Shown here: piece after piece, positions 1 through 58,104 of the stretch
Layout: each line of letters begins with the position of its first letter
Numbering within the stretch: the first letter of the stretch is position 1
From: an uncultured bacterium
GTDB lineage: Bacteria > Bacillota > Clostridia > Oscillospirales > Oscillospiraceae
Assembly: GCA_947643715.1 (NCBI GenBank)
Contig: CANRXB010000014.1
Location: forward strand, 1 to 58,104
Length of the DNA: 58,104 bases
Direction of reading: 5' to 3'
Position numbers and translations under genes: made by a program
The notes under the pieces: model-generated
What the model saw: the letters and a program-made list of their open reading frames with translations, nothing else
The model's database searches: none
What the model was told of the DNA's origin: nothing

Positions 1-9
1 CGCTCAAAT

Positions 10-37
10 GGACCGGCGCGGATGCGCCGGTCCTTTT
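10..37. terminator. Rho-independent terminator hairpin
   Basis: A perfect 10-bp stem (10-19 with 24-33) closes a GGAT loop and is followed on the plus strand by TTTT. On the minus strand the tail is only ATTTG. It can end a plus-strand transcript entering from the left, and may also stop the ABC exporter transcript that ends at 104. Confidence 0.75.
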
Positions 38-103
38 GATATCTCTGGGGCCTGTGTGCCGCCGCAAGGTCCGCTCTCACGTTCCTCTTTTCCCTGTGCG
101 GAC

Positions 104-1729
104 CTATACGCCGGTTCGAGCCGGTACGGGCTCCAGACAGTACACGCCGTCGAACTGGGCTTTGCGCTCTGGAGACAGGTGGTGGCTGACCAGGATCAGG
201 GTCAGATCTGGGTTGGCCAGCAGGCTCCTTTCCACGATGTCCGCATTCTTCTGGTCCAGGGCGCTGGTGCCCTCGTCCACCAAAAGGATGGATCGGTCGT
301 GGATCAATGCGCGCGCGATGGCCACCCTCTGCCTTTGTCCGCCGGAGAGCTCGCTGCCGCCCTCGCCCACGATGGTATCCAGGCCGTTCGGCATGGCGGC
401 GAGGTCGCCTGCGAGGGCGCTTTCCCGCAGCGCCTTGTCCATCTGCTCGTCGGTGAACGTGCCGCCCAGGGTGATGTTGTCCCGGATGGTGGAGTCGAAC
501 AGGAACACGTTCTGTTCGATGTAGCTCATCTGCTGCTGGAGCTGCTCCGGGGTGTATCCCTTGGCGTCTTTGGAATCGAAGCGGATGGTCCCGCTGTAGT
601 CGGGCAGCCAGCCCAGCAGCAGCTTCAGCAGAGTGGACTTCCCGCAGCCGGAAGGGCCGGTGAGCGCGTACTTGCCGCCCTTCTGGAAGCGTATGGACAG
701 GTCTTGCAGGATGGGCTTCTCGCCGTATTGGAAGCTGAGATCTTCGATCGTGATGGCGTCCCGCAGTGGCTGGATGGCGGCGTCGGCCTGGCTGCCGCGC
801 GGGGATGTCCCCGCCAGCCCATCGATTCGGTCGATCAGCGGTCTCGATCCCTTCAGCATGGGAAGGAATTGCAGGATCGAACTGAAATTTGCGCAGAAGC
901 TGCCGTTGAGGCCGACGAACACCGTCAATGCGCCGATCGATAGCTTCCCGAACAGCACCATATAGCAGGCCATCACCAGGATGCAGGCTTGCCCCAACAG
1001 GCTGAAGAACTGTCCCATACCTTCGGCGAAGGAGGCGGTGACGTAGTAGCGATATTCGCTCCGCTTCAATTCGCCGACACACTGATCGAATTTCTGGTCG
1101 ATCTGCCCCTGGATGCCGAAGGAACGGATGACGCCATGGCCGGAAAAGGCTTCCGCCATCTGGGTATTCAGGGCAGACAGCGCTTTGGAGCGGCGGTGCT
1201 GACATTTGCCCACCGATCTGCCCATGAGGAACGGGATCGCAGCGATCAAGACAGCAAAGATCGTGGCGCAGATCGCGATCAGGGGTTGGTAATACAGCAT
1301 GAGGATGAGGCTGCGGATCATGCCGACGATCACGAAGAACGACAGGCACAGCGGGGTGATATAGGTGGAAAGCAGCAGCTCCAGGTCGTTCGTCAGGGCG
1401 GATATGTAATCGGAAGTGGTTTGGGAGACAAAATCTTGATAGGATCTGTTTATGATGCCGGAAAAAACCTGGACCCGGATGCCGTTGACTAGTTTGCTGA
1501 CGAACACGTGCATGGACACATTGTAGACCACGAACATGGCGGCCTCCAGGACGCCGTATCCCACCAGCCATAGGGCGCAAAGGCCCACAGAGTCGATGTC
1601 TTGGGCGGTCACACGATCGATCAGGTCCTGGCGAAGCAGCGTAGAGATCAGGGAAACCACATTGAACAGCACAGCAGTAAGGCTCATGAAGAGAAGGGCT
1701 TTTTTCTGAGCGAAAATGTAACGATCCAT
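104..1729 (-). CDS. ABC transporter, fused permease/ATP-binding protein (exporter type)
   Basis: A 541-aa half-transporter of the ABCB/MsbA type, which would work as a dimer in the membrane to export an unknown substrate. The N-terminal ~300 residues hold five to six hydrophobic segments. The C-terminal nucleotide-binding domain starts near residue 330 and has Walker A (GPSGCGKST), the signature LSGGQRQR, Walker B ILLVDE followed by the D-loop SALD, and the H-loop His in SHH. The Met at 1729 is chosen over an upstream one at 1759 because AAGGGAG lies 9 nt before it. Only one half-transporter is visible, so it is either a homodimer or its partner lies elsewhere. Substrate (peptide, lipid or drug) cannot be read from the sequence. 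Confidence 0.88.
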   Translation of the reverse strand: MDRYIFAQKKALLFMSLTAVLFNVVSLISTLLRQDLIDRVTAQDIDSVGLCALWLVGYGVLEAAMFVVYNVSMHVFVSKLVNGIRVQVFSGIINRSYQDFVSQTTSDYISALTNDLELLLSTYITPLCLSFFVIVGMIRSLILMLYYQPLIAICATIFAVLIAAIPFLMGRSVGKCQHRRSKALSALNTQMAEAFSGHGVIRSFGIQGQIDQKFDQCVGELKRSEYRYYVTASFAEGMGQFFSLLGQACILVMACYMVLFGKLSIGALTVFVGLNGSFCANFSSILQFLPMLKGSRPLIDRIDGLAGTSPRGSQADAAIQPLRDAITIEDLSFQYGEKPILQDLSIRFQKGGKYALTGPSGCGKSTLLKLLLGWLPDYSGTIRFDSKDAKGYTPEQLQQQMSYIEQNVFLFDSTIRDNITLGGTFTDEQMDKALRESALAGDLAAMPNGLDTIVGEGGSELSGGQRQRVAIARALIHDRSILLVDEGTSALDQKNADIVERSLLANPDLTLILVSHHLSPERKAQFDGVYCLEPVPARTGV

Positions 1730-2032
1730 TTCATCGACTCCCTTTTGTGGACTGAGCATCCTGCCGTCGGACGATCTGCCGGGCCAGGACCGTTTCCTCC
1801 GATCCGACCGGAAGCTGTGCGCTCGGCTCTCTCGACGTCCCGATCCCTATCGTCTGGGGGCGGACGGGGCCATCGGTCCGTTTATGATGCATAGCGCTGC
1901 TTCCTTAGGCGGATCGCCGTTGACCGGGCGTCCCTCCTGCGGCGGCTGGGCATGATAGAGGGCCTGCGCTGGAGGGCTGGGGACATGCCGTCGCCGCTCC
2001 GGCGAACGATGTGTGGACTTTGTGGATGAAAA
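1730..2032. other. Intergenic region between divergent genes, no gene seen
   Basis: About 300 bases between the ABC exporter (-) and the small gene at 2086 (+). It holds short GC hairpins, for example CGGAC pairing with GTCCG around 1870, but no ORF with a ribosome site. The minus-strand promoter of the exporter must lie here but I could not pick it out. Confidence 0.5.
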
Positions 2033-2061
2033 TTGCTTTCCCGCCTCCGGCGTGATATACT
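2033..2061 (+). promoter_or_regulatory. Sigma-A-type promoter of the 2086 gene and prx
   Basis: TTGCTT at 2033-2038 and TATACT at 2056-2061, separated by 17 nt. The same two hexamers with the same spacing occur before polA. Confidence 0.65.
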
Positions 2062-2085
2062 TTGTCGCAGAAAGGAGTGACTGCC

Positions 2086-2247
2086 ATGGAGCCAGTCTAT
2101 TACACCATCACCGCCATCGATGGCGACTATGCCCGCATGATCAGCGACGCTGGCGTGGAGAACCAGGTGGCCATGTTCCTGCTGCCGGAGGGCGCCGATG
2201 TGGGCCGCCGTCTGGTGCGGGAGGGCCTGGAATGGGCCCTGCTCTGA
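2086..2247 (+). CDS. Small conserved-looking protein, 53 aa, unknown function
   Basis: Starts at ATG 2086, 7 nt after AAAGGAG. The acidic product begins MEPVYYTITAIDGDYA and contains VAMFLLPEGADVG, a pattern of a small beta-rich domain; I recall similar tiny proteins in gut Clostridia but know no function. It shares a promoter with the peroxiredoxin gene 31 nt downstream, so the two are probably one transcript. It is cytoplasmic, with no signal or membrane segment. Confidence is in its being a gene, not in a role. Confidence 0.7.
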   Translation: MEPVYYTITAIDGDYARMISDAGVENQVAMFLLPEGADVGRRLVREGLEWALL

Positions 2248-2278
2248 AAAACTGACGATCGAAAAGGAGGAACACGAT

Positions 2279-2743
2279 ATGTTGGAAGTCGGGACCAAAG
2301 CACCGGGCTTCACGCTGCCCGATCGGAACGGCGAGCCGGTCTCCCTGTCGGACTTCGCGGGGAAGAGGGTGGTGCTGTATTTCTACCCCCGGGACAACAC
2401 CCCCGGCTGCACCCGTCAAGCCTGCGCCTTCGCCGGGGCCTATGAGGAGTTCGAGCGGCTCGGCGCGGTGGTCATCGGGATCAGCAAGGACTCCGCGGCC
2501 TCCCACAAGAAGTTCGCAGAGAAGAACGGTCTGCCCTTCATCCTGCTCTCCGACCCGGAGCTGACCGCCATCCAGGACTACGGTGTGTGGCAGGAGAAAA
2601 AGCTGTACGGCAAGGTGAGCATGGGCGTGGTGCGCTCCACCTTCGTCATCGACGGGAACGGCACGATCGAAAAGGTGATGCCCAAGGTGAAGCCGGACAC
2701 CAACGCGGCGGAGGTGTTGGCCTACCTAAAAGGGGAGGGATGA
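2279..2743 (+). CDS. bcp: Thioredoxin-dependent peroxiredoxin, PrxQ/Bcp type
   Basis: A 154-aa thiol peroxidase that reduces H2O2 and organic peroxides with electrons from thioredoxin. The AhpC/TSA fold runs the full length. The peroxidatic Cys44 sits in TPGCTRQAC and Cys49, five residues on, is the resolving cysteine, the C-x4-C pattern of atypical 2-Cys PrxQ. The start at 2279 follows AAAAGGAGG by 7 nt. Its neighbour across a convergent hairpin is yaaA, another peroxide-response gene, so the two form an oxidative stress pair by position even though they are on opposite strands. Confidence 0.93.
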   Translation: MLEVGTKAPGFTLPDRNGEPVSLSDFAGKRVVLYFYPRDNTPGCTRQACAFAGAYEEFERLGAVVIGISKDSAASHKKFAEKNGLPFILLSDPELTAIQDYGVWQEKKLYGKVSMGVVRSTFVIDGNGTIEKVMPKVKPDTNAAEVLAYLKGEG

Positions 2744-2752
2744 GCTGGAACG

Positions 2753-2780
2753 GGGCTCCCGCGGCCTGCGGGGCCCCGCC
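2753..2780. terminator. Hairpin between convergent prx and yaaA
   Basis: CGGGGC pairs with GCCCCG and, after one bulged base, CCCGC with GCGGG, giving an 11-bp bulged stem. There is no T-run on either side, so it is a weak terminator candidate. Confidence 0.35.
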
Positions 2781-2782
2781 CG

Positions 2783-3532
2783 CTATGGAGCGGACCGCAA
2801 GAACACGTCATGATCCTCCGACGACAGCTCTTCCCGGAACCGATACCCGAGCTGGTCGAAGCCCCGGACGTCCGCCCGGTCCGTGACGCCGTTTTCCGCC
2901 AGCCAGCGGACCATCTGCCCCCGGGCCATCTTGCACATAGTGCCCTTTTCGACGACCTTGCCGTTTTTCCACTCTCCAAAGGTGCAGGTGACGAGGCGGA
3001 CGTCCTTTGGCAGATGGGGCGCCACCGCCCGGCCATACTCCTTGGAGGCCAGGTCCAGCACGAGATCCGTCTCATCGGCCAGCTTTTTTGCCAGGCTGCC
3101 GCTCCAAAATCCGTACAGATCCTTACATCCGTCCGCCGCCAGCCGGGCCTGCATCTCCAGCCGGTAGGGGACCACGCCGTCGAAGGGCCTCAGCAGGCCG
3201 TAGAAGCCGGACAAGATGCGCAGATGCTCCCGCAGATAGTCCAGTTGGACGCTCTCCATCACCCTTGGGGCCATGTATCGGTACTGGATGCCCTCATAGG
3301 CCAGGACGGCGGGGGTGAGGCGGCGGCGCAGGTCCATGTCAGCCAGCCGCTCTATGTTCTGTTTGGCGATGGCGTCATTGCACTTCCAGAGTGTCTGCAA
3401 CTCCTGGGGGGACATCCTCTGCAGACCGGCCTTCAGCCGCTCTGTGCGCTCCAAAAAGGCGGGCAGGCCCTCTGCGGGGAAGCTGTCCGTGTCCACCACC
3501 ATCTTCTTGGCAGGGGAAATGATGATACGCAT
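2783..3532 (-). CDS. yaaA: Peroxide stress protein YaaA (DUF328/UPF0246)
   Basis: A 249-aa protein beginning MRIIISPAKKM, the hallmark of the YaaA family, and collinear with it to the C-terminus (QDV-like FLRSAP end). In E. coli YaaA limits intracellular iron during H2O2 stress and has been reported to bind DNA; here the role is carried over by family. The start has GAAGGAGG 8 nt upstream. It is the third gene of a minus-strand group with def and the DUF6933-like gene, 3 nt after the latter. Confidence 0.9.
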   Translation of the reverse strand: MRIIISPAKKMVVDTDSFPAEGLPAFLERTERLKAGLQRMSPQELQTLWKCNDAIAKQNIERLADMDLRRRLTPAVLAYEGIQYRYMAPRVMESVQLDYLREHLRILSGFYGLLRPFDGVVPYRLEMQARLAADGCKDLYGFWSGSLAKKLADETDLVLDLASKEYGRAVAPHLPKDVRLVTCTFGEWKNGKVVEKGTMCKMARGQMVRWLAENGVTDRADVRGFDQLGYRFREELSSEDHDVFLRSAP

Positions 3533-3535
3533 GGA

Positions 3536-4063
3536 TCAAGCCTCCTTCAAGATCTGGGCCAGCCGTTCCGACGCCGGGCCCAGCCCGTCGTGATACGCGC
3601 ATCGGCTGGGCTTGCCGTTGACGAACTGGTCCAGCAGGGGCTGGCTCCGGGTGGTCTCGTCCAGGAGCAGCTCGGCGGCCATCACATCGTCCCAGGCCCG
3701 GTTGAGGAAAGCCACCTCTCGCCGCCCGTGGGTCCTAGTGTACCGTGAGCCACCTGAGCCGCACAGGCGTCCCGCCGCGTCCGGCGAAGATCCGGCGGCG
3801 GACAGGCTGCGGGCCAGGCCGTCCCGGAAGGCGTCCGGCAAGTGCTCCCGATCGAAGGGGCTCAGGCCGTACAGGACGAAAGCGTACCGGCTGTGGCAGT
3901 GGACCGCCAGCAGGGAGGGACGCCCCCGCAGGGGGATGACGTGGAGGTCCCAGCACATGCGGCGGTCCGGCTCCTGTCCATAGGGCGGGGACCTCATCCC
4001 CAGGTGACGCTGGAGGGGGATGGTCAGGCCCAGCTCTATGGGCCCGTCAAATGAGGATGCCAT
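3536..4063 (-). CDS. DUF6933-like hypothetical protein
   Basis: A 175-aa cytoplasmic protein. The layout fits DUF6933: a beta segment containing a Trp-rich strand (CWDLHVIPLRGR), a hydrophobic strand (YAFVLYGL), an amphipathic helix, then a C-terminal part with VAFLNRAWDDV and a closing helix. Function unknown. The ATG overlaps the 3' end of def by 17 nt and has no clear ribosome site, so it is probably translated by coupling to def. A later start is possible. The family call is from memory of the pattern and is moderate. Confidence 0.6.
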   Translation of the reverse strand: MASSFDGPIELGLTIPLQRHLGMRSPPYGQEPDRRMCWDLHVIPLRGRPSLLAVHCHSRYAFVLYGLSPFDREHLPDAFRDGLARSLSAAGSSPDAAGRLCGSGGSRYTRTHGRREVAFLNRAWDDVMAAELLLDETTRSQPLLDQFVNGKPSRCAYHDGLGPASERLAQILKEA

Positions 4064-4457
4064 CGCAGTGGTCGATCTCGTGCTGGACGATCTGGGCCGT
4101 CCAGCCGGTGAAGGTCTTGTATCGGAGCTGGAACCTCTCGTTCCGGTACTGCACCTTGATGGACCGCCAACGCTTGGCCGGGCGGACGCCGGGCAGGGAC
4201 AGACAGCCCTCCTGGGCCTGATACGGTCCGGACTTTTTCACGATCTCCGGATCGAACATGACCATGTACTTGCCCTCGTGGTCAAAGACGATGGCCCGCT
4301 TGTTCACGCCGATCATGTTGGCCGCCATGCCCACGCAGCCGTCCCGGTGGGCGGCCAGGGTGTCCAGCAGATCCTGGGCCAGAGGCAGGTCCTCCGGTCC
4401 GGCAGGCTCCGCCTTTTGGGCGAGGAACGCCTGGTCCCGCACGATCTCTCGTACCAT
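4047..4457 (-). CDS. def: Peptide deformylase-like protein (variant motif I)
   Basis: A 136-aa metal-dependent hydrolase of the peptide deformylase family, which removes the formyl group from nascent N-terminal fMet. Motif II EGCLS (Cys85 metal ligand) and motif III HEIDH (His126, Glu127, His130) are intact. Motif I, normally GxGLAAxQ, reads CVGMAANM: the first Gly is Cys41 and the catalytic Gln is Met48. The protein stops six residues after motif III, shorter than housekeeping deformylases. The ATG at 4457 has AGGAG 8 nt upstream; longer versions of the frame lack a ribosome site. It may be a specialised second copy rather than the housekeeping enzyme. Confidence 0.85.
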   Translation of the reverse strand: MVREIVRDQAFLAQKAEPAGPEDLPLAQDLLDTLAAHRDGCVGMAANMIGVNKRAIVFDHEGKYMVMFDPEIVKKSGPYQAQEGCLSLPGVRPAKRWRSIKVQYRNERFQLRYKTFTGWTAQIVQHEIDHCDGILI

Positions 4458-4510
4458 GATGTCATCTCCTGAAATATCGCCGCCGGACGGCTTCCCGTGA
4501 CGGCCGATCT

Positions 4511-4534
4511 GTGGTATACTCATTACGATACCAC
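4511..4534. promoter_or_regulatory. Operator-like inverted repeat overlapping a -10 box
   Basis: GTGGTAT (4511-4517) and ATACCAC (4528-4534) are perfect inverted repeats 10 bp apart, i.e. half-sites one helical turn plus apart. A TATACT -10 box (4515-4520) for the plus-strand gene lies inside. The site sits between def (-) and the small acidic gene (+), so one repressor could control both. Confidence 0.5.
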
Positions 4535-4557
4535 AAAGCGCGCTGGGAGGCAATGTG

Positions 4558-4848
4558 ATGATCGACTTTTTCAAGAAACTGATGGAGCAGGCCCTGGACC
4601 TCGGATCGACGGTGCGCTTCACCCGGCGCGACGGGGAATGGTATGCCGCGCTGGGCGAGGAGCTGGACAGCCTGACGCCGGCGGAGCTGGAGGGCTACCG
4701 GGACGAGCTGGAGGCGCGTTTGCGGGACATGGACGACGATGAGCCGGAGGACATGGCCGGGGAGGCGTTCGAGGCATGGGCGGACGCTCACGAGAGCCTG
4801 GAGGACCTGCTCAGCGAGGCGGAGGACCGGCTGGACGAGCTGATGTGA
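4558..4848 (+). CDS. Small acidic protein, 96 aa, unknown function
   Basis: The ATG at 4558 lies 7 nt after GGGAGG; a GTG one codon earlier is possible. The product is strongly acidic and mostly helical, with a run of Glu/Asp from residue 48 to the end (DMDDDEPEDM, LSEAEDRLDELM). A basic, strand-like segment (VRFTRRDGEWYAA) lies near residue 20. No known family recognised. It lies directly under an inverted-repeat operator and 67 nt before the SIMPL gene, with which it may be co-transcribed. Confidence 0.65.
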   Translation: MIDFFKKLMEQALDLGSTVRFTRRDGEWYAALGEELDSLTPAELEGYRDELEARLRDMDDDEPEDMAGEAFEAWADAHESLEDLLSEAEDRLDELM

Positions 4849-4915
4849 GGAGGCGGCGGACGAGGCGATCTTTCGAAAACTGCGAGATCATGATGAATGA
4901 CAGGAGGACCTGGGA

Positions 4916-5581
4916 ATGACAAAGACGATCACCGTGAAGGGCGTGGGCAGCGTGTCCGTAAAGCCGGACCACATCATCCTGACGCTGTCCATCACAGAGA
5001 AGGACATGGACTACGAGGCGGCGATGGAGGGGGCCGCCAAGCGGATATCCAAGCTGGAGGCGGCGGCGATGGCGGCGGGCTTCGAGAAGGGCGCGCTCAA
5101 GACCCTCAGCTTCAACGTGGATACCCGGTATGAGAGCGTGAGGGACGGCGACGGGAACTATCAGAGCGTGTTCGCCGGGTACGCCTGTTCTTACCGGCTC
5201 AAGCTGGCCTTCGACCTCGACAACGAACGGCTGGCGGCGGTCTTGACCGCGGTCGCTGCCAGCGGCGCCGAACCGGAGCTGGGCATCGCCTTCACCGTGA
5301 AGGACCCGGCCAAGGTGGACGAGGAGCTGCTGGCCAGCGCGGCGGCCAATGCCCGAGAGAAGGCGCAGGTGCTCTGCGCCGCTTCCGGGGTGGGGCTGGG
5401 GGAGCTGCTCAGCATCGACTACGATTGGGACGAACTGCGTATCGTGTCCAAGACCCGCTATGAGGTGGCGGACGCCGCCATGCCCATGATGGCGGCGGGA
5501 AAGCGCAGCGTGCCGGAGATCGAGCCGGACGACATCGACCTGCACGACACAGCCGCGTTCGTTTGGGAGATCAGGGGCTGA
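4916..5581 (+). CDS. SIMPL domain protein (DUF541)
   Basis: A 221-aa protein starting MTKTITVKGVGSVSVKPD, the conserved opening of the SIMPL/DUF541 family (E. coli YggE, Brucella BP26). The family folds into channel-like oligomers and is loosely tied to oxidative stress; its molecular role is unsettled. Unlike YggE there is no signal peptide, so this version is cytoplasmic, as is common in Clostridia. The start is 9 nt after AGGAGG. Confidence 0.85.
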   Translation: MTKTITVKGVGSVSVKPDHIILTLSITEKDMDYEAAMEGAAKRISKLEAAAMAAGFEKGALKTLSFNVDTRYESVRDGDGNYQSVFAGYACSYRLKLAFDLDNERLAAVLTAVAASGAEPELGIAFTVKDPAKVDEELLASAAANAREKAQVLCAASGVGLGELLSIDYDWDELRIVSKTRYEVADAAMPMMAAGKRSVPEIEPDDIDLHDTAAFVWEIRG

Positions 5582-5635
5582 GCGCAGGGCGAGGCCCGTC
5601 CCGGCGGCTTTCCTGGGAAAGATCGCGGAAAAGGC

Positions 5636-5664
5636 TTGCAAAAAACGATCCGCGGGTGTATGAT
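5636..5664 (+). promoter_or_regulatory. Promoter of the thi operon
   Basis: TTGCAA at 5636-5641, 17-nt spacer, TATGAT at 5659-5664. Transcription would start near 5671, just before the riboswitch. Confidence 0.75.
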
Positions 5665-5679
5665 GTCAGCGACAACTGA

Positions 5680-5768
5680 ACAGACGGGAGCTTGTAGTAC
5701 AGGCTGAGAGGAAGGTGCGACCTTCGACCGATGACCTGATTTGGGTAATGCCAACGTAGGGAGACCAG
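5680..5768 (+). ncRNA. TPP riboswitch (THI element)
   Basis: The aptamer carries the two diagnostic pieces of the TPP-binding RNA: CTGAGA (5704-5709) in the pyrimidine-sensing arm, and ACCTGAT (5734-5740) followed by GGGTAATGCCAACGTAGGGA (5743-5762) in the pyrophosphate-sensing arm. It senses thiamine pyrophosphate and represses the downstream thiW-M-E-D-C-N genes. A strong hairpin follows at 5788, so control is probably by transcription termination. Confidence 0.95.
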
Positions 5769-5787
5769 GACAGATGCGTATTTTTTG

Positions 5788-5825
5788 CAGAGGCCACCCG
5801 ATCGGGTGGCCTCTGTTCGTTGTCT
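5788..5825 (+). terminator. Riboswitch-controlled terminator
   Basis: A perfect 12-bp stem (5788-5799 with 5804-5815, GATC loop) followed by the T-rich TTCGTTGTCT. It lies 20 nt after the TPP aptamer and upstream of thiW, the position of an expression platform. Confidence 0.8.
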
Positions 5826-6049
5826 CGGTCTCGTTTGGAAGGAGGTGAGAGCGGCGATCCCGGTGGGATCCGGGCGGGCAGGAGGGGAGCGCCTCATGCC
5901 TTGGATATGACAGCGATGGGAAGCCGTGTTCCGGCGTGAGAGGGAGCCAGTGAGCTCCGACCGACGATCCTGCCGCGGCCAAGGGCCGCGATCCTGGGGG
6001 AGCGACGCTGTCCAAGCCGTTCTCACGACATCCGAAGGAGATCATGATC
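5826..6049 (+). other. Long second half of the thi leader, unassigned structure
   Basis: About 225 nt separate the riboswitch terminator from thiW. The stretch holds AAGGAGGTGA (5839-5848), a full-length anti-16S Shine-Dalgarno with no start codon at a usual distance, and a strong hairpin in which CGCGGCC pairs with GGCCGCG around 5972-5990. I recognise no known riboswitch class and no convincing ORF here. Confidence 0.4.
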
Positions 6050-6562
6050 ATGAGACTCGATCGAACGAAAAAACTTTGCCTCGCCGCCGTCCTGTGCGGG
6101 ACGGCGGTCGCGGGGAGCCTGCTGAGCTTCCCGATCGCCGGGAGCAAGTGCGCCCCGGTGCAGCATATGGTGAACATCCTGTGCGCAGTGCTCCTGGGCC
6201 CCGGCTATGGTGTGGGCGCGGCCTTCACGGCCAGCCTCCTGCGCAACCTGCTGGGGCTGGGCAGTCCTTTGGCGTTCCCCGGCAGCATGTGCGGGGCACT
6301 GCTGTGCGCACTGGCATACCGGAGGACGAAGGGGATCGCGCTGACCCTGGCCGCAGAGGTGCTGGGCACCGCGGTGCTGGGCGGGCTGTGCGCCTATCCG
6401 GTGGCGATCCTGGTGATGGGGCAGAGCACGGGAGAGATCGCCTTTTGGGCCTATGTGATCCCATTCTTCCTCTCCACAGCGGCGGGCGCGGCGCTGTCCG
6501 GACTGCTGCTGGGAGCGCTGAAAAAGACCGGCGTGTTGGAGCGCCTGACGGGGGAGGACTGA
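6050..6562 (+). CDS. thiW: ThiW, substrate-binding (S) component of a thiazole ECF transporter
   Basis: A 170-aa integral membrane protein with five to six hydrophobic segments, opening with a basic MRLDRTKKL and containing the ThiW-typical PIAGSKCAPVQHMVN near residue 30 and SLLRNLLGLGSPLAFPGSMCGALL near residue 65-90. ThiW is the S-component that captures the thiazole moiety of thiamine for an energy-coupling-factor transporter; the shared EcfA/A'/T module is not in this window. The ATG at 6050 is preferred over 6044 because GAAGGAG lies 9 nt before it. First gene under the TPP riboswitch. Confidence 0.9.
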   Translation: MRLDRTKKLCLAAVLCGTAVAGSLLSFPIAGSKCAPVQHMVNILCAVLLGPGYGVGAAFTASLLRNLLGLGSPLAFPGSMCGALLCALAYRRTKGIALTLAAEVLGTAVLGGLCAYPVAILVMGQSTGEIAFWAYVIPFFLSTAAGAALSGLLLGALKKTGVLERLTGED

Positions 6563-6564
6563 CC

Positions 6565-7386
6565 ATGCTGGGAAGATGGCTCGACAGGGTGCGGGAGCGC
6601 CGTCCCCGCATCCATTGCATCACGAACTATGTCACGGCCAACGATTGCGCCAACATCCTGCTGGCCTGCGGCGGCTCGCCGATCATGGCGGACGACGCCG
6701 GAGAGGTGGAGGAGATCGCGGCTTTGTGCGGCGGACTGGTGCTGAACATCGGCACGCTGGATGCCCGCACCGTGCCCGCCATGCTGGCCGCGGGGAGGAG
6801 GTCCAACGCCCTGGGCCACCCGGTGGTGCTGGACCCGGTGGGGGCGGGGGCGTCCGCGCTGAGGACCGGCACCGCCCTGGAGCTGCTGGAGCAGGTGCGT
6901 TTTTCCGTCATCCGGGGGAACATCTCCGAGATCCGGGCCCTGGCCCTGGGAGGCGGCTCCACCCAGGGAGTGGACGCCGACGCAGACGACGCGGTGAGGC
7001 CGGACACATTGGACGAGGCGGTCCACTTCGTCCAGGACTTCGCCCGGAGGACCGGGGCGGCCGTCGCCGTCACCGGGGCCGTCGATATCGTGGCCGACGG
7101 GGAAAAGGCGTACTGCATCTATAACGGCCACCCGATGATGAGCCGCGTCACAGGGACCGGCTGTCAGCTTTCCGCTCTGACGGCGGTTTTCGCCGCCGCC
7201 GCGCCCGGCCACGTCCTGGAGGCGGCCGCCTCCGCCGTGTGCGCCATGGGGGTGTGCGGCGAGCTGGCCCATGAGCGCATGGGGGAGCTGGACGGCAACG
7301 CCGCCTATCGGAGCCATATCATCGACGCGGTGTACCGCTTGGACGGCGAGACGCTGGACCGGCGGGCCGACTATAAGATCCTTTGA
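6565..7386 (+). CDS. thiM: Hydroxyethylthiazole kinase
   Basis: A 273-aa ribokinase-like enzyme that phosphorylates 4-methyl-5-(2-hydroxyethyl)thiazole, the salvage route to the thiazole half of thiamine. Family signatures are PRIHCITNYVTANDCAN near residue 14, VVLDPVGAGAS near 90, the RGN(I)SEI segment near 118, and the C-terminal catalytic VTGTGCQLSALTA near 196. It begins 2 nt after thiW; the ribosome site GGGGGAGG lies in the end of thiW, indicating translational coupling. With ThiW it forms a thiazole uptake and activation pair. Confidence 0.95.
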   Translation: MLGRWLDRVRERRPRIHCITNYVTANDCANILLACGGSPIMADDAGEVEEIAALCGGLVLNIGTLDARTVPAMLAAGRRSNALGHPVVLDPVGAGASALRTGTALELLEQVRFSVIRGNISEIRALALGGGSTQGVDADADDAVRPDTLDEAVHFVQDFARRTGAAVAVTGAVDIVADGEKAYCIYNGHPMMSRVTGTGCQLSALTAVFAAAAPGHVLEAAASAVCAMGVCGELAHERMGELDGNAAYRSHIIDAVYRLDGETLDRRADYKIL

Positions 7387-7400
7387 TGAGGGGGGAGAAC

Positions 7401-8048
7401 ATGAGATGCAGGCGGGAGACCATGCTGCTCTATGCCGTCACCGACCGGGCCTGGACGGGGGAGCAGACGCTGTATGAACAGGTGGAGCAGGCCCTGGACG
7501 GGGGCGTCACCTGCGTCCAGCTCCGGGAGAAGGGACTGGCGGAGGAGGCGTTCTTGGCGGAGGCCATGGAGATCGGAGCGCTGTGCCGGGCCTATGGGGT
7601 GCCGTTCCTCATCAACGACAGCGTGGAGATCGCCCTGGCCTGCGGCGCGGACGGCGTCCATGTGGGCCAGAGCGATATGGATGCCGGACGCGTCCGGGCC
7701 GCCGTGGGGGAGGGGATGCTGATCGGGGTGTCCGCCCGGACGGTGGAGCAGGCGGTCAAGGCCCGGGACGCCGGGGCGGATTACCTGGGGGTGGGGGCGG
7801 TGTTCGCCACCGCCACCAAGCATGACGCCAAAGAGCTGCCCCGCAGAGATCTGCAGGACATCTGCGCCGCAGTGGACATACCCGTGGTGGCCATCGGCGG
7901 CATCCATCGGGAGAACATCCTGGAACTGACCGGCTCGGGGGCGGACGGCGTGGCCTTGGTGTCCGCCATCTTCGCCGCGAAGGACATCGAGCGGGAGTGC
8001 CGGGAGCTGAAGGAGCTGTCCCGCAGGATGGTGGCCGGGGCGGGCTGA
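7401..8048 (+). CDS. thiE: Thiamine-phosphate synthase
   Basis: A 215-aa TIM-barrel enzyme joining HMP-pyrophosphate and thiazole phosphate to thiamine phosphate. Signatures in order: YAVTDR, VQLREK (near 36), INDSVEIA (near 69), DGVHVGQSD (pyrophosphate and Mg binding, near 85), and GVGAVFATATKHDA (near 132), where most family members have GPIFPTxTK. The start follows GGGGGGAG by 4-5 nt, 14 nt after thiM stops. Soluble. Confidence 0.95.
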   Translation: MRCRRETMLLYAVTDRAWTGEQTLYEQVEQALDGGVTCVQLREKGLAEEAFLAEAMEIGALCRAYGVPFLINDSVEIALACGADGVHVGQSDMDAGRVRAAVGEGMLIGVSARTVEQAVKARDAGADYLGVGAVFATATKHDAKELPRRDLQDICAAVDIPVVAIGGIHRENILELTGSGADGVALVSAIFAAKDIERECRELKELSRRMVAGAG

Positions 8049-8069
8049 GGGCCGAAAGGAGCGATCTTG

Positions 8070-8873
8070 ATGAAAACAGCGTTGTCCATCGCCGGGAGCG
8101 ACCCCAGCGGGGGGGCCGGCATCCAGGCGGATCTGAAGACCATGGCCATGAACGGGGTGTACGGCATGAGCGCCGTCACCGCCCTCACCGCCCAGAACAC
8201 CACCGGCGTGCGGGGGATCCTGGAGGTGGATCCCGGGTTCCTGGAGAGCCAGATCGACGCGGTGTTCGAGGACATCTTCCCCGACGCGGTGAAGATCGGC
8301 ATGGTGGCCTGCGCCACGCTGGTGGAGGTCATCGCGGGGCGGCTGCGGCGGTACGGCGCGCGGAACGTCGTGGTGGACCCGGTGATGGTGGCCACCAGCG
8401 GATCGGCGTTGATGCGCACGGACGCGGTGGACGTCCTGGTCCGGGAGCTGCTGCCTCTGGCCGCCCTGGCCACCCCGAACGTCCCGGAGGGGGAGGTACT
8501 GTCCGGCATGTCCATCCGTAGCCGGGCGGACATGGAGGAGGCGGCGCGGAGGATCGGCGAAGCCTGCTCCTGCCCGGTGCTCCTGAAGGGAGGCCACGCC
8601 CTGTGCGATGCGGACGACCTGCTGTGGGTGGACGGGACGGCGACCTGGTTCCACGCACAGCGCATCCGGACCGCCAACACCCACGGCACCGGGTGTACCC
8701 TGTCCAGCGCCATCGCGGCCAACTTGGCGAAGGGCTTCTCCCTGGAGGCGTCGGTGCGGCGGGCCAAGGAGTATCTCTCCGGGGCGCTGGCTGCGGGGCT
8801 GGATCTGGGGAAGGGCGCCGGTCCGATGGACCACGCTTTCGCCATGCAAGGCTACTTTACCCAGGAGGCTTGA
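8070..8873 (+). CDS. thiD: Hydroxymethylpyrimidine/phosphomethylpyrimidine kinase
   Basis: A 267-aa ribokinase-fold enzyme that phosphorylates HMP twice to give HMP-pyrophosphate. Signatures: SIAGSDPSGGAGIQAD at the N-terminus, DPVMVATSG near 112, TPNVPEGEVL near 138 (usually NLPEAE), and THGTGCTLSSAIAA near 212 with the catalytic Cys. The ATG at 8070 has AAAGGAG 8 nt upstream; a TTG one codon before is not needed. Sits between thiE and thiC. Confidence 0.95.
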   Translation: MKTALSIAGSDPSGGAGIQADLKTMAMNGVYGMSAVTALTAQNTTGVRGILEVDPGFLESQIDAVFEDIFPDAVKIGMVACATLVEVIAGRLRRYGARNVVVDPVMVATSGSALMRTDAVDVLVRELLPLAALATPNVPEGEVLSGMSIRSRADMEEAARRIGEACSCPVLLKGGHALCDADDLLWVDGTATWFHAQRIRTANTHGTGCTLSSAIAANLAKGFSLEASVRRAKEYLSGALAAGLDLGKGAGPMDHAFAMQGYFTQEA

Positions 8874-8902
8874 ACACTTACACGAAAAGGAGCTGTCCCT
8901 AT

Positions 8903-10207
8903 ATGAGAGCTTACGCCACACAGATGGACGCCGCCCGGCAGGGCATCGTCACCCCTGAGATGGAGGCGGTGGCAAAAAAAGAACATCGCACGGCGCAGGA
9001 GATCCGGGAGCTGGTGGCCAAAGGACAGGTGGCCATCTGCGCCAACCGGCTGCACACCTGTCTGGAGCCCAATGGGGTGGGCTCCATGCTGCGCACCAAG
9101 ATCAACGTGAACCTGGGGGTGTCCCGGGACTGCAAGGACTACGATGCGGAGATGCGCAAGGTCATGACGGCGGTGGACATGGGGGCGGAGGCCATCATGG
9201 ACCTGTCCTCCCACGGCGACACCCGGCCCTTCCGCCAAAAGCTGATCCGGGAGTGCCCCGCCATGATCGGCACGGTGCCGGTCTATGACAGCGTGATCCA
9301 TTACCAGCGGGACCTGGCCGAGCTCACCGCCAAAGACCTCATCGACGTGGTGCGCCTCCACGCCCGGGACGGGGTGGATTTCGTCACCCTCCACTGCGGC
9401 ATCACCCGCAAGACCATCGACCAGATCAGGACCCACAAGCGGAAGATGAACATCGTGTCCCGGGGCGGTTCCCTGGTGTTCGCCTGGATGTGCATGACCG
9501 GGGAGGAGAACCCGTTCTATGAGCGCTTCGACGAGATCCTGGACATCTGCCGGGAGTACGACGTGACCATCTCCCTGGGCGACGCCTGCCGCCCCGGCTG
9601 CCTGGCCGACGCCGGCGACGTGTGCCAGATCGAGGAGCTGGTGCGCTTGGGCGAGCTGACTGGACGGGCCTGGGCGAAGGACGTGCAGGTCATGGTGGAG
9701 GGCCCCGGCCACATGCCCCTGGACCAGATCGAGGCCAACATGAAGCTCCAGCAGACGATCTGCATGGGGGCGCCCTTCTATGTCCTGGGCCCCATCGTCA
9801 CGGACATCGCGCCTGGGTATGACCACATCACCGCCGCCATCGGCGGGGCGGTGGCGGCGTCCGCCGGAGCGGCCTTCCTGTGCTATGTCACTCCCGCCGA
9901 GCACCTGGCCCTGCCCGACGTGGACGATGTGAAGCAGGGGATCGTCGCGGCCAGGATCGCGGCCCACGCGGCGGACATCGCCAAGAAGGTGCCCCACGCC
10001 CGGGACCTGGACGACGCCATGGCGGAGGCCCGGCGGACCTTCGACTGGGACGGGCAGTGGGCGTGCTCCATCGACCCGGAGACCGCCAAGGCCATCCGGG
10101 CCGGCCGCAGCCCGGAGCACGAGGACAGCTGCTCCATGTGCGGAAAGTTCTGCGCCGTGCGCAGCATGAACAAGGCGCTGAGCGGCGAGCACATCGACAT
10201 CCTGTGA
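8903..10207 (+). CDS. thiC: Phosphomethylpyrimidine synthase (short form)
   Basis: A 434-aa radical-SAM enzyme that rearranges aminoimidazole ribotide to HMP-phosphate, the de novo pyrimidine half of thiamine. It is the shorter anaerobe form without the ~100-200-aa N-terminal extension of plant and proteobacterial ThiC. The C-terminal iron-sulfur motif reads CSMCGKFC, with three rather than four residues before the last Cys, as I recall for clostridial ThiC. Other landmarks are DLSSHGD near 90, EGPGHMPLDQIE near 272 and GPIVTDIAPGYDHI near 297. AAAAGGAG lies 10 nt before the ATG. Confidence 0.95.
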   Translation: MRAYATQMDAARQGIVTPEMEAVAKKEHRTAQEIRELVAKGQVAICANRLHTCLEPNGVGSMLRTKINVNLGVSRDCKDYDAEMRKVMTAVDMGAEAIMDLSSHGDTRPFRQKLIRECPAMIGTVPVYDSVIHYQRDLAELTAKDLIDVVRLHARDGVDFVTLHCGITRKTIDQIRTHKRKMNIVSRGGSLVFAWMCMTGEENPFYERFDEILDICREYDVTISLGDACRPGCLADAGDVCQIEELVRLGELTGRAWAKDVQVMVEGPGHMPLDQIEANMKLQQTICMGAPFYVLGPIVTDIAPGYDHITAAIGGAVAASAGAAFLCYVTPAEHLALPDVDDVKQGIVAARIAAHAADIAKKVPHARDLDDAMAEARRTFDWDGQWACSIDPETAKAIRAGRSPEHEDSCSMCGKFCAVRSMNKALSGEHIDIL

Positions 10208-10218
10208 GACGGGCCGGG

Positions 10219-10884
10219 ATGCACCGCAGATGCGTCATCGTGGGCGGGGCCGGGATCGGAGACTACGGAGCCGTCCGCCGGTATCTGAGGGCGGGCGACT
10301 TCAATGTGTTCTGCGACTGCGGCCTGGCCCACCGGGAGGGGCTGGGCATCGCCCCTCACTTGATCGTGGGGGACTTCGACTCCCACGAGGATCCCAAGCT
10401 GGACGTGGAGACCATCGTGCTGCCCTGCGAAAAGGACGACACCGACACCGTGTTCGCGGTGAAGGAGGCCCTGCGGCGGGGCTTCGACGACTTCCTGCTC
10501 GTGGGGGCGGCGGGGGGACGGCTGGACCACACTCTGGCGAACGTGTCCATCCTGCTGATGCTCCACCGGCAGGGGAAAAGTGCGCTGCTGGTGGACGACT
10601 GGTCGGAGATGGAGGTGGTGGGAGCGGAGCCGGTCCATGTCGATGGCTCCTTCCCCTTCTTCTCCCTGCTGAACGTCTCGGGGACGGCCAGAGGCGTCAC
10701 CGTGGAGGACGCGAGGTATCCTCTGCGGGACGCGGAGATCCGGTGTACCTACCAGTACGGCGTCAGCAACGAGGCGCTGCCCGGGCGGCGGGCCAGGGTG
10801 CGCGTAGGGGAGGGGGAGCTCCTGCTGATCCGAGTGCGGCAGGAGGACGCTCATACGGCGCCCCCCGCCGGAGCTGCTGAGTGA
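10219..10884 (+). CDS. thiN: Thiamine pyrophosphokinase
   Basis: A 221-aa enzyme that transfers pyrophosphate from ATP to thiamine, giving TPP. Signatures: CDCGLAH, VGDFDSH (near 55), KDDTDT (near 75) and GAAGGRLDH (near 98), then the C-terminal beta-barrel domain ending LLLIRV. The ATG at 10219 has only a weak GGGCCGGG ahead and lies 11 nt after thiC stops, so translation may be coupled. Last gene of the operon; makes the riboswitch ligand, closing the feedback loop. Confidence 0.92.
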   Translation: MHRRCVIVGGAGIGDYGAVRRYLRAGDFNVFCDCGLAHREGLGIAPHLIVGDFDSHEDPKLDVETIVLPCEKDDTDTVFAVKEALRRGFDDFLLVGAAGGRLDHTLANVSILLMLHRQGKSALLVDDWSEMEVVGAEPVHVDGSFPFFSLLNVSGTARGVTVEDARYPLRDAEIRCTYQYGVSNEALPGRRARVRVGEGELLLIRVRQEDAHTAPPAGAAE

Positions 10885-10948
10885 GCTCGCAGGCGAGGCG
10901 CGCCGTATGCGTGGACAGGCCGCGTCCCGGCCGGTGGGGGTGGCCGGA

Positions 10949-11419
10949 TCACGCCGGCTGGGCCCCCAATTTCTTCAGCGCCTTGATCGTGGCGTCCATG
11001 TTCTCCTTGTGCCAGTTCTTATACCCCCCGGCGTATTGGGTGGCGTGGAGGCCGGACGTGCGAAAATCGCTCAGCTCCTTCTGCTGCGTGGACAGCCGGA
11101 TATCGTCCTCCCCGGTGTGGATGGTGATGACGGTGTTGAGCAGATCCTCCTCCAGCTCCACCGACCGGATGTCCGCATAGGGGAGCACAAGGGACGTGTC
11201 CTTGCGCAGACTGGCCCACAAGGGGTCGAAGGGGAGGAGGATCAGCTCGTTCTCACACATCTGGAGCACGCACAGATCGCACTCTATGAAGGATCTGAAA
11301 AACGAGACGATCTTGTCGCTGAGGTTGTCCGGGGCGGGCCGGACGAGGATGCAGAGGCCATCCAGCGGCTGGTATCCGGCCTCCTGGGCAAATCCTTTGA
11401 TTGTGTTTTCATGTGCCAT
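10949..11419 (-). CDS. Hypothetical protein, 156 aa, possible PH-like domain
   Basis: A soluble protein in which a beta-rich middle (VLQMCENELILLPF, YADIRSVELEEDLLNTVITIHT) and a C-terminal helix suggest a bacterial pleckstrin-homology-like fold; this is a structural impression only. AGGAGG lies 9 nt before the ATG. It follows the DUF6440 gene by 90 nt on the same strand and is convergent with thiN. No function can be named. Confidence 0.65.
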   Translation of the reverse strand: MAHENTIKGFAQEAGYQPLDGLCILVRPAPDNLSDKIVSFFRSFIECDLCVLQMCENELILLPFDPLWASLRKDTSLVLPYADIRSVELEEDLLNTVITIHTGEDDIRLSTQQKELSDFRTSGLHATQYAGGYKNWHKENMDATIKALKKLGAQPA

Positions 11420-11509
11420 GATGTAGTACCTCCTGTCAAAGCGATGAATGTTCGTTTTGGGTGCGGACAGGCAGGATCATGTCGAGGTCGTGCTGTGCTT
11501 CCGATCCTG

Positions 11510-11689
11510 TCAGTTCGTAGAGGTGACGATGGGCTTGCCGTCCGGGCCTACCAGGACACTCATGCCGCAGCCCACCGTCAGCGCGGACGAGGCCAGCACG
11601 TAGTTCACGCCGGTCTCGGTGTCCACGATGATCTTTTCCACGTTGGTGATCCCCTGAGAGTAGACTTCCACGAAGCGATCCTTTTCCAT
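11510..11689 (-). CDS. DUF6440 family protein, 59 aa
   Basis: A small soluble protein containing EKIIVDTETGVNYV and GPDGKPIVT, the conserved core of DUF6440, whose function is unknown. The ATG at 11689 has GGGGGG 7 nt ahead; an upstream Met at 11734 lacks a ribosome site. The gene lies between the LytTR operon terminator and the PH-like gene. Confidence 0.8.
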   Translation of the reverse strand: MEKDRFVEVYSQGITNVEKIIVDTETGVNYVLASSALTVGCGMSVLVGPDGKPIVTSTN

Positions 11690-11796
11690 GACATTCCCCC
11701 CTTTCTCAGCCCGCCTGTCCGCGAAAGGAAGCATATCATAGCGCGGGCCTGCTGTGGGCAGGATCTCCTGAACGGCACAGATCGTGCCTGAACGAC

Positions 11797-11840
11797 AAAA
11801 GACTGGACGAAGGGCCTCACGGCTCTCCGTCCAGTCTTTT
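11797..11840 (-). terminator. Terminator of the GHKL/LytTR operon
   Basis: A 13-bp perfect stem (11797-11809 with 11828-11840) whose distal arm on the minus strand is CGTCCAGTCTTTT, followed by GTCGTT. Its proximal arm is inside the last codons of the response regulator gene, so stop codon and terminator overlap. Confidence 0.8.
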
Positions 11841-12554
11841 GCGCAGCGCGGCCTTCCCGGCCCGGGACAGCAGGCACTCCCGGCCTCCCACCCGGACCCG
11901 GTTCCCCTTCCAGTCCACCGTCTGGATCTTGTCCCATGCCGCCAGATAGGCCCGGTGGATCCGGATGAACCGCCCGCCCAGCTTGGCCTCCAGTTCGCCC
12001 AGGGTGCCCACGAGATCCATCCGGCCGCTCGCGGTGTGGAGGACGATGTGGTGGGACTGTGGGGCGGTCTCGAAAAACAGGATGTCGTCCAGGGGGATGT
12101 GGCGGATCTCGTCCCCTATCCGCAGGGGGAACACCTCCACCGGGTCTCGGCGTTCGTCCATCAGACGCTCGTGGATCGCCTCCAGGCACCGGGCCGCGGA
12201 TGGGCCGATCTGCTCAGGCTCCTTCACGATGTAGTCGAAGGCTTCCAAATGGTATCGGAAGGTGCGCCACGCCAAGTCGCCGTAGCTGGTGATGTAGGCC
12301 AGGGTGCCGTGGGGATCCCGCCGCCGCAGCTCATGGCCCAGGCGGAAGCCGTCCCACTCCCCGTCCTTCAGGTCCACGTCCAGGAAATAGATGCTGCGTC
12401 GGTTGTCCTGCATGGCGTCCAGCAGCTCCCTGGCGCTGGCGGCGGAGCACACCACCTGCATATCGTAGCCCTCCATGAAGATCTTCCACTCCAGGGCGGT
12501 CTTGATCTGGTGGCGGACGCCGTCCTCGTCGTCGCAGAGATAGATCTGGATCAT
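11817..12554 (-). CDS. LytTR-family response regulator (AgrA type)
   Basis: A 245-aa DNA-binding regulator. The receiver domain (1-125) has acidic residues CDDED at 7-11, the phosphoacceptor Asp59 in FLDVD, and Lys in YIVKEP. The LytTR domain (about 140-240) has DILFFET and RFIRIHRAYLA with the usual C-terminal strand. Such proteins bind paired 9-bp direct repeats upstream of quorum or bacteriocin genes. It overlaps the kinase gene by 4 nt (ATGA), so the two are made together and are partners. Confidence 0.92.
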   Translation of the reverse strand: MIQIYLCDDEDGVRHQIKTALEWKIFMEGYDMQVVCSAASARELLDAMQDNRRSIYFLDVDLKDGEWDGFRLGHELRRRDPHGTLAYITSYGDLAWRTFRYHLEAFDYIVKEPEQIGPSAARCLEAIHERLMDERRDPVEVFPLRIGDEIRHIPLDDILFFETAPQSHHIVLHTASGRMDLVGTLGELEAKLGGRFIRIHRAYLAAWDKIQTVDWKGNRVRVGGRECLLSRAGKAALRKRLDGEP

Positions 12555-13891
12555 GGCCGGCCTCCTATGGTGAGCTCCTGGACGAACACGCCCTGCGCCC
12601 AGTTCGTGGAGGACAAGGTGTTGGGGCAGCGCGCCAGGATCTGCCGGTAGCTGGAAAGTCCCAGTCCCCGGCCCTCTCCCTTGGTGGAGAAGCCCTCTGT
12701 CCAGATGCCGTCCGGGTCGATGTCCCCGGCGTAGGGGTTGGACACCCGCAGGGACAGCAGATCCCCCCGGGACAGCAGGACGATCTCCACCCAGGGCGTT
12801 CCCGTTTCCAGAGCGGCCTGAGCGGCGTTGTCCAGCAGGATGCCCAGGCAGCGCACGAGATCCCAGACGTCCATCTTCACCGACTCCACGGGGTAGAGCA
12901 CCTCCAGGCGGCAGTCGATGCCCTGCTCCACCATGCCCGCCAGCTTGGACAGCAACAGGCTCCTCACTTGGGGGATGCGCAGGTTGCCGATCTGGGTGGA
13001 CGCCTGGATCTTCTCCCCGATGCGCCGGTCGAAGCCCGCGTCGAGCTGGGACAGGGAGGCCAGCAGCGCGTCCAGCTCCCCTGCCCCCGCCTGCTCCGAC
13101 AGGCCCGCCAGCAGGTTCTTATAGTCGTGGCGGAAGGCGCGCACCTCCCGGCGGATGGCCTCCAGATCTCGCTCATAGAGCTGCTGCTGGGTGATGATGT
13201 CCTGTTGGACCTCCATTTTCCGGGCGGCGTTGAACCACTGGGCCAGGTAGAGCAGCAGCCCCGCCGCAAGACCCGTCATTACCAGGACCAGAAGGTAGTA
13301 CAGGGCAAAATACTCCGTCGGGATCACCCGATGGAGCAGGTAGAACGCCTCCATGACACACGCCAAGGTGAAAGAAAACAGGGCTGTCTTGCGGGGGCTG
13401 GGGTCCTCCTCCAGCAGAAAGCGGAACCTGCGGCCGAAGCCCAGGCGGTGCAGCAGGGCGGCGGAGAGCAGCACCATGGCGCAAACGATGGACGTCACTA
13501 CGACGAATTGGAGGCCCTCGTTATCGTTGAATATGTTGCGGAACAAAAACTGGGTCAGGGCGGAGATGGCCACCTGGAACAGACCTGCTATGGACACGGC
13601 GGAAAGGGCCCGCCAGGATCCGATCCTCCAGACCCACCGGGTCCACAGCACGCAGCCCAGCATGGCGCTGAGGGAGCCGAGGCAGAAGCGGATGAGGATC
13701 CCGCCGGGAAGGGCGTGATACAGCGATATGTTGAGCGTGCAGGCGACCAGCGGGGAGGCGAGCAGGGCGGGCAGCTTCTTCAGGCGCCGTAAGCTGTGCT
13801 CATCCAGGATGATGAACAGGTAGGCCACCAGGATGGCGTGGGCCATCGTGGAACTTAAGTATGCGGTCAGATAGTTGACCAGTGTGGGCAC
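12551..13891 (-). CDS. GHKL sensor histidine kinase (AgrC type)
   Basis: A 446-aa membrane kinase. Six to seven hydrophobic segments fill residues 1-225, as in peptide-sensing AgrC/ComD kinases. A coiled helix leads to the phosphorylated His255 in FRHDYKNLL, and the ATPase domain has ILLDNAAQAAL (N-box, near 355) and GRGLGLSSYRQI (G-box, near 412). Starts with GTG at 13891, 6 nt after AAGGAGGGG. No AgrB protease or pheromone precursor is visible within the window, so the ligand gene lies elsewhere or the signal is not a peptide. Confidence 0.92.
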   Translation of the reverse strand: MPTLVNYLTAYLSSTMAHAILVAYLFIILDEHSLRRLKKLPALLASPLVACTLNISLYHALPGGILIRFCLGSLSAMLGCVLWTRWVWRIGSWRALSAVSIAGLFQVAISALTQFLFRNIFNDNEGLQFVVVTSIVCAMVLLSAALLHRLGFGRRFRFLLEEDPSPRKTALFSFTLACVMEAFYLLHRVIPTEYFALYYLLVLVMTGLAAGLLLYLAQWFNAARKMEVQQDIITQQQLYERDLEAIRREVRAFRHDYKNLLAGLSEQAGAGELDALLASLSQLDAGFDRRIGEKIQASTQIGNLRIPQVRSLLLSKLAGMVEQGIDCRLEVLYPVESVKMDVWDLVRCLGILLDNAAQAALETGTPWVEIVLLSRGDLLSLRVSNPYAGDIDPDGIWTEGFSTKGEGRGLGLSSYRQILARCPNTLSSTNWAQGVFVQELTIGGRP

Positions 13892-13971
13892 GGCGGTCCC
13901 CTCCTTATAGGGCTGGAGCTTTGGATGCCGGGGCCAGCTTGGACGGTGCGCAGGAACGGGCCAAGGCCGTC

Positions 13972-16671
13972 CTACGCTGTCCCGCCCTCATCCGGCGTCT
14001 GGAAGAAGGGGAGCGCGGCGTCGTCTCTCCTCATGAACAGCAGGCCGAATGAGCCTGGGCCGCAGTTGCTGGCGATGGCGGAAGATGCTTTTTGCAGGTA
14101 GATCCGCTCGAATGGGCAATGCTGCTGCACCAGGGCCTGGATGCGCTGGAGCTTTTTCTCGTCCATCCCGGAATATGTGATGAACAGGATGCGCCGGTCG
14201 ATGTTCCTGGTCTCCTGCAGCACTTTCTTGATGTATCTTTTTGCCGCGTGTGCAAAATTCCCCACCTCCATATGGCTGACCACCATCTTGCTCTTTTTCA
14301 GCACGAGCACCGGGTGCAGCAACAGCGCGTCGCAAAGGACCTGTATCTTTTTGGATATCCGTCCGGATCGACACATCATATGGGTGCTGTCTATGATGAA
14401 GGCGGAGGAGATGAAACGCCTCATCCGGTCCACCATCTCCACGATGGCCTCCTTCGTGGCGTGATGCTCCGCCATATAGGCTGCGCACAGCACGGTCAGG
14501 CCCATACTGCTGGAGAGATGCCCCGAATCGATCACCGTGACGTTTTCGAAGGATCTCGCGGCCTCAAGGGCGTTTTGATATCCGTCGCTGACGTGCCTGG
14601 CCATCGTGATATGGATCACGTTCTGCGCCTCCGTCAGCTTCTCAGCAAAGAACCGCTCATAGTCCTCCACATCGGGGGGCTGGGAATACCCCTTCCGCCC
14701 CTTGGAGATATGGATCAACAGCTCGTCTGCGCTCAGCTCCACTTCATCCAGGAAACGGCCCTCATCCGTACAGACATAATAGGGGCACACAGAGATGCCG
14801 AACTCGTTCAGGAGGTGCTCCGGCAGGTCGCACACGCTGTCCGTCGTCACCAGGAGAGAGCGTCTGTGCGCCTGCTCGAAGATCAGGATATCCTTCTCCA
14901 CGTCCACCTGCTGGGCGAGCTCGTTCAGATGCACCAGCCCTTTTGGAAGGATGCTCAGCACGGCCGCCTCCAGCAACGCGCCGCTGACCGGCTTTGCGAG
15001 GTATCCGCTGAAGCCTTCCTTCCGGTAGAGGAGCTGGTTGTCGCTGCCCGCGTTGGCGGTGAGAGCGACGACGGGCACGTCTTGGCACAGCCCTGTCGGC
15101 TGCACGCGCAAGGCGTGGAGACATTCGATCCCGTCCATCCCCGGCATCAAGTGGTCCATGAGGATGCAGTCGTAATGGTGGTCCTGTGTCAGCCGCAGGC
15201 ATTCGGCTCCGCTGGACGCCGTGTCGATCTGGATCTTCGTCGCCGTGAGCAGCTTCTTGACTACCATCAGGTTCATTTCGTTGTCGTCCACCACGAGGAT
15301 ATGCGCGTCCGGCGCCTCGAAGCTCTGCTGGTACGACTCGTTCTCATGCACCTTCGTGCGGGAGGCCAGGGTGAACGTCCCCAGCTCCTGTTCATCGACG
15401 ATGTCCTGGTCCAGCCTGACGATGAACTTCGATCCCTTGGTATAGACGCTGTTCACGCTGATCTCGCCGCCCATCAGCTCCACGAGCTGGTGCACGATGC
15501 TCAATCCCAGCCCGGTCCCCTCGATGTAGCGGTTCTTCTCCTCGTCTACCCGCCGGAACGCGTTGAAGATATAAGGGATGCTCTCCTTTTTTACGCCTTG
15601 TCCGGTATCCTCCACAGAGTACCAGACCCGCACCCGGTTGACCGCTTGGCGCTCACACCGGATGGAGAGGGTGACGGAGCCTTCGCTGGTATACTTCACC
15701 GCATTGTTCAGCAGGTTGATCAGGATCTGCTTGATGCGCACCTCGTCCCCGCAGAGCATGCTCGGGATGGACGGGTCCACCTGCAGCTTGAATTCCAGGC
15801 CCTTTTCCTTCGCCTTGATCCAGATCATGTTGACAATCTCCGAAAAGAGGGTGCCCGTCCCGTAAGAGACGTTGACGATCTCCATCTTCCCGGACTTGAT
15901 CTTGGATATGTCCAGGATGTCGTTGATCAGCGAGAGCAGCAGCTTGCTGGCCCCTTGGATGTTCCTCGCGTTCTCAGCCACCTCTGCCGAGATGTCCTCC
16001 CGCAGGATGATCTCGTTCAGGCCGATGATCGTGTTGATGGGGGTGCGGATCTCATGGCTCATGCTGGAAAAGAAGTGGTTCTCGGCGCGGTTCAGCTCCT
16101 CGATCTCCTTCTTCTGCTGCTGTGTGAGCGCGTTCTCCTCCTCGTACATCTTGTTGAGGAACATGAGCAGCACGCAGGTCAGCAGGCCGACCATGATCAC
16201 GGAAAACGCGGAGTCGAAAAAGGCGTACTGTTTGGTGTCCTGCGCGGCGAGCTCCGGGAAATAGAAGGCTGCGCCATAGCAGCCGAGCGTTTCCAACGTA
16301 CAGAGCACGAAGAATGTGACCATACGCCGCCCCTGCAGGGTGATACAGACATAGATGAAGCAGAAAACGAACCACTCCGGCACACCGCTGTAAAACCCGC
16401 CCGCTGTGAAGAAGCAGACGGGGAACAGTGTGAGCAGCAGGATCGCGATGACGGTGGCTCCGGTTCGGATCCGTTTTTTCTGGATGCTGAGTCTCGCGAT
16501 CAGCGCTATGGCGATAAGGTATACCACCATGATGATGATGTTCCAAATGTTCCTGCCCATAGGCATGGTGAATATCAGTGCGATCACGCAGATGCATGTT
16601 ACGATGCGGAACATGCGCTCGTGCAGGCTGATCCTGTGATCGGTGATGATCTCGAACCACTTCTTGATCAC
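13972..16671 (-). CDS. Hybrid histidine kinase-receiver-DegV fusion protein
   Basis: An 899-aa protein with three parts not usually joined. Residues 1-175: about six membrane segments. 185-425: HisKA/HATPase_c kinase with His206 in SHEIRTP, N-box NLLNNAVKYT near 319 and G-box GTGLGLSI near 385. 455-575: receiver with Asp506 in LMDHLMP and Lys560. 605-890: a complete DegV (EDD) lipid-binding domain, with TTDSVCDLP (609), YSQPPD (662), HVSDGYQNALEAA (693), VIDSGHLSSSMG (713), and MCRSGRISKKI (766) followed by LLLHPVL (783). DegV/FakB proteins bind fatty acids for FakA kinase. The fusion suggests a phosphorelay that senses or delivers to a lipid, which is inference. Last gene of a three-gene signalling operon. 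Confidence 0.9.
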   Translation of the reverse strand: MIKKWFEIITDHRISLHERMFRIVTCICVIALIFTMPMGRNIWNIIIMVVYLIAIALIARLSIQKKRIRTGATVIAILLLTLFPVCFFTAGGFYSGVPEWFVFCFIYVCITLQGRRMVTFFVLCTLETLGCYGAAFYFPELAAQDTKQYAFFDSAFSVIMVGLLTCVLLMFLNKMYEEENALTQQQKKEIEELNRAENHFFSSMSHEIRTPINTIIGLNEIILREDISAEVAENARNIQGASKLLLSLINDILDISKIKSGKMEIVNVSYGTGTLFSEIVNMIWIKAKEKGLEFKLQVDPSIPSMLCGDEVRIKQILINLLNNAVKYTSEGSVTLSIRCERQAVNRVRVWYSVEDTGQGVKKESIPYIFNAFRRVDEEKNRYIEGTGLGLSIVHQLVELMGGEISVNSVYTKGSKFIVRLDQDIVDEQELGTFTLASRTKVHENESYQQSFEAPDAHILVVDDNEMNLMVVKKLLTATKIQIDTASSGAECLRLTQDHHYDCILMDHLMPGMDGIECLHALRVQPTGLCQDVPVVALTANAGSDNQLLYRKEGFSGYLAKPVSGALLEAAVLSILPKGLVHLNELAQQVDVEKDILIFEQAHRRSLLVTTDSVCDLPEHLLNEFGISVCPYYVCTDEGRFLDEVELSADELLIHISKGRKGYSQPPDVEDYERFFAEKLTEAQNVIHITMARHVSDGYQNALEAARSFENVTVIDSGHLSSSMGLTVLCAAYMAEHHATKEAIVEMVDRMRRFISSAFIIDSTHMMCRSGRISKKIQVLCDALLLHPVLVLKKSKMVVSHMEVGNFAHAAKRYIKKVLQETRNIDRRILFITYSGMDEKKLQRIQALVQQHCPFERIYLQKASSAIASNCGPGSFGLLFMRRDDAALPFFQTPDEGGTA

Positions 16672-16724
16672 GCAGTCTCACACTCCTCAGATCATGACAT
16701 TTCCAGGAAGGGCGCAGGGAAACG

Positions 16725-19295
16725 CTATAGCCTGGTGATATAAGTACACAGTTCTTCGTGGGCGCACAGCAGTGCGTGGTGATGCGTTTGGATGAAGTCC
16801 ACATCGCCCCGTTTTCCTGCCATCTCCAGCTCTTTGGCCTGTGCGGAAAGCGCTTGCGCTCCAATCGTCAGCGATGTGCTTTTCAGCGCGTGGACCTTGA
16901 TGGCATAGTCCTTCCAATCGGCGCTCTCGTACAGGGAAACGATCTCCGCTCGTTTCTCCGCGCCCTGGGAGCTATAGAGCCGCAGCATCTCCTGATAGAA
17001 ATCCTCGTCGCCGGCGCAATAGTCCAGGCCCAGCGCCACGTCGATGCCGGCCTGAGCGAGCCGGTCGTAGGGGTGGGCCGGGGCGTCCGCCGCAGGCGCC
17101 GGCTGCTCGACCGGGGGAGGCGGCTCCGGGACATGTGCCGAAGCGGCCTGCGCGGCTTCCGTGGGGACCTGCGCAGGCATCTCTGCGGGCATCTCCGCAG
17201 GCGCTTCCATAGGCGTTCCTGTGCTCGTGGGCTTCGCGCTGTACCGGATGCGATCTTTGGGCAGGACCTTTCGCAGCACTCGTTCCAGGACGGTGCGCTC
17301 GATGGGCTTGGGGACGAATTCGGTGAATCCCTCGCTGCGGAACATCTCCCGCGCGCCGCTGACGGTATTCGCGGTCAGCGCGATCACCGGCAGGTCCTGA
17401 TACATGCCGTTGCGAAGCTCGCGGATCTTTTTGAGCGTCTCCACGCCGTCATAGCCCGGCATCATATGGTCCAAGAAGATGATGTCATACGGGACGCTGC
17501 CGCACTGTGCGATCGCCTCTTTCCCGCTCAGGCAGGTGTCCACCTCGATCCCATAGCTTCCCAGGACCCCTCGGGCGACCATGAGGTTCATCTCCTCGTC
17601 GTCCACCGCCAAGGCGCGCACGCCCACGCAGGTGAAGGGCTTCCGGCCTGCGGCCTGATCCTCGACGAACCCGCGCTCTCCCATCTCCCCGTTGAGCAGG
17701 TTCGCCACGGAAAGCGCAGAAAACGGCTTGTGGATGATGAGCAGCCGGCTCTCGCTGCTCAGGGTGAATTCACGCTCCGCGATCACGACGACCCGGAGCG
17801 TGTTCGCCAGCTCCTCGTAATACGCCTGGTTCTCCTCGTATTCCGATTGGGCGATGAACACATGGGTCAGCTTGTGGCTGCGCTGCAATTTGAGGAGGCC
17901 CTCGAAATTATGTGCCTGATACCCCTCGATGCCTAGCCCATGCACTAGGTGGAAGATCAGCCCGTCATAATATCCGCGGACCTCGTCACAGACGTATCTC
18001 TCCGGCCGGAAATAGCACGCGATGCAGAATCGATCCGCATCGTTGAGCACGATACAGGGCTGCTCGTCCGCGACGCCCTGGGGGATCACGATATGGGCGG
18101 ACAGGCCCTGCTGCTCTCCGCTGGCAAAATGGACGAAGCCGCCCATGGCGGTCAAGAGCCCTTGGGCGATGGGGAGCCCGAGCCCGAGCCCGCCCGCGAG
18201 GCGGCTGCTCCCGGAGTCTGCCTGATAAAAGACGTCGGACATCTGCAGCAGTTGGATGTCCGTCATACCGATGCCGGTATCACGGATATCGACGATCAGA
18301 TTGATGCCATACTCCTCCCGCCGGTGCTTGATCCGGACGTTCACGCCGCCCTCTTCCGTGAACTTGATGGAGTTCTCCACCAGGATCTTGAGCACGTGGG
18401 AGATCTTTTCCGCATCTCCGATGAGAGCCGCCGGTACGTTGGGGTCGATATCGAACACCAGCTCCAGATGCTGCCGGTTGCTCTGCAGGGCAGTCATCGT
18501 GAGCACGTCGTTCAATACCGAGGTGATCATGTATTCCTTCTTTGCCGGGGCCAGCGTACCTTCCATGATCTCGGTGTAGTCCAGCATATTGTTGATCTGG
18601 TTGGACAGACGTTTCCCCGCCATTTTTATGGACATCATATCCGTCCGGATATCAGAGGGGAGCTCCTTGCCGAGCGCAACCTCGCTGATGCCGATCACCA
18701 TATTGATCGGGGTACGCAGCTCATGGGACACGTTGGAGAGGAAGATGGCGTTCTGCTTCCCCGCAGTCTCCAGCTTCTCGAATACACGCTCGTACCATTT
18801 CCGCTGTGCGTTTCGCCGGTCGATCCAGTAGTGGGCCAGCACGATCGCGCCAGTCGTCATGACAGCGCCAAGGCCAAGACGGAACATGTCCTGGCCTGCC
18901 ATTTGGGAAGAGATGGTGTGGAAGATCGTGCCATGATACAGCAGCACCAACAGATACAGGGACGATATCCCATGCAGGATCCACTTTTTGTTCAGCATGA
19001 ACAGCGCAAGGATCAGGATACAGGCTACAGCAGGGATCTCGAAGAGACTGGTCTCATGCACGCCAAAAAAAAAGAACTCGATCAGCATCGATCCGGCGCA
19101 CAGATTTTCATAGAACGTGTCCGACCCCAGCCGTGCGATGTGCAGGGTCCACACGCTGAAACACCCCGCTGCCATCAGAGGGACCATCCATAGCTCCCAA
19201 GCCATGGAGATGGTGACAAAACTCATTATGATGCTGAACACTGTGACGATCACGGCCAACAGGAGATGCCTGCTCGTGCGCTCCTCCGCCCTCAT
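16725..19295 (-). CDS. Hybrid sensor kinase HK-(pseudoREC)-REC-HPt
   Basis: An 856-aa phosphorelay kinase. Residues 8-157: about six membrane segments. 180-405: kinase core, His191 in SHELRTP, N-box VENSIKFT (307), G-box GGLGLGLPI (368). 410-545: a receiver-like region without a phosphoacceptor Asp, read as a degenerate receiver. 555-680: intact receiver, Asp609 in FLDHMMPG, Lys663. 688-742: Pro/Ala linker with repeated EMPA units. 745-856: HPt domain with His802 in VHALKSTS. The start overlaps the stop of the upstream single-receiver gene by 4 nt (ATGA), so the two are translationally coupled. Confidence 0.92.
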   Translation of the reverse strand: MRAEERTSRHLLLAVIVTVFSIIMSFVTISMAWELWMVPLMAAGCFSVWTLHIARLGSDTFYENLCAGSMLIEFFFFGVHETSLFEIPAVACILILALFMLNKKWILHGISSLYLLVLLYHGTIFHTISSQMAGQDMFRLGLGAVMTTGAIVLAHYWIDRRNAQRKWYERVFEKLETAGKQNAIFLSNVSHELRTPINMVIGISEVALGKELPSDIRTDMMSIKMAGKRLSNQINNMLDYTEIMEGTLAPAKKEYMITSVLNDVLTMTALQSNRQHLELVFDIDPNVPAALIGDAEKISHVLKILVENSIKFTEEGGVNVRIKHRREEYGINLIVDIRDTGIGMTDIQLLQMSDVFYQADSGSSRLAGGLGLGLPIAQGLLTAMGGFVHFASGEQQGLSAHIVIPQGVADEQPCIVLNDADRFCIACYFRPERYVCDEVRGYYDGLIFHLVHGLGIEGYQAHNFEGLLKLQRSHKLTHVFIAQSEYEENQAYYEELANTLRVVVIAEREFTLSSESRLLIIHKPFSALSVANLLNGEMGERGFVEDQAAGRKPFTCVGVRALAVDDEEMNLMVARGVLGSYGIEVDTCLSGKEAIAQCGSVPYDIIFLDHMMPGYDGVETLKKIRELRNGMYQDLPVIALTANTVSGAREMFRSEGFTEFVPKPIERTVLERVLRKVLPKDRIRYSAKPTSTGTPMEAPAEMPAEMPAQVPTEAAQAASAHVPEPPPPVEQPAPAADAPAHPYDRLAQAGIDVALGLDYCAGDEDFYQEMLRLYSSQGAEKRAEIVSLYESADWKDYAIKVHALKSTSLTIGAQALSAQAKELEMAGKRGDVDFIQTHHHALLCAHEELCTYITRL

Positions 19296-19654
19296 CTCTT
19301 CTCGAACTCCTGTGCGACCCGCTTCAGCAGTTCTTGGGGCCGGTATGGCTTTTTCAGATAATCCACCGCGCCCATCTTGATGGCGCAGACGACGTCCTCT
19401 TCCAGACCGGACGCCGTCAAGAAGATCACAGGGAGACTGGCGTCAAGGGCCTTGATGCGATTGAAGGTCTCGATGCCGTTCATTTCGGGCATGTCGATGT
19501 CCAAAAGGACCATGTCCGCCTTCTCCATCTTCAGTTTTGCCAGCGCTTCCAAACCTGATTCCGCCAAAAGCACGTCATATTCTTTCCCCAAGATGATCTT
19601 TGTCCTGGCCAGGTTCATGCTGTCGTCATCCACGACCAAAATACGCTTTTTCAT
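19292..19654 (-). CDS. Single-domain response regulator (CheY-like)
   Basis: A 120-aa stand-alone receiver: VVDDDSMN at the N-terminus, phosphoacceptor Asp in LLDIDMPEMNG near residue 52, TAS near 82 and Lys in YLKKPYRP near 104. It has no output domain, so it passes phosphate or binds a partner protein. It is first in the operon with two hybrid kinases, and the HPt of the next gene is its likely exchange partner. GGAGG lies 7 nt before the ATG. Confidence 0.92.
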   Translation of the reverse strand: MKKRILVVDDDSMNLARTKIILGKEYDVLLAESGLEALAKLKMEKADMVLLDIDMPEMNGIETFNRIKALDASLPVIFLTASGLEEDVVCAIKMGAVDYLKKPYRPQELLKRVAQEFEKR

Positions 19655-19706
19655 GTGACTGCCTCCGGTCTCATTACTGGGCATCCCCACCGGGATGCCA
19701 TGATCC

Positions 19707-19735
19707 ATTTTAATGGAAGATCGCGAGAAAATCAA
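19707..19735 (-). promoter_or_regulatory. Promoter of the phosphorelay operon
   Basis: On the minus strand TTGATT (19730-19735), 17-nt spacer, TAAAAT (19707-19712). Confidence 0.65.
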
Positions 19736-19752
19736 GCCCATATTTTGGGCTT
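19734..19752. promoter_or_regulatory. Inverted repeat abutting the -35 box
   Basis: AAGCCCA and TGGGCTT are perfect inverted repeats with a 5-bp gap, touching the -35 hexamer of the phosphorelay promoter. It fits an operator or activator site. Confidence 0.4.
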
Positions 19753-19847
19753 CCAACGATATCCAGCGCCCCTGTTTTTCGACGGGCGGCCCGCTGGATC
19801 CGCCGTCCCCGCGACGGCGGCGGACGCCTCGATCTTCGCGCTTTCCC

Positions 19848-19888
19848 CAGTACTGCCGCACGGCTTTTCCTTGCCGCCGGCAGTACTG
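19848..19888. other. Hairpin downstream of the chemoreceptor gene
   Basis: CAGTACTGCCG (19848-19858) pairs with CGGCAGTACTG (19878-19888), and an inner CGGC/GCCG stem stacks in the loop. There is no T-run. It lies just after the chemoreceptor stop at 19902 and may end or protect that transcript. Confidence 0.45.
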
Positions 19889-19901
19889 TGCGCAGCGCCG
19901 T

Positions 19902-21932
19902 TCACCGGATGCGGAAGCGGCTGATGAGGCTGTTCAAGGTCCGCGCCTGCTGGGACAGCTCCTTGGAGACTGCCGCGCTCTTCTCTGCGGCGGCGGAGTT
20001 GTCCTGGACCACCGAGGAGATCTCCCGGATCCCGTTCTCCACCAGGGAGATCATCTCCGACTGTTGGACGCTGGCGGCGGCGATCTCATCCATGAGCGCC
20101 TTGATGGACTGGATGCAGCGGTCGATGTCCTGCACGGCGGAGACGGCCATGTCCGTAGATTCCGTGCCGGTCTTGGCGTCCTGGATGGACCGGCTGATGA
20201 GGTCGTTGGTATCCTGCGCGGCCTCGGCCGATCTGGCCGCCAGGTCGCGGACCTCGTCCGCGACCACGGAGAACCCCTTTCCCGCGTTCCCGGCCCGGGC
20301 AGCCTCCACGGCGGCGTTCAGCGCCAGGATATTGGTCTGGAACGCGATGTCCTCGATGGTCTTGATGATGGAGCCGATCTTCGCGGAGGACTGGTCGATG
20401 TTCCTGGTGGCTGCGGTCAATCGCTCCATCTTCGCGTCTGCCTCGAGCGTGTAGCCGGTCGCCCGCTGCATCAGCTCGTCGGCGCTGTTGCAGCGCACAG
20501 CGCTGTCCTGGAGCTGGGTGGCGATGGCCGTGACGTTAGACGCCAGCCCGTTCACGGAAGCGGCCTGCTCTGTGGCGCCCTGAGCCAGCGCCTGGGCGCC
20601 CGAGGACACCTGCTCTGCGCTGGTATCCACCTGAGCGGCCACCTTGGAGATGTCGCCGATTACGCCCACCAGATCGACATGGATGGATCGGAGGCTGGCG
20701 GACAGGGCCTTGAAGTCGCCGATATAGTAGGACTCGTTCTCTGTGACGTCCACGGCGAGGTTGCCGTCGGCCATCTCGCCCAGGATGCGCCCCACGTCAT
20801 CGATGGTCTTTCGCAAATGGTCGCAGACCCGGTGGGTCGTCTGGGCGATCATGCCGATCTCGTCGGACCGGCCATAAAAGGGTTCCAGCTCCTGGTCGGC
20901 GGAAAGGTTCAGATCGCCCAAACGGCTGATGGCCCGTTCCACCACCATGAGGTCCCGGCCCTCCCGCCGCAGGAGCAGCAGGGTGAGCAGGATCACGGTA
21001 GCCGCCATGATCGCACACAGGACGCCGACCAGGACCCGGACCGTCGTCACAGCGGTAAAGACTTCCGTGGCGTTGTCCCGGACCATGAAGACCCAGCCGC
21101 GGTCCACCAGGTGCTTGTATACCACCAACTGCTTGACCCCAGCCTCATCCTGGTAGGAATATGTATTGGCGTGGGGGCTGGCCTCTGCCTGGATGCGCTG
21201 GATGATCTCCTGATATCCAGCGTCGGTGGTCACAGTGTTCAGGAGCTCGTCGTCCTCGTGGTAGAGATAGACGCCGGTGTCCACGTTCAGGAACACGTAC
21301 TCGCTGCTAGGCAGACCCTTGATCTCCAGGTCCAGCAGCGAGTCCGTAAGGTGGCTGGCATAGACGCCGGCGCCCACGAAGCCGATGCACCGCTGGCCCT
21401 CGAAGATAGGGCAGTACATGGACAAGATCATGCTGCCGGTGCCGGGAGACTTCATGATCCCCAGGTTCGTCAGTTCGTGCCGGGACAGGATGGTGTCCTG
21501 GAAGTTCTTCAGCGACTCCCCCGATCGGGTGATCATGCCGATGGCGCTCTGGGAGGTGTGGGTCAGTACATGGGTGGTGGGGGTGGCGATGTACAGACCT
21601 TCGAACACGCCTCCTTTGACGGCGGCGAAGTCCTCCGTATACTGTTGGGCCCGCGCGAGCAGCGCCGGATCGTCCGGGTCCAGCAGCAGGTCGTGGACTT
21701 CGTCGCTCAAGGCGAAGGCGGTCATATATTCTTCTGCGGAAAACACATACTCATCGATGATCGCGGCTCTGGATTCCACGGCGTCGGTCATCTGGTTGGT
21801 GATGTCGTTTTTGACGACGGAAGCGGCGTTGGTGGACACCACCAGCCAGAGCAGGGTCATCCCGACCAAGGTGATGATCGTTGTGATGATCCCGATCCGT
21901 GCAGCAAGTTTTTTGTTTTCTACAAATCGCAT
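19902..21932 (-). CDS. Methyl-accepting chemotaxis protein with Cache sensor
   Basis: A 676-aa chemoreceptor. Membrane segment 1 is at about 8-32, an extracellular dCache-type domain at 35-290 (YLY-type and [14 protein letters not shown] near the end), segment 2 at 292-318, a HAMP linker to about 370, and a signalling coiled coil to the C-terminus. The hairpin tip carries [16 protein letters not shown] near residue 562, the CheA/CheW contact region. It reports a small-molecule ligand to the flagellar motor or another output. The Met at 21932 has GGAGGAG 5 nt upstream. No flagellar or che gene is in the window. Confidence 0.93.
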
Positions 21933-22033
21933 AAAACTCCTCCAAGGAAAAAGGTCTTTGGGTCGATATCGCCTCATCCGTCAGAGAACTCGCCCTTGTA
22001 CTCCAATGGTAGGACCACATCGAGACCCCGCAT

Positions 22034-22062
22034 AGTATAGCCTGTTTCTTTCCATATTTCAA
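22034..22062 (-). promoter_or_regulatory. Promoter of the chemoreceptor gene
   Basis: On the minus strand TTGAAA (22057-22062), 17-nt spacer, TATACT (22034-22039). This is a housekeeping-type promoter rather than a sigma-D flagellar one. Confidence 0.75.
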
Positions 22063-22227
22063 GAGATTCGTGAGATCCTTTCGTGCCGCGAGATCCGCCG
22101 TCCGCCCTCGCGCTCGGGGAGCGCGGCGCGGCGGTCCCGAAGCCCCTGCGCGGCCCGGGAGGGACGCCCAAGATATCCCACCGATCGGATCGCTTCCGGT
22201 GGAAAGACTATCGTTCATCGGTGAGAT

Positions 22228-22240
22228 ATCATAGTATGAT
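22228..22240 (+). promoter_or_regulatory. Palindrome over the -10 region of the bile salt hydrolase gene
   Basis: ATCATAGTATGAT is a perfect 13-bp palindrome and contains TATGAT, the likely -10 box at 22235-22240. No good -35 box is seen, so an activator or a repressor acting here is plausible. Confidence 0.4.
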
Positions 22241-22280
22241 GGACAGTAGCCTTACGATATATATGAATGGAGGGGTTTCG

Positions 22281-23255
22281 ATGTGCACTGCGGCCGCTTA
22301 CCGGACCCGCGACTTTTATTTTGGCAGGACGCTGGATCATGAAGACTCCTACGGCGAGGAGATCACGATCGCGCCCCGGGGCTATCCGTTCCGGTTCCGG
22401 GCGGGCGGGACACTGCCGCGGCACTACGCCATGATTGGCATGGCCCATGTGGCCCAGGGCTATCCCCTGTACTACGACGCGGTGAACGAGAAGGGGCTGG
22501 GCATGGCCGGGCTGAACTTCGTGGGCAACGCGGTCTATCAGGAGCCTGAGCCGGGGCGGTACAACGTGGAGACCTTTGAGTTCATCCCCTGGATCCTCGG
22601 CCGCTGCGCCACAGTGGGAGAGGCCCGGGCGCAGCTTGGCCGGCTGGACCTGACGGGCGGGGCCTTTGACGCCGCGCTGCCTGCGGCCCGGCTCCACTGG
22701 ATCGTCGCGGACAAGGAGGAGACCATCGTGGTGGAGCCGATGGAGGACGGCCTGCGGGTGTATGACGACCCGGCGGGCATACTGACCAACGATCCGCCGT
22801 TCGACGAGCAGATGTTCAACCTCAACAACTATATGGCGTTGTCTCCCTGCCGGCCCCGGAACCTCTTTTCCAGTAAGCTGGATCTGGCCCCATATAGCCG
22901 CGGGATGGGGGCGCTGGGCCTGCCTGGGGACCTGTCCTCCCAATCCCGGTTCGTCCGTGCGGCGTTCGTGTGCCTCAACTCTGTTTCCGGGGATTCGGAA
23001 GAGGAGAGCGTCAGCCAGTTCTTCCACATCCTGAACAGTGTGGAGCAGCAGCGGGGCTGCTGCGAGGTGGGGCCCGGCGTATACGAGTACACCATCTACA
23101 CCTCTTGCTGCAACGCAGACCGTGGGATCTACTATTACACCACCTACGGCGACCACCAGATCAGCGCGGTGGACCTCCACCGGACGGACCTGGACGGTGT
23201 GAATCTGGTCCGGTACCCGCTGGTCTGCGGAGAGCAGATCAGGTTCCAGAACTGA
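22281..23255 (+). CDS. bsh: Choloylglycine hydrolase (bile salt hydrolase)
   Basis: A 324-aa Ntn-hydrolase, the normal length for bile salt hydrolases, which cleave glycine or taurine from conjugated bile salts. After Met removal the nucleophile is Cys2 (MCT). Other catalytic and pocket residues are in place: FGRTLDHE (Arg and Asp), MAGLNFVGN, LTNDPPF (Asn), and GLPGDLSSQSRFVRAAF (Arg). No signal peptide, so cytoplasmic, as usual in gut Firmicutes. Penicillin V acylase is the alternative, but GLPGDLSS and YEYTIYTSCCN favour a bile salt substrate. TGGAGGGG precedes the ATG by 7 nt. Monocistronic by position. Confidence 0.9.
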   Translation: MCTAAAYRTRDFYFGRTLDHEDSYGEEITIAPRGYPFRFRAGGTLPRHYAMIGMAHVAQGYPLYYDAVNEKGLGMAGLNFVGNAVYQEPEPGRYNVETFEFIPWILGRCATVGEARAQLGRLDLTGGAFDAALPAARLHWIVADKEETIVVEPMEDGLRVYDDPAGILTNDPPFDEQMFNLNNYMALSPCRPRNLFSSKLDLAPYSRGMGALGLPGDLSSQSRFVRAAFVCLNSVSGDSEEESVSQFFHILNSVEQQRGCCEVGPGVYEYTIYTSCCNADRGIYYYTTYGDHQISAVDLHRTDLDGVNLVRYPLVCGEQIRFQN

Positions 23256-23335
23256 GGACCAAAAGGCTGGCGCAGGTGACGCCGGCAGGCGGGCGGATCG
23301 CTCGCGTTCGGCCGATCGGAGCTACGGGCAAAAGA

Positions 23336-23390
23336 CGACCCCACCGGATGTGGGCGGCCGGCAGTGGTCCGCTCATATCCGGTGGGGTCG
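23336..23390 (-). terminator. Long hairpin terminator
   Basis: A perfect 14-bp stem (23336-23349 with 23377-23390) with a 27-nt loop that has its own small stem. On the minus strand it is followed by TCTTTTG, on the plus strand by TTCGG. It fits a terminator for the small gene at 23482 and could also stop the bile salt hydrolase transcript. Confidence 0.65.
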
Positions 23391-23421
23391 TTCGGCGATG
23401 GCGGCCGCAGCGGGGACACGA

Positions 23422-23462
23422 GGGCATCCGGGCCGGTCCGGGAAGGACCGGCCCGGATGCCC
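23422..23462. repeat. 18-bp perfect inverted repeat
   Basis: Two 18-nt arms (23422-23439, 23445-23462) are exact reverse complements around a 5-nt loop, all GC-rich. Neither side has a T-run. It lies 20 nt after the end of the small minus-strand gene at 23482. Confidence 0.6.
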
Positions 23463-23481
23463 CGTCCATCGCTCTGCGGGC

Positions 23482-23634
23482 CTATCGGAGCTCGTGCAGG
23501 TCTGCGGCGGGCAGATCGTTCTCTACGTTGTCCCGCGCCAGGTCGTTGTCGATGACGGGATAGATGTCCGGCGGGATAGGGCGTTCGATCTCGTCCGGGA
23601 CCGGCTGTGAGCGCCTGTCTTGCTTTTCGTCCAT
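23482..23634 (-). CDS. Small hypothetical protein, 50 aa
   Basis: ATG at 23634 with GAGGTG 6 nt upstream. The product is soluble, with alternating Pro and acidic residues (VPDEIERPIPPDIYP) and VENDLPAADLHELR at the end. It is followed by two strong hairpins, one terminator-like, which supports a real transcription unit. No family recognised. Confidence 0.5.
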   Translation of the reverse strand: MDEKQDRRSQPVPDEIERPIPPDIYPVIDNDLARDNVENDLPAADLHELR

Positions 23635-23700
23635 ACGATCACCTCGGGGATAGGTTGCCCCAAAGGAGCCGGACCATGCCGGGATCGTTGCGATCTCCGG

Positions 23701-24006
23701 CCCCTTTGTGATACGATCGACAGCAATCGGCCCGACGCAGATCCGGTCCAGCCCTCCGGCGGGCAGGAGCTCGTCATCGCCCACTGCTCCGTGGGGCATG
23801 GCCCCTACGACCCCACACAGAAGGCCCCCGACGGCCTTTCTGATTGGCCCGCCGGGTACTATGACCTCTATGTGGCCTCGTTCCGCTTGGACGGGGCGGA
23901 GTATGAGGTCCAGGCCCAGCGGCTGGAGCTGGAGGAAGTGGTGAAGATCGTGGCGTCGATCGTCGAGGGGCAGGCCAAGGAGGGCGCGGCCGGTGCCGCT
24001 GGATAA
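23701..24006 (+). pseudogene. Remnant of a DUF4367-like protein, C-terminal part only
   Basis: An open frame without a good start encodes about 100 residues. The last half (GYYDLYVASF, RLDGAEYEVQAQ, LELEEVVKIVASI) resembles the C-terminal end of DUF4367, the extracytoplasmic part of clostridial anti-sigma-like proteins. No membrane segment or N-terminal domain precedes it. The nearest ATG with a ribosome site (23676) is in another frame and stops after 11 codons. Most likely a decayed gene fragment; a short real gene with a rare start is the alternative. Confidence 0.45.
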
Positions 24007-24058
24007 AAAAGACGCGCGAGGTCCCTGGCTGTCCAGGGACCTCGCGTACTTCGTCCGA

Positions 24059-24319
24059 TCACAGGTTGTCTTTGAAGAACTGCTCCATGGCGGCGGCGTT
24101 CGCGTCCTCGTTGCCGCCCTCTACCGTGACGGTGACGGTATCGCCCTGCTTGATGCCCAGACCCATCAGGGCCATGAGCTTGACGGCCACAGCGGACTTG
24201 CCGTCCCCTTTGACGACGGTGATCGTGCTGTCCAGAGCTTTGGCGGCTTTGACCAGCAGCCCGGCGGGGCGGGCGTGGATGCCCACGGGGTCGGTGACGG
24301 TGTACTGGAACTGTTTCAT
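24059..24319 (-). CDS. ptsH: HPr family phosphocarrier protein
   Basis: An 86-aa PTS phosphocarrier. His15 in GIHARPAG takes phosphate from enzyme I and gives it to sugar-specific EIIA. The regulatory Ser46 of Bacillus HPr is absent: aligning GKSAVAVKLMALMGLGI with GKTVNLKSIMGVMSLGI puts Lys47 there, so HPr kinase control should not work on this copy. The gene follows amylosucrase by 66 nt on the same strand and is the only general PTS component in the window; the PTS permease at 29895 would need it. Confidence 0.93.
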   Translation of the reverse strand: MKQFQYTVTDPVGIHARPAGLLVKAAKALDSTITVVKGDGKSAVAVKLMALMGLGIKQGDTVTVTVEGGNEDANAAAMEQFFKDNL

Positions 24320-24385
24320 AGCGATCTGTCCTTTCCTTTTTGAATCGGCCTTATCGGTAGGTGATGCGGTCCCGGTCTATGACGT

Positions 24386-26257
24386 TCACTGGTCCAAGGG
24401 CGATGGGGCATATGTCGATCCCTGTTCCATATAATAGCACCCAAAGGCAGGGATATGCAAGCGTTCCAAGGTATATTTTTTCCCAGTGAACAGATCGATG
24501 GACGTCCCTGGGGCGTGGGGGAGCGCGACGGACTTCTCCTCGCCGGTGAAATTGAACACGCCGACGATCCTCTGCCCGTCGAGATACCGGCCGATGGCCA
24601 GCACCCCGTCGTCCCCGGTGTCCAAGGTCTGCACCTGCGCCGAGGCGCCGAACGCCGGGTGCGTCCTGCGCAGGGCGATCAGCGTGCCCAGCCCGCGGAA
24701 CACCTGCCCTTCCGGGGTGGAGGGGTCCTCGATGTGCCCGGCCAGGTCCCAGCGCATCTTGCCCCGGTGGAGGTAGCGGCTGTCGTCCGCCTTCTCGGGG
24801 TCGTCCTTGTAGCTGTAGTCGTTCACCTGGGCGATCTCGTCCCCGCTGTACAGCAGGGGGACGCCGGTCTGCATGAACATCATGGCGTGGAGGGTGAGGT
24901 CGAGCCGCACCGCCCGCGCCATGGCCTCGGCGTCGTTTTCGAGGCCGGCCTTCTCGATGCCGCACAGGCTGGCGGTGGTGCCGCACTGCCGGGCGTCGCC
25001 GCTGGACGGATCGGCGTTGTATAGCTCGCCCCGGCTGACGCTGCCTTCCGCGAGGCCCTGGAAATAATCGCTGAGGAACTTCTTGTGCGGCACCTCGGTG
25101 ATGCCCCACTGCGCCAGGGCGCCGTAGTCCAGCCCCCAGCCGATGTCGTCATGGCAGCGCAGATAGTTGAGGAACACGTACTGCTTGGGCAGGGCGTTGA
25201 CGGCATCCAACTGCCGGCGCAGGAGGCGCACGTCTTTGGTGGCCACGGTGTGCCAGGTGGTGCACATGGTGGTCACGTTGTAGAGCAGATGGCATTCCGG
25301 CTTTTCCGGCGTGCCGAAGTAGGGCGCCACCTTCACCGGCTCCATCACCACCTCGCCCAGCAGGATGACGCTGGGGCACACGATCTCGGCAATCATCCGC
25401 ATCATGCGCACGATGGTGTGGACCTGGGGCAGATTGCGGCAGTCGGTGCCCAGTTCCTTCCAGATGTAAGGCACCGCGTCGAGGCGGATCATGTCCATCC
25501 CCCGGTTGGCGAGATAGAGGAAGTCGTACATCATGTCGTTGAACACCCGGGGCTCGCGGTAGTTCAGGTCCCACTGGTAGGGATAGAAGGAGGTCATGAC
25601 ATAGTGCCCGCAGTCGGGGAGCCAGGTGAAGTTCCCCGGCGCGGTGGTGGGGAACACCTGGGGCACGGTCTTTTCGTATTCCTGGGGGATGGACGGGTCG
25701 GCGAAGAAGAAGTAGCGGCTCATGTACTCCCCGTCCCCGGCCCGGGCCCGCCTGGCCCATTCGTGGTCCTGGCTGGTGTGGTTCATCACGAAGTCCATGC
25801 ACACGTTGATGCCCTTCTCGTGGCAGGCGGCGGTGAGCGCCTCCAGGTCCTCCATCGTGCCCAGGTCGGGCCGCACCTTCCGGAAGTCGGCCACGGCGTA
25901 GCCGCCGTCGCTGCGGCCCGGCATGGTGTCCAGGAAGGGCATGAGGTGGATGAGATCCACCCCGGCCCTCTCGAGGTAGGACAGCTTTTCCCGCACCCCG
26001 TCCAGATCGCCCGCGAAATTGTCGATGTACATCATCATCCCGGTCAGCCCGCCGGACTTGTACCACTCCGGGTCCGCCTCCCGCTGGACGTCCCGCTCTT
26101 TCAAGGCCGCAGGGCGCTCCTGTGCGGCTCGGTACAGAGCGTCGCACAGCTCCGCGAACATGCCGCCATTGTCGTAGAGCTCCATATACAGCCAGCGCAG
26201 CTCGTCCAGATGGCGGTCTAGGCGGGCCCGGAACAGGGACTCTTCTTTCCTGGTCAT
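24386..26257 (-). CDS. Amylosucrase-type GH13 enzyme
   Basis: A 623-aa alpha-amylase-family enzyme, cytoplasmic, without signal peptide. Amylosucrase builds alpha-1,4-glucan from sucrose and releases fructose; sucrose hydrolase is the close alternative. The N-terminal all-helical domain (1-70) and the order of motifs match subfamily GH13_4: GGYAVADFR (118), DFVMNHTS (155), QWDLNYREP (228), nucleophile Asp260 in IRLDAV, acid/base Glu302 in LLGEVVM, and transition-state Asp370 in RCHDDIGW. The beta-domain closes the protein. GGAGGG precedes the ATG by about 9 nt. HPr follows downstream. Confidence 0.85.
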   Translation of the reverse strand: MTRKEESLFRARLDRHLDELRWLYMELYDNGGMFAELCDALYRAAQERPAALKERDVQREADPEWYKSGGLTGMMMYIDNFAGDLDGVREKLSYLERAGVDLIHLMPFLDTMPGRSDGGYAVADFRKVRPDLGTMEDLEALTAACHEKGINVCMDFVMNHTSQDHEWARRARAGDGEYMSRYFFFADPSIPQEYEKTVPQVFPTTAPGNFTWLPDCGHYVMTSFYPYQWDLNYREPRVFNDMMYDFLYLANRGMDMIRLDAVPYIWKELGTDCRNLPQVHTIVRMMRMIAEIVCPSVILLGEVVMEPVKVAPYFGTPEKPECHLLYNVTTMCTTWHTVATKDVRLLRRQLDAVNALPKQYVFLNYLRCHDDIGWGLDYGALAQWGITEVPHKKFLSDYFQGLAEGSVSRGELYNADPSSGDARQCGTTASLCGIEKAGLENDAEAMARAVRLDLTLHAMMFMQTGVPLLYSGDEIAQVNDYSYKDDPEKADDSRYLHRGKMRWDLAGHIEDPSTPEGQVFRGLGTLIALRRTHPAFGASAQVQTLDTGDDGVLAIGRYLDGQRIVGVFNFTGEEKSVALPHAPGTSIDLFTGKKYTLERLHIPAFGCYYMEQGSTYAPSPLDQ

Positions 26258-26295
26258 CGATCGGATCCCTCCAATATCCTTTTCATGCGGTCGGG

Positions 26296-26338
26296 GATCG
26301 GGCCGTCCTCCCGTCAGGATGCGTGGCCCGGCCCGATC
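26296..26338. other. Hairpin between exonuclease and amylosucrase genes
   Basis: GATCGGGCCG (26296-26305) pairs with CGGCCCGATC (26329-26338) around a 23-nt loop, right after the stop of the upstream minus-strand gene. No T-run follows, so it may be a processing or partial termination signal. Confidence 0.4.
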
Positions 26339-27323
26339 AGGACGCCGGATCCGATCCCCGGCGGGACCGGCGCTTCCGGCGTTTTTGCTGTCCTTTACAG
26401 ATATAGACGTCCTCCTCCGACGCTGCGGAATATTCCCGGACCACCTCCGGCGTGGCGGCAGGGACGTACCGCCTCCCCTGCCACTGCCCGTCCGCCCCCT
26501 GGGCCAGCGTCATGCGGCACAGGAACCGCCCGTGCTCCGGGCAGGAGAACACCGCGTGATACCGCCGCGTCCTGTCGCCGCACCCCGGCGCGGCGGGCCG
26601 CCAGCGGGCGACGATCCCCACCCTGCCGCACAGCGGACAGCAGGGACGCCGGTTCTCCCAGGCGTCCAGGGCGTCCTCCGGGGTCGGGAAGGGGCCTGTC
26701 TTTTGGCGGGGCTGCTGAGGGAAGGGGAGCTTGGACAGCCGCGGGGACGGCCTGCGCCGTTTTGGCGGGGCCGGCTCGGGCCGCCAGGCGAGGTCCTCCG
26801 GCGTGAGCCAGGCGCTCAGCACCGCCGTGTACATCGCGTCGTTCAGTGCGTCGTGATAATCGAAGACATCCGGGACGCCGCAATAGCCCGCCGCCCACCA
26901 CAGGGCGAGCTGCCGGTCCGTGCCCAGCGCATGGGAGAACGCCCGCTGGAAGTCGAACACCTCCTCCGCCTCCACGGGCGGCAGGCCCCAATACCGACAG
27001 TTCTCGTTGAGCGACTCGATGTCCCCGCCGCCCCAGCCCGCGAACGCGGTGTCCCCGCCGCACCATGTGCGGAACGCGTCCAGGGCCCCGGCGAAGTCCA
27101 GGCTCGACTCTTTGGAGGCTTTCAGCTCCGGCAGGGCTCTCGCGCCCGGGTCGAACCTTTTGTGGACCACGGGCTTGATATAGGCGTTGAAGGTGGACAG
27201 TACCGGCCCGCCCAGCCGGTCGAGCCGGACGGCGCCGATCTGAAGGATCTCGTTGAGCGGCTTCGTGTCATAGCCGCGGTTCCACTCCAGGTCCAAGACG
27301 ATCATGTTCTCGATCCCACTCAT
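26337..27323 (-). CDS. DEDDh-type 3'-5' exonuclease with C-terminal zinc-ribbon-like part
   Basis: A 328-aa protein. Residues 6-170 form an RNase T/DnaQ-like exonuclease: VLDLEW (first Asp/Glu pair), WGGGDIESL (third acidic), and HDALNDA (His and last Asp), like KapD/ERI-type enzymes. Residues 205-270 hold CCPLCG and CPEHG, a likely zinc site, and the tail is very basic (KRRKRRSRRG), consistent with nucleic-acid binding. The start at 27323 is weakly supported (GGGAAAGAG); Met 27305 is the alternative. Role in RNA or DNA trimming is family inference. Confidence 0.8.
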   Translation of the reverse strand: MSGIENMIVLDLEWNRGYDTKPLNEILQIGAVRLDRLGGPVLSTFNAYIKPVVHKRFDPGARALPELKASKESSLDFAGALDAFRTWCGGDTAFAGWGGGDIESLNENCRYWGLPPVEAEEVFDFQRAFSHALGTDRQLALWWAAGYCGVPDVFDYHDALNDAMYTAVLSAWLTPEDLAWRPEPAPPKRRRPSPRLSKLPFPQQPRQKTGPFPTPEDALDAWENRRPCCPLCGRVGIVARWRPAAPGCGDRTRRYHAVFSCPEHGRFLCRMTLAQGADGQWQGRRYVPAATPEVVREYSAASEEDVYICKGQQKRRKRRSRRGSDPAS

Positions 27324-27412
27324 TTCTCTTTCCCAGCGGGGCCGTGCCGGTGCGGTCCCCTGGGACCGCCTGCCGGGCGGCCGCGGCCCGTCTGGATCGT
27401 ATCTGATGATCC

Positions 27413-27441
27413 ATTCTAAACCTTTCGAACAGGAATTGCAA
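27413..27441 (-). promoter_or_regulatory. Promoter of the exonuclease gene
   Basis: On the minus strand TTGCAA (27436-27441), 17-nt spacer, TAGAAT (27413-27418). The ~85-nt leader holds a GCGGTCC/GGACCGC hairpin. Confidence 0.65.
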
Positions 27442-27518
27442 GGATCAACACGGAGACATCGTCCAAGACCGGCCGGGGCCCGGACTGCCCGGCGCCGGCG
27501 GGATCTGGCAGATCGCCC

Positions 27519-27547
27519 TTGAGCCGGGCGGCCGTCTGTGGTAGAAT
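27519..27547 (+). promoter_or_regulatory. Promoter of the alcohol dehydrogenase gene
   Basis: TTGAGC (27519-27524), 17-nt spacer, TAGAAT (27542-27547). It is divergent from the exonuclease promoter, about 80 bp away. Confidence 0.6.
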
Positions 27548-27722
27548 CAGGATCGTGGATACGCGATGGATGGGAGGGGACGTCCATCGGACTTTATGAT
27601 GTGGGGATCCGGATGACGGAGACCTGATCCGATCGGATATACGGCCCCGCCGGAAGGCTGCGGGACATGGAGCAGAGGTCGAAGGCGGTGTTAGGGGGAG
27701 GCCCCGGAAAGAAGGGATCCAT

Positions 27723-28919
27723 ATGGATATCTGGAAAAAGTTCTGGTGCAGGAGCGTGCAGGCCATTTTCCGTCTGGCGATCCCGCTGCTGCCGTACCGC
27801 AGGCCCCAGGTGGCGGCGGACGTGGCGGAGCTGCCCGCCCTGTTGGGGAAGGAGGGCTGCTCCAGCGTGCTGCTGGTCACCAGCCCCAGCGTGGTCAAGC
27901 TGCCGGGCACGCGGCGGCTGCTGGAGGCGTTGGACGCGGCAGGGATGGCCTGCACCGTCTATGACAGGACCGTCCCGAACCCCACGACCGAGACGGTGGA
28001 GGAGGCCCTGGCCCTCTACCGGGCAGGGGGATGCGGCGCCATCATCGGCGTGGGCGGCGGCTCCAGTCTGGACTGCGCCAAGGCGGTGGGGGTGCGGGCC
28101 GTGCGGCCCGATGTGCCCCTGTCCAAGCTGGGAGGCGTGCTGAAGGTGCGAAAGCCGCTGCCTCCGCTGGCGGCCGTCCCCACCACCGCCGGGACGGGGA
28201 GCGAGACCACCATCGCCGCAGTCGTCACCGACGCGAGGACGAGGGACAAATACGCCATCAGCGACTTCCCGCTCATCCCTAAGTATGCTGTGCTGGATCC
28301 GGAGATGACCCTTGCCTTGCCGCCGCACCTCACCGCCACCACAGGCATGGACGCGCTCACCCACGCTGTGGAGGCGTTCATCGGCCGGTCCACCACGAAG
28401 GACACCCGGGAGGACGCATCGGCGGCGGTGGCGCTGATCTTCCGGTATCTGGAACGGGCATACCGCGACGGCGGGGACCTGGAGGCCCGGAGAGAGCTGC
28501 TCACCGCCTCCTTCCGGGCAGGGTGCGCGTTCACCAAGTCCTATGTGGGCTACGTCCATGCGGTGGCCCATTCCCTGGGCGGGGCCTACGACGTGGCCCA
28601 TGGCTATGCCAACGCGGTGATCCTGCCTGTGGTGCTGCGGGCGTATGGCTCTGCCATCCATCCGCAGTTGGCGCGGCTGGCCCAGGCCGCCGGCCTGGCC
28701 GGGCCGGACACGGACCGGCAGGAGGCCGCGCTGTCCTTCATCCGGGGGGTGGAGGCGCTCAAGGCCCGATGCGGCATCGGCTCCAGCATCCCCGAGCTGC
28801 GCCGGGAGGACATCCCGGCCCTGGCCCGGCACGCCCACCGGGAAGCCGCCCCGCTCTACCCGGTGCCGGTGCTCATGGACGCGAAGGAGCTGGAAAAGAT
28901 CTACGAGGAGCTGCTGTGA
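27723..28919 (+). CDS. Iron-containing alcohol dehydrogenase
   Basis: A 398-aa group III alcohol dehydrogenase, oxidising or reducing an alcohol/aldehyde with NAD(P). The Rossmann-like part has GVGGGSSLDCAKAV near 105 and PTTAGTGSE near 152. The metal-binding part has DALTHAVEAF near 218 and HAVAHSLGG with a further His in AHG near 288-300. Substrate unknown; butanol, propanediol or lactaldehyde dehydrogenases are all in this family. GAAGGGATC is a modest ribosome site. Monocistronic, ended by a strong terminator at 28923. Confidence 0.9.
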   Translation: MDIWKKFWCRSVQAIFRLAIPLLPYRRPQVAADVAELPALLGKEGCSSVLLVTSPSVVKLPGTRRLLEALDAAGMACTVYDRTVPNPTTETVEEALALYRAGGCGAIIGVGGGSSLDCAKAVGVRAVRPDVPLSKLGGVLKVRKPLPPLAAVPTTAGTGSETTIAAVVTDARTRDKYAISDFPLIPKYAVLDPEMTLALPPHLTATTGMDALTHAVEAFIGRSTTKDTREDASAAVALIFRYLERAYRDGGDLEARRELLTASFRAGCAFTKSYVGYVHAVAHSLGGAYDVAHGYANAVILPVVLRAYGSAIHPQLARLAQAAGLAGPDTDRQEAALSFIRGVEALKARCGIGSSIPELRREDIPALARHAHREAAPLYPVPVLMDAKELEKIYEELL

Positions 28920-28922
28920 AAG

Positions 28923-28953
28923 ACGCCTCCTGGCATCGCCAGGAGGCGTTTTT
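28923..28953 (+). terminator. Rho-independent terminator of the alcohol dehydrogenase gene
   Basis: A perfect 12-bp stem (28923-28934 with 28938-28949) with a 3-nt loop and TTTTT immediately after. It lies 4 nt past the stop codon. Confidence 0.92.
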
Positions 28954-28959
28954 CCATCC

Positions 28960-29784
28960 TCATACGTATTTTTCGATGGCCAGCGCCGCGCCGTCCTGGT
29001 CATAGGGGGCGCTCACCGTGTCGGCGGCGGCTTGGACGTGGGCGGGGGCGTTCCCCATGGCCACCCCCAGCCCGGCGGCCTGGAGCATGGGGACGTCGTT
29101 GCCGCTGTCCCCCAGGGCCATGGACTGAGCGGGGTCGATGTCCAGCAGGCGGCATACCTCCAGCAGTCCGTTGGCTTTGGAGGCGTCCGGGTGGCCGACC
29201 TCGATGCTCTGAGGGCCGGACCAGAACCATGATACGGGCAGTGCGTCCAGCGCCCGCTCCGTGTCGGAGCGGACCTCGTCGGGGACGTGGGGCAGGTTGA
29301 CCTTGTCCACTGGCGGGGCGGCGGTGCAGAACGTGCCGAGATCGTCCACGGCGTGCCCGAAATGTTCCAGGATCATGTCCAGATGGAAGCGGAGATGTCC
29401 TCCGATGTCCCGCTGGAGGTCCCAGCTCCCCGGAGTGAGGTACAGTCCGCCGTTGGCGGATACCTCTATGGGCAGGCCCAGCCGCGCCGCTGTGTCGAGG
29501 AGAGGGAGCAGTCCGTCCGGCCCCAGGTAGTGTGTCTGGAGCAGCGCCGCGTCACGGAGGCGGCGGACCTCGCTGCCGTTGCTGAGCACCACCAGCCCGG
29601 CCCAGACCGCGTCCGGCCGGACGGCGGGGGGAAGGGCGAAGAACTGCCGCCCGGTGATGGGGGCCACAGCCACGCCCTTGCGGTGCGCGCGCTCCAAAGC
29701 GGCGTCCAGCCGGGGAGAGAAGGTGGCTCGATCCGCCTGGAGGGCGGTGCCGTCCAGGTCCATGGCGATGAGTCGGATATCCAT
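28960..29784 (-). CDS. HAD-IIB (Cof-type) sugar phosphatase
   Basis: A 274-aa haloacid-dehalogenase phosphatase: DLDGTAL (nucleophile Asp and acid/base Asp) at 9, SNGSEV near 88, Lys in SKANGLLE near 206, and GDSGNDVPML near 229. The type C2 cap sits between. Such enzymes dephosphorylate sugar phosphates or flavin precursors. It lies 110 nt downstream of the MurNAc PTS gene on the same strand, past a hairpin, so a link with amino-sugar phosphate handling is possible but not shown. Confidence 0.88.
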   Translation of the reverse strand: MDIRLIAMDLDGTALQADRATFSPRLDAALERAHRKGVAVAPITGRQFFALPPAVRPDAVWAGLVVLSNGSEVRRLRDAALLQTHYLGPDGLLPLLDTAARLGLPIEVSANGGLYLTPGSWDLQRDIGGHLRFHLDMILEHFGHAVDDLGTFCTAAPPVDKVNLPHVPDEVRSDTERALDALPVSWFWSGPQSIEVGHPDASKANGLLEVCRLLDIDPAQSMALGDSGNDVPMLQAAGLGVAMGNAPAHVQAAADTVSAPYDQDGAALAIEKYV

Positions 29785-29827
29785 GCGGGACGCTCCTTTC
29801 CGGTTCGGGTGTGGGGAGGGACGAAAG

Positions 29828-29858
29828 CGCGGCGCGCCGGGGTCCCCGGCGCGCCGCG
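29828..29858 (-). terminator. Hairpin after the PTS gene
   Basis: Two 15-nt arms around a single central T form a very GC-rich hairpin, followed on the minus strand by CTTTCG. A partial terminator between the MurNAc PTS gene and the HAD gene is likely. Confidence 0.55.
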
Positions 29859-29894
29859 TGGATGGCGGATCTGCCGGTCAAGGGCGCGTGGGGC

Positions 29895-31343
29895 TCAGAC
29901 GCCGGCCACTTCCTCGGGCTTGATGGCGAAGTAGGTGAACACGAAGCCCATGATACTGCTGATGACCAGACCGATGAAATAGAAGAGGATGCTCATGACC
30001 GCGCTGTTGGAGCCGGCGGTCATCACGAAGCAGCCCAGCACGCCGGAGGGGCCCCAGGTGGTGGAGGCCACCTGCATCAGATTGACGAAAGCGCCGCCGA
30101 AGCCCGCGCCCAGCCCCGCAGTGATGAAGGGCTTGCCCATGGGGAGGGTGACGCCGTAGATCAGCGGCTCGCCCACGCCCAGGATACCGGCAGGCAGAGC
30201 GCCGCCGATGACGCTCTTCAGGCGCTGGTTGCCAACGGCCCGGCACTTCAGGTAGATGGCCAGGGCCGCGCCCACCTGACCGGCTCCGGCCATGGCCAGG
30301 GCGGGGTAGAGGTAGACGCATCCGAAGGTGTCCTTCTGCACCGTGTACAGGGCCACCAGGCCGTGGTGCATCCCCATGGCCACCATGGGCAGGAACAGGG
30401 CCGCGCCCAGATAGCCGCTGAGGGCACGGACGATGGGAGACTCGCTCATGGCCACCAGGGACACCAGCTTCACCAGGCCGGTGGAGATGAGGCCCGTGAT
30501 GGGCATCACGATGAGGACGTAGGGGATCAGGGTGACGATGAGGGTCAGCAGGGGGGTGAACACGATGTCCAGCGCGTCGGGCATCTTGGAGCGGATGGCC
30601 TTCTCGATCTTGCACATGACCCACACGCCGATGACGGCGGCCAGCACGCCGCCGCGTCCGGCGCGGAGGATGGCGTCCAAGGGCTGGGCCTCGTTATACA
30701 GGCCGACCACCTTGGAGATCGCGTCGATGCCGCCCAGGGTGGTGATCATGCCGAGCATACCGCCCAGGATGGGGGTGCCGCCGAACTTTTCCGCCGCCCG
30801 GTAGCCGGCCCACGCGGTGAGGTAGGTCATGAAGGCGGTGTTGATCATGCTGAGGAAGTTGGTGATGAGGACGAACGCGGGGTTTTCGGAGCCCGGGAAG
30901 AGCTGCCCCAGCAGGGTGTTCAGGCCCGCGCACAGTCCGGCGGCGATGACGCCGGGGATGAGGGGCACGAAGATATCGCCGAAGGTCTTGAGCATGGCCA
31001 AGATCTTGTTCTCTTTCTGCCCGGCCTTCAGGTTGGCCTTGTTGGTCTTCCAGTCGCCGCCTGCGGTGAGCTCCGCTCCGTCGGCGGCAGCGGGGATGCC
31101 CAGCTCCTTGCAGTAGTCGGAGCACTTGCGGCACTTCCCGGGGCCGACCACGACCTCGATATAGTTGGCCCGGTCATGGACGATGCCCATCACGCCCTCG
31201 ATCTTCTTCAGGGCGGCTTCGTCGATGGCGCCGTCGTCCTTCACATTGATGCGCAGACGGGTCATGCAGTTGGTGGCGGTGACCACGTTCTGCCGTCCGC
31301 CCACACCCTTGAGGATGCTTTGGACCAGTTCCTGGATCGTCAT
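29895..31343 (-). CDS. murP: PTS EIIBC permease, N-acetylmuramate (MurP-like)
   Basis: A 482-aa sugar permease. The EIIB domain (1-85) has the phosphorylated Cys26 in TNCMTRLR. After a linker, the EIIC domain (about 115-475) has around ten membrane segments and contains GVGEPLIYG near 392 (usual ITEPL-type sugar site). It lacks an EIIA domain, so phosphate must come from HPr through a separate EIIA. Gene order with murQ upstream makes MurNAc the likely sugar, imported as MurNAc-6-P; sucrose or trehalose permeases are sequence relatives. Ribosome site AGAGAGG. Confidence 0.88.
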   Translation of the reverse strand: MTIQELVQSILKGVGGRQNVVTATNCMTRLRINVKDDGAIDEAALKKIEGVMGIVHDRANYIEVVVGPGKCRKCSDYCKELGIPAAADGAELTAGGDWKTNKANLKAGQKENKILAMLKTFGDIFVPLIPGVIAAGLCAGLNTLLGQLFPGSENPAFVLITNFLSMINTAFMTYLTAWAGYRAAEKFGGTPILGGMLGMITTLGGIDAISKVVGLYNEAQPLDAILRAGRGGVLAAVIGVWVMCKIEKAIRSKMPDALDIVFTPLLTLIVTLIPYVLIVMPITGLISTGLVKLVSLVAMSESPIVRALSGYLGAALFLPMVAMGMHHGLVALYTVQKDTFGCVYLYPALAMAGAGQVGAALAIYLKCRAVGNQRLKSVIGGALPAGILGVGEPLIYGVTLPMGKPFITAGLGAGFGGAFVNLMQVASTTWGPSGVLGCFVMTAGSNSAVMSILFYFIGLVISSIMGFVFTYFAIKPEEVAGV

Positions 31344-31395
31344 TTCTCTTACCTCTCTTTCACGTCTGTTGTGGGGATGGGACAGGATACGATGC

Positions 31396-31442
31396 GCGTC
31401 CCTGAACTAGAGGGACGCAAAAACGGCTCGAGCCGCTTTTGC
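31396..31442 (-). terminator. Overlapping hairpins between murQ and murP
   Basis: Stem 1: 31417-31427 with 31432-31442, which on the minus strand has a T-rich second arm (GCCGTTTTTGC), resembling a terminator. Stem 2: GCGTCCCT (31396-31403) with AGGGACGC (31411-31418). The two share bases 31417-31418 and so compete slightly. This could lower murP expression relative to murQ. Confidence 0.5.
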
Positions 31443-31459
31443 AAAGGGATGGGGCCGGA

Positions 31460-32356
31460 TCACCGGATGGCCTCGCGCACGTGGCCCTTCGCCCGGTCCA
31501 GGCGGGCGCGGGCCTCGTCCGCCCCGCAGCCGGCCAGGATCATGGTGATGGCGGTCTTGACGCTGCCGCCGGCCAGATCGATGTTCCGGCGGGCCTCCTG
31601 CTGGCTCACGCCGGTGGCCTCGGTGACGATCTTCTCCGCGCGGCGGTGGAGCTTCTCGTTGGTCTGCATCACGTCCACCATCAGGTTCTGATAGGCTTTG
31701 CCCACGCCCACCATGGTGGCGGTGGAGATCATGTTCAAGATCAGCTTCTGGGCGGTGCCCGCCTTGAGCCGGGTGGAGCCGGTGAGCACCTCGGGGCCTA
31801 CCACCACCTCCACGGCGATCTCGGCCGCCTGGCCGATGGCGCAGCCCGCGTTGCAGGAGATGGCGGCGGTGTGGCAGCCTACCTGCTTGGCATAGTCCAG
31901 CGCCCCCAGCACGTAGGGGGTGCGGCCGCTGGCGGCGATGCCGATCACCATGTCGTCCTTGGTCAGCCCGCGGCTGACCAGGTCCTCCCGGCCCAGCTCC
32001 CGGCTGTCCTCCGCGCCCTCCACGGCCTTGAGGAACGCTTTGTCCCCGCCGGCGATGAGCCCGACGATCACATCGTCGCTGACGCCGAAGGTGGGAGGGC
32101 ACTCGGCGGCGTCCAGCACGCCCAGCCGCCCGCTGGTGCCCGCGCCCATATAGAACACCCGGCCTCCCGCCTCGACGGATCGGATGGCCCGCTCTACCAC
32201 CTGGGCGACCTGGGGCAGCACCGGCCGGATGGCCTCGGGGACCTTGGCATCCTCGCGGTTCATGGCCGTGACCACCTCCAAGGGGGTCATCACGTCCAGC
32301 TCCATGGTAGCCTGGTTGCGGGTCTCAGTGGTCAATTTGTCCAGTTCCAAACTCAT
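31460..32356 (-). CDS. murQ: N-acetylmuramic acid 6-phosphate etherase
   Basis: A 298-aa SIS-domain lyase that removes D-lactate from MurNAc-6-P to give GlcNAc-6-P. The conserved catalytic pair is present: Glu85 in AAECPPTFG and Glu116 in EGAEDS. SIS fold motifs include MGAGTSGRLG near 70 and AASGRTPYV near 146. The ATG at 32356 has AAAGGAG 8 nt upstream. First gene of the minus-strand mur operon, divergent from its regulator; gives the pathway its identity. Confidence 0.95.
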   Translation of the reverse strand: MSLELDKLTTETRNQATMELDVMTPLEVVTAMNREDAKVPEAIRPVLPQVAQVVERAIRSVEAGGRVFYMGAGTSGRLGVLDAAECPPTFGVSDDVIVGLIAGGDKAFLKAVEGAEDSRELGREDLVSRGLTKDDMVIGIAASGRTPYVLGALDYAKQVGCHTAAISCNAGCAIGQAAEIAVEVVVGPEVLTGSTRLKAGTAQKLILNMISTATMVGVGKAYQNLMVDVMQTNEKLHRRAEKIVTEATGVSQQEARRNIDLAGGSVKTAITMILAGCGADEARARLDRAKGHVREAIR

Positions 32357-32532
32357 TTCAAGCGCTCCTTTCCCGCGCGTTGCGCACCGATCGGCGGGGC
32401 CCCGCCGGGTGGCGCCGCCTTGCGGCGGCCTTGGCATGTGGACGGAAGGGATCGGGCCCGATCGCTGCCGCTTGGTGAGGACCGTAGCTTTCATTTTTTC
32501 ATCCTAGACCGGGGACCGTTCTGTGTCAATTA

Positions 32533-32561
32533 CATATGGTCGATATGGAACATTGTTCCAA
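32533..32561 (-). promoter_or_regulatory. Putative promoter of murQ-murP
   Basis: On the minus strand TTGGAA (32556-32561), 17-nt spacer, CATATG (32533-32538). The -35 overlaps the palindrome at 32546. The ~175-nt leader between here and murQ shows no clear element. Confidence 0.5.
32546..32560. promoter_or_regulatory. Palindromic operator in the murQ-murR intergenic region
   Basis: TGGAACATTGTTCCA is a perfect 15-bp palindrome overlapping the -35 region of the murQ promoter. A half-site, TGGAACA, recurs at about 32599. It is the natural candidate for the binding site of the adjacent RpiR-type MurR. Confidence 0.6.
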
Positions 32562-32691
32562 CAAGTAGGATTTTTTGGGTGATTTTGGGGCAAAATGATG
32601 GAACACGGCGGTGATATCAAAGAACTCTTGTAGTATTTGCACACAATATGATGAATATACATTTATAAACAAGAAACTTCTGGAAATTCTC

Positions 32692-32720
32692 TTGACAGGG
32701 TGATGATTCGGGCGTATACT
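32692..32720 (+). promoter_or_regulatory. Strong promoter of murR
   Basis: A full-consensus TTGACA (32692-32697), 17-nt spacer and TATACT (32715-32720), in an AT-rich stretch. It leaves an unusually long leader of about 190 nt before murR, in which I see no known element. Confidence 0.85.
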
Positions 32721-32916
32721 GAGAGTAAAAGAGAGGAAAGCTTTTGATTTTGACTTCTGAATGAGCGTCCAAGCCACGTGAGTGTCCTTCTGGCGGCAGA
32801 GTACCGCCCGGGCAGGGAGAGCACGGCGGCATGGACGTTCATTTTTTCGAGATGGCCGGCACAGGACCGGTATGCGCCCGGATGGCTCGGACGTGGAGCG
32901 AGAAGGAGGAGAGACT

Positions 32917-33783
32917 ATGAAAAGTGCGCTGCTTCGGCTCAGGGAGAGCCAGGATTCCATGAGCGCGACAGAGCGGGCGGTGTCGGACTATCTGCTGAGC
33001 CATCAGGGCGAGGCGATGGAGCTGAGCATCCACCAGCTCGCGGAGAGGACCTTCGCCTCTCCGTCCACCGTCATCCGGATGTGCCAGAGGATCGGTTTCG
33101 CGGGGTACAAGGAGTTCCGCCAAGCCGTGACGTGCGAGCTGGCGGTGCGCCGGCTCAATCAGGAGCAGGAGCACAAGGAGATCACCCAGTCCGACAGCCT
33201 GGACGATATCGTGGACAAGGTGACATACAAGAACATCATGTCCCTGGAGGACACGAAGAACCTCATCGACACCGAGACGCTCCAGACCTGCGTGGATCTG
33301 GTGCGCAGGTCCCGGACGGTGCTGCTGTTCGGCCTGGGCGCGTCGCTGTGCGCCGCCCGGGACTTCTACCTGAAGTTCCTGCGGCTGAACAAGCCCTGCG
33401 TCATCAATGACGACTGGCACTCTCAACTGCTCCAGGCCAAGAACTCCGACCATGAGGACCTGGGCATCGTGGTGTCCTATTCCGGGGAGACGGTGGAGGT
33501 CATCGAGTGCATGAAGGCGTTGCGGGAGAACGGCACCCCTATCATCGCCATCACCAGGCGGGTGTCGTCGCCGGTGGCGGAGCTGTCCGATCTCCGGCTG
33601 TACACCACCGACAATGAGGCCACGTTCCGCAGCGGGGCCATGTCCTCGCGCATCTCCCAGCTCAACATCATCGACATCCTGTTCACCGCTTTCGCCAACA
33701 GCGAATACGAATACTGCCTCGATCAGTTGTCCAAGACCCACATCGCCAAGCCTCCCACGGCCCACAAGCTGGGGACGACTTGA
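32917..33783 (+). CDS. murR: MurR/RpiR-family transcriptional regulator
   Basis: A 288-aa regulator. The N-terminal helix-turn-helix (1-77) has the RpiR pattern SIHQLAERTFASPSTVIRMC followed by GFAGYKEFR. The C-terminal SIS domain (about 125-260) binds a sugar phosphate: LFGLGASLCAARD near 138 and VSYSGETVEVIE near 186. It sits divergent to murQP, so MurNAc-6-P is the expected ligand and repression of murQP the expected role. AAGGAGG precedes the ATG by 7 nt. Confidence 0.92.
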   Translation: MKSALLRLRESQDSMSATERAVSDYLLSHQGEAMELSIHQLAERTFASPSTVIRMCQRIGFAGYKEFRQAVTCELAVRRLNQEQEHKEITQSDSLDDIVDKVTYKNIMSLEDTKNLIDTETLQTCVDLVRRSRTVLLFGLGASLCAARDFYLKFLRLNKPCVINDDWHSQLLQAKNSDHEDLGIVVSYSGETVEVIECMKALRENGTPIIAITRRVSSPVAELSDLRLYTTDNEATFRSGAMSSRISQLNIIDILFTAFANSEYEYCLDQLSKTHIAKPPTAHKLGTT

Positions 33784-33795
33784 CGCCGTGCAGGC

Positions 33796-33840
33796 GATGA
33801 AGGAGCCGGATCCTCTCATAGAGGATCCGGCTCCTTCGTC
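33796..33840. terminator. Bidirectional hairpin between murR and fhs
   Basis: A 17-bp perfect stem (33799-33815 with 33821-33837), extending to 20 bp with a wobble pair, loop TCATA. It lies between two convergent genes. There is no T-run, so termination efficiency is uncertain. Confidence 0.6.
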
Positions 33841-33870
33841 ATATCGTGCGCGATCGGGGCCGATCGCGTT

Positions 33871-35535
33871 TCAGAACAGGCCGGTGATCACGCCGTCCTC
33901 GTCCACGTCGATCTTTTCGGCGGCAGGGACCCTGGGCAGGCCCGGCATGGTCATGATGTCCCCGGTCTGCACCACCACGAACCCGGCCCCGGCGGACAGC
34001 TTCACCTTGGATACGCAGACCGTGAAGCCTTCCGGACGGCCCAGCTTCGCCGGATCGTCGGACAGGGAGTACTGGGTCTTGGCCATGCACACGGGCAGGC
34101 CGCCGGACCCGGTGGCCTCCAGCCGGTCCAGCTCCTTAGCGGCGGCAGGGGAGTAGCTCACGCCCGCGCCGCCGTAGATCCGGGTCACGATGGCCTCGAT
34201 CTTGCTGCGCAGGGGCTGGTCCAGCTCGTAGGCGAAGCGCAGGGACTTGGGCTGCCGGCACAGCCGGAGCACCTCCTGGGCCAGCTCGATGCCGCCCTCC
34301 CCGCCCCGGGCCCACACCTCGGACAGTGCCACGTTGACGCCTAGCTCCCGGCACTTGCTGCGGATGAGTTCCAGCTCCGCGTCCGTGTCGTTGTCGAAGC
34401 GGTTGATGGCCACCACGCAGGGCAGGCCGTACACCTGGGTGATGTTCTCCACATGCTTGAGCAGGTTGGGCAGGCCCCGCTCCAGGGCCTCCAGATCCTC
34501 CGCGCCCAGCTCGGCCTTGGGCACGCCGCCGTTGTATTTCAGCGCCTTGACGGTGGCCACGATCACCACCGCGTCAGGGGACATCCCCGCGGCCCGGCAC
34601 TTGATGTCCAGGAACTTCTCCGCGCCCAGGTCCGCGCCGAAGCCCGCCTCGGTGACCACGTAGTCCGCCAGCTTCAGGGCGGTGTCGGTGGCGGACACCG
34701 AGTTGCAGCCGTGGGCGATGTTGGCGAACGGACCGCCATGGACCAGGGCGGGGGTGTTCTCCAGCGTCTGCACCAGGTTGGGCTTGATGGCGTCCTTGAG
34801 CAGAGCGGCCATGGCCCCCTGGGCCTTCAGGTCTGCGGCGGTCACCGGTTCGCCGCCATAGGTGTAGCCCACGACGATCCTGGCCAGCCGTTCCTTCAGG
34901 TCCCGCAGCCCGGTGGCCAGGCACAGCACCGCCATGATCTCACTGGCCACCGTGATGTCGAAGCCGTCCTCCCGGGGCACGCCCTGCATCCGGCCCCCCA
35001 GGCCGTCCACGATGCTGCGAAGCTGCCGGTCGTTCATGTCCACGCACCGCCGCCAGGTGATCCTCTTCACGTCCACGCCCAGCTCGTTGCCCTGCTGGAT
35101 GTGGTTGTCCAGCAAGGCGGCCAGCAGGTTGTTGGCGGCGCCGATGGCGTGGAAATCCCCGGTGAAGTGGAGGTTGATGTCCTCCATAGGCACCACCTGG
35201 GCATACCCGCCCCCGGCCGCGCCGCCCTTCACGCCGAACACCGGGCCCAGAGACGGCTCCCGCAGGCACAAGAGCACGTTCTCGTCCAACCGGCGCAGGG
35301 CGTCCGCGAGACCCACGCTGGTGGTGGTCTTGCCCTCTCCGGCGGGGGTGGGGTTGATGGCGGTGACCAGGATGAGCTTCCCCTTCCGGGGGCGGTCCCG
35401 CAGGGGGCCGATGTCGATCTTGGCCTTCACCCTCCCATAATGCTCCAACAGGCTCTCGTCGATGCCCGCTCGGGCGGCCACCTGGCTGATGGGGAGCATC
35501 CTGGCGCTCTGGGCGATCTCGATGTCGGTCTTCAT
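33871..35535 (-). CDS. fhs: Formate-tetrahydrofolate ligase
   Basis: A 554-aa enzyme making 10-formyl-THF from formate, THF and ATP, feeding purine synthesis and, in acetogens, the Wood-Ljungdahl methyl branch. The P-loop-like [10 protein letters not shown] is near 63-72, followed by [23 protein letters not shown] in pieces near 93-115, and [12 protein letters not shown] near 126. Length is normal. AAAGGAGG lies 9 nt before the ATG. The gene is alone, behind a ~135-nt leader with competing hairpins; no other acetogenesis gene is in the window, so a biosynthetic role is as likely. Confidence 0.96.
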
Positions 35536-35565
35536 GATGGGTATCCTCCTTTATTGAGTACGTCC

Positions 35566-35651
35566 AAAAGAGATAGGGCGCACCGATCCGCTCTCAGTGC
35601 GCCCAGACGGCCGGCGGCTGGGCGCGGACGCGCTCCATGGTGTGCGTCCGC
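35566..35651 (-). promoter_or_regulatory. fhs leader with mutually exclusive hairpins (attenuator-like)
   Basis: In transcript order there are three stems: GCGGACGC/GCGTCCGC (35651-35644 with 35631-35624), GCGCCCAG/CTGGGCGC (35625-35618 with 35606-35599), and GGGCGCAC/GTGCGCCC (35604-35597 with 35583-35576), the last followed by TATCTCTTTT. The second and third share bases 35599-35604 and cannot coexist. The third is a terminator, the second would be the antiterminator. I recognise no tetrahydrofolate riboswitch consensus. Confidence 0.6.
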
Positions 35652-35674
35652 TTCCGTCTATCCGCGATATGGAC

Positions 35675-35704
35675 AGTGTACCATGGCCCCCGCTCCTGCG
35701 TCAA
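35675..35704 (-). promoter_or_regulatory. Promoter of fhs
   Basis: On the minus strand TTGACG (35699-35704), 18-nt spacer, TACACT (35675-35680), placing the start of the leader at about 35668. Confidence 0.6.
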
Positions 35705-35833
35705 GGACTATACGCACAGTATGATCCCGGGCGGCGGGGCCGCTCCCGATGGGGGCGGGAGCCCGGTCTATCAAGGCCTTCCAGGGGCGGGTGCGGTTTC
35801 CATAATTCGCCCCGCAGATCTCGATACAGAGAG

Positions 35834-35918
35834 TTATCCACAACTTCCACATGGTTTTCAACAGCTTCAACACTTAGGGCCGCAACGGTTCCACAGGGAA
35901 AGCCGGCAGTCCTCCACA
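35834..35918 (+). other. Cluster of DnaA-box-like 9-mers
   Basis: One exact DnaA box TTATCCACA (35834-35842) is followed in the same orientation by ACTTCCACA (35843), TTTTCAACA (35855), GCTTCAACA (35864), GGTTCCACA (35887) and TCCTCCACA (35910). Spacings between starts are 9, 12, 9, 23 and 23 nt. An AT-rich patch (TCTATTTTTATAA) follows at about 35928. No dnaA or dnaN is nearby and gene direction does not change here. Confidence 0.5.
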
Positions 35919-35978
35919 GCGCGCGGATCTATTTTTATAACAGGCTAAAGTGCGGATATGGTTGACATAACAGCGATA

Positions 35979-36989
35979 TCAGCCCTTGGATATGTCCAAG
36001 CTGGCTTTTGCGTTCAGATCCCACCCGGCGGTGTGGCCGGCCAGATACTCATAATAGCCCTGGCTGCCGATCATCGCCGCGTTGTCCCCGCACAGGGACA
36101 GAGGGGGCAGCCACAGCTTCGCGCCGGCTTTGGCACAGGCCAGCTCCAGGTCGGCCCGGATGCGGCTGTTGGCGGCGACCCCTCCCGCCACGGCGATCTT
36201 GCCGTAGCCCGTGCGGGCGTTGGCCTCCATCACCCGGGGGACGAGGGAGTCGGACACGGCGGCGGCGAAGGACGCGGCCAGATCGTGCAGGTCCAGCTCC
36301 TCCCCCTTCTGCTGCGCGTTGTGGATCGTGTTGAGCACCGCCGTTTTCAGCCCCGAGAATGACATGTCCAGGGGATCGTCGGCCACATGGGCCCGCGGGA
36401 AGTGGTATCGTTTGTCGTTCCCGCCCTGGGCCATCCTGTCCAGGGGCCCGCCGCCGGGGTAGCCCAGGCCCAGCACGCGAGCGGTCTTGTCGAAGCATTC
36501 TCCGGCCGCGTCGTCCCGGGTGCTCCCCAGCACCTGGAAATGGGTGTGGTCCTTCACGTCCACCAGGGCCGTGGTGCCGCCGGACACGCACAGGCACAGG
36601 AAGGGAGGCTCCAGGTCTGGGTGCGCGATGTAGTTCGCCGCGATGTGTCCCCGGACGTGGTGGACGGGGATGAGGGGCACCCCCAAGCCGAAGGCCACCG
36701 ATTTGGCGAAGGACACCCCCACCAGCAGAGCTCCGATGAGGCCGGGGGCATAGGTCACCGCCACGGCGTCGATGTCGGCTCTGCTCGCCCCGGCTTGGCG
36801 CAGGGCCTCGTCCGCCAAACCGGAGATGGCCTCCACGTGCTTGCGTGAGGCGATCTCCGGCACCACGCCGCCATAGATGGCGTGCATGTCCGCCGACGAG
36901 GCGATGACGGAGGACAGCACGGTGCGGCCGTCGCGCACCAGGGCGGCGGCGGTCTCGTCGCAAGAGGACTCGAAGGCTAAGATATCCAT
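35979..36989 (-). CDS. tsaD: tRNA N6-threonylcarbamoyltransferase subunit TsaD
   Basis: A 336-aa ASKHA-fold enzyme that transfers the threonylcarbamoyl group to A37 of ANN-decoding tRNAs, with TsaB and TsaE. Signatures: ESSCDETAAAL at the start, metal-binding HHVRGHIAAN (His ~110 and ~114), CVSGGTTALV near 133, and GGVAANSRIR near 276. The ATG shares its A with the TGA stop of the upstream GNAT gene (TGATG), and AAAGGAG lies 11 nt ahead. Last gene of the polA-to-tsaD operon. TsaB and TsaE genes are not in the window. Confidence 0.95.
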   Translation of the reverse strand: MDILAFESSCDETAAALVRDGRTVLSSVIASSADMHAIYGGVVPEIASRKHVEAISGLADEALRQAGASRADIDAVAVTYAPGLIGALLVGVSFAKSVAFGLGVPLIPVHHVRGHIAANYIAHPDLEPPFLCLCVSGGTTALVDVKDHTHFQVLGSTRDDAAGECFDKTARVLGLGYPGGGPLDRMAQGGNDKRYHFPRAHVADDPLDMSFSGLKTAVLNTIHNAQQKGEELDLHDLAASFAAAVSDSLVPRVMEANARTGYGKIAVAGGVAANSRIRADLELACAKAGAKLWLPPLSLCGDNAAMIGSQGYYEYLAGHTAGWDLNAKASLDISKG

Positions 36990-38122
36990 CAGATCGCGCT
37001 CCTTTTCTCTTCTGTGTGGCAGTGTGCCCCGCTGCCGCCCGGCAACTCCCGCTGGTAGTATCGGGAGGACACGCCGTCCTGCGTGGACTCCTCCAACAGC
37101 GTGAAGCCGTTCTTTTCCAGCACCCGGACGGAGGAGAGATTGCTGGAATAGGTGAACGCGCCGACGCTCCTGAGAGCGTAGCGCCGGACGATCTCGGGGA
37201 GGAACAGCTCCAACGCCTGAGTGGCGACGCCCTGGCCCCACAGCTCCGGTTCGAATACACAATAGCTCACCATGGCGCCGGGCGTGCCGGCCGGATCGAT
37301 GCCGTAACACCACACGTCGCCCACATACCGCCCGTCCGCCAGGATGGTCCGCCCGAAGCTGGCCGCGCCGGGACGCTGGGAAGCGTGGAAGTCCGCCACC
37401 GCCTCCTCCACGCTCCTCGCCTTTTGGGGGAGCGTGCTGCGAAAGACGCCGCTGCCGGTCCGCCGGAAGTAGATCGCGGCGGTCTCCGCGGTCCGGACGC
37501 CCAGCGTGACTTGGGAAGGCGGGAACGCCTCCTCCACCCACGCTGGAGCGGGCAGCACCGCCTCTCCGGCGCGCAGGGGGAGTTGGATGTACCGCTCCAT
37601 ATGCGCCGGGGAGAAATACCCCGCATATACGCCCCGGTGCATGGCCTCCACCCTGCGGTCGTCGTTCTCCGGGCCGCGGTAGAGGCAGTCGAAGCGCACC
37701 CCGAACAGGGCGCACGGATAGTCCAGCACCCGGAAGCCGTTGCGTTCGTAAAAAGCGATGCGGCGGCGGCGCAGGCCGTCCTCGGCAGGGTCGCCGGAGC
37801 AAGGGGCCTCCGCTTCGCCGAAGAGCTGGCCATACCGCTGTGCCAGCAGGTCCAGGATCTCCGTGCCCAGCCCGCCGCTGCGCAGGCCCCGGAGCACGGC
37901 GAAATATTCCAACAGCGCGCCGGCCCGGTCCTCCGGCAGCCACATCAGGGCGTAGCCTACTGGCTGTCCGTCCCGGACGGCCAACAGGGGATCGTACCGG
38001 CCCATGTCCATCAGCCGGAGCATGGCCCGCAGAGGCTTGAGCTCCGAGCGGGGGAAGTCCGCCGTCATCTCCTTTTGGTAGAGGGCGCTCAGCCCCTCCT
38101 TGTCCATCACATGCAGTTCCAT
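36989..38122 (-). CDS. Tandem GNAT acetyltransferase (two GNAT domains)
   Basis: A 377-aa soluble protein with two acetyl-CoA-dependent N-acetyltransferase folds. The first (1-165) has LEYFAVLRGLRSGGLGTEIL, containing the acetyl-CoA loop RSGGLG near 80, and FYERNGFRVL near 123. The second (about 195-365) has ELWGQGVATQALELFL, with acetyl-CoA loop WGQGVA near 300, and RVLEKNGFTLL near 342. Substrates unknown. It begins 1 nt after the rimI stop and ends on the tsaD start, so all three are translationally coupled. Confidence 0.85.
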   Translation of the reverse strand: MELHVMDKEGLSALYQKEMTADFPRSELKPLRAMLRLMDMGRYDPLLAVRDGQPVGYALMWLPEDRAGALLEYFAVLRGLRSGGLGTEILDLLAQRYGQLFGEAEAPCSGDPAEDGLRRRRIAFYERNGFRVLDYPCALFGVRFDCLYRGPENDDRRVEAMHRGVYAGYFSPAHMERYIQLPLRAGEAVLPAPAWVEEAFPPSQVTLGVRTAETAAIYFRRTGSGVFRSTLPQKARSVEEAVADFHASQRPGAASFGRTILADGRYVGDVWCYGIDPAGTPGAMVSYCVFEPELWGQGVATQALELFLPEIVRRYALRSVGAFTYSSNLSSVRVLEKNGFTLLEESTQDGVSSRYYQRELPGGSGAHCHTEEKRSAI

Positions 38123-38123
38123 A

Positions 38124-38567
38124 TCAAAACTCCAACGTCATCAGGATCGCGTCCTCTTTCGGCGCGCTGTAGTAGTCCTTCCGCCGCCCCACCGGGACAA
38201 AGCCGTGCTTCTCGTACAGGGCGATCGCCGGCAGGTTGGAGGCGCGGACCTCCAAGGTCAAAAAGGCCAGTGTGTCCCGGCCGTATCGGGTGAGCGTGGC
38301 CAAAAGCGCGTCCGCCACCCCGCAGCGGCGGGCCTCCGGGGCCACGGCGATATCGTCCAGGTTCCCCTCGTCCAGCACCACGGACAGCACGGCGTAGCCC
38401 AAGATCGCGCCGTCCTCCCCCCGGGCCAGCAGGACGGCGGTGTTCGGGCTGGACAGCGCCGCCTCGAAAACGCTCTCGCTCCAAGGGTCGGCGGGGAAAC
38501 AGCGCTCTTCCAGCGCCGTGACCTGGGGGAGCTGGGCGGCGGTCATGGGGACGATGCGGATGTTCAT
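38124..38567 (-). CDS. rimI: Ribosomal protein S18-alanine N-acetyltransferase
   Basis: A 147-aa GNAT enzyme. RimI acetylates the N-terminal Ala of ribosomal protein S18, and its gene commonly sits beside tsaB/tsaD. Landmarks: EERCFPADPWSE near 20, the acetyl-CoA loop APEARRCGVADALL near 76, and LEVRASNLPAIALYEKHGF near 104-122. It overlaps the upstream phosphorylase gene by 4 nt (ATGA). Position before tsaD strengthens the assignment. Confidence 0.92.
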   Translation of the reverse strand: MNIRIVPMTAAQLPQVTALEERCFPADPWSESVFEAALSSPNTAVLLARGEDGAILGYAVLSVVLDEGNLDDIAVAPEARRCGVADALLATLTRYGRDTLAFLTLEVRASNLPAIALYEKHGFVPVGRRKDYYSAPKEDAILMTLEF

Positions 38568-39322
38568 AGCCGCGAGGCCACCTCCAGGGCCACCCGGAGG
38601 TACTTCTCATAGTCCGACGCGGGCACGTCCCCCATGGTGCGGGGGTCCCAGGCGTCGCCGTCCAGGCTGTCCTCGGCATAGAGGAATTGGTAGACCGATG
38701 CGCCCCGGAACTGGGCCACCGCCATGGCGGAGGCGCACTCCATGTCCACGGCGATGCAGCCGTCGGCCTTCCGCTTCTCCATGTTGCCGCGCGTCTCCCG
38801 ATAGATGGCGTCGGTGGTCCATACCCGGCCCTCCACATAGGGCAGGCGCAGCTCGTCGAAGATCTCTCCCAGCCTCCGGGCGGTGGGGACGTCCACATAG
38901 TTGCCTACGGGCAGGTAGTGGTAGCTGGTCCCCTCGTCCCGGTAGGCTTGGGTGGGGAGGATGAAGTGCCCCGCGGCCAACGCGAGATCCAGCACGCCGC
39001 AGGAGCCGTACAGCAGCACCTTCTTCGCGCCCATGACCAGCGCTTCCTCCAGCAGTCCCGCCGTCCCCGCGCCGCCGACGAGGGTCTGGAAGATGCCGAT
39101 GTCCCTGCCGTTCCAACGCAGCTTATGGACCGGGACGTCCCGCCCTTCCCGCAGGGTGGTGATGACCTCGGTGGGGCAGACGTTTTCCAGCGCCTGGAAG
39201 GTCTTGTCCTGGAAGGTCATGACGATCGTTTCCGGGAAATCCTCCATCGGACGGTACGACCGTTGCAGCTCGAAGCGTACGATCTCTTCCGAATCAGGGT
39301 CAAAGGTGTCGAACAAGCTCAT
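38564..39322 (-). CDS. Nucleoside phosphorylase (PNP/UDP family)
   Basis: A 252-aa enzyme of phosphorylase family 1, splitting a nucleoside with phosphate in salvage. GGAGTAGLLEEAL near 82 and LLYGSCGVL near 103 form the phosphate and base site; VDMECASAMAVAQF near 192 carries the ribose-binding Met-Glu pair. Closest in feel to uridine phosphorylase-like proteins, but the base cannot be fixed by eye. AGAGAGG lies 8 nt before the ATG, 20 nt after polA stops. Confidence 0.88.
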   Translation of the reverse strand: MSLFDTFDPDSEEIVRFELQRSYRPMEDFPETIVMTFQDKTFQALENVCPTEVITTLREGRDVPVHKLRWNGRDIGIFQTLVGGAGTAGLLEEALVMGAKKVLLYGSCGVLDLALAAGHFILPTQAYRDEGTSYHYLPVGNYVDVPTARRLGEIFDELRLPYVEGRVWTTDAIYRETRGNMEKRKADGCIAVDMECASAMAVAQFRGASVYQFLYAEDSLDGDAWDPRTMGDVPASDYEKYLRVALEVASRL

Positions 39323-39341
39323 GGTGGATACCTCTCTTTCT

Positions 39342-42008
39342 TCAATGTGTCTCCGCCCAGGTGCGCCCTGCCTTGGCGTCGGCGATCAGCGGCACGGACA
39401 GCGCTGCCGCCCCGGCCATCTCCTCCTGCAAGAGCGCTTTGACCTGCTCCGCTTCGCCCTCCGGGCACTCCACGATCAGCTCGTCGTGGACCTGGAGCAC
39501 CAGCCGGGCCTCCAGCTTCTCCGCGCGCAGCCGCCTGTCCACGCGGATCATGGCCAGCTTGATGATGTCCGCCGCCGTGCCCTGGATGGGCATGTTCAGC
39601 GCCACCCGCTCCCCGAAGGACCGGGTATTGTAGTTGGAGCTCTTCAGCTCGGGCAGCCAGCGCCGCCGCCCGTACAGGGTGGACACGTAGCCGTCCTCCC
39701 GGCCCCGCTCCATCACCCGGTCCATATAGGCCCGGACGCCGGAGTAATGCTGGAAATACCGCTCCATATACTCCTTGGCCTGGGCCATGGACACGTGGAT
39801 GTCCTCGGACAAGGAGTAGGCGGAGATGCCGTATACGATCCCGAAGTTCACCGCCTTGGCGGCCCGGCGCAGCTCCGGGGGCACCTGATCCTGGGGCAGA
39901 CCGAACACCTGGGAGGCGGTGACGGTGTGGATGTCTATGCCGCTGTTGAAGCCCGCGATCATGGCGCGGTCCCCGGACATATGGGCCAGCAGGCGCAGCT
40001 CGATCTGGGAATAGTCCGCGTCCACCAGCACCTTGCCCGCGGGGGCCACGAACATCTTGCGCATCTCCGCCCCCAGGGGGGTGCGCACGGGGATGTTCTG
40101 CAGGTTCGGTTCGGTGGAGCTCAGCCGCCCGGTGGCGGTGACGGTGTTCTGGAAGCTGGTGTGGATGCGCCCGTCGGCGGCGATGACCTTGCCCAGCCCG
40201 TCCACGTAGGTGGAGTTGAGCTTTGTGAGCTGGCGGTAATCCAGCACGCTGCCCACGACGGCATGGTGGGGGCGGAGCTTCTCCAGCACGTCCGCGTTGG
40301 TGGAATAGCCCGTCTTGGTCTTTTTCAGCGGGGGCAGGCCCAGCTTCTCGAACAGGATATGGCCTAGCTGCTTGGGGGAGAGGATGTTGAACGTTTCCCC
40401 TGCCAGATCGTAGATCTCGGACTCCAGGGCGGCGATCCCGGTCTGGAGCTGCCGGCCGAAGTCGCTCAGGGCCTGGGCGTCCACCAGCACCCCGGCCCGT
40501 TCCATCCGGGCCAGCACCGGGCACAAGGGGAGCTCGATGTCGGTGAGCACGGACATCAGGCCGAATTGCTCCAGCTTGGGCCGGAACAGGTCGTAGAGCG
40601 CTTCGATCCAGGCGGTGTCCTCATACCAGGCGGTCTGGGCCTTCACGCCGTCGTCCAGCAGGGAGAAGGCGGACTCCTCCTTGTACGCGGCGCTCTGCTC
40701 CAGGTCCTTTTTGAAATAAGACGCGGCCAGCTTGCGCAGCTCGTAGCTCCCAGCGGTGGGGTCCAGCAGGTAGGCGGCCAGCTCGGTGTCGAAGAGGAAG
40801 CCGTCCGGCTCCACGCCCTCGTCCAGCAGGGCCCGGCACAGCTCCTTCGTCCCATGGGCCACCTTTTTCACGGTCGGTCCGAACAGCGCCGACAGCAGGG
40901 CGCGGTAGTCCCCCTCATACCGGCAGGCGCGGATGTCGTAGTGGTACACGTGCTCCCCGCCGTCCTCCGGCACGATCGCCGACACCCCCGCCAGCTCCGG
41001 CAGGGGCAGGACGGTCACGTGGTCCGCTCCCTCCCACCTGACGCGGGCCTGCTCGAAGTCCTGCACGCACAGCACGTCGATGAGGTCCGCCTGGACCTGC
41101 GCCGGCTCCTCTTTTGGGGCTGCCGCCGCCGGGCCGGGGACCAGCTTGAGCTTGTCGATGAGCTTGTGGAACTCCAGCTCGAGCAGCTTTTGATAGAGGG
41201 CGGGTCCGTCGTAGGGCCGGCGGAGCGTGTCCGCCGGCTGGAACCCCATGGGCGCGTCGCAGCGGATGACGGCCAGGTCGTAGGACAGCCGCGCGTCGGC
41301 CTCGCCCTCGGTGAGCTTTTTGATGACGCCGGGCTTGGCGTCGATGTCGGGCAGCTCCCGGTAGATGGCGTCCACCGACCGATACTGCCGGACGAGCGCC
41401 ATGGCGGTCTTTTCTCCCACGCCCTTCACCCCGGGGTAGTTGTCCGACGTGTCCCCCATCAACGCCTTCAGGTCGATCATGTGGATGGGATCGAAGCCGT
41501 ATTCCGTCCGAAACTCCTCCGGCGTGACGTTGCGGGTGGTGGTCTGGCCCATGCGGGTGGTGACCAGCTTCACGGTGGTGTGGTCGTCGATGAGCTGGAG
41601 GGAGTCCTTGTCGCCGGTGATGATGACGGTGTCCCCTCCCTGGGCGGCGTTGAGCCGGGCCATGGTGCCGAGCAGGTCGTCCGCCTCCCAGCCCTCCAGC
41701 TCATAGCGGCGGACGTTCATGGCGTCCAGCACCTCTTTCAGCACCGGCATCTGGACGGCCAGCTCCTCCGGCATCCCCTTGCGCTGGGCCTTGTATCCGG
41801 CGTAGGCCAGGTGGCGGAAGGTGGGCGCGCGCAGGTCGAACGCCACCGCCAGCCCTTCGGGCGCCTCTTCGTCCAGCAGCTTGAGCAGGATGTTCAAAAA
41901 GCCGAAGATGGCGTTGGTAGGCAGGCCCTCCCGGGTGGTCAGGCCCTGACTGACGCCGTAGAAGGCTCGGTTGACGATGGAATTGCCGTCGATGACCATG
42001 AGCTTCAT
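39342..42008 (-). CDS. polA: DNA polymerase I
   Basis: An 888-aa family A polymerase for gap filling and RNA primer removal. Residues 1-290: 5' nuclease with MVIDGNS, WEADDLLG and DKDSLQL and MGDTSDNYPGVKGVGEKTA. 300-470: the 3'-5' exonuclease domain is present in fold but the catalytic DxE is lost (YHYDIRAC), as in Bacillus-type Pol I, so proofreading is probably absent. 480-888: polymerase with motif A DADYSQIELRLLAH, motif B RRAAKAVNFGIVYG and motif C QVHDEL. GAGGTG lies 7 nt before the ATG. It heads the operon with phosphorylase, rimI, GNAT and tsaD. Confidence 0.96.
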   Translation of the reverse strand: MKLMVIDGNSIVNRAFYGVSQGLTTREGLPTNAIFGFLNILLKLLDEEAPEGLAVAFDLRAPTFRHLAYAGYKAQRKGMPEELAVQMPVLKEVLDAMNVRRYELEGWEADDLLGTMARLNAAQGGDTVIITGDKDSLQLIDDHTTVKLVTTRMGQTTTRNVTPEEFRTEYGFDPIHMIDLKALMGDTSDNYPGVKGVGEKTAMALVRQYRSVDAIYRELPDIDAKPGVIKKLTEGEADARLSYDLAVIRCDAPMGFQPADTLRRPYDGPALYQKLLELEFHKLIDKLKLVPGPAAAAPKEEPAQVQADLIDVLCVQDFEQARVRWEGADHVTVLPLPELAGVSAIVPEDGGEHVYHYDIRACRYEGDYRALLSALFGPTVKKVAHGTKELCRALLDEGVEPDGFLFDTELAAYLLDPTAGSYELRKLAASYFKKDLEQSAAYKEESAFSLLDDGVKAQTAWYEDTAWIEALYDLFRPKLEQFGLMSVLTDIELPLCPVLARMERAGVLVDAQALSDFGRQLQTGIAALESEIYDLAGETFNILSPKQLGHILFEKLGLPPLKKTKTGYSTNADVLEKLRPHHAVVGSVLDYRQLTKLNSTYVDGLGKVIAADGRIHTSFQNTVTATGRLSSTEPNLQNIPVRTPLGAEMRKMFVAPAGKVLVDADYSQIELRLLAHMSGDRAMIAGFNSGIDIHTVTASQVFGLPQDQVPPELRRAAKAVNFGIVYGISAYSLSEDIHVSMAQAKEYMERYFQHYSGVRAYMDRVMERGREDGYVSTLYGRRRWLPELKSSNYNTRSFGERVALNMPIQGTAADIIKLAMIRVDRRLRAEKLEARLVLQVHDELIVECPEGEAEQVKALLQEEMAGAAALSVPLIADAKAGRTWAETH

Positions 42009-42040
42009 TTGAGGACACCTCGTTCCTTTGAAAGTGATTC

Positions 42041-42069
42041 AGTATAACACTTTTAGAGCGCGAAAGCAA
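42041..42069 (-). promoter_or_regulatory. polA: Promoter of the polA operon
   Basis: On the minus strand TTGCTT (42064-42069), 17-nt spacer, TATACT (42041-42046), about 33 nt before the polA start. Confidence 0.75.
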
Positions 42070-42123
42070 GAGCACCCATAAGTTGCGAGCGGGCATAGGG
42101 ACCGCAGCGCCCCAAAACATAGC

Positions 42124-42159
42124 AGACCGCCCGGGACGACGATCCGTCCCGGGCGGTCT
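42124..42159 (-). terminator. Terminator of the M60/SLH operon
   Basis: A perfect 15-bp stem (42124-42138 with 42145-42159) followed on the minus strand by GCTATGTTTTGG. It lies 17 nt after the stop of the SLH protein gene and insulates polA. Confidence 0.75.
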
Positions 42160-42175
42160 GTCCATCAGACAGCGG

Positions 42176-43315
42176 TCACTTCGCCACGTTCTCGCAGAAG
42201 CGCATCAGTATGGCGGCCACCTGTGCCCGGGTGGCGTAGCCGCCGGGCTGGAGGGTGTATTCGTTCACGCCGTTGATGAGCCCGGCATAGTTGGCCCATG
42301 CCATGGGTTCCTGGGCGTAAGAGCTCACCTGGCCCACGTCCGCGTAGCCGGACAGGTCCGCTCGCCCGCTCACGTCGTATCCCTTGGACTGCGCGTAGCG
42401 GTAGAGGATCGCCGCGAGCTGCTCCCGGGTGATGGTGAGGTCGGGCCCGAACAGGCCGGGGGCGTAGCCGTTGACCACGCCGGTAGCGGCGGCCCAGTCC
42501 ACGGCGTTGGTGTAATACTGCCCGGCCGGCACGTCCTGGAAGCTGGACATGGCGGCGGCCGGCGAACCGTCATAGCGGTGCAGGATGGTGACGATCATGC
42601 CACGAGTGGTGGTGGTATAGGGGTCGAACCGGTCCGGAGCGGTCCCGTTCATCAGGCCGGCCTTGTAGACATAGCCCACGGCCTCCCGGAACCAATCGCC
42701 GTCCTTCACGTCCGTGAAGGGGATGGCCGCGGTGCCCGTGTTTCCGCCGCTCGTGTTTCCGCCTGTGCTGCCGCCGCTGGTGTTTCCGCCGCCCGTGCTG
42801 CCGCCGCCGTTCCAGTCGTTGCCATAGTCGGGCGGATAATAGCCGCCGCCCGTATTGCCGCCGCCGGTAGAGCCGCCGGTGTTCACGCCCACGCTGTTAT
42901 AGGCGGCGTCCTTCAGCTCGTCCGTGCTGAGCTGGAGCAGCTTCAGGCTGGAGGCGGATACCACGTTGAAGCTCTGATTCGCCACGAGGGTGCCCAGCAG
43001 GACGGAGTCGCCCTGGTTGAGCAGGTCCTTGGAGACGACGTAAAGGGTGAGCACGTTCCCGTTCTGGGTGTATGTGGCATGGGAATCCGCGCCGGAGAAG
43101 GACGGGTCGAAGTTGAACTGGACAGGGGACCTGCTCAGGTTCAAGGTGAGCTGGACGGCATTGTGGCCGCCGGACAGCCCGCGTAAGCGGACTGTCTGGC
43201 TGGCGGTCCCCCTGCCGTCGATCTGTACCCACGGCGCGGGGCTCGCCGCCGCCGGGGAGACCAGCAGAACGGCGGTCAACGCCGCAGCGAGAAGCAGTGA
43301 AAGGATTCGTTTCAT
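42176..43315 (-). CDS. S-layer homology (SLH) protein with cohesin-like N-terminal domain
   Basis: A 379-aa exported cell-wall protein. Residues 1-24 are a signal peptide (MKRILSLLLA, cut after AAAS). 25-145 is a beta-sandwich with a cohesin-like strand pattern (VRLRGLSGGHNAVQLTLNL, NGNVLTLYVVS, LLGTLV); this is a fold impression. 148-195 is a Gly/Ser/Thr/Asn linker. 198-379 holds three SLH domains (FTDVKDGDWFREAVGYVYKA near 200, FQDVPAGQYYTNAVDWAA near 260, YADVGQVSSYAQEPMAWA near 325), which bind pyruvylated wall polymer. Only 14 nt after the M60 protease stop, with AGGAGG directly after it, so the two are co-expressed. Confidence 0.85.
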   Translation of the reverse strand: MKRILSLLLAAALTAVLLVSPAAASPAPWVQIDGRGTASQTVRLRGLSGGHNAVQLTLNLSRSPVQFNFDPSFSGADSHATYTQNGNVLTLYVVSKDLLNQGDSVLLGTLVANQSFNVVSASSLKLLQLSTDELKDAAYNSVGVNTGGSTGGGNTGGGYYPPDYGNDWNGGGSTGGGNTSGGSTGGNTSGGNTGTAAIPFTDVKDGDWFREAVGYVYKAGLMNGTAPDRFDPYTTTTRGMIVTILHRYDGSPAAAMSSFQDVPAGQYYTNAVDWAAATGVVNGYAPGLFGPDLTITREQLAAILYRYAQSKGYDVSGRADLSGYADVGQVSSYAQEPMAWANYAGLINGVNEYTLQPGGYATRAQVAAILMRFCENVAK

Positions 43316-43329
43316 CGGTCCGATCCTCC

Positions 43330-46300
43330 TTATTGGATGTGCTCGCCCGTCAGGGCGATCTTAGGCAGGGTGGCGGTCTCCGGGAAGCTGGTCCACAGGG
43401 TCTGACTGGTGACCCGGCGGATGTCGCTGTTGTAAGGATCGTCCGTGCGGTAGAACACTGCGCGGAACTCCAAGGGGTCGTCGCTGGTCACGCCGGTGCT
43501 CTCGTTGAGGGCCTTTTCCGCTTCCATGTCGGGCACGAAGATCCAGAAGCCGTCGCTGGTGTCGCTCACCTCGCCGGTGGTGGGGATCTCGGCGAAGAGC
43601 AGGCCGTAGCCGTTCATGGCCCGTTCCACGCTGGTCACGCCGTTCTCCTCCTGGGCCTCCGCCGTGGTGTTGTAGCGGGCCTGGATCTCTATGGTGTTGT
43701 ACACCGGATCGCCCCGGTAGGTGCCTATGATCACCAGGGTGTCGGCCGCGATCACATAGTCGCCGTAGCGGAAGTCCTGGGCCAGCTTGCCCACGGCGGC
43801 CCCTTCATACAGGTCCACCCGGTCGCCGGGATAGTCCAGCAGCTCCACGTTGGTCCCGGCCGGGAGCCCATCGATCCGCAGGACCGCCGCGTCGTAGCTC
43901 CAGATGCGGGTGTCGCCGGCGGCCGCGTCCGGCTTGGTGAAGTAGACCAGGCCGTTGGTCTGATCCACAGGGCCCAGGACCACAGGGGTCCAATCCGCCG
44001 TGCTGCTGCTCTTGACGCTGACGGTGCAGCCGCTGAGACTCGCGCCGGCGGCCTTCAGGCCGGTCACCGGGACAGGTCCGGCTTTCATGGTGAACTCGAT
44101 CGCGCCGGCCTGGCTGTCGTCCACCGTGTAGAGCGTGGGGGAGATGGTCTTGTTATAGGCGATGCGGACCTCTACGGCGGGGGTCGGAGTGCCCATATTG
44201 CCCAGCCGGTCCACGGGGACCACGGTATAGGAGTAGGTCAGGTTGTTGGCCGCGCCCAGGTCGTCGGTGTAGGTGCTCCCGGTGGTGAAGCCCACAGGCT
44301 TGCCGTTCCGGCGCACCTCATAGCCCAGGATGGACGCGTCGCCGCCCTGGATGAAGAGCTGGACCTTGTTCTCCTGCACGGTGACGGTGGCGGAGACCGC
44401 GCCGGTGAAGGCGGAGCCGCCGTTCAGCCGGTAGGCGTAGGAGCCGTCGTTGAGATACCAGATCGCGCGAGTCTCCTTGGAGTAGCCGCTCAGGATGCTC
44501 TGCACGGCCGGGCTGAGCTCCATGCCCCAGTTGGTGAAGAAGTCGGTCAGATCGCGTCCCGCCGTCTCGGAGGCGATGAGCGCCACCCGCTCGTCATAGG
44601 TGTAGCCCTGATGTGCGCCGGACTTCCACTTGGTGAAGAATCGGTTGAGGAGATCCAGCGGCCGGTCCGGCTGGTCGTAGGCCAGATGGAGCTGCCAGTA
44701 CATCCCGAGCTGGACGAACACGTTGCTGGCGGTGCCAGGGCGCTGGCTGGAGGTCTTGTCGTAGATCTTGGACCAGATGTCGCTGGCGGTCAGGCGGGTG
44801 TCCCGGATCATGGACGAGCCGTCCCACGCCTGCACGGCCAGGGAATAGATGTTGTTGGTGATCTCGGCTTTGCCCAGTTTATCCATGTTGTGGCCGATCT
44901 CATGGGCGATGCCCCAGCCGAACAGGCTGTTGGCGTTGCCCGGGCCGGTGACGGACACGGGCCTGCCGCACACCATGCCGGAGGTGGAGCCGTACCCGAT
45001 GCCGATGTGGGCGCCGGCGGCGTACATGAACGCTCCGGCGAACATCCGCATGTACCGGATGTTCTGGCGGGTGGTCATGGGATAGCGGTAGCTGTCGTTG
45101 CGGGCCCCGCTGGAGGGGATGATGCCCTGGACCTGGTTGGCGACGTACATCACGTCCTCCCAGGCCAGCACGTTCTGGTACATGCGCTCCACCATCTCGT
45201 CCACCGAAACGCCGACCCCGCTCAGCCCGTTCAGCGCCTGGTTGGCCGGGATGGAGAGGAGCACGCTGGGCGTGGAGATCTCGGTGGCGTTGCGGATATC
45301 GGTGTCCATCTTGGCCGCGCCCAGCGCGGACACGTAGGACTGGAGATGGGTCACATAGCTGCGGATGGTCTGCCTGCGGGCGTCCTCGCTCATGTCATAC
45401 CAGCCGGACAGCTCCAGCACGGGGATGGAGAAGGAGTCGCTGTCCCCGCGGACCTGCACCTTGATGGCCTCGGGATGGGCGCCGGCGTAGGTCAGGTAGA
45501 GCGGGCCGCCCCGCTCGTCGGTGAGGGAGCCGATCTTGGGCACATAGATGTAATTGCGTCCGTTCTCCAGCCGGACGGAGCTGCCGCTCCAGATGCCGGA
45601 CTCCCCGAAGAACTGGGTGGGGGTCACATACACCGGCGCGTCGTCCGGCAGCTCGGCGTACACCGACACCGTGGACCCTGCCCGGGCGGTCACGCCCAGA
45701 GGCTGGAGGCTGCTGGCGCTCTGGCCGTACTGGCTGTCCTTGGAGGCGGCGCGGCTCTGGAAGCTGTTGGACACCATGCCCAAGGCGGAGGTGTCGTTCT
45801 GGAGCAGGGCGCTGGCCAGGGCCAGTTCGTCCTGCAGGAGATCCAGGTCCAGATAGAAGTCCGCCTTGGTCTCCAGCCGGGCGGAGAGCTCGGACACCAT
45901 AGCGGCGGTGACACCAGGCTTGAGGGCGGTGAAGGTCCCGTCGGTGAACAGAGCGGCGATGTCCTGGGGCAAGGTATCGCTCTTATAGAAGGCCATCTCG
46001 GACACGTTCACCCGGCAGCCGTTGCCCTCCCGCTCGTTCAGGGTGATGGACAGCTCCGTCACGCCCTTCACCATGGGGAAGGTGAGCACGAGGTAGTTCT
46101 TCAGGGGATCCAAGGACTTGGCGTAGAACAGGGTCTGCTCCAGCACGACGTCCCCGCTGCTGTTCTTGGCGGACACGGTGTAGGAGCTCAGGGCGTATTT
46201 GTAGTTCCCGGCCAGATAGGGCACCAGGATGGCGTAGTTCATGTCCTGGGGCTGGGCGAAGGTGTAGGTGAACTTGCTGGACTCCCACCATACCCGGGCC

Positions 46301-48144
46301 ACCCAGTAGGTGGCCGCGTCGTTGTCGATGACGTCCGCCGTGGTGAAGTTGGGGCAGAGGGAGCGGTCCACGTTGTTGGAGTTCTCCATGACCACCGACT
46401 GGATCATGCTGTTGTCGATGCGGCCCTCCACGGGCAGGTCGGGCATCGCCAGCGACTCTTTGTCCGGCGTGCCGGCGGCGATGGAGGAATAGGGGCCCGT
46501 GCCCTTGTCGTTGCCGGCCTTCACCGCCACCTCATAGAGCGTGCCGTTGGTCAGCCCGGTGATGGTGGTGGTGGTCACGGTCAGGTCGCCGCCGAAGCGC
46601 AGGAACTCGGTCGTGCCGGCCGGACGGTAGAACACCTGATAATAGGCCGCGTCCTTGGTCTTGCCCCAGCTCAGCCGCAGGGCCTGATCGGAGGAGATCA
46701 CGCTGATGTTGGAGGGGGCCCCGGGCACGCCGGAGGGCAGGGGCGTGGCGGAGATCACTTCGGAGGGAGTGCCGCGCCAATCCCCGTTGACCGCGGTGAT
46801 CTGGAAATAGTAGGTCTTGAGGTTCTCCAGACCGGAGATCACGATCTGCTCGGTGTTGGTCGAGGCGGTCTGGGTGAGCGCATTGGCGCTGGTGCCGTAG
46901 GCCACCGTGTAGCCCAGGACGTTGCGCACTGCGCTCCAGCTCAAGGTCATCATCCCGTTCCCGGGGACCGCGACCACGTTCTTCACCTGGTCCGCGCCGC
47001 TCTTGGGGTCGTCCGGCACGATGTCCTTGAGGAACTCGATCTTGGTCACGGTGGCGTAGCCGGGCTGCCCCACGGTGGCCGTGACCTTGATGGTGACGCG
47101 CTTCACCGGCACCTTCTTGCCCAGGTCGATGGTGACCAGCCGCTGGCCCTCCACCGGGCCGATGGCGTATGCCCCGGCCGGGCTGGAGGTGTTGAAGGGC
47201 ACGTCGAGCACAGCCCCGTTGGCCAGCGTCACCTCGGCCTTGCCGGACAGGATCGCGCCGGGGGCGTCGGGACAGATGATGTTGATCTGGCTCATCTCCA
47301 CCCCGGCGGTGACGTTGAACTGGATGGGCAGCTCCAGCGCGCTGCCCTGCGCGGGAGCGATGGTGATGTCCTTCCCGCCCAGGAACAGGTCGTCGCTGGT
47401 GCCGCCGCTCAAGGTGAGCGTGCGCTCGTCCAGCAGGGCCGGGACGATAGCGGCGGTGTCCAGCACCTGGACCTCCTTGGAGGCCCCGCGGGTGTGGTTG
47501 ATGTAGGCCAGGTCCGTCACGTCCAGCTTCCCGTCGCCGTTGAGATCGTATGTCCCGAGCTGGGCGGCGCCGGCGGTCTTGCCGAGCTGGGCGTCCAGAG
47601 CGGTGAGGTCGCTGGCGTCCACCACGCCGTCCCCGGTGACGTCGCCCAGGGAGAACGTGCCGTCCCCGGTGCCCACGATCACGTGCTGGCTGTAGCTGTC
47701 CAGCGTGACGGTGTGGCGGAAGGGCTGATAGCCCGTCCCGGTGAGCGTCAGCTCATACTGCGCGCCTCCGGCGGGCAGGCCGTCCAGCTCCACCCGGTAG
47801 TACCCTACCCGGGTCTCGTTGGTCAGCTCTACGCCGTCCGCGTTCCGCGCGGAGGCGGAGACGGCGGCGCCCAGGCCGTTCTCCTGCGCGGTGCCGTCCG
47901 GCAGGGAGATGACGGTGCGCTGGCCGGCGCGGCTCACCTGGAGCTGGATATCACGCCCCGCCGCGCTCGCTGCCGTCTGCGGCAGGTCGAAGCGGATGGT
48001 GAGTCCGATGGAGCCGATGAGCTGCCTGCTGCGTGCGGGAGCGTCCGTCCCGGCGGCCGCCGCCGGGGACAATCCCGCAGTGAACAGGGAGCATACCATC
48101 ACCAAACTGAGGAACCTTGAGATCGTTCGCCATATAGGTTTCAT
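43330..48144 (-). CDS. Secreted M60-family (enhancin/mucinase-type) metalloprotease with dockerin and FN3 domains
   Basis: A 1604-aa exported protein. 1-31: signal peptide. 160-222: a dockerin-like pair of calcium loops (DVTGDGVVDASD, DLNGDGKLDVTD). 385-470 and 473-562: two fibronectin III domains. 575-725: a galactose-binding/discoidin-like beta domain (VIDNDAATYW). About 800-1220: M60-like peptidase with HEIGH at 1081-1085 and the third zinc ligand Glu1094, exactly eight residues after the second His. The C-terminal 350 residues are further beta domains. M60-like enzymes cut mucin-type glycoproteins. The Met at 48144 gives a clean signal peptide; AAAGGATG is about 12 nt ahead. Co-transcribed with the SLH protein. 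Confidence 0.85.
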   Translation of the reverse strand: MKPIWRTISRFLSLVMVCSLFTAGLSPAAAAGTDAPARSRQLIGSIGLTIRFDLPQTAASAAGRDIQLQVSRAGQRTVISLPDGTAQENGLGAAVSASARNADGVELTNETRVGYYRVELDGLPAGGAQYELTLTGTGYQPFRHTVTLDSYSQHVIVGTGDGTFSLGDVTGDGVVDASDLTALDAQLGKTAGAAQLGTYDLNGDGKLDVTDLAYINHTRGASKEVQVLDTAAIVPALLDERTLTLSGGTSDDLFLGGKDITIAPAQGSALELPIQFNVTAGVEMSQINIICPDAPGAILSGKAEVTLANGAVLDVPFNTSSPAGAYAIGPVEGQRLVTIDLGKKVPVKRVTIKVTATVGQPGYATVTKIEFLKDIVPDDPKSGADQVKNVVAVPGNGMMTLSWSAVRNVLGYTVAYGTSANALTQTASTNTEQIVISGLENLKTYYFQITAVNGDWRGTPSEVISATPLPSGVPGAPSNISVISSDQALRLSWGKTKDAAYYQVFYRPAGTTEFLRFGGDLTVTTTTITGLTNGTLYEVAVKAGNDKGTGPYSSIAAGTPDKESLAMPDLPVEGRIDNSMIQSVVMENSNNVDRSLCPNFTTADVIDNDAATYWVARVWWESSKFTYTFAQPQDMNYAILVPYLAGNYKYALSSYTVSAKNSSGDVVLEQTLFYAKSLDPLKNYLVLTFPMVKGVTELSITLNEREGNGCRVNVSEMAFYKSDTLPQDIAALFTDGTFTALKPGVTAAMVSELSARLETKADFYLDLDLLQDELALASALLQNDTSALGMVSNSFQSRAASKDSQYGQSASSLQPLGVTARAGSTVSVYAELPDDAPVYVTPTQFFGESGIWSGSSVRLENGRNYIYVPKIGSLTDERGGPLYLTYAGAHPEAIKVQVRGDSDSFSIPVLELSGWYDMSEDARRQTIRSYVTHLQSYVSALGAAKMDTDIRNATEISTPSVLLSIPANQALNGLSGVGVSVDEMVERMYQNVLAWEDVMYVANQVQGIIPSSGARNDSYRYPMTTRQNIRYMRMFAGAFMYAAGAHIGIGYGSTSGMVCGRPVSVTGPGNANSLFGWGIAHEIGHNMDKLGKAEITNNIYSLAVQAWDGSSMIRDTRLTASDIWSKIYDKTSSQRPGTASNVFVQLGMYWQLHLAYDQPDRPLDLLNRFFTKWKSGAHQGYTYDERVALIASETAGRDLTDFFTNWGMELSPAVQSILSGYSKETRAIWYLNDGSYAYRLNGGSAFTGAVSATVTVQENKVQLFIQGGDASILGYEVRRNGKPVGFTTGSTYTDDLGAANNLTYSYTVVPVDRLGNMGTPTPAVEVRIAYNKTISPTLYTVDDSQAGAIEFTMKAGPVPVTGLKAAGASLSGCTVSVKSSSTADWTPVVLGPVDQTNGLVYFTKPDAAAGDTRIWSYDAAVLRIDGLPAGTNVELLDYPGDRVDLYEGAAVGKLAQDFRYGDYVIAADTLVIIGTYRGDPVYNTIEIQARYNTTAEAQEENGVTSVERAMNGYGLLFAEIPTTGEVSDTSDGFWIFVPDMEAEKALNESTGVTSDDPLEFRAVFYRTDDPYNSDIRRVTSQTLWTSFPETATLPKIALTGEHIQ

Positions 48145-48215
48145 ATGCAGACATCCTTTCCGTTCATCCATTTTCTGACATCTTCCGTGGGGACTCGGAC
48201 CCGATATGGGAATCT

Positions 48216-48244
48216 ATTGTAATATCCAGGAGAAATTCTGTCAA
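48216..48244 (-). promoter_or_regulatory. Promoter of the M60/SLH operon
   Basis: On the minus strand TTGACA (48239-48244), 17-nt spacer, TACAAT (48216-48221), near consensus. Confidence 0.8.
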
Positions 48245-48303
48245 CAGAAATCGCTCCCATGGCCCCTGTCTGGGAAAAAATTTTGATCTGCGGGTGAAAA
48301 AGC

Positions 48304-48332
48304 GTGACAGGGACCCCCTTCCGTGGTATCAT
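48304..48332 (+). promoter_or_regulatory. Promoter of the binding protein/kinase operon
   Basis: GTGACA (48304-48309), 17-nt spacer, TATCAT (48327-48332). The leader to the gene at 48485 is about 145 nt and contains a CGCATCT/AGATGCG hairpin (48347-48364). Confidence 0.6.
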
Positions 48333-48344
48333 ATGGACCATATG
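48330..48344. promoter_or_regulatory. Palindromic operator overlapping the -10 box
   Basis: CATATGGACCATATG is a 15-bp near-palindrome in which CATATGG and CCATATG are exact reverse complements around one base. It overlaps the -10 box of the binding-protein promoter. Confidence 0.5.
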
Positions 48345-48484
48345 GACGCATCTTCAGAGATGCGCAGGTCTCGATCTTTTGGGAGAGCATACCGTACATA
48401 TCGGCGCCGACGGTATATGATATGCGGTATGCGCCCGGCGGGGCCTGCTTTTCGTACTGCAAAAAGTGGAAGGGGAGATGGACG

Positions 48485-49948
48485 ATGAGCTCTATGGGGA
48501 GCGTGACGAGGAGGCTCTTACTGGTCTGCCTCGCGGCGGTGATGGTCTGTGTTTTGGCGGGGTGCGGGGACCGCAGCCCGTTGGACCCGAAGGATCCGGT
48601 GTCCCTCACGGTCTGGCATTATTATAATGGTACCCAGCAGGCCGCGTTCGACGCGCTGGTGGAGGGATTCAACGACACTGTGGGACGGGAGCTGGGCATC
48701 TATGTCCAGAGCTATTCCCAGGGCTCTGTCTCCGACCTGGAGACGGCGGTGCGCGCCGCCATCGACGGGAAGGTGGGCGCGGACCCCATGCCGGACATCT
48801 TCTCCTCCTATGCGGACACCGCCTATGAGGTGGAGCAGGCGGGCGCCCTGGCCGATCTGTCCAGATATCTCGACCAGGAGGATCTGGACCGGTACGTGGA
48901 GTCTTACATCGAGGAGGGCCGCATCGCCGCCGACGGCACCATCCGGATCTTCCCCACGGCGAAGTCCACGGAGATCATGATGATCAACAAGACGGACTGG
49001 GAGCCCTTCGCAGCGGCGACGGGGGCCAGCCTGGAGGACCTGAGGACCATAGAGGGCGTCGCAGACACCGCCCGGGCGTACTATGAGTGGACGGACGGCC
49101 TCACCCCCGAGATACCGGAGGACGGGAAGGCGTTCTATGGCCGGGACGCGGTGGCCAACTATTTCATCATCGGGATGCAGCAGCTCGGCGTGGAGATCTT
49201 CCAAGTGGAGAACGGCGAGATGACCTTGAACGTGCCCAAGGAGGAGCTGCGGCGCCTGTGGGAGAACTATTATGTGCCGATGGTCAAGGGATACTTCGGG
49301 GCTTACGGTTCCTTCCGCTCCGACGACGTCAAGACGGGGGACATCCTGGCCTATACCGGATCGACCACCTCGGCCATGTATTTCCCCGACCAGGTGGAGC
49401 TGGACGACGGCAGCTATCCCATCGACTACATCGTGATGGAAGCGCCCGTGTTCCAGGACGCCCGGCGCTTTGCCGTGCAGCAGGGGGCGGGCATGGTGGT
49501 CAGCAAGTCGGACGAGCGGCACGAGTACGCGGCCGTGGAGTTCCTGAAGTGGTTCACACAGCCGGACCATAACCTGCGCTTCGGCTGCGTGTCCGGCTAC
49601 CTGCCGGTGACGAAGGAGGCGGGCAGCGTCCAGCGGCTGGAGCAGGCGATCGAAGAGCAGGAGTTGTCGGTGGCGCCCAAGACCTATGACTGTCTGACCA
49701 CCATCTTCGATGCGATGGAGGGCATGACCCTGTATACCAACAAGAGCTTCCGGAACGGTTCCGCGGCGCGCAAGGTGCTGGAGCGCCACCTCGCGGACCG
49801 TGCGGCTGAGGACCGTGCGGCCGTGGCGGAGGCCATCGCCCGGGGCGAGAGCCTGGAGGAAGCATCGGCAGAGTATGTGAGCGAGAGCTCCTTCGAGGAT
49901 TGGTACGCATCTTTTTGCAGCGCTCTGGACGCCGTGGTGAACGAATAA
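48485..49948 (+). CDS. Extracellular solute-binding lipoprotein (family 1, sugar type)
   Basis: A 487-aa lipoprotein: basic start, hydrophobic core (LLLVCLAAVMVCVLAGC) and lipobox LAGC with the lipidated Cys at about residue 26. The mature part opens with VSLTVWHYYNG, typical of carbohydrate-binding family 1 proteins, and carries FPTAKSTEIMMINK and the closed two-lobe layout. No ABC permease genes follow; instead a giant sensor kinase starts 7 nt after the stop. It therefore may act as a ligand-presenting co-receptor for the kinase rather than in transport. AAGGGGAG lies about 9 nt before the ATG. Confidence 0.88.
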   Translation: MSSMGSVTRRLLLVCLAAVMVCVLAGCGDRSPLDPKDPVSLTVWHYYNGTQQAAFDALVEGFNDTVGRELGIYVQSYSQGSVSDLETAVRAAIDGKVGADPMPDIFSSYADTAYEVEQAGALADLSRYLDQEDLDRYVESYIEEGRIAADGTIRIFPTAKSTEIMMINKTDWEPFAAATGASLEDLRTIEGVADTARAYYEWTDGLTPEIPEDGKAFYGRDAVANYFIIGMQQLGVEIFQVENGEMTLNVPKEELRRLWENYYVPMVKGYFGAYGSFRSDDVKTGDILAYTGSTTSAMYFPDQVELDDGSYPIDYIVMEAPVFQDARRFAVQQGAGMVVSKSDERHEYAAVEFLKWFTQPDHNLRFGCVSGYLPVTKEAGSVQRLEQAIEEQELSVAPKTYDCLTTIFDAMEGMTLYTNKSFRNGSAARKVLERHLADRAAEDRAAVAEAIARGESLEEASAEYVSESSFEDWYASFCSALDAVVNE

Positions 49949-49955
49949 AGATACG

Positions 49956-52900
49956 ATGAGAGACAAGAGCAGAAAGCGGAAGAAAACGACGATCTTCCGC
50001 ATCTTCCTGATACCCTTGATCGCCATCATGGTGGTGCAGGGCGCGATCACCATCGGCACCCTGATCGTCAGGCGGACGGCGAGGACGCTGGAGGAATACT
50101 CCGGCAACATGATGAGCCGCCTGGTGGAGAACCGCAAGGTGATCTTACAGAACGACATGAACCAGCGCTGGTCGTCGATCCACGAGCAGGAGGCGCAGAT
50201 GGACGCGATCCTGGAGGCGTATCTGGAGCGCGAGGGCGTGGGACTGGCGGAGCTGTCCCGTTCCGCCGAGCTGCGCAGCGGGCTGCTGGAGCTGTTGTTC
50301 CCCGAGTGCCTCGACATCGTGCAGAACGATTTCACCACAGGGATCTTCCTGATGCTGACGGGGCTGGACGGGCCGGCCGCCGGAGAGTTCGACGGCTTCT
50401 TCATCCGGGACTCCGATCCGTATACCAACCCGGCCAACCTCACCGACCTGCTGCTGGAGCGGGGGAACAAGCAGCTCTCCAGGATATGGGACATCCCGCT
50501 GGACACCGGCTGGACCACCCGGTTCCGCATGGGCGGCCCGGGGACGAACGACGGGGAGCGGTATATCTATGAGCCTTGGCGGGCTGGCGTGGAGTACCCG
50601 GACGCGGACACGGCCGACCTGGGCTATTGGGCCATGCCCTTTTCCCTGGGGGACGGCATGGCGGACCCCCACGAGATGATCTCATATTCCATCCCCTTGA
50701 GGTATGAGGGGCAGACCTATGCCGTGCTGGGCGTGGAGATCTCCAGCAGGACCCTGTACGATTATTTCCCGGTGGCGGAGCTCAACGACTCCCAGCAGTC
50801 GGGATACATGCTGGCCGTGAAGGGGAGCGAGGGCCGCTACGTCCCTTTGGTGGGCAAGGGGATCCTTTACGATCTGGTCCGGGCCATGGACGGCAGCTTC
50901 ACCCTGAAGGAGACGGGGTATGAGGATCTCGCGCAGGTGGAGGGCGTCACCCTGAACGGACAGCGCATCTATGCCGTGGCGAGCCCCTTGAGACTGTACA
51001 GCAACAACGTCCCCTATGAAGATACGGAATGGGTGCTGCTGGGGCTGGACATGGAGGAGGATCTGTTCGGCATGAGCCGGCAGCTCTACATATGGATGGT
51101 CATCGCGATCCTGATCGGCCTGACCTTCGGCGTGTTCGGCATCTATCTGGTGGTGCGGCACCTGACCATGCCGGTCCAGCAACTGATGCGGTGTATCAGC
51201 GCGGGCCGGGCGGGCCTGCAGGATTTCAAGCCCTCCAACATCCTGGAGATCGACGCGCTCTATGACGTGGTGAACGACCTGACAGAGCAGCAAAAAGAGG
51301 TGGAGAACATCCTCCTGGAAGAGAAGGAACGCTATAAGATGGCGTTGGAATCGTCCAAGGACGTCTTTTTCTCCTATGACCTGCAAAGCCGGACGTTGGA
51401 CATCGTGAACCACAGCACCATGAGCGGACAGTGGCAGTGCAGCGGATCGGGCGACAGCTTCACCGGCCCCGGCTCCATCCACGAGGCGGACCGGACGCAG
51501 GCCGTCAACGCCTTGGAGAGCAAGGCCGACGATCTGTTCGCAGAGTTCCGGATGAAGTGGCCGGAGGACGCGCAGTACACCTGGGTGGCGCTCACAGGCA
51601 AGGTGGTCCACGATACGGACGGGCGGCGCTGGCGGTTGGTGGGGACCATCCATGATATCCAGAAGCAGAAGGAGCGAGAAGCCGAGCAGCTCAGGAGGAC
51701 GACCATGGACGGCGTGACCGGCCTGTATGGGGCCAGCGCCGGCATCAGGGAGCTGACGGAGCGCCGGAAGATCCGGCCGGACGGCGTCATGGTGGATCTG
51801 TTCCTGGACCAGCTCAAGCAGATCAACGAGAAGAACGGCATCGTGTTCGGGGACATGATCCTGGAGGAACTGGGCGAGCTGATCCGGGCGCGGTGCCAGG
51901 AGCTCACCAGACAGACGGGGCGCCGGACGGTGGCCCTGCGCCTGGACCGGGACGAGTTCGTGCTGTGGCTGGAGGGCCAGGGCAGAGCGCAGGCGGCCGA
52001 GTTCGTGGCAGGGCTGCTGGAGGCGTTCCAGGCGCGGTTCCAGGAGGAGACCTTCGATATCCGGATGTGCGCCGGCCTGGCCCGGACGGAGGAGCTGCAC
52101 AGCACCCAGCGGATGATCCGCATGGCGAAGCTGGCCCGGCTCCAGGTGCGTCCCGGCACGAGGCGGTCGTACCTGTTCTATGGGGACGTGCCCGGGGAGC
52201 GCGGCGACCCGCTGCCGCCGATCCAGGAGCATGAGCCGAGCACATTGGGCTATGACGGCAGCGTGAGCCTGGTGTCCGTGGCCTTGGACCTCTTCGGGAA
52301 GGGGGCCGATTTCCCCGCGCAGATGATGCTGATGATCGGGAAGATCGGCAGGGCCTATCAGGCGGAAGGGGTGCTGGTGTCCCTGCTGCGGGCGGACTTC
52401 GATTCCAACTATCTGAGCTACCGGTGGTCCCCCGACGGCGCTGGGGCCGCGGGGACCGTGCGGAAATACAAGAAGGAGGACAAGGACGCCTTTTTCCACT
52501 GGCTGGGCCGGGAGGAGGTGCGGTACTTCTCGCCGGACGACAGCCGGAGGGAGGCGCTGCAGTGTTTCCTGAACGCCGCGCCGGGGCAGCAGGGCATCGT
52601 ACTGCCCATGTATGACAGCGGGAACTATATGGGGAACCTGTGTATCCTGGGCGTCCTGCCGGAGCTTTTGGACGACCCGGAGGAGCACCACGACCTGACG
52701 GAGCTGGGCCGGGTGATCCAGAGCCAGCTCAACCAGCAGCAATCCGACATCGCCAGCAAGGCCAAGTCCGAGTTCCTCTCCCGTATGAGCCATGAGATCC
52801 GCACGCCGATGAACGGCATCATCGGGATGACGGCCATCGCCTTGCAGCAGGGCCAGAGCCGGGAGCGGGTCACGGACTGCCTGCAAAAGATCCAGTCCTC

Positions 52901-53879
52901 GTCCAACTACCTGCTGGGGTTGATCAACGACATCCTGGACATGTCCAAGATCGAGAGCGGGAAGATGAAGCTGGAGCTGTTCGACTTCGATCTGGAGGAG
53001 ATGCTGGACACCATCCAGCAACTGCTCATGCCGCAGATGGCGGCCAAGGAGATCGGGTTCGAGCGGGACGTCACGTTGGCCCACCGCTGGTTCGTCGGGG
53101 ACAGGATGCGCATCAGCCAGGTGCTGATCAACCTGCTGGGCAACGCGGTGAAATTCACCCCGGACGAGGGCCGCATCACCCTGACGGTCCGGGAGGAGCA
53201 CGCCGCCGGAGAGGAGGCGCTGGTCTATTTCGCGGTGGCCGACACGGGGATCGGGATCGCCAAGGAGGAGCAGGAGCGCGTGTTCCGCTCATTCGAGCAG
53301 GCGTCCGGCATGGACCCCTCCAAGCAGCGGGGGACGGGGCTGGGGCTCTCCATCAGCAGCCGGCTGGTACAGATGATGGGCAGCGCCATCCGGCTGGACA
53401 GCGAGCTCGGGAAGGGCAGCACGTTCAGCTTCACCATCCCGCTGGCCCTGGGGGATGAAGTGGAGGCCGGGACGCAGGACGAGGACATCTCGTTCAACGG
53501 ACGCCGGATCTTGGTGGTGGAGGACAACGAGCTGAACGCCGAGATCGCCCAGTGCCTGCTGGAAGAGCGCGATTTCGAGGTGGAATGCGTCCGAGACGGC
53601 GCACAGGCGGTGGAGCGCATCCGCACCACGCGGCCGGGGACCTATGACGTGATCCTGATGGACATCATGATGCCGGTGATGGACGGCTTGGAGGCCACCC
53701 GGGCCATCCGGAGCATGGAACGGGCGGATTGCCGCACCATACCGATCATCGCCATGTCGGCGAACGCCTTCGACGAGGATCTGAAACGATCCGTGGAATG
53801 CGGTATGAACGGACACCTGTCCAAGCCTGTGGAGGTGGATAAGCTGTACCGGGTGTTGGCCGAGGCGCTGCGGAAGTGA
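49956..53879 (+). CDS. Hybrid sensor kinase: Cache-HAMP-PAS-degenerate GGDEF-HK-REC
   Basis: A 1307-aa membrane sensor. TM1 about 13-38; extracellular dCache-like domain 40-370 (YSIPLRYEGQTYAVLGVEIS near 247); TM2 about 379-402; HAMP to 455; PAS-like 465-575; a GGDEF-type fold 580-735 in which the catalytic GGDEF is replaced by LDRDEF at 663-668, so cyclic-di-GMP synthesis is not expected; a GAF-like region 760-920; HisKA/HATPase with His946 in SHEIRTP and G-box GTGLGLSI; receiver 1180-1300 with Asp1236 in LMDIMMP. No DNA-binding output. Coupled to the upstream binding lipoprotein (7 nt), probably its ligand source. No strong ribosome site. Confidence 0.9.
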   Translation: MRDKSRKRKKTTIFRIFLIPLIAIMVVQGAITIGTLIVRRTARTLEEYSGNMMSRLVENRKVILQNDMNQRWSSIHEQEAQMDAILEAYLEREGVGLAELSRSAELRSGLLELLFPECLDIVQNDFTTGIFLMLTGLDGPAAGEFDGFFIRDSDPYTNPANLTDLLLERGNKQLSRIWDIPLDTGWTTRFRMGGPGTNDGERYIYEPWRAGVEYPDADTADLGYWAMPFSLGDGMADPHEMISYSIPLRYEGQTYAVLGVEISSRTLYDYFPVAELNDSQQSGYMLAVKGSEGRYVPLVGKGILYDLVRAMDGSFTLKETGYEDLAQVEGVTLNGQRIYAVASPLRLYSNNVPYEDTEWVLLGLDMEEDLFGMSRQLYIWMVIAILIGLTFGVFGIYLVVRHLTMPVQQLMRCISAGRAGLQDFKPSNILEIDALYDVVNDLTEQQKEVENILLEEKERYKMALESSKDVFFSYDLQSRTLDIVNHSTMSGQWQCSGSGDSFTGPGSIHEADRTQAVNALESKADDLFAEFRMKWPEDAQYTWVALTGKVVHDTDGRRWRLVGTIHDIQKQKEREAEQLRRTTMDGVTGLYGASAGIRELTERRKIRPDGVMVDLFLDQLKQINEKNGIVFGDMILEELGELIRARCQELTRQTGRRTVALRLDRDEFVLWLEGQGRAQAAEFVAGLLEAFQARFQEETFDIRMCAGLARTEELHSTQRMIRMAKLARLQVRPGTRRSYLFYGDVPGERGDPLPPIQEHEPSTLGYDGSVSLVSVALDLFGKGADFPAQMMLMIGKIGRAYQAEGVLVSLLRADFDSNYLSYRWSPDGAGAAGTVRKYKKEDKDAFFHWLGREEVRYFSPDDSRREALQCFLNAAPGQQGIVLPMYDSGNYMGNLCILGVLPELLDDPEEHHDLTELGRVIQSQLNQQQSDIASKAKSEFLSRMSHEIRTPMNGIIGMTAIALQQGQSRERVTDCLQKIQSSSNYLLGLINDILDMSKIESGKMKLELFDFDLEEMLDTIQQLLMPQMAAKEIGFERDVTLAHRWFVGDRMRISQVLINLLGNAVKFTPDEGRITLTVREEHAAGEEALVYFAVADTGIGIAKEEQERVFRSFEQASGMDPSKQRGTGLGLSISSRLVQMMGSAIRLDSELGKGSTFSFTIPLALGDEVEAGTQDEDISFNGRRILVVEDNELNAEIAQCLLEERDFEVECVRDGAQAVERIRTTRPGTYDVILMDIMMPVMDGLEATRAIRSMERADCRTIPIIAMSANAFDEDLKRSVECGMNGHLSKPVEVDKLYRVLAEALRK

Positions 53880-53923
53880 CGCGACGCCCGCGGCGGGCGC
53901 GGCATGGTCGGATGAGGATGGAG

Positions 53924-53972
53924 AAGGACCGGGCCGCATGATGGTCGGACATCATGCGGCCCGGTCCTTTCG
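53924..53972 (+). terminator. Strong bidirectional terminator
   Basis: A 20-bp stem (53924-53943 with 53950-53969) and TTT tail on the plus strand; on the minus strand the tail is TCTCC. It separates the kinase gene (+) from the convergent DUF362 gene (-). Confidence 0.8.
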
Positions 53973-54014
53973 TCGTTGCGCGATGGAAGGGCGCGGGGCT
54001 GTGGACGGACCGCC

Positions 54015-54878
54015 TCAGTCCAGCTCCACCAGCTCGTACTCCCGGCTGCCGATGCCCAGCTCGGCGGCGGCCTCCACGGTATGCACGCCGTTGAGGGACT
54101 CGATGCGCTGGATGAGGTCGCCCTTCCCGGGATCGTCCGAGCGATAGACCAGATCCAGGCACGCCTGGTCCAAGGCCACCGGGTCCAAAGAGGCGAGTAT
54201 GCCGATGTCGCCGATCTTGGGGTCGGCGGCCACGGCGCAGCAATCGCAGTCCACCGACATGTTGCGCATGACGTTGAGGTAGGCCACCTTGCCCTTGAAG
54301 CGGTCGTGGATGGCCCAAGCGGCGTCCGCCATGGCTTCGAGGAAGGAGTCGTGGTCGGAGTCCCAGAACTTCTGCTCGTCTCCCGCGCCGTGGATATGGA
54401 CCTTGCCGTGGGAGGAGGCGATGCCGATGGAGATGTTCTTCAGCGCCCCGCCAAAGCCGCCCATGGGGTGGCCCTTGAAGTGGGAGAGGACCAGCAAAGA
54501 GTCGTAGCGGGTGAGATGCGAGCCCACGAAGTCCTTCGCGATCCGCTTCCCGCAGGGGATGGGCAGCTCCAGTTCGCCCTCCTCGTCCATGATGTCCACC
54601 GGGGCGATGGCGGTCCAGCCGTGGGACTGCATGGTCTCCCAGTGTGCCTTGGTGGTGTCCCGGCTGCCCTCGTAAGCGGTGTTGCACTCCACGATGGTCC
54701 CGCCCACCTTGTCGATCATGGGCTTCATGAAGTCGGGGCGCAGGAAGTTCTGGTTGCCCACCTCGCCGGAGTGGAGCTTGACGGCCACCTTGCCCTCCAG
54801 GGTGACGCCCAGAGCGTCGTAGAGGCGGAGCATGGCGGTGGGGGCGAGGTCGCGGGTGAAATATACGATAGATCTCAT
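54015..54878 (-). CDS. DUF362 domain protein
   Basis: A 287-aa cytoplasmic protein matching the DUF362 pattern: KVAVKLHSGEVGN near 42, SHFKGHPMGGFGGALKNISIG near 142-160, and CDCCAVAADPKIGDIGILAS near 222 with LDPVALDQA after it. Some DUF362 proteins carry a ferredoxin module; this one has only the core, though a Cys cluster CDCC could hold metal. Function unknown in the family. The ATG at 54878 has AGGAGG 5 nt upstream; an earlier Met at 54911 is less likely. Confidence 0.88.
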   Translation of the reverse strand: MRSIVYFTRDLAPTAMLRLYDALGVTLEGKVAVKLHSGEVGNQNFLRPDFMKPMIDKVGGTIVECNTAYEGSRDTTKAHWETMQSHGWTAIAPVDIMDEEGELELPIPCGKRIAKDFVGSHLTRYDSLLVLSHFKGHPMGGFGGALKNISIGIASSHGKVHIHGAGDEQKFWDSDHDSFLEAMADAAWAIHDRFKGKVAYLNVMRNMSVDCDCCAVAADPKIGDIGILASLDPVALDQACLDLVYRSDDPGKGDLIQRIESLNGVHTVEAAAELGIGSREYELVELD

Positions 54879-54914
54879 GATGGTCCTCCTCGTGTATAGA
54901 TTCGTTCGCACTCG

Positions 54915-54943
54915 ATTTTATAGCGATCGCGTCCGGCAGTCAA
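54915..54943 (-). promoter_or_regulatory. Promoter of the DUF362 gene
   Basis: On the minus strand TTGACT (54938-54943), 17-nt spacer, TAAAAT (54915-54920). Confidence 0.7.
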
Positions 54944-55053
54944 GGGGCGTCTCGCCTCTTTTCGCCGGGGCGGAGGGGAGATGGGGCCCCAGGGCCTTAC
55001 GACATCATATCATACTTTCTGGACGGTTCCAAGGGACTTTGTGCTTTTTGCCC

Positions 55054-55082
55054 TTTACAAGTGGGACCGCGTTCTATATAAT
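55054..55082 (+). promoter_or_regulatory. Promoter of prfB
   Basis: TTTACA (55054-55059), 17-nt spacer, TATAAT (55077-55082). The transcript would start near 55089, leaving a leader of about 35 nt. Confidence 0.85.
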
Positions 55083-55121
55083 GATACGGAAAATAACGGC
55101 AGCAGCCGCGGAAGGATGAAC

Positions 55122-55139
55122 ATGAATGCTCCAATTTGA
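55122..55139 (+). other. Mini-ORF overlapping the prfB start, ending UGA-C
   Basis: ATG at 55122 (and at 55116 in the same frame) opens a five-codon frame, MNAPI, ending in TGA at 55137 followed by C. The prfB ATG at 55126 lies inside it in the +1 frame. The ribosome site GGAAGG (55110-55115) is 6 nt from the mini-ORF ATG but 10 nt from the prfB ATG. Confidence 0.4.
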
Positions 55140-56247
55140 CGAATATCGGGTGAAGCTGAACAATCTCAGGCCGGATCTCGAAGCGCTGGGGAAGGCCCTG
55201 GACCTGGATGGGGCGGAGCGGGAGCTGAGCGAGCTCAATGCCCAGTCTGCCGCCGACGGGTTCTGGGACGACGTGGAGAAGGCCCGGAAGGTGCAGCAGC
55301 GGATCAGCCGGCTGGAGGGCAAGATGAACGCCCAGAGCCGCCGCCAGCGGATGTGGGACGATCTGATGACCATGTGCGAGATGGGCAACGAGGAGGAGGA
55401 CGAGTCCCTGCTGGCCGAGGTGGAGAGCGATTACCAAGCCCTGATCGACGACATGGAGACCGCCCGGCTGGCCACCCTCCTGTCCGGCGAGTATGACGGC
55501 GCTCCCGCCATCGTCTCCCTCCAGGCGGGGGCCGGCGGCACCGAGGCCCAGGACTGGGCTCAGATGCTCTACCGCATGTACACCCGTTGGGCGGAGCGCC
55601 ACGGCTTCACGTACTCCATCCTGGACTACCAGGACGGGGACGAAGCGGGGATCAAGTCCGCCGCCATCCGCATCGAGGGGGACAACGCCTACGGTTACCT
55701 CAAGAGCGAGCACGGCGTCCACCGTCTGGTGCGCATCTCGCCCTTCGACGCCAATGCCCGGCGGCAGACCTCCTTCGCCGCGGTGGAGGTGATGCCCGAG
55801 CTGGACGACAGCGTGGAAGTGGATATACGCGATGAGGACATCGAACGCCAGGTGTACCGTTCCTCCGGCGCGGGCGGGCAGCACATCAACAAGACCTCCT
55901 CCGCCGTGCGCCTGATCCATAAGCCCACGGGCATCGTGGTGTCCTGCCAGACGGAGCGATCCCAGTTCCAGAACGAGGCCACCTGTATGCGGATGCTGCG
56001 CTCCAAACTGATGAAGATCAAGGAACAGGAGCATCTGGACAAGATCTCCGACATCAAAGGCACACAGTTGAAGATCGAATGGGGCAACCAGATCCGTTCC
56101 TACGTGTTCATGCCCTACCAGCTCGTGAAGGACAACCGCACCGCGTTCGAGACGTCCAACGTCAACGGTGTGATGGACGGCGATTTGGACGAGTTCATCA
56201 ACGCCTACCTCACCGCCACCGCCACGGGGAACTGGGCCACGAAATGA
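55126..56247 (+). CDS. prfB: Peptide chain release factor 2
   Basis: A 373-aa factor that reads UGA and UAA and triggers peptide release. The codon-recognition tripeptide is SPF at 205-207 and the catalytic GGQ at 250-252. The programmed +1 frameshift found at codon 25/26 of many prfB genes is missing: the aligned position reads AL-DLD (residues 24-28) in one continuous frame, with CTG-GAC in place of CTT-TGA-C. A five-codon frame ending in UGA overlaps the start instead. Good isolated promoter; two hairpins follow. Confidence 0.95.
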
Positions 56248-56257
56248 CGATCGGGCG

Positions 56258-56284
56258 CGTCCCCGGCCATCCCGGCCGGGGACG
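56258..56284 (+). terminator. First hairpin after prfB
   Basis: CGTCCCCGGCC (56258-56268) pairs perfectly with GGCCGGGGACG (56274-56284). No T-run. Confidence 0.45.
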
Positions 56285-56319
56285 TCCCATACGCTCGAAG
56301 GATCCCTGCGGACGCGAAG

Positions 56320-56356
56320 CGGCCCCGGTCATATCTGACCGGGGCCGTTCATCTTG
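56320..56356. terminator. Second hairpin between prfB and the LCP gene
   Basis: A perfect 12-bp stem (56320-56331 with 56336-56347) with loop TATC and a T-rich tail TTCATCTTG on the plus strand. Probably ends prfB; it also lies just after the convergent LCP gene. Confidence 0.7.
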
Positions 56357-56366
56357 TATCGAGGGT

Positions 56367-57404
56367 TCAGGGGTGGACGATGTCCAGGGCGCTGGCAGGG
56401 ACCTCCTCCTGGTAGATGCCCAGGCCGTTGACCATCTCCAGCACCGCCTCGTCGTCGAGCTGCCAGTAGGGGCTGATCCACTCCCCTTCCAGCGAGCCGG
56501 TGTCCAGCGCCGTGTCCAGGTCCATGCCGATGGCCTGGGTGCCGAAATACACCATGTCGCTCAGCGGCATGTCGGTGCTCACATACCGGCTGAAGGTGTC
56601 GATGAGGGAGGTGACCTTGGATACGTTGGACGGGGTGATGGTCTGCTTGGCCAAGGCGGTGAGGAAGGCTCGCTGAGTGGCGGTGCGGCCGATGTCGGCG
56701 CTGGCGTAGCAGTTGCGGCAGCGCATGACGCCCACGGCGTCCTTGCCGTAGAGCTTCTGGTAGCCCGCCTTGACGTGGATGGACAGATCCTGGTACGGAT
56801 CTTCGTAATCCATGTCCACCGGCACGTCGAACCACACCCCGCCGATCTGATCCACGATGGACTCGAACGCCTTCAGGTTCACCGATACCCAGTAGTCCAC
56901 CGGGATGCCCAGCAGGCTCTTCACGGCCTTCACGACGCCCTCCTCGCCATTGGCGTAAAGGGAGTTGATCTTACGGTACTTGCCGTTGGCGTACACCACC
57001 GTGTCCCGCGGGATGGAGATGAGGGAGGCGGTCTTGGCCCTGGTGTCGAACACGCCCAGCATGATGGTATCGGTGCCGCCCTGATCGGCTACCCCCAGCA
57101 GCAGGCAGGTGTACACCCCTTCCCGGCGGGTGAGCACCAGGGGAGTGGGCGTGGGGGAGGGGGAGGGGTCGGCGGAGCTGTCCGGATCGGCCGGGCCTAC
57201 CGAGGGTGCGGAGATGTCCTCGCGCCAGCCGGGCTCGATGGTGACCTGAGAGTCCACCGTGGGCTCGGGGGCGAACACGTTCAGCGCTGCGTAGCTCACC
57301 ACCACGATCAGAGAGAGGATGAACAGCACGATGTACAGGCCCTTGAGCATACGGCCGAGGGGAGAGGAACGGCGCTTGGCTTTTCGTTTGGCTGGATGGC
57401 TCAT
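56367..57404 (-). CDS. LytR-CpsA-Psr (LCP) family cell-wall ligase
   Basis: A 345-aa membrane-anchored protein. A basic N-terminus (AKRKAKRRSS) and one membrane helix at about 21-45 place the rest outside. A Pro/Ser/Asp linker covers 58-92. The LCP domain (about 97-290) has GTDTIMLGVFD, SIPRDTVV with the conserved Arg-Asp pair, and NSLYANG, with a conserved Arg in MRCRN. LCP enzymes attach wall teichoic acids or other glycopolymers to peptidoglycan. It could make the polymer that SLH domains bind, which is inference. AAAGGACG lies about 10 nt before the ATG. Confidence 0.92.
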   Translation of the reverse strand: MSHPAKRKAKRRSSPLGRMLKGLYIVLFILSLIVVVSYAALNVFAPEPTVDSQVTIEPGWREDISAPSVGPADPDSSADPSPSPTPTPLVLTRREGVYTCLLLGVADQGGTDTIMLGVFDTRAKTASLISIPRDTVVYANGKYRKINSLYANGEEGVVKAVKSLLGIPVDYWVSVNLKAFESIVDQIGGVWFDVPVDMDYEDPYQDLSIHVKAGYQKLYGKDAVGVMRCRNCYASADIGRTATQRAFLTALAKQTITPSNVSKVTSLIDTFSRYVSTDMPLSDMVYFGTQAIGMDLDTALDTGSLEGEWISPYWQLDDEAVLEMVNGLGIYQEEVPASALDIVHP

Positions 57405-57473
57405 GGATGCGGCGTCCTTTCAAAGCTGGGCTGTCGAAAGCCCTCATATCATGTCGATCTTATAGTGTCCCCT

Positions 57474-57502
57474 AGTATAACGGAGTCCATCGCAAAAAAC
57501 AA
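57474..57502 (-). promoter_or_regulatory. Promoter of the LCP gene
   Basis: On the minus strand TTGTTT (57497-57502), 17-nt spacer, TATACT (57474-57479). Confidence 0.65.
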
Positions 57503-57549
57503 GAGGGCGAAGGTCAATAAATGGTAAATAAATCGTATCCATCCTGCCC

Positions 57550-57578
57550 TTGACATTGTGGGCTTTGCCAGCTAAAAT
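57550..57578 (+). promoter_or_regulatory. Promoter of the terminal lipoprotein gene
   Basis: TTGACA (57550-57555), 17-nt spacer, TAAAAT (57573-57578). The leader contains a GGGGC/GCCCC hairpin around 57611-57623. Confidence 0.8.
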
Positions 57579-57646
57579 CTAATCTATCCCATTTTTAGGC
57601 CGTTTGAGGCGGGGCCCCGCCCCGTCCTCCAGGAGAAAGGAACACT

Positions 57647-58104
57647 ATGAACATGAGATACAAGAAACTGGCCCTTTTGTTGGCCGTTGCCATGCTGTTC
57701 GCTCTGCCCGCCTGCAAGCCAGCGGCGGCGGATCCCTCCGGCGTGCCCTCCGAGGTGGCCTCGGACTCCCTGCCGCCCAGCCAGGAGCCCTCCGTGGAGC
57801 CCACCAGCGCACCGCCCTCCGACGCCCCCGACAAAGATCCGCTCGACGGCCTCATCCGTATGGGCTTCCTCAACGGCCCCACAGGGGTGGGAGCGGCCAG
57901 GCTGCTGGACCAAATCGACAGCGGCGGCATCGACAACGACGCCTACCGTTACGATATCTATAACGACAACAGCGAGCTGGTGGCCGCGCTGACCAAAGGG
58001 GAGATCGACATCGCCACCGTGGCCTCCAACGTGGCGGTGAACCTCTACCACAAGACGGACGGCGGGGTGAAGATCATCGCCGTGGGCACCCTGGGGGTGC
58101 TCCA
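57647..58104 (+). CDS. Substrate-binding lipoprotein of an ABC importer, N-terminal part (runs off the end)
   Basis: The first 152 codons of a lipoprotein: MNMRYKKLALLLAVAMLFAL then lipobox LPAC with Cys at about residue 24, followed by a Pro/Ser-rich spacer to residue 62. From DGLIRMGFLNGPTGVGAARL onward it has the layout of SsuA/TauA/NMT1-type binding proteins (LVAALTKGEIDIATVASNVA). A sulfonate, nitrate or pyrimidine-type ligand is typical; the ligand cannot be fixed. AAAGGA precedes the ATG. Permease and ATPase genes presumably follow beyond the window. Confidence 0.85.
   Translation, partial: MNMRYKKLALLLAVAMLFALPACKPAAADPSGVPSEVASDSLPPSQEPSVEPTSAPPSDAPDKDPLDGLIRMGFLNGPTGVGAARLLDQIDSGGIDNDAYRYDIYNDNSELVAALTKGEIDIATVASNVAVNLYHKTDGGVKIIAVGTLGVL

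Follow-up and report, generated by a model that had tools for sequence, protein, structure and literature searches.

The 58,104-nucleotide stretch of DNA analysed here (the window) encodes a membrane hybrid histidine kinase with a DegV domain (HK2). Its gene comes third in a conserved cassette, after those for a lone receiver (REC1) and an HK-REC-Hpt kinase (HK1), HK2 itself being of HK-REC-DegV type. The best explanation, to which we give roughly an even chance of being correct, is a three-gene membrane phosphorelay whose DegV domain, of FakB fold, has been repurposed to sense an acyl-type ligand and so to adjust motility or c-di-GMP.

HK2 is read on the minus strand from position 16671 to 13972 (13972..16671, 899 aa, GTG start), with no internal stop. 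Its membrane part (residues 16-176, 16144..16626, minus strand) was delimited by hydropathy, with segments at residues 16-42, 38-65, 68-95 and 149-176, and by an AF2 model, which adds predicted helices at 99-111 and 115-137; a large extracellular domain would not fit in this part. The domains that follow on the same strand are HisKA (residues 198-261, 15889..16080, Pfam 1.4e-15) with the phospho-acceptor His206 (16054-16056), HATPase_c (308-422, 15406..15750, 7.9e-27), a receiver domain (Response_reg, 458-571, 14959..15300, 2.1e-23) with Asp506 (15154-15156), and DegV (607-880, 14032..14853, 3.4e-44, also supported by AF2 and Foldseek). All four exceed the curated Pfam cut-offs, and the NCBIfam model of the DegV domain scores 160.8 bits (cut-off 99.7). 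Nineteen kinase and receiver positions were checked in 74 close HK2 sequences: His206, the HATPase_c residues N319, N323, D355, G357, G359, G385, G387 and G389, and the receiver residues Asp506, T538 and K560 are among those invariant in 74/74, the only exception of the nineteen being N322 (71/74). HK2 thus carries the hybrid kinase signature (phospho-acceptor His, N and G boxes, receiver Asp/Thr/Lys), and an earlier sequence-only reading of this DNA, which described an 899-aa membrane hybrid kinase with His206 and Asp506 as phospho-sites and a complete DegV domain, is borne out on each of these points.

The same reading had raised the possibility of a joining error between receiver and DegV. 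This is excluded because three genomes of the same genus carry the whole protein (80-82% identity), and both domains lie whole in one frame in 78 of 80 public GTDB loci, the other two, at contig starts, holding the end of the receiver only (L070) or DegV only (L084). Orthologues complete from the N-terminus, with the same domain order, were found in 73/80 loci at 73-86% identity. The DegV part has dN/dS of 0.07-0.17 in six pairs (Nei-Gojobori script) and is therefore under purifying selection. The family occurs in many gut genomes of Lachnospiraceae type and of Oscillospiraceae, its presence is patchy (4 of 42 genomes in the genus of the window), and its tree follows family names, with Lachnospiraceae on one side of a branch, so that recent wide transfer is not indicated; older transfer is left open by the 73-86% identity across two families and the patchy presence. 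Spread by plasmids was rejected (a plasmid tblastn with the limit E <= 1e-60 found a single Treponema record, which aligns with residues 165-576 only), as was spread by phages (32 phage-record matches to the DegV part, all below 60% identity, the eight listed at 26-30%). Among 398 genomes of the phylum no fusion was found outside the class, DegV frames of at least 700 aa being restricted to three genomes (G000, G170 and G145) that all belong to it. No description of the HK-REC-DegV architecture was present among the matches listed in full-text literature searches; the earlier reading likewise did not know it as a described system.

Upstream of HK2 lies HK1 (16725..19295, minus strand, 856 aa), a partner membrane hybrid kinase of HisKA-HATPase-REC-Hpt type, whose Hpt domain is recognized by Pfam at 5.5e-06 (27 bits, cut-off 24.6) and whose phospho-site motifs are conserved among 71 aligned orthologues. 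REC1 (19292..19654, minus strand, 120 aa, ATG at 19654) is a single-domain CheY-like receiver preceded by GGAGG, and its stop shares four bases (ATGA) with the start of HK1; the HALKS motif of HK1 and the receiver Asp of REC1 are conserved in the alignments. A promoter-like match before REC1 (TTGATT-17-TAAAAT, 9/12, 19707..19735, minus strand) is weak evidence only, eight such matches being found in the region against 3.2 expected. Of the 80 loci, 71 have both HK1 and the cassette REC1 (a 72nd REC1 match counted by the script, in L101, is an unrelated receiver and was left out); of the nine loci lacking HK1, eight begin at a contig start and one (L078) is rearranged. No other gene family recurs in more than 7/80 loci, and fixed neighbours such as lipid genes were rejected, none being recurrent across the 80 loci. 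An Hpt domain and a terminal receiver are thus encoded beside HK2, as a His-Asp-His-Asp phosphorelay requires, in an order kept in 71/80 loci. The two hybrid kinases would work as a single unit, phosphate passing from the receivers of both to the Hpt of HK1 and from there to the free REC1.

The wider family was found in 45 of 299 genomes of Lachnospiraceae type, with the kinase pair mostly kept. In its 49 loci the Hpt domain is located in HK1 (29), in the DegV protein (11), in another gene only (7) or nowhere (2), and in all ten loci that combine DegV and Hpt in one protein and whose partner kinase can be seen, this partner (HK1) is devoid of Hpt. The Hpt domain therefore moves between the two kinases, an argument weakened by five operons that carry a second Hpt gene as well. 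DegV is the last domain, after the receiver, in 36/49 of these loci and in the 78/80 close loci that show both domains; elsewhere it stands between receiver and Hpt, ahead of the membrane part at the N-terminus (L179), directly on an Hpt alone (L186), or after HATPase with neither HisKA nor REC recognized by Pfam (L210). A 469-aa DegV protein whose N-terminal part has no Pfam match was also observed (L043). The sequence-only reading had placed DegV where an output domain would be; since its place varies among relatives, the domain is bound to no fixed output position, and together with the varying output gene and Hpt placement this makes DegV look like a regulatory module rather than a terminal output.

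The fold of DegV/FakB proteins normally serves as a fatty acid carrier. The AF2 model of the DegV domain (pLDDT 93) was compared with known structures using Foldseek, the first 45 PDB matches being DegV/FakB structures (including 2dt8 and 5uto) at TM-scores of 0.72-0.82; the domain thus has the fatty-acid-binding DegV/EDD fold, at a TM-score of about 0.8 to FakB1 and other DegV structures with bound fatty acid. In PMC8892158, the FakB head-group network is given as Thr62, Ser95, Ser171 and His270, and Arg173 and Arg205 are both called completely conserved in FakB. In the close HK2 sequences, the positions of Thr62 (S663 by multiple alignment, in agreement with a phmmer alignment to 2dt8) and Ser95 (S695) keep their hydroxyls, and S663, S695 and N869 at the head-group site are invariant, in 74/74. 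The Ser171 position holds Ser in 42/74 and Ala in 30/74. At the His270 position Asn is found in 74/74 and His in none, against 25/28 standalone DegV proteins with His, and the replacement by Asn extends to 120 of 123 fused domains (118/121 without two repeated loci).

The residues facing FakA are lost or variable. The Arg205 position (V803 by multiple alignment) holds Arg in 0/74 close, 2/49 wider-family and 20/28 standalone sequences, and the adjoining column 804 is Gly in 74/74 and never Arg; Arg173 is present in 53/74, 21/49 and 28/28, respectively. All three signature residues occur together in 0/74 and 0/49 sequences against 20/28 standalone controls, Arg205 being missing in 8/28 of the latter because DegV is broader than FakB. 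The HK2 family thus lacks Arg205 and does not hold Arg173 as an invariant. These residues bear on the possibility that DegV is an output, namely a tethered FakB that passes fatty acid on to FakA depending on whether the receiver next to it is phosphorylated. Such a role would suit the predominantly terminal place of DegV, the Arg173 retained by HK2 of the window itself (R771) and the FakA-like protein of its own genome (a Dak2 match in a 629-aa frame), but the absence of Arg205, which serves docking to FakA and the membrane, the variability of Arg173, which the FakA reaction needs, the variable position of DegV and the four standalone DegV genes already present in the genome make it very improbable. 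Of the two earlier guesses, that bound lipid tunes the kinase is therefore favoured over that of a lipid carrier controlled by phosphorylation.

Two further readings concern the pocket. DegV could be a ligand-free scaffold, a fold that survives as a docking or dimer module holding REC or Hpt in place. Its sharing of one protein with Hpt in 11/49 loci is consistent with this, and the wider-family pocket may differ or be empty because His270 is replaced and the S695 position is Ser in only 27/49; moreover, the invariance of S663, S695 and N869 is no proof alone, since close members show no variation in 83 of the 277 columns of DegV. We nevertheless regard a scaffold as rather unlikely: these three head-group positions are polar and invariant where the FakA-facing Arg positions are not, the whole lipid-binding fold is retained in the AF2 model, and the dN/dS is low. 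Sensing of a non-lipid metabolite through a remodelled acyl tunnel would agree with the near-general change of His270 to Asn and with C629, H718 and H786, which all close members share and few or no standalone rows have; it is improbable, as the ligands named in DegV/FakB titles among the 50 PDB matches listed are all fatty acids or lipids. A candidate cysteine cluster (C614, C629, C780, C852, C870) was considered; C614 and C870 are common in standalone DegV too. Under the preferred reading of an acyl sensor, the ligand would most likely be a molecule with an acyl chain, one that does not go on to FakA, and ligand-bound DegV would set kinase or phosphotransfer activity. The DegV-kinase contact is unreadable from the full-length HK2 model because of its low global confidence (pTM 0.41).

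The regulated trait would be motility or c-di-GMP. In the 49 wider-family loci the extra operon gene encodes a GGDEF/HD-GYP protein (27), an MCP (5), a receiver only (8) or an OmpR-type regulator (1), and is absent in 8; in many relatives the counterpart of REC1 is a c-di-GMP enzyme or a chemoreceptor. Flagellin was matched in 41/45 carriers against 114/254 other genomes (Fisher p 2.4e-9, an uncontrolled contrast) and, in the genus of the window, in 4/4 carriers against 16/38 others; GGDEF, flagellin and CheW were each matched in the own genome. The sequence-only reading, correct in finding kinase, receiver and DegV complete in one protein, had missed both the cassette context and this link with c-di-GMP, chemoreceptors and flagella. 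In the window cassette no GGDEF, EAL or HD-GYP output was found and REC1 is a receiver lacking any output domain; it is the relatives that point to c-di-GMP. Spo0F is a receiver that feeds another phosphorelay, and REC1 could do likewise, the cassette being unrelated to motility and the flagellin link a by-product of gene-rich genomes. The lone REC1, the 4/45 carriers with no flagellin match and the possibility that motile genomes simply carry more signalling genes fit this alternative, which we hold to be unlikely, as GGDEF/HD-GYP or MCP genes occur in 32/49 wider-family operons.

It is possible, though somewhat short of an even chance, that the FakB fold was recruited as an intracellular lipid receptor in a two-kinase phosphorelay setting motility or c-di-GMP, which would amount to a novel kind of sensory domain: its head-group site would have been retuned from His to Asn, and its FakA-docking arginine erased. 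Handling of free fatty acids in Gram-positive bacteria is thought to run mainly via FakAB and transcription factors; a kinase with a FakB fold would let an acyl ligand inside the cell act directly on phosphorylation, and in relatives on c-di-GMP as well. Gut Clostridia carrying HK2 may read an internal lipid-like signal, and the occurrence of the family in many gut genomes therefore makes a link between gut lipids and the swimming or settling of commensals testable. A Pfam match alone should not earn such proteins the name FakB.

Compared with known systems, HK2 DegV shares its whole fold with FakB/DegV proteins (PF02645, TIGR00762; S. aureus FakB1, T. thermophilus 2dt8), at 15-28% identity over structure alignments, and its close members have hydroxyls where FakB has Thr62 and Ser95; it differs in being fused to a membrane kinase, with lipid binding putative, and in the loss of Arg205, the variable Arg173 and the change of His270 to Asn. 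With phosphorelay hybrid kinases of TorS, BarA and ArcB type, HK2 has in common HisKA-HATPase-REC and the catalytic residues, the top NCBIfam match being BarA for HK1 and TorS for HK2, at scores far below the cut-offs of the named kinases listed in every case; the added DegV and a second hybrid kinase as partner set it apart. REC-HD-GYP and REC-GGDEF enzymes encoded beside kinases resemble the extra cassette gene of many relatives, whereas the receiver of the window stands alone. Finally, DegV is also part of a multidomain protein in FakA with fused DegV (Dak2-FakA_M-DegV, about 600 aa, L148 and L149), where the fusion is of lipid-kinase type, in contrast to the signalling kinase of HK2.

The fused protein HK2 is encoded at 13972-16671 on the minus strand by a reading frame with a GTG start (899 aa), in which HisKA (residues 198-261), HATPase_c (308-422), Response_reg (458-571) and DegV (607-880) were all detected by Pfam above the cut-off; among the NCBIfam matches listed (25 of 139), the DegV domain model alone exceeded its cut-off. 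Residues 16-176 are highly hydrophobic; hydropathy analysis gives four segments there, to which the structure model adds two helices. The sequence-only reading had proposed this fusion and had named an assembly joining error as its possible source. Such an error was rejected, since the whole protein is found in independent genomes of the same genus (three with the entire HK2, at 80-82% identity) and in GTDB loci. The latter were obtained by scanning the DegV part against GTDB genome contigs with two octapeptide patterns, which samples close relatives only, and the best 80 of 131 relatives were kept as close loci. REC and DegV are joined in one frame, both whole, in 78 of these 80, the exceptions (L070 and L084) starting at contig starts; HK2 is present at 60% coverage in 77 and complete in 73 (73-86% identity to the window protein).

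The 19 catalytic positions checked are invariant in 74/74 sequences with the sole exception of N322 (71/74), and His206 and Asp506 had been correctly named from the sequence. Mean identity to the window protein is 0.66 for the membrane part, 0.91 for HisKA, 0.90 for HATPase, 0.87 for REC and 0.78 for DegV, and dN/dS in the DegV part is 0.07-0.17 (six pairs). The close loci are for the most part named as Oscillospiraceae and Lachnospiraceae; in a tree of the 74 HK2 proteins, of which 15 are without a family name, the Lachnospiraceae lie on one side of one branch, and 2-3 changes are required for the Oscillospiraceae. Names from the mouse-gut catalogues MGBC or iMGMC are carried by 24 of the 80 loci. 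The rodent gut may be the centre of the close HK2 group.

HK2 is preceded by the genes for a partner HisKA-HATPase-REC-Hpt kinase (HK1, 16725-19295) and a lone receiver (REC1, 19292-19654), which overlap by four bases. HK1 was matched in 71 of the 80 close loci and the cassette REC1 in those same 71 (the receiver of L101 is unrelated to it and was left out). Eight of the nine loci without HK1 start at a contig start (L070, L084, L101, L105, L125, L126, L129 and L138); in the ninth, L078, pieces of HK1 and HK2 are merged in a rearranged or misassembled copy, and HK1 of L061 is divided between two frames. Among the 71 aligned orthologues of HK1 and the 71 of REC1, the phospho-site motifs are kept, apart from one HK1 row that ends before the His. 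Other than the cassette genes, every neighbouring family is confined to 7 or fewer of the 80 close loci. Just downstream, a GHKL-type histidine kinase is paired with a LytTR response regulator (11817-13891, minus strand), without conserved linkage to the cassette, and a run of frames at 7383-10884 (plus strand) resembles, by eye, thiamine genes (ThiE, ThiD, ThiC, thiamine pyrophosphokinase).

In a class survey of 391 genomes, frames of about 890-1145 aa encoding a fused DegV kinase were found in the window's genome and in G257, G422, G366, G191, G116, G170 and G386, the frame of G145 being 724 aa. The family of G257, by inference Lachnospiraceae-type (299 genomes), gave 50 matches at E <= 1e-50, 45 of them with a frame of at least 700 aa (own count); in a phylum survey (398 genomes, matches at E <= 1e-48), frames of at least 700 aa were found in G000, G170 and G145 alone. 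Domains were mapped in 49 wider-family loci (L139-L147, L171-L210), with sequences of the window, L140, L141 and L144 as phmmer queries; the resulting figures count loci and not independent events, because L171 and L172 are close-group members that duplicate L108 and L103, respectively, and some genomes supply several loci. The DegV proteins are HK-REC-DegV in 36 loci (in one, L147, the membrane part is encoded by a separate frame), HK-REC-DegV-Hpt in 10, and DegV-TM-HK-REC, DegV-Hpt and HK-DegV in one each; Pfam confirmed these last three forms and two Hpt-bearing forms, with HATPase, and neither HisKA nor REC, in the HK-DegV protein of L210. The reversed order is that of L179 (5410-8304), where DegV is N-terminal of the kinase membrane part (Pfam) and the frame reaches the contig end. 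Within the window, frames of more than 1300 aa at 51702-53840 (plus strand) match GGDEF weakly (2.6e-9) and share 39% identity with HK2 in a kinase-receiver part.

By script count, 45 of the 49 operons include HK1, the one counted in L210 being the DegV protein itself; L139 is without HK1, and L176, L185 and L193 are truncated or in fragments. The sole Hpt site is HK1 in 27 loci, the DegV protein in 8 and another gene (a category into which split fragments and third HK-REC-Hpt kinases fall) in 7; another gene is combined with HK1 in 2 and with the DegV protein in 3, and 2 loci have none. Where DegV and Hpt share one protein and the partner is visible (10 loci), HK1 lacks Hpt in 10/10. The strongest indication that HK1 and the DegV kinase would form one relay is this alternation of Hpt between the two partners.

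An extra operon gene encodes a GGDEF or HD-GYP protein in 27 of the 49 loci, an MCP in 5, a receiver only in 8 and an OmpR-type regulator in 1; the remaining 8 have none, 3 of them close to a contig end (script). Several of the receiver-only genes encode proteins of about 260 aa whose N-terminal part is not matched by Pfam (L147, L191), and a receiver is missing from the HD protein of L171. Output proteins confirmed by Pfam are REC-HD_5, REC-GGDEF-REC, REC-GGDEF-REC-HD_5, REC-GGDEF and one REC-EAL-GGDEF. In the window, an MCP gene (19902-21977, minus strand; Pfam MCPsignal and dCache_1, the latter below cut-off) lies directly upstream of the cassette on the same strand; MCP-like frames occur in 2/80 close loci. 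The REC1 position is held by an MCP gene in L145, L199, L201, L203 and L205. Also near the cassette is a choloylglycine-hydrolase family protein (22083-23255, plus strand; Pfam CBAH, 2.2e-94), possibly a bile salt hydrolase, which is 58% identical to one in L146.

The window's genome has six GGDEF, four flagellin and three CheW matches. DegV and flagellin were surveyed in 299 genomes each, with identical handles where listed. In the family of G257, flagellin was matched in 41/45 fused carriers (all except G476, G502, G537 and G567) versus 114/254 other genomes (Fisher p 2.4e-9), or in 44/50 versus 111/249 when all matching genomes are counted; in the window's genus it was matched in 4/4 carriers versus 16/38 others. 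The comparison was between carriers and non-carriers of the fusion, and the association may reflect a general tie between motility and rich signalling.

The AF2 model of the DegV domain (pLDDT 93, pTM 0.90) retrieved DegV/FakB structures as its first 45 PDB matches (top 2dt8), with a TM of 0.80 to FakB1 with palmitate (5uto). According to passages of PMC8892158 and PMC9136124, Thr62, Ser95, Ser171 and His270 of FakB surround the fatty-acid carboxylate as a network, the FakA reaction requires Arg173, and Arg205 docks FakA and the membrane; both arginines are termed completely conserved in FakB in a passage of PMC8892158. In a multiple DegV alignment (74 close, 49 wider-family and 28 standalone rows), these residues map, in the order Thr62, Ser95, Ser171, His270, Arg173 and Arg205, to S663, S695, S769, N869, R771 and V803; pairwise FakB1 alignments place Arg205 at the adjoining G804. 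The standalone controls are mostly the frames nearest the fused ones, and among them are two FakA-DegV fusions as well as further divergent DegV proteins. L148 (4503-6296) and L149 (4869-6686) encode 600-aa Dak2-FakA_M-DegV proteins (Pfam), apparent FakA-FakB fusions, and L043, from a same-genus genome, encodes at 1504-2913 (minus strand) a 469-aa DegV protein in which about 190 N-terminal residues lack any Pfam match.

For close, wider-family and standalone rows, respectively, S/T is found at 663 in 74/74, 41/49 and 28/28 and at 695 in 74/74, 27/49 and 28/28; at 869, His in 0/74, 1/49 and 25/28 and Asn in 74/74, 46/49 and 0/28; Arg at 771 in 53/74, 21/49 and 28/28, and at 803 in 0/74, 2/49 and 20/28. 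Arg173, Arg205 and His270 occur together in 0, 0 and 20 rows. From these counts, the arginine that docks FakA is lost in the fused domains, and the putative polar head-group site is retained in close members and relaxed in wider-family ones. A model in which DegV is a FakB-like carrier output fails on two counts, the absent docking residue and the changing place of DegV in the proteins. A scaffold without ligand is a less likely reading, to be weighed against a head-group site kept in close members, the weight of which is tempered by the invariance there of 83/277 DegV columns. Of the models considered, a phosphorelay tuned by a putative ligand, in which DegV would act as the sensor, is the most likely.

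Databases such as InterPro may carry the DegV-kinase architecture as an automatic entry. Among the full-text literature matches listed (titles, term counts, abstract openings), no description of such a fusion was found, the passages of PMC3146951, PMC9385722 and PMC12688256 mentioning DegV in other contexts. Standalone DegV is still encoded by four frames of the window's genome, which also has a FakA-like Dak2 protein, and the fused DegV domain is therefore an addition to the ordinary fatty-acid activation parts.
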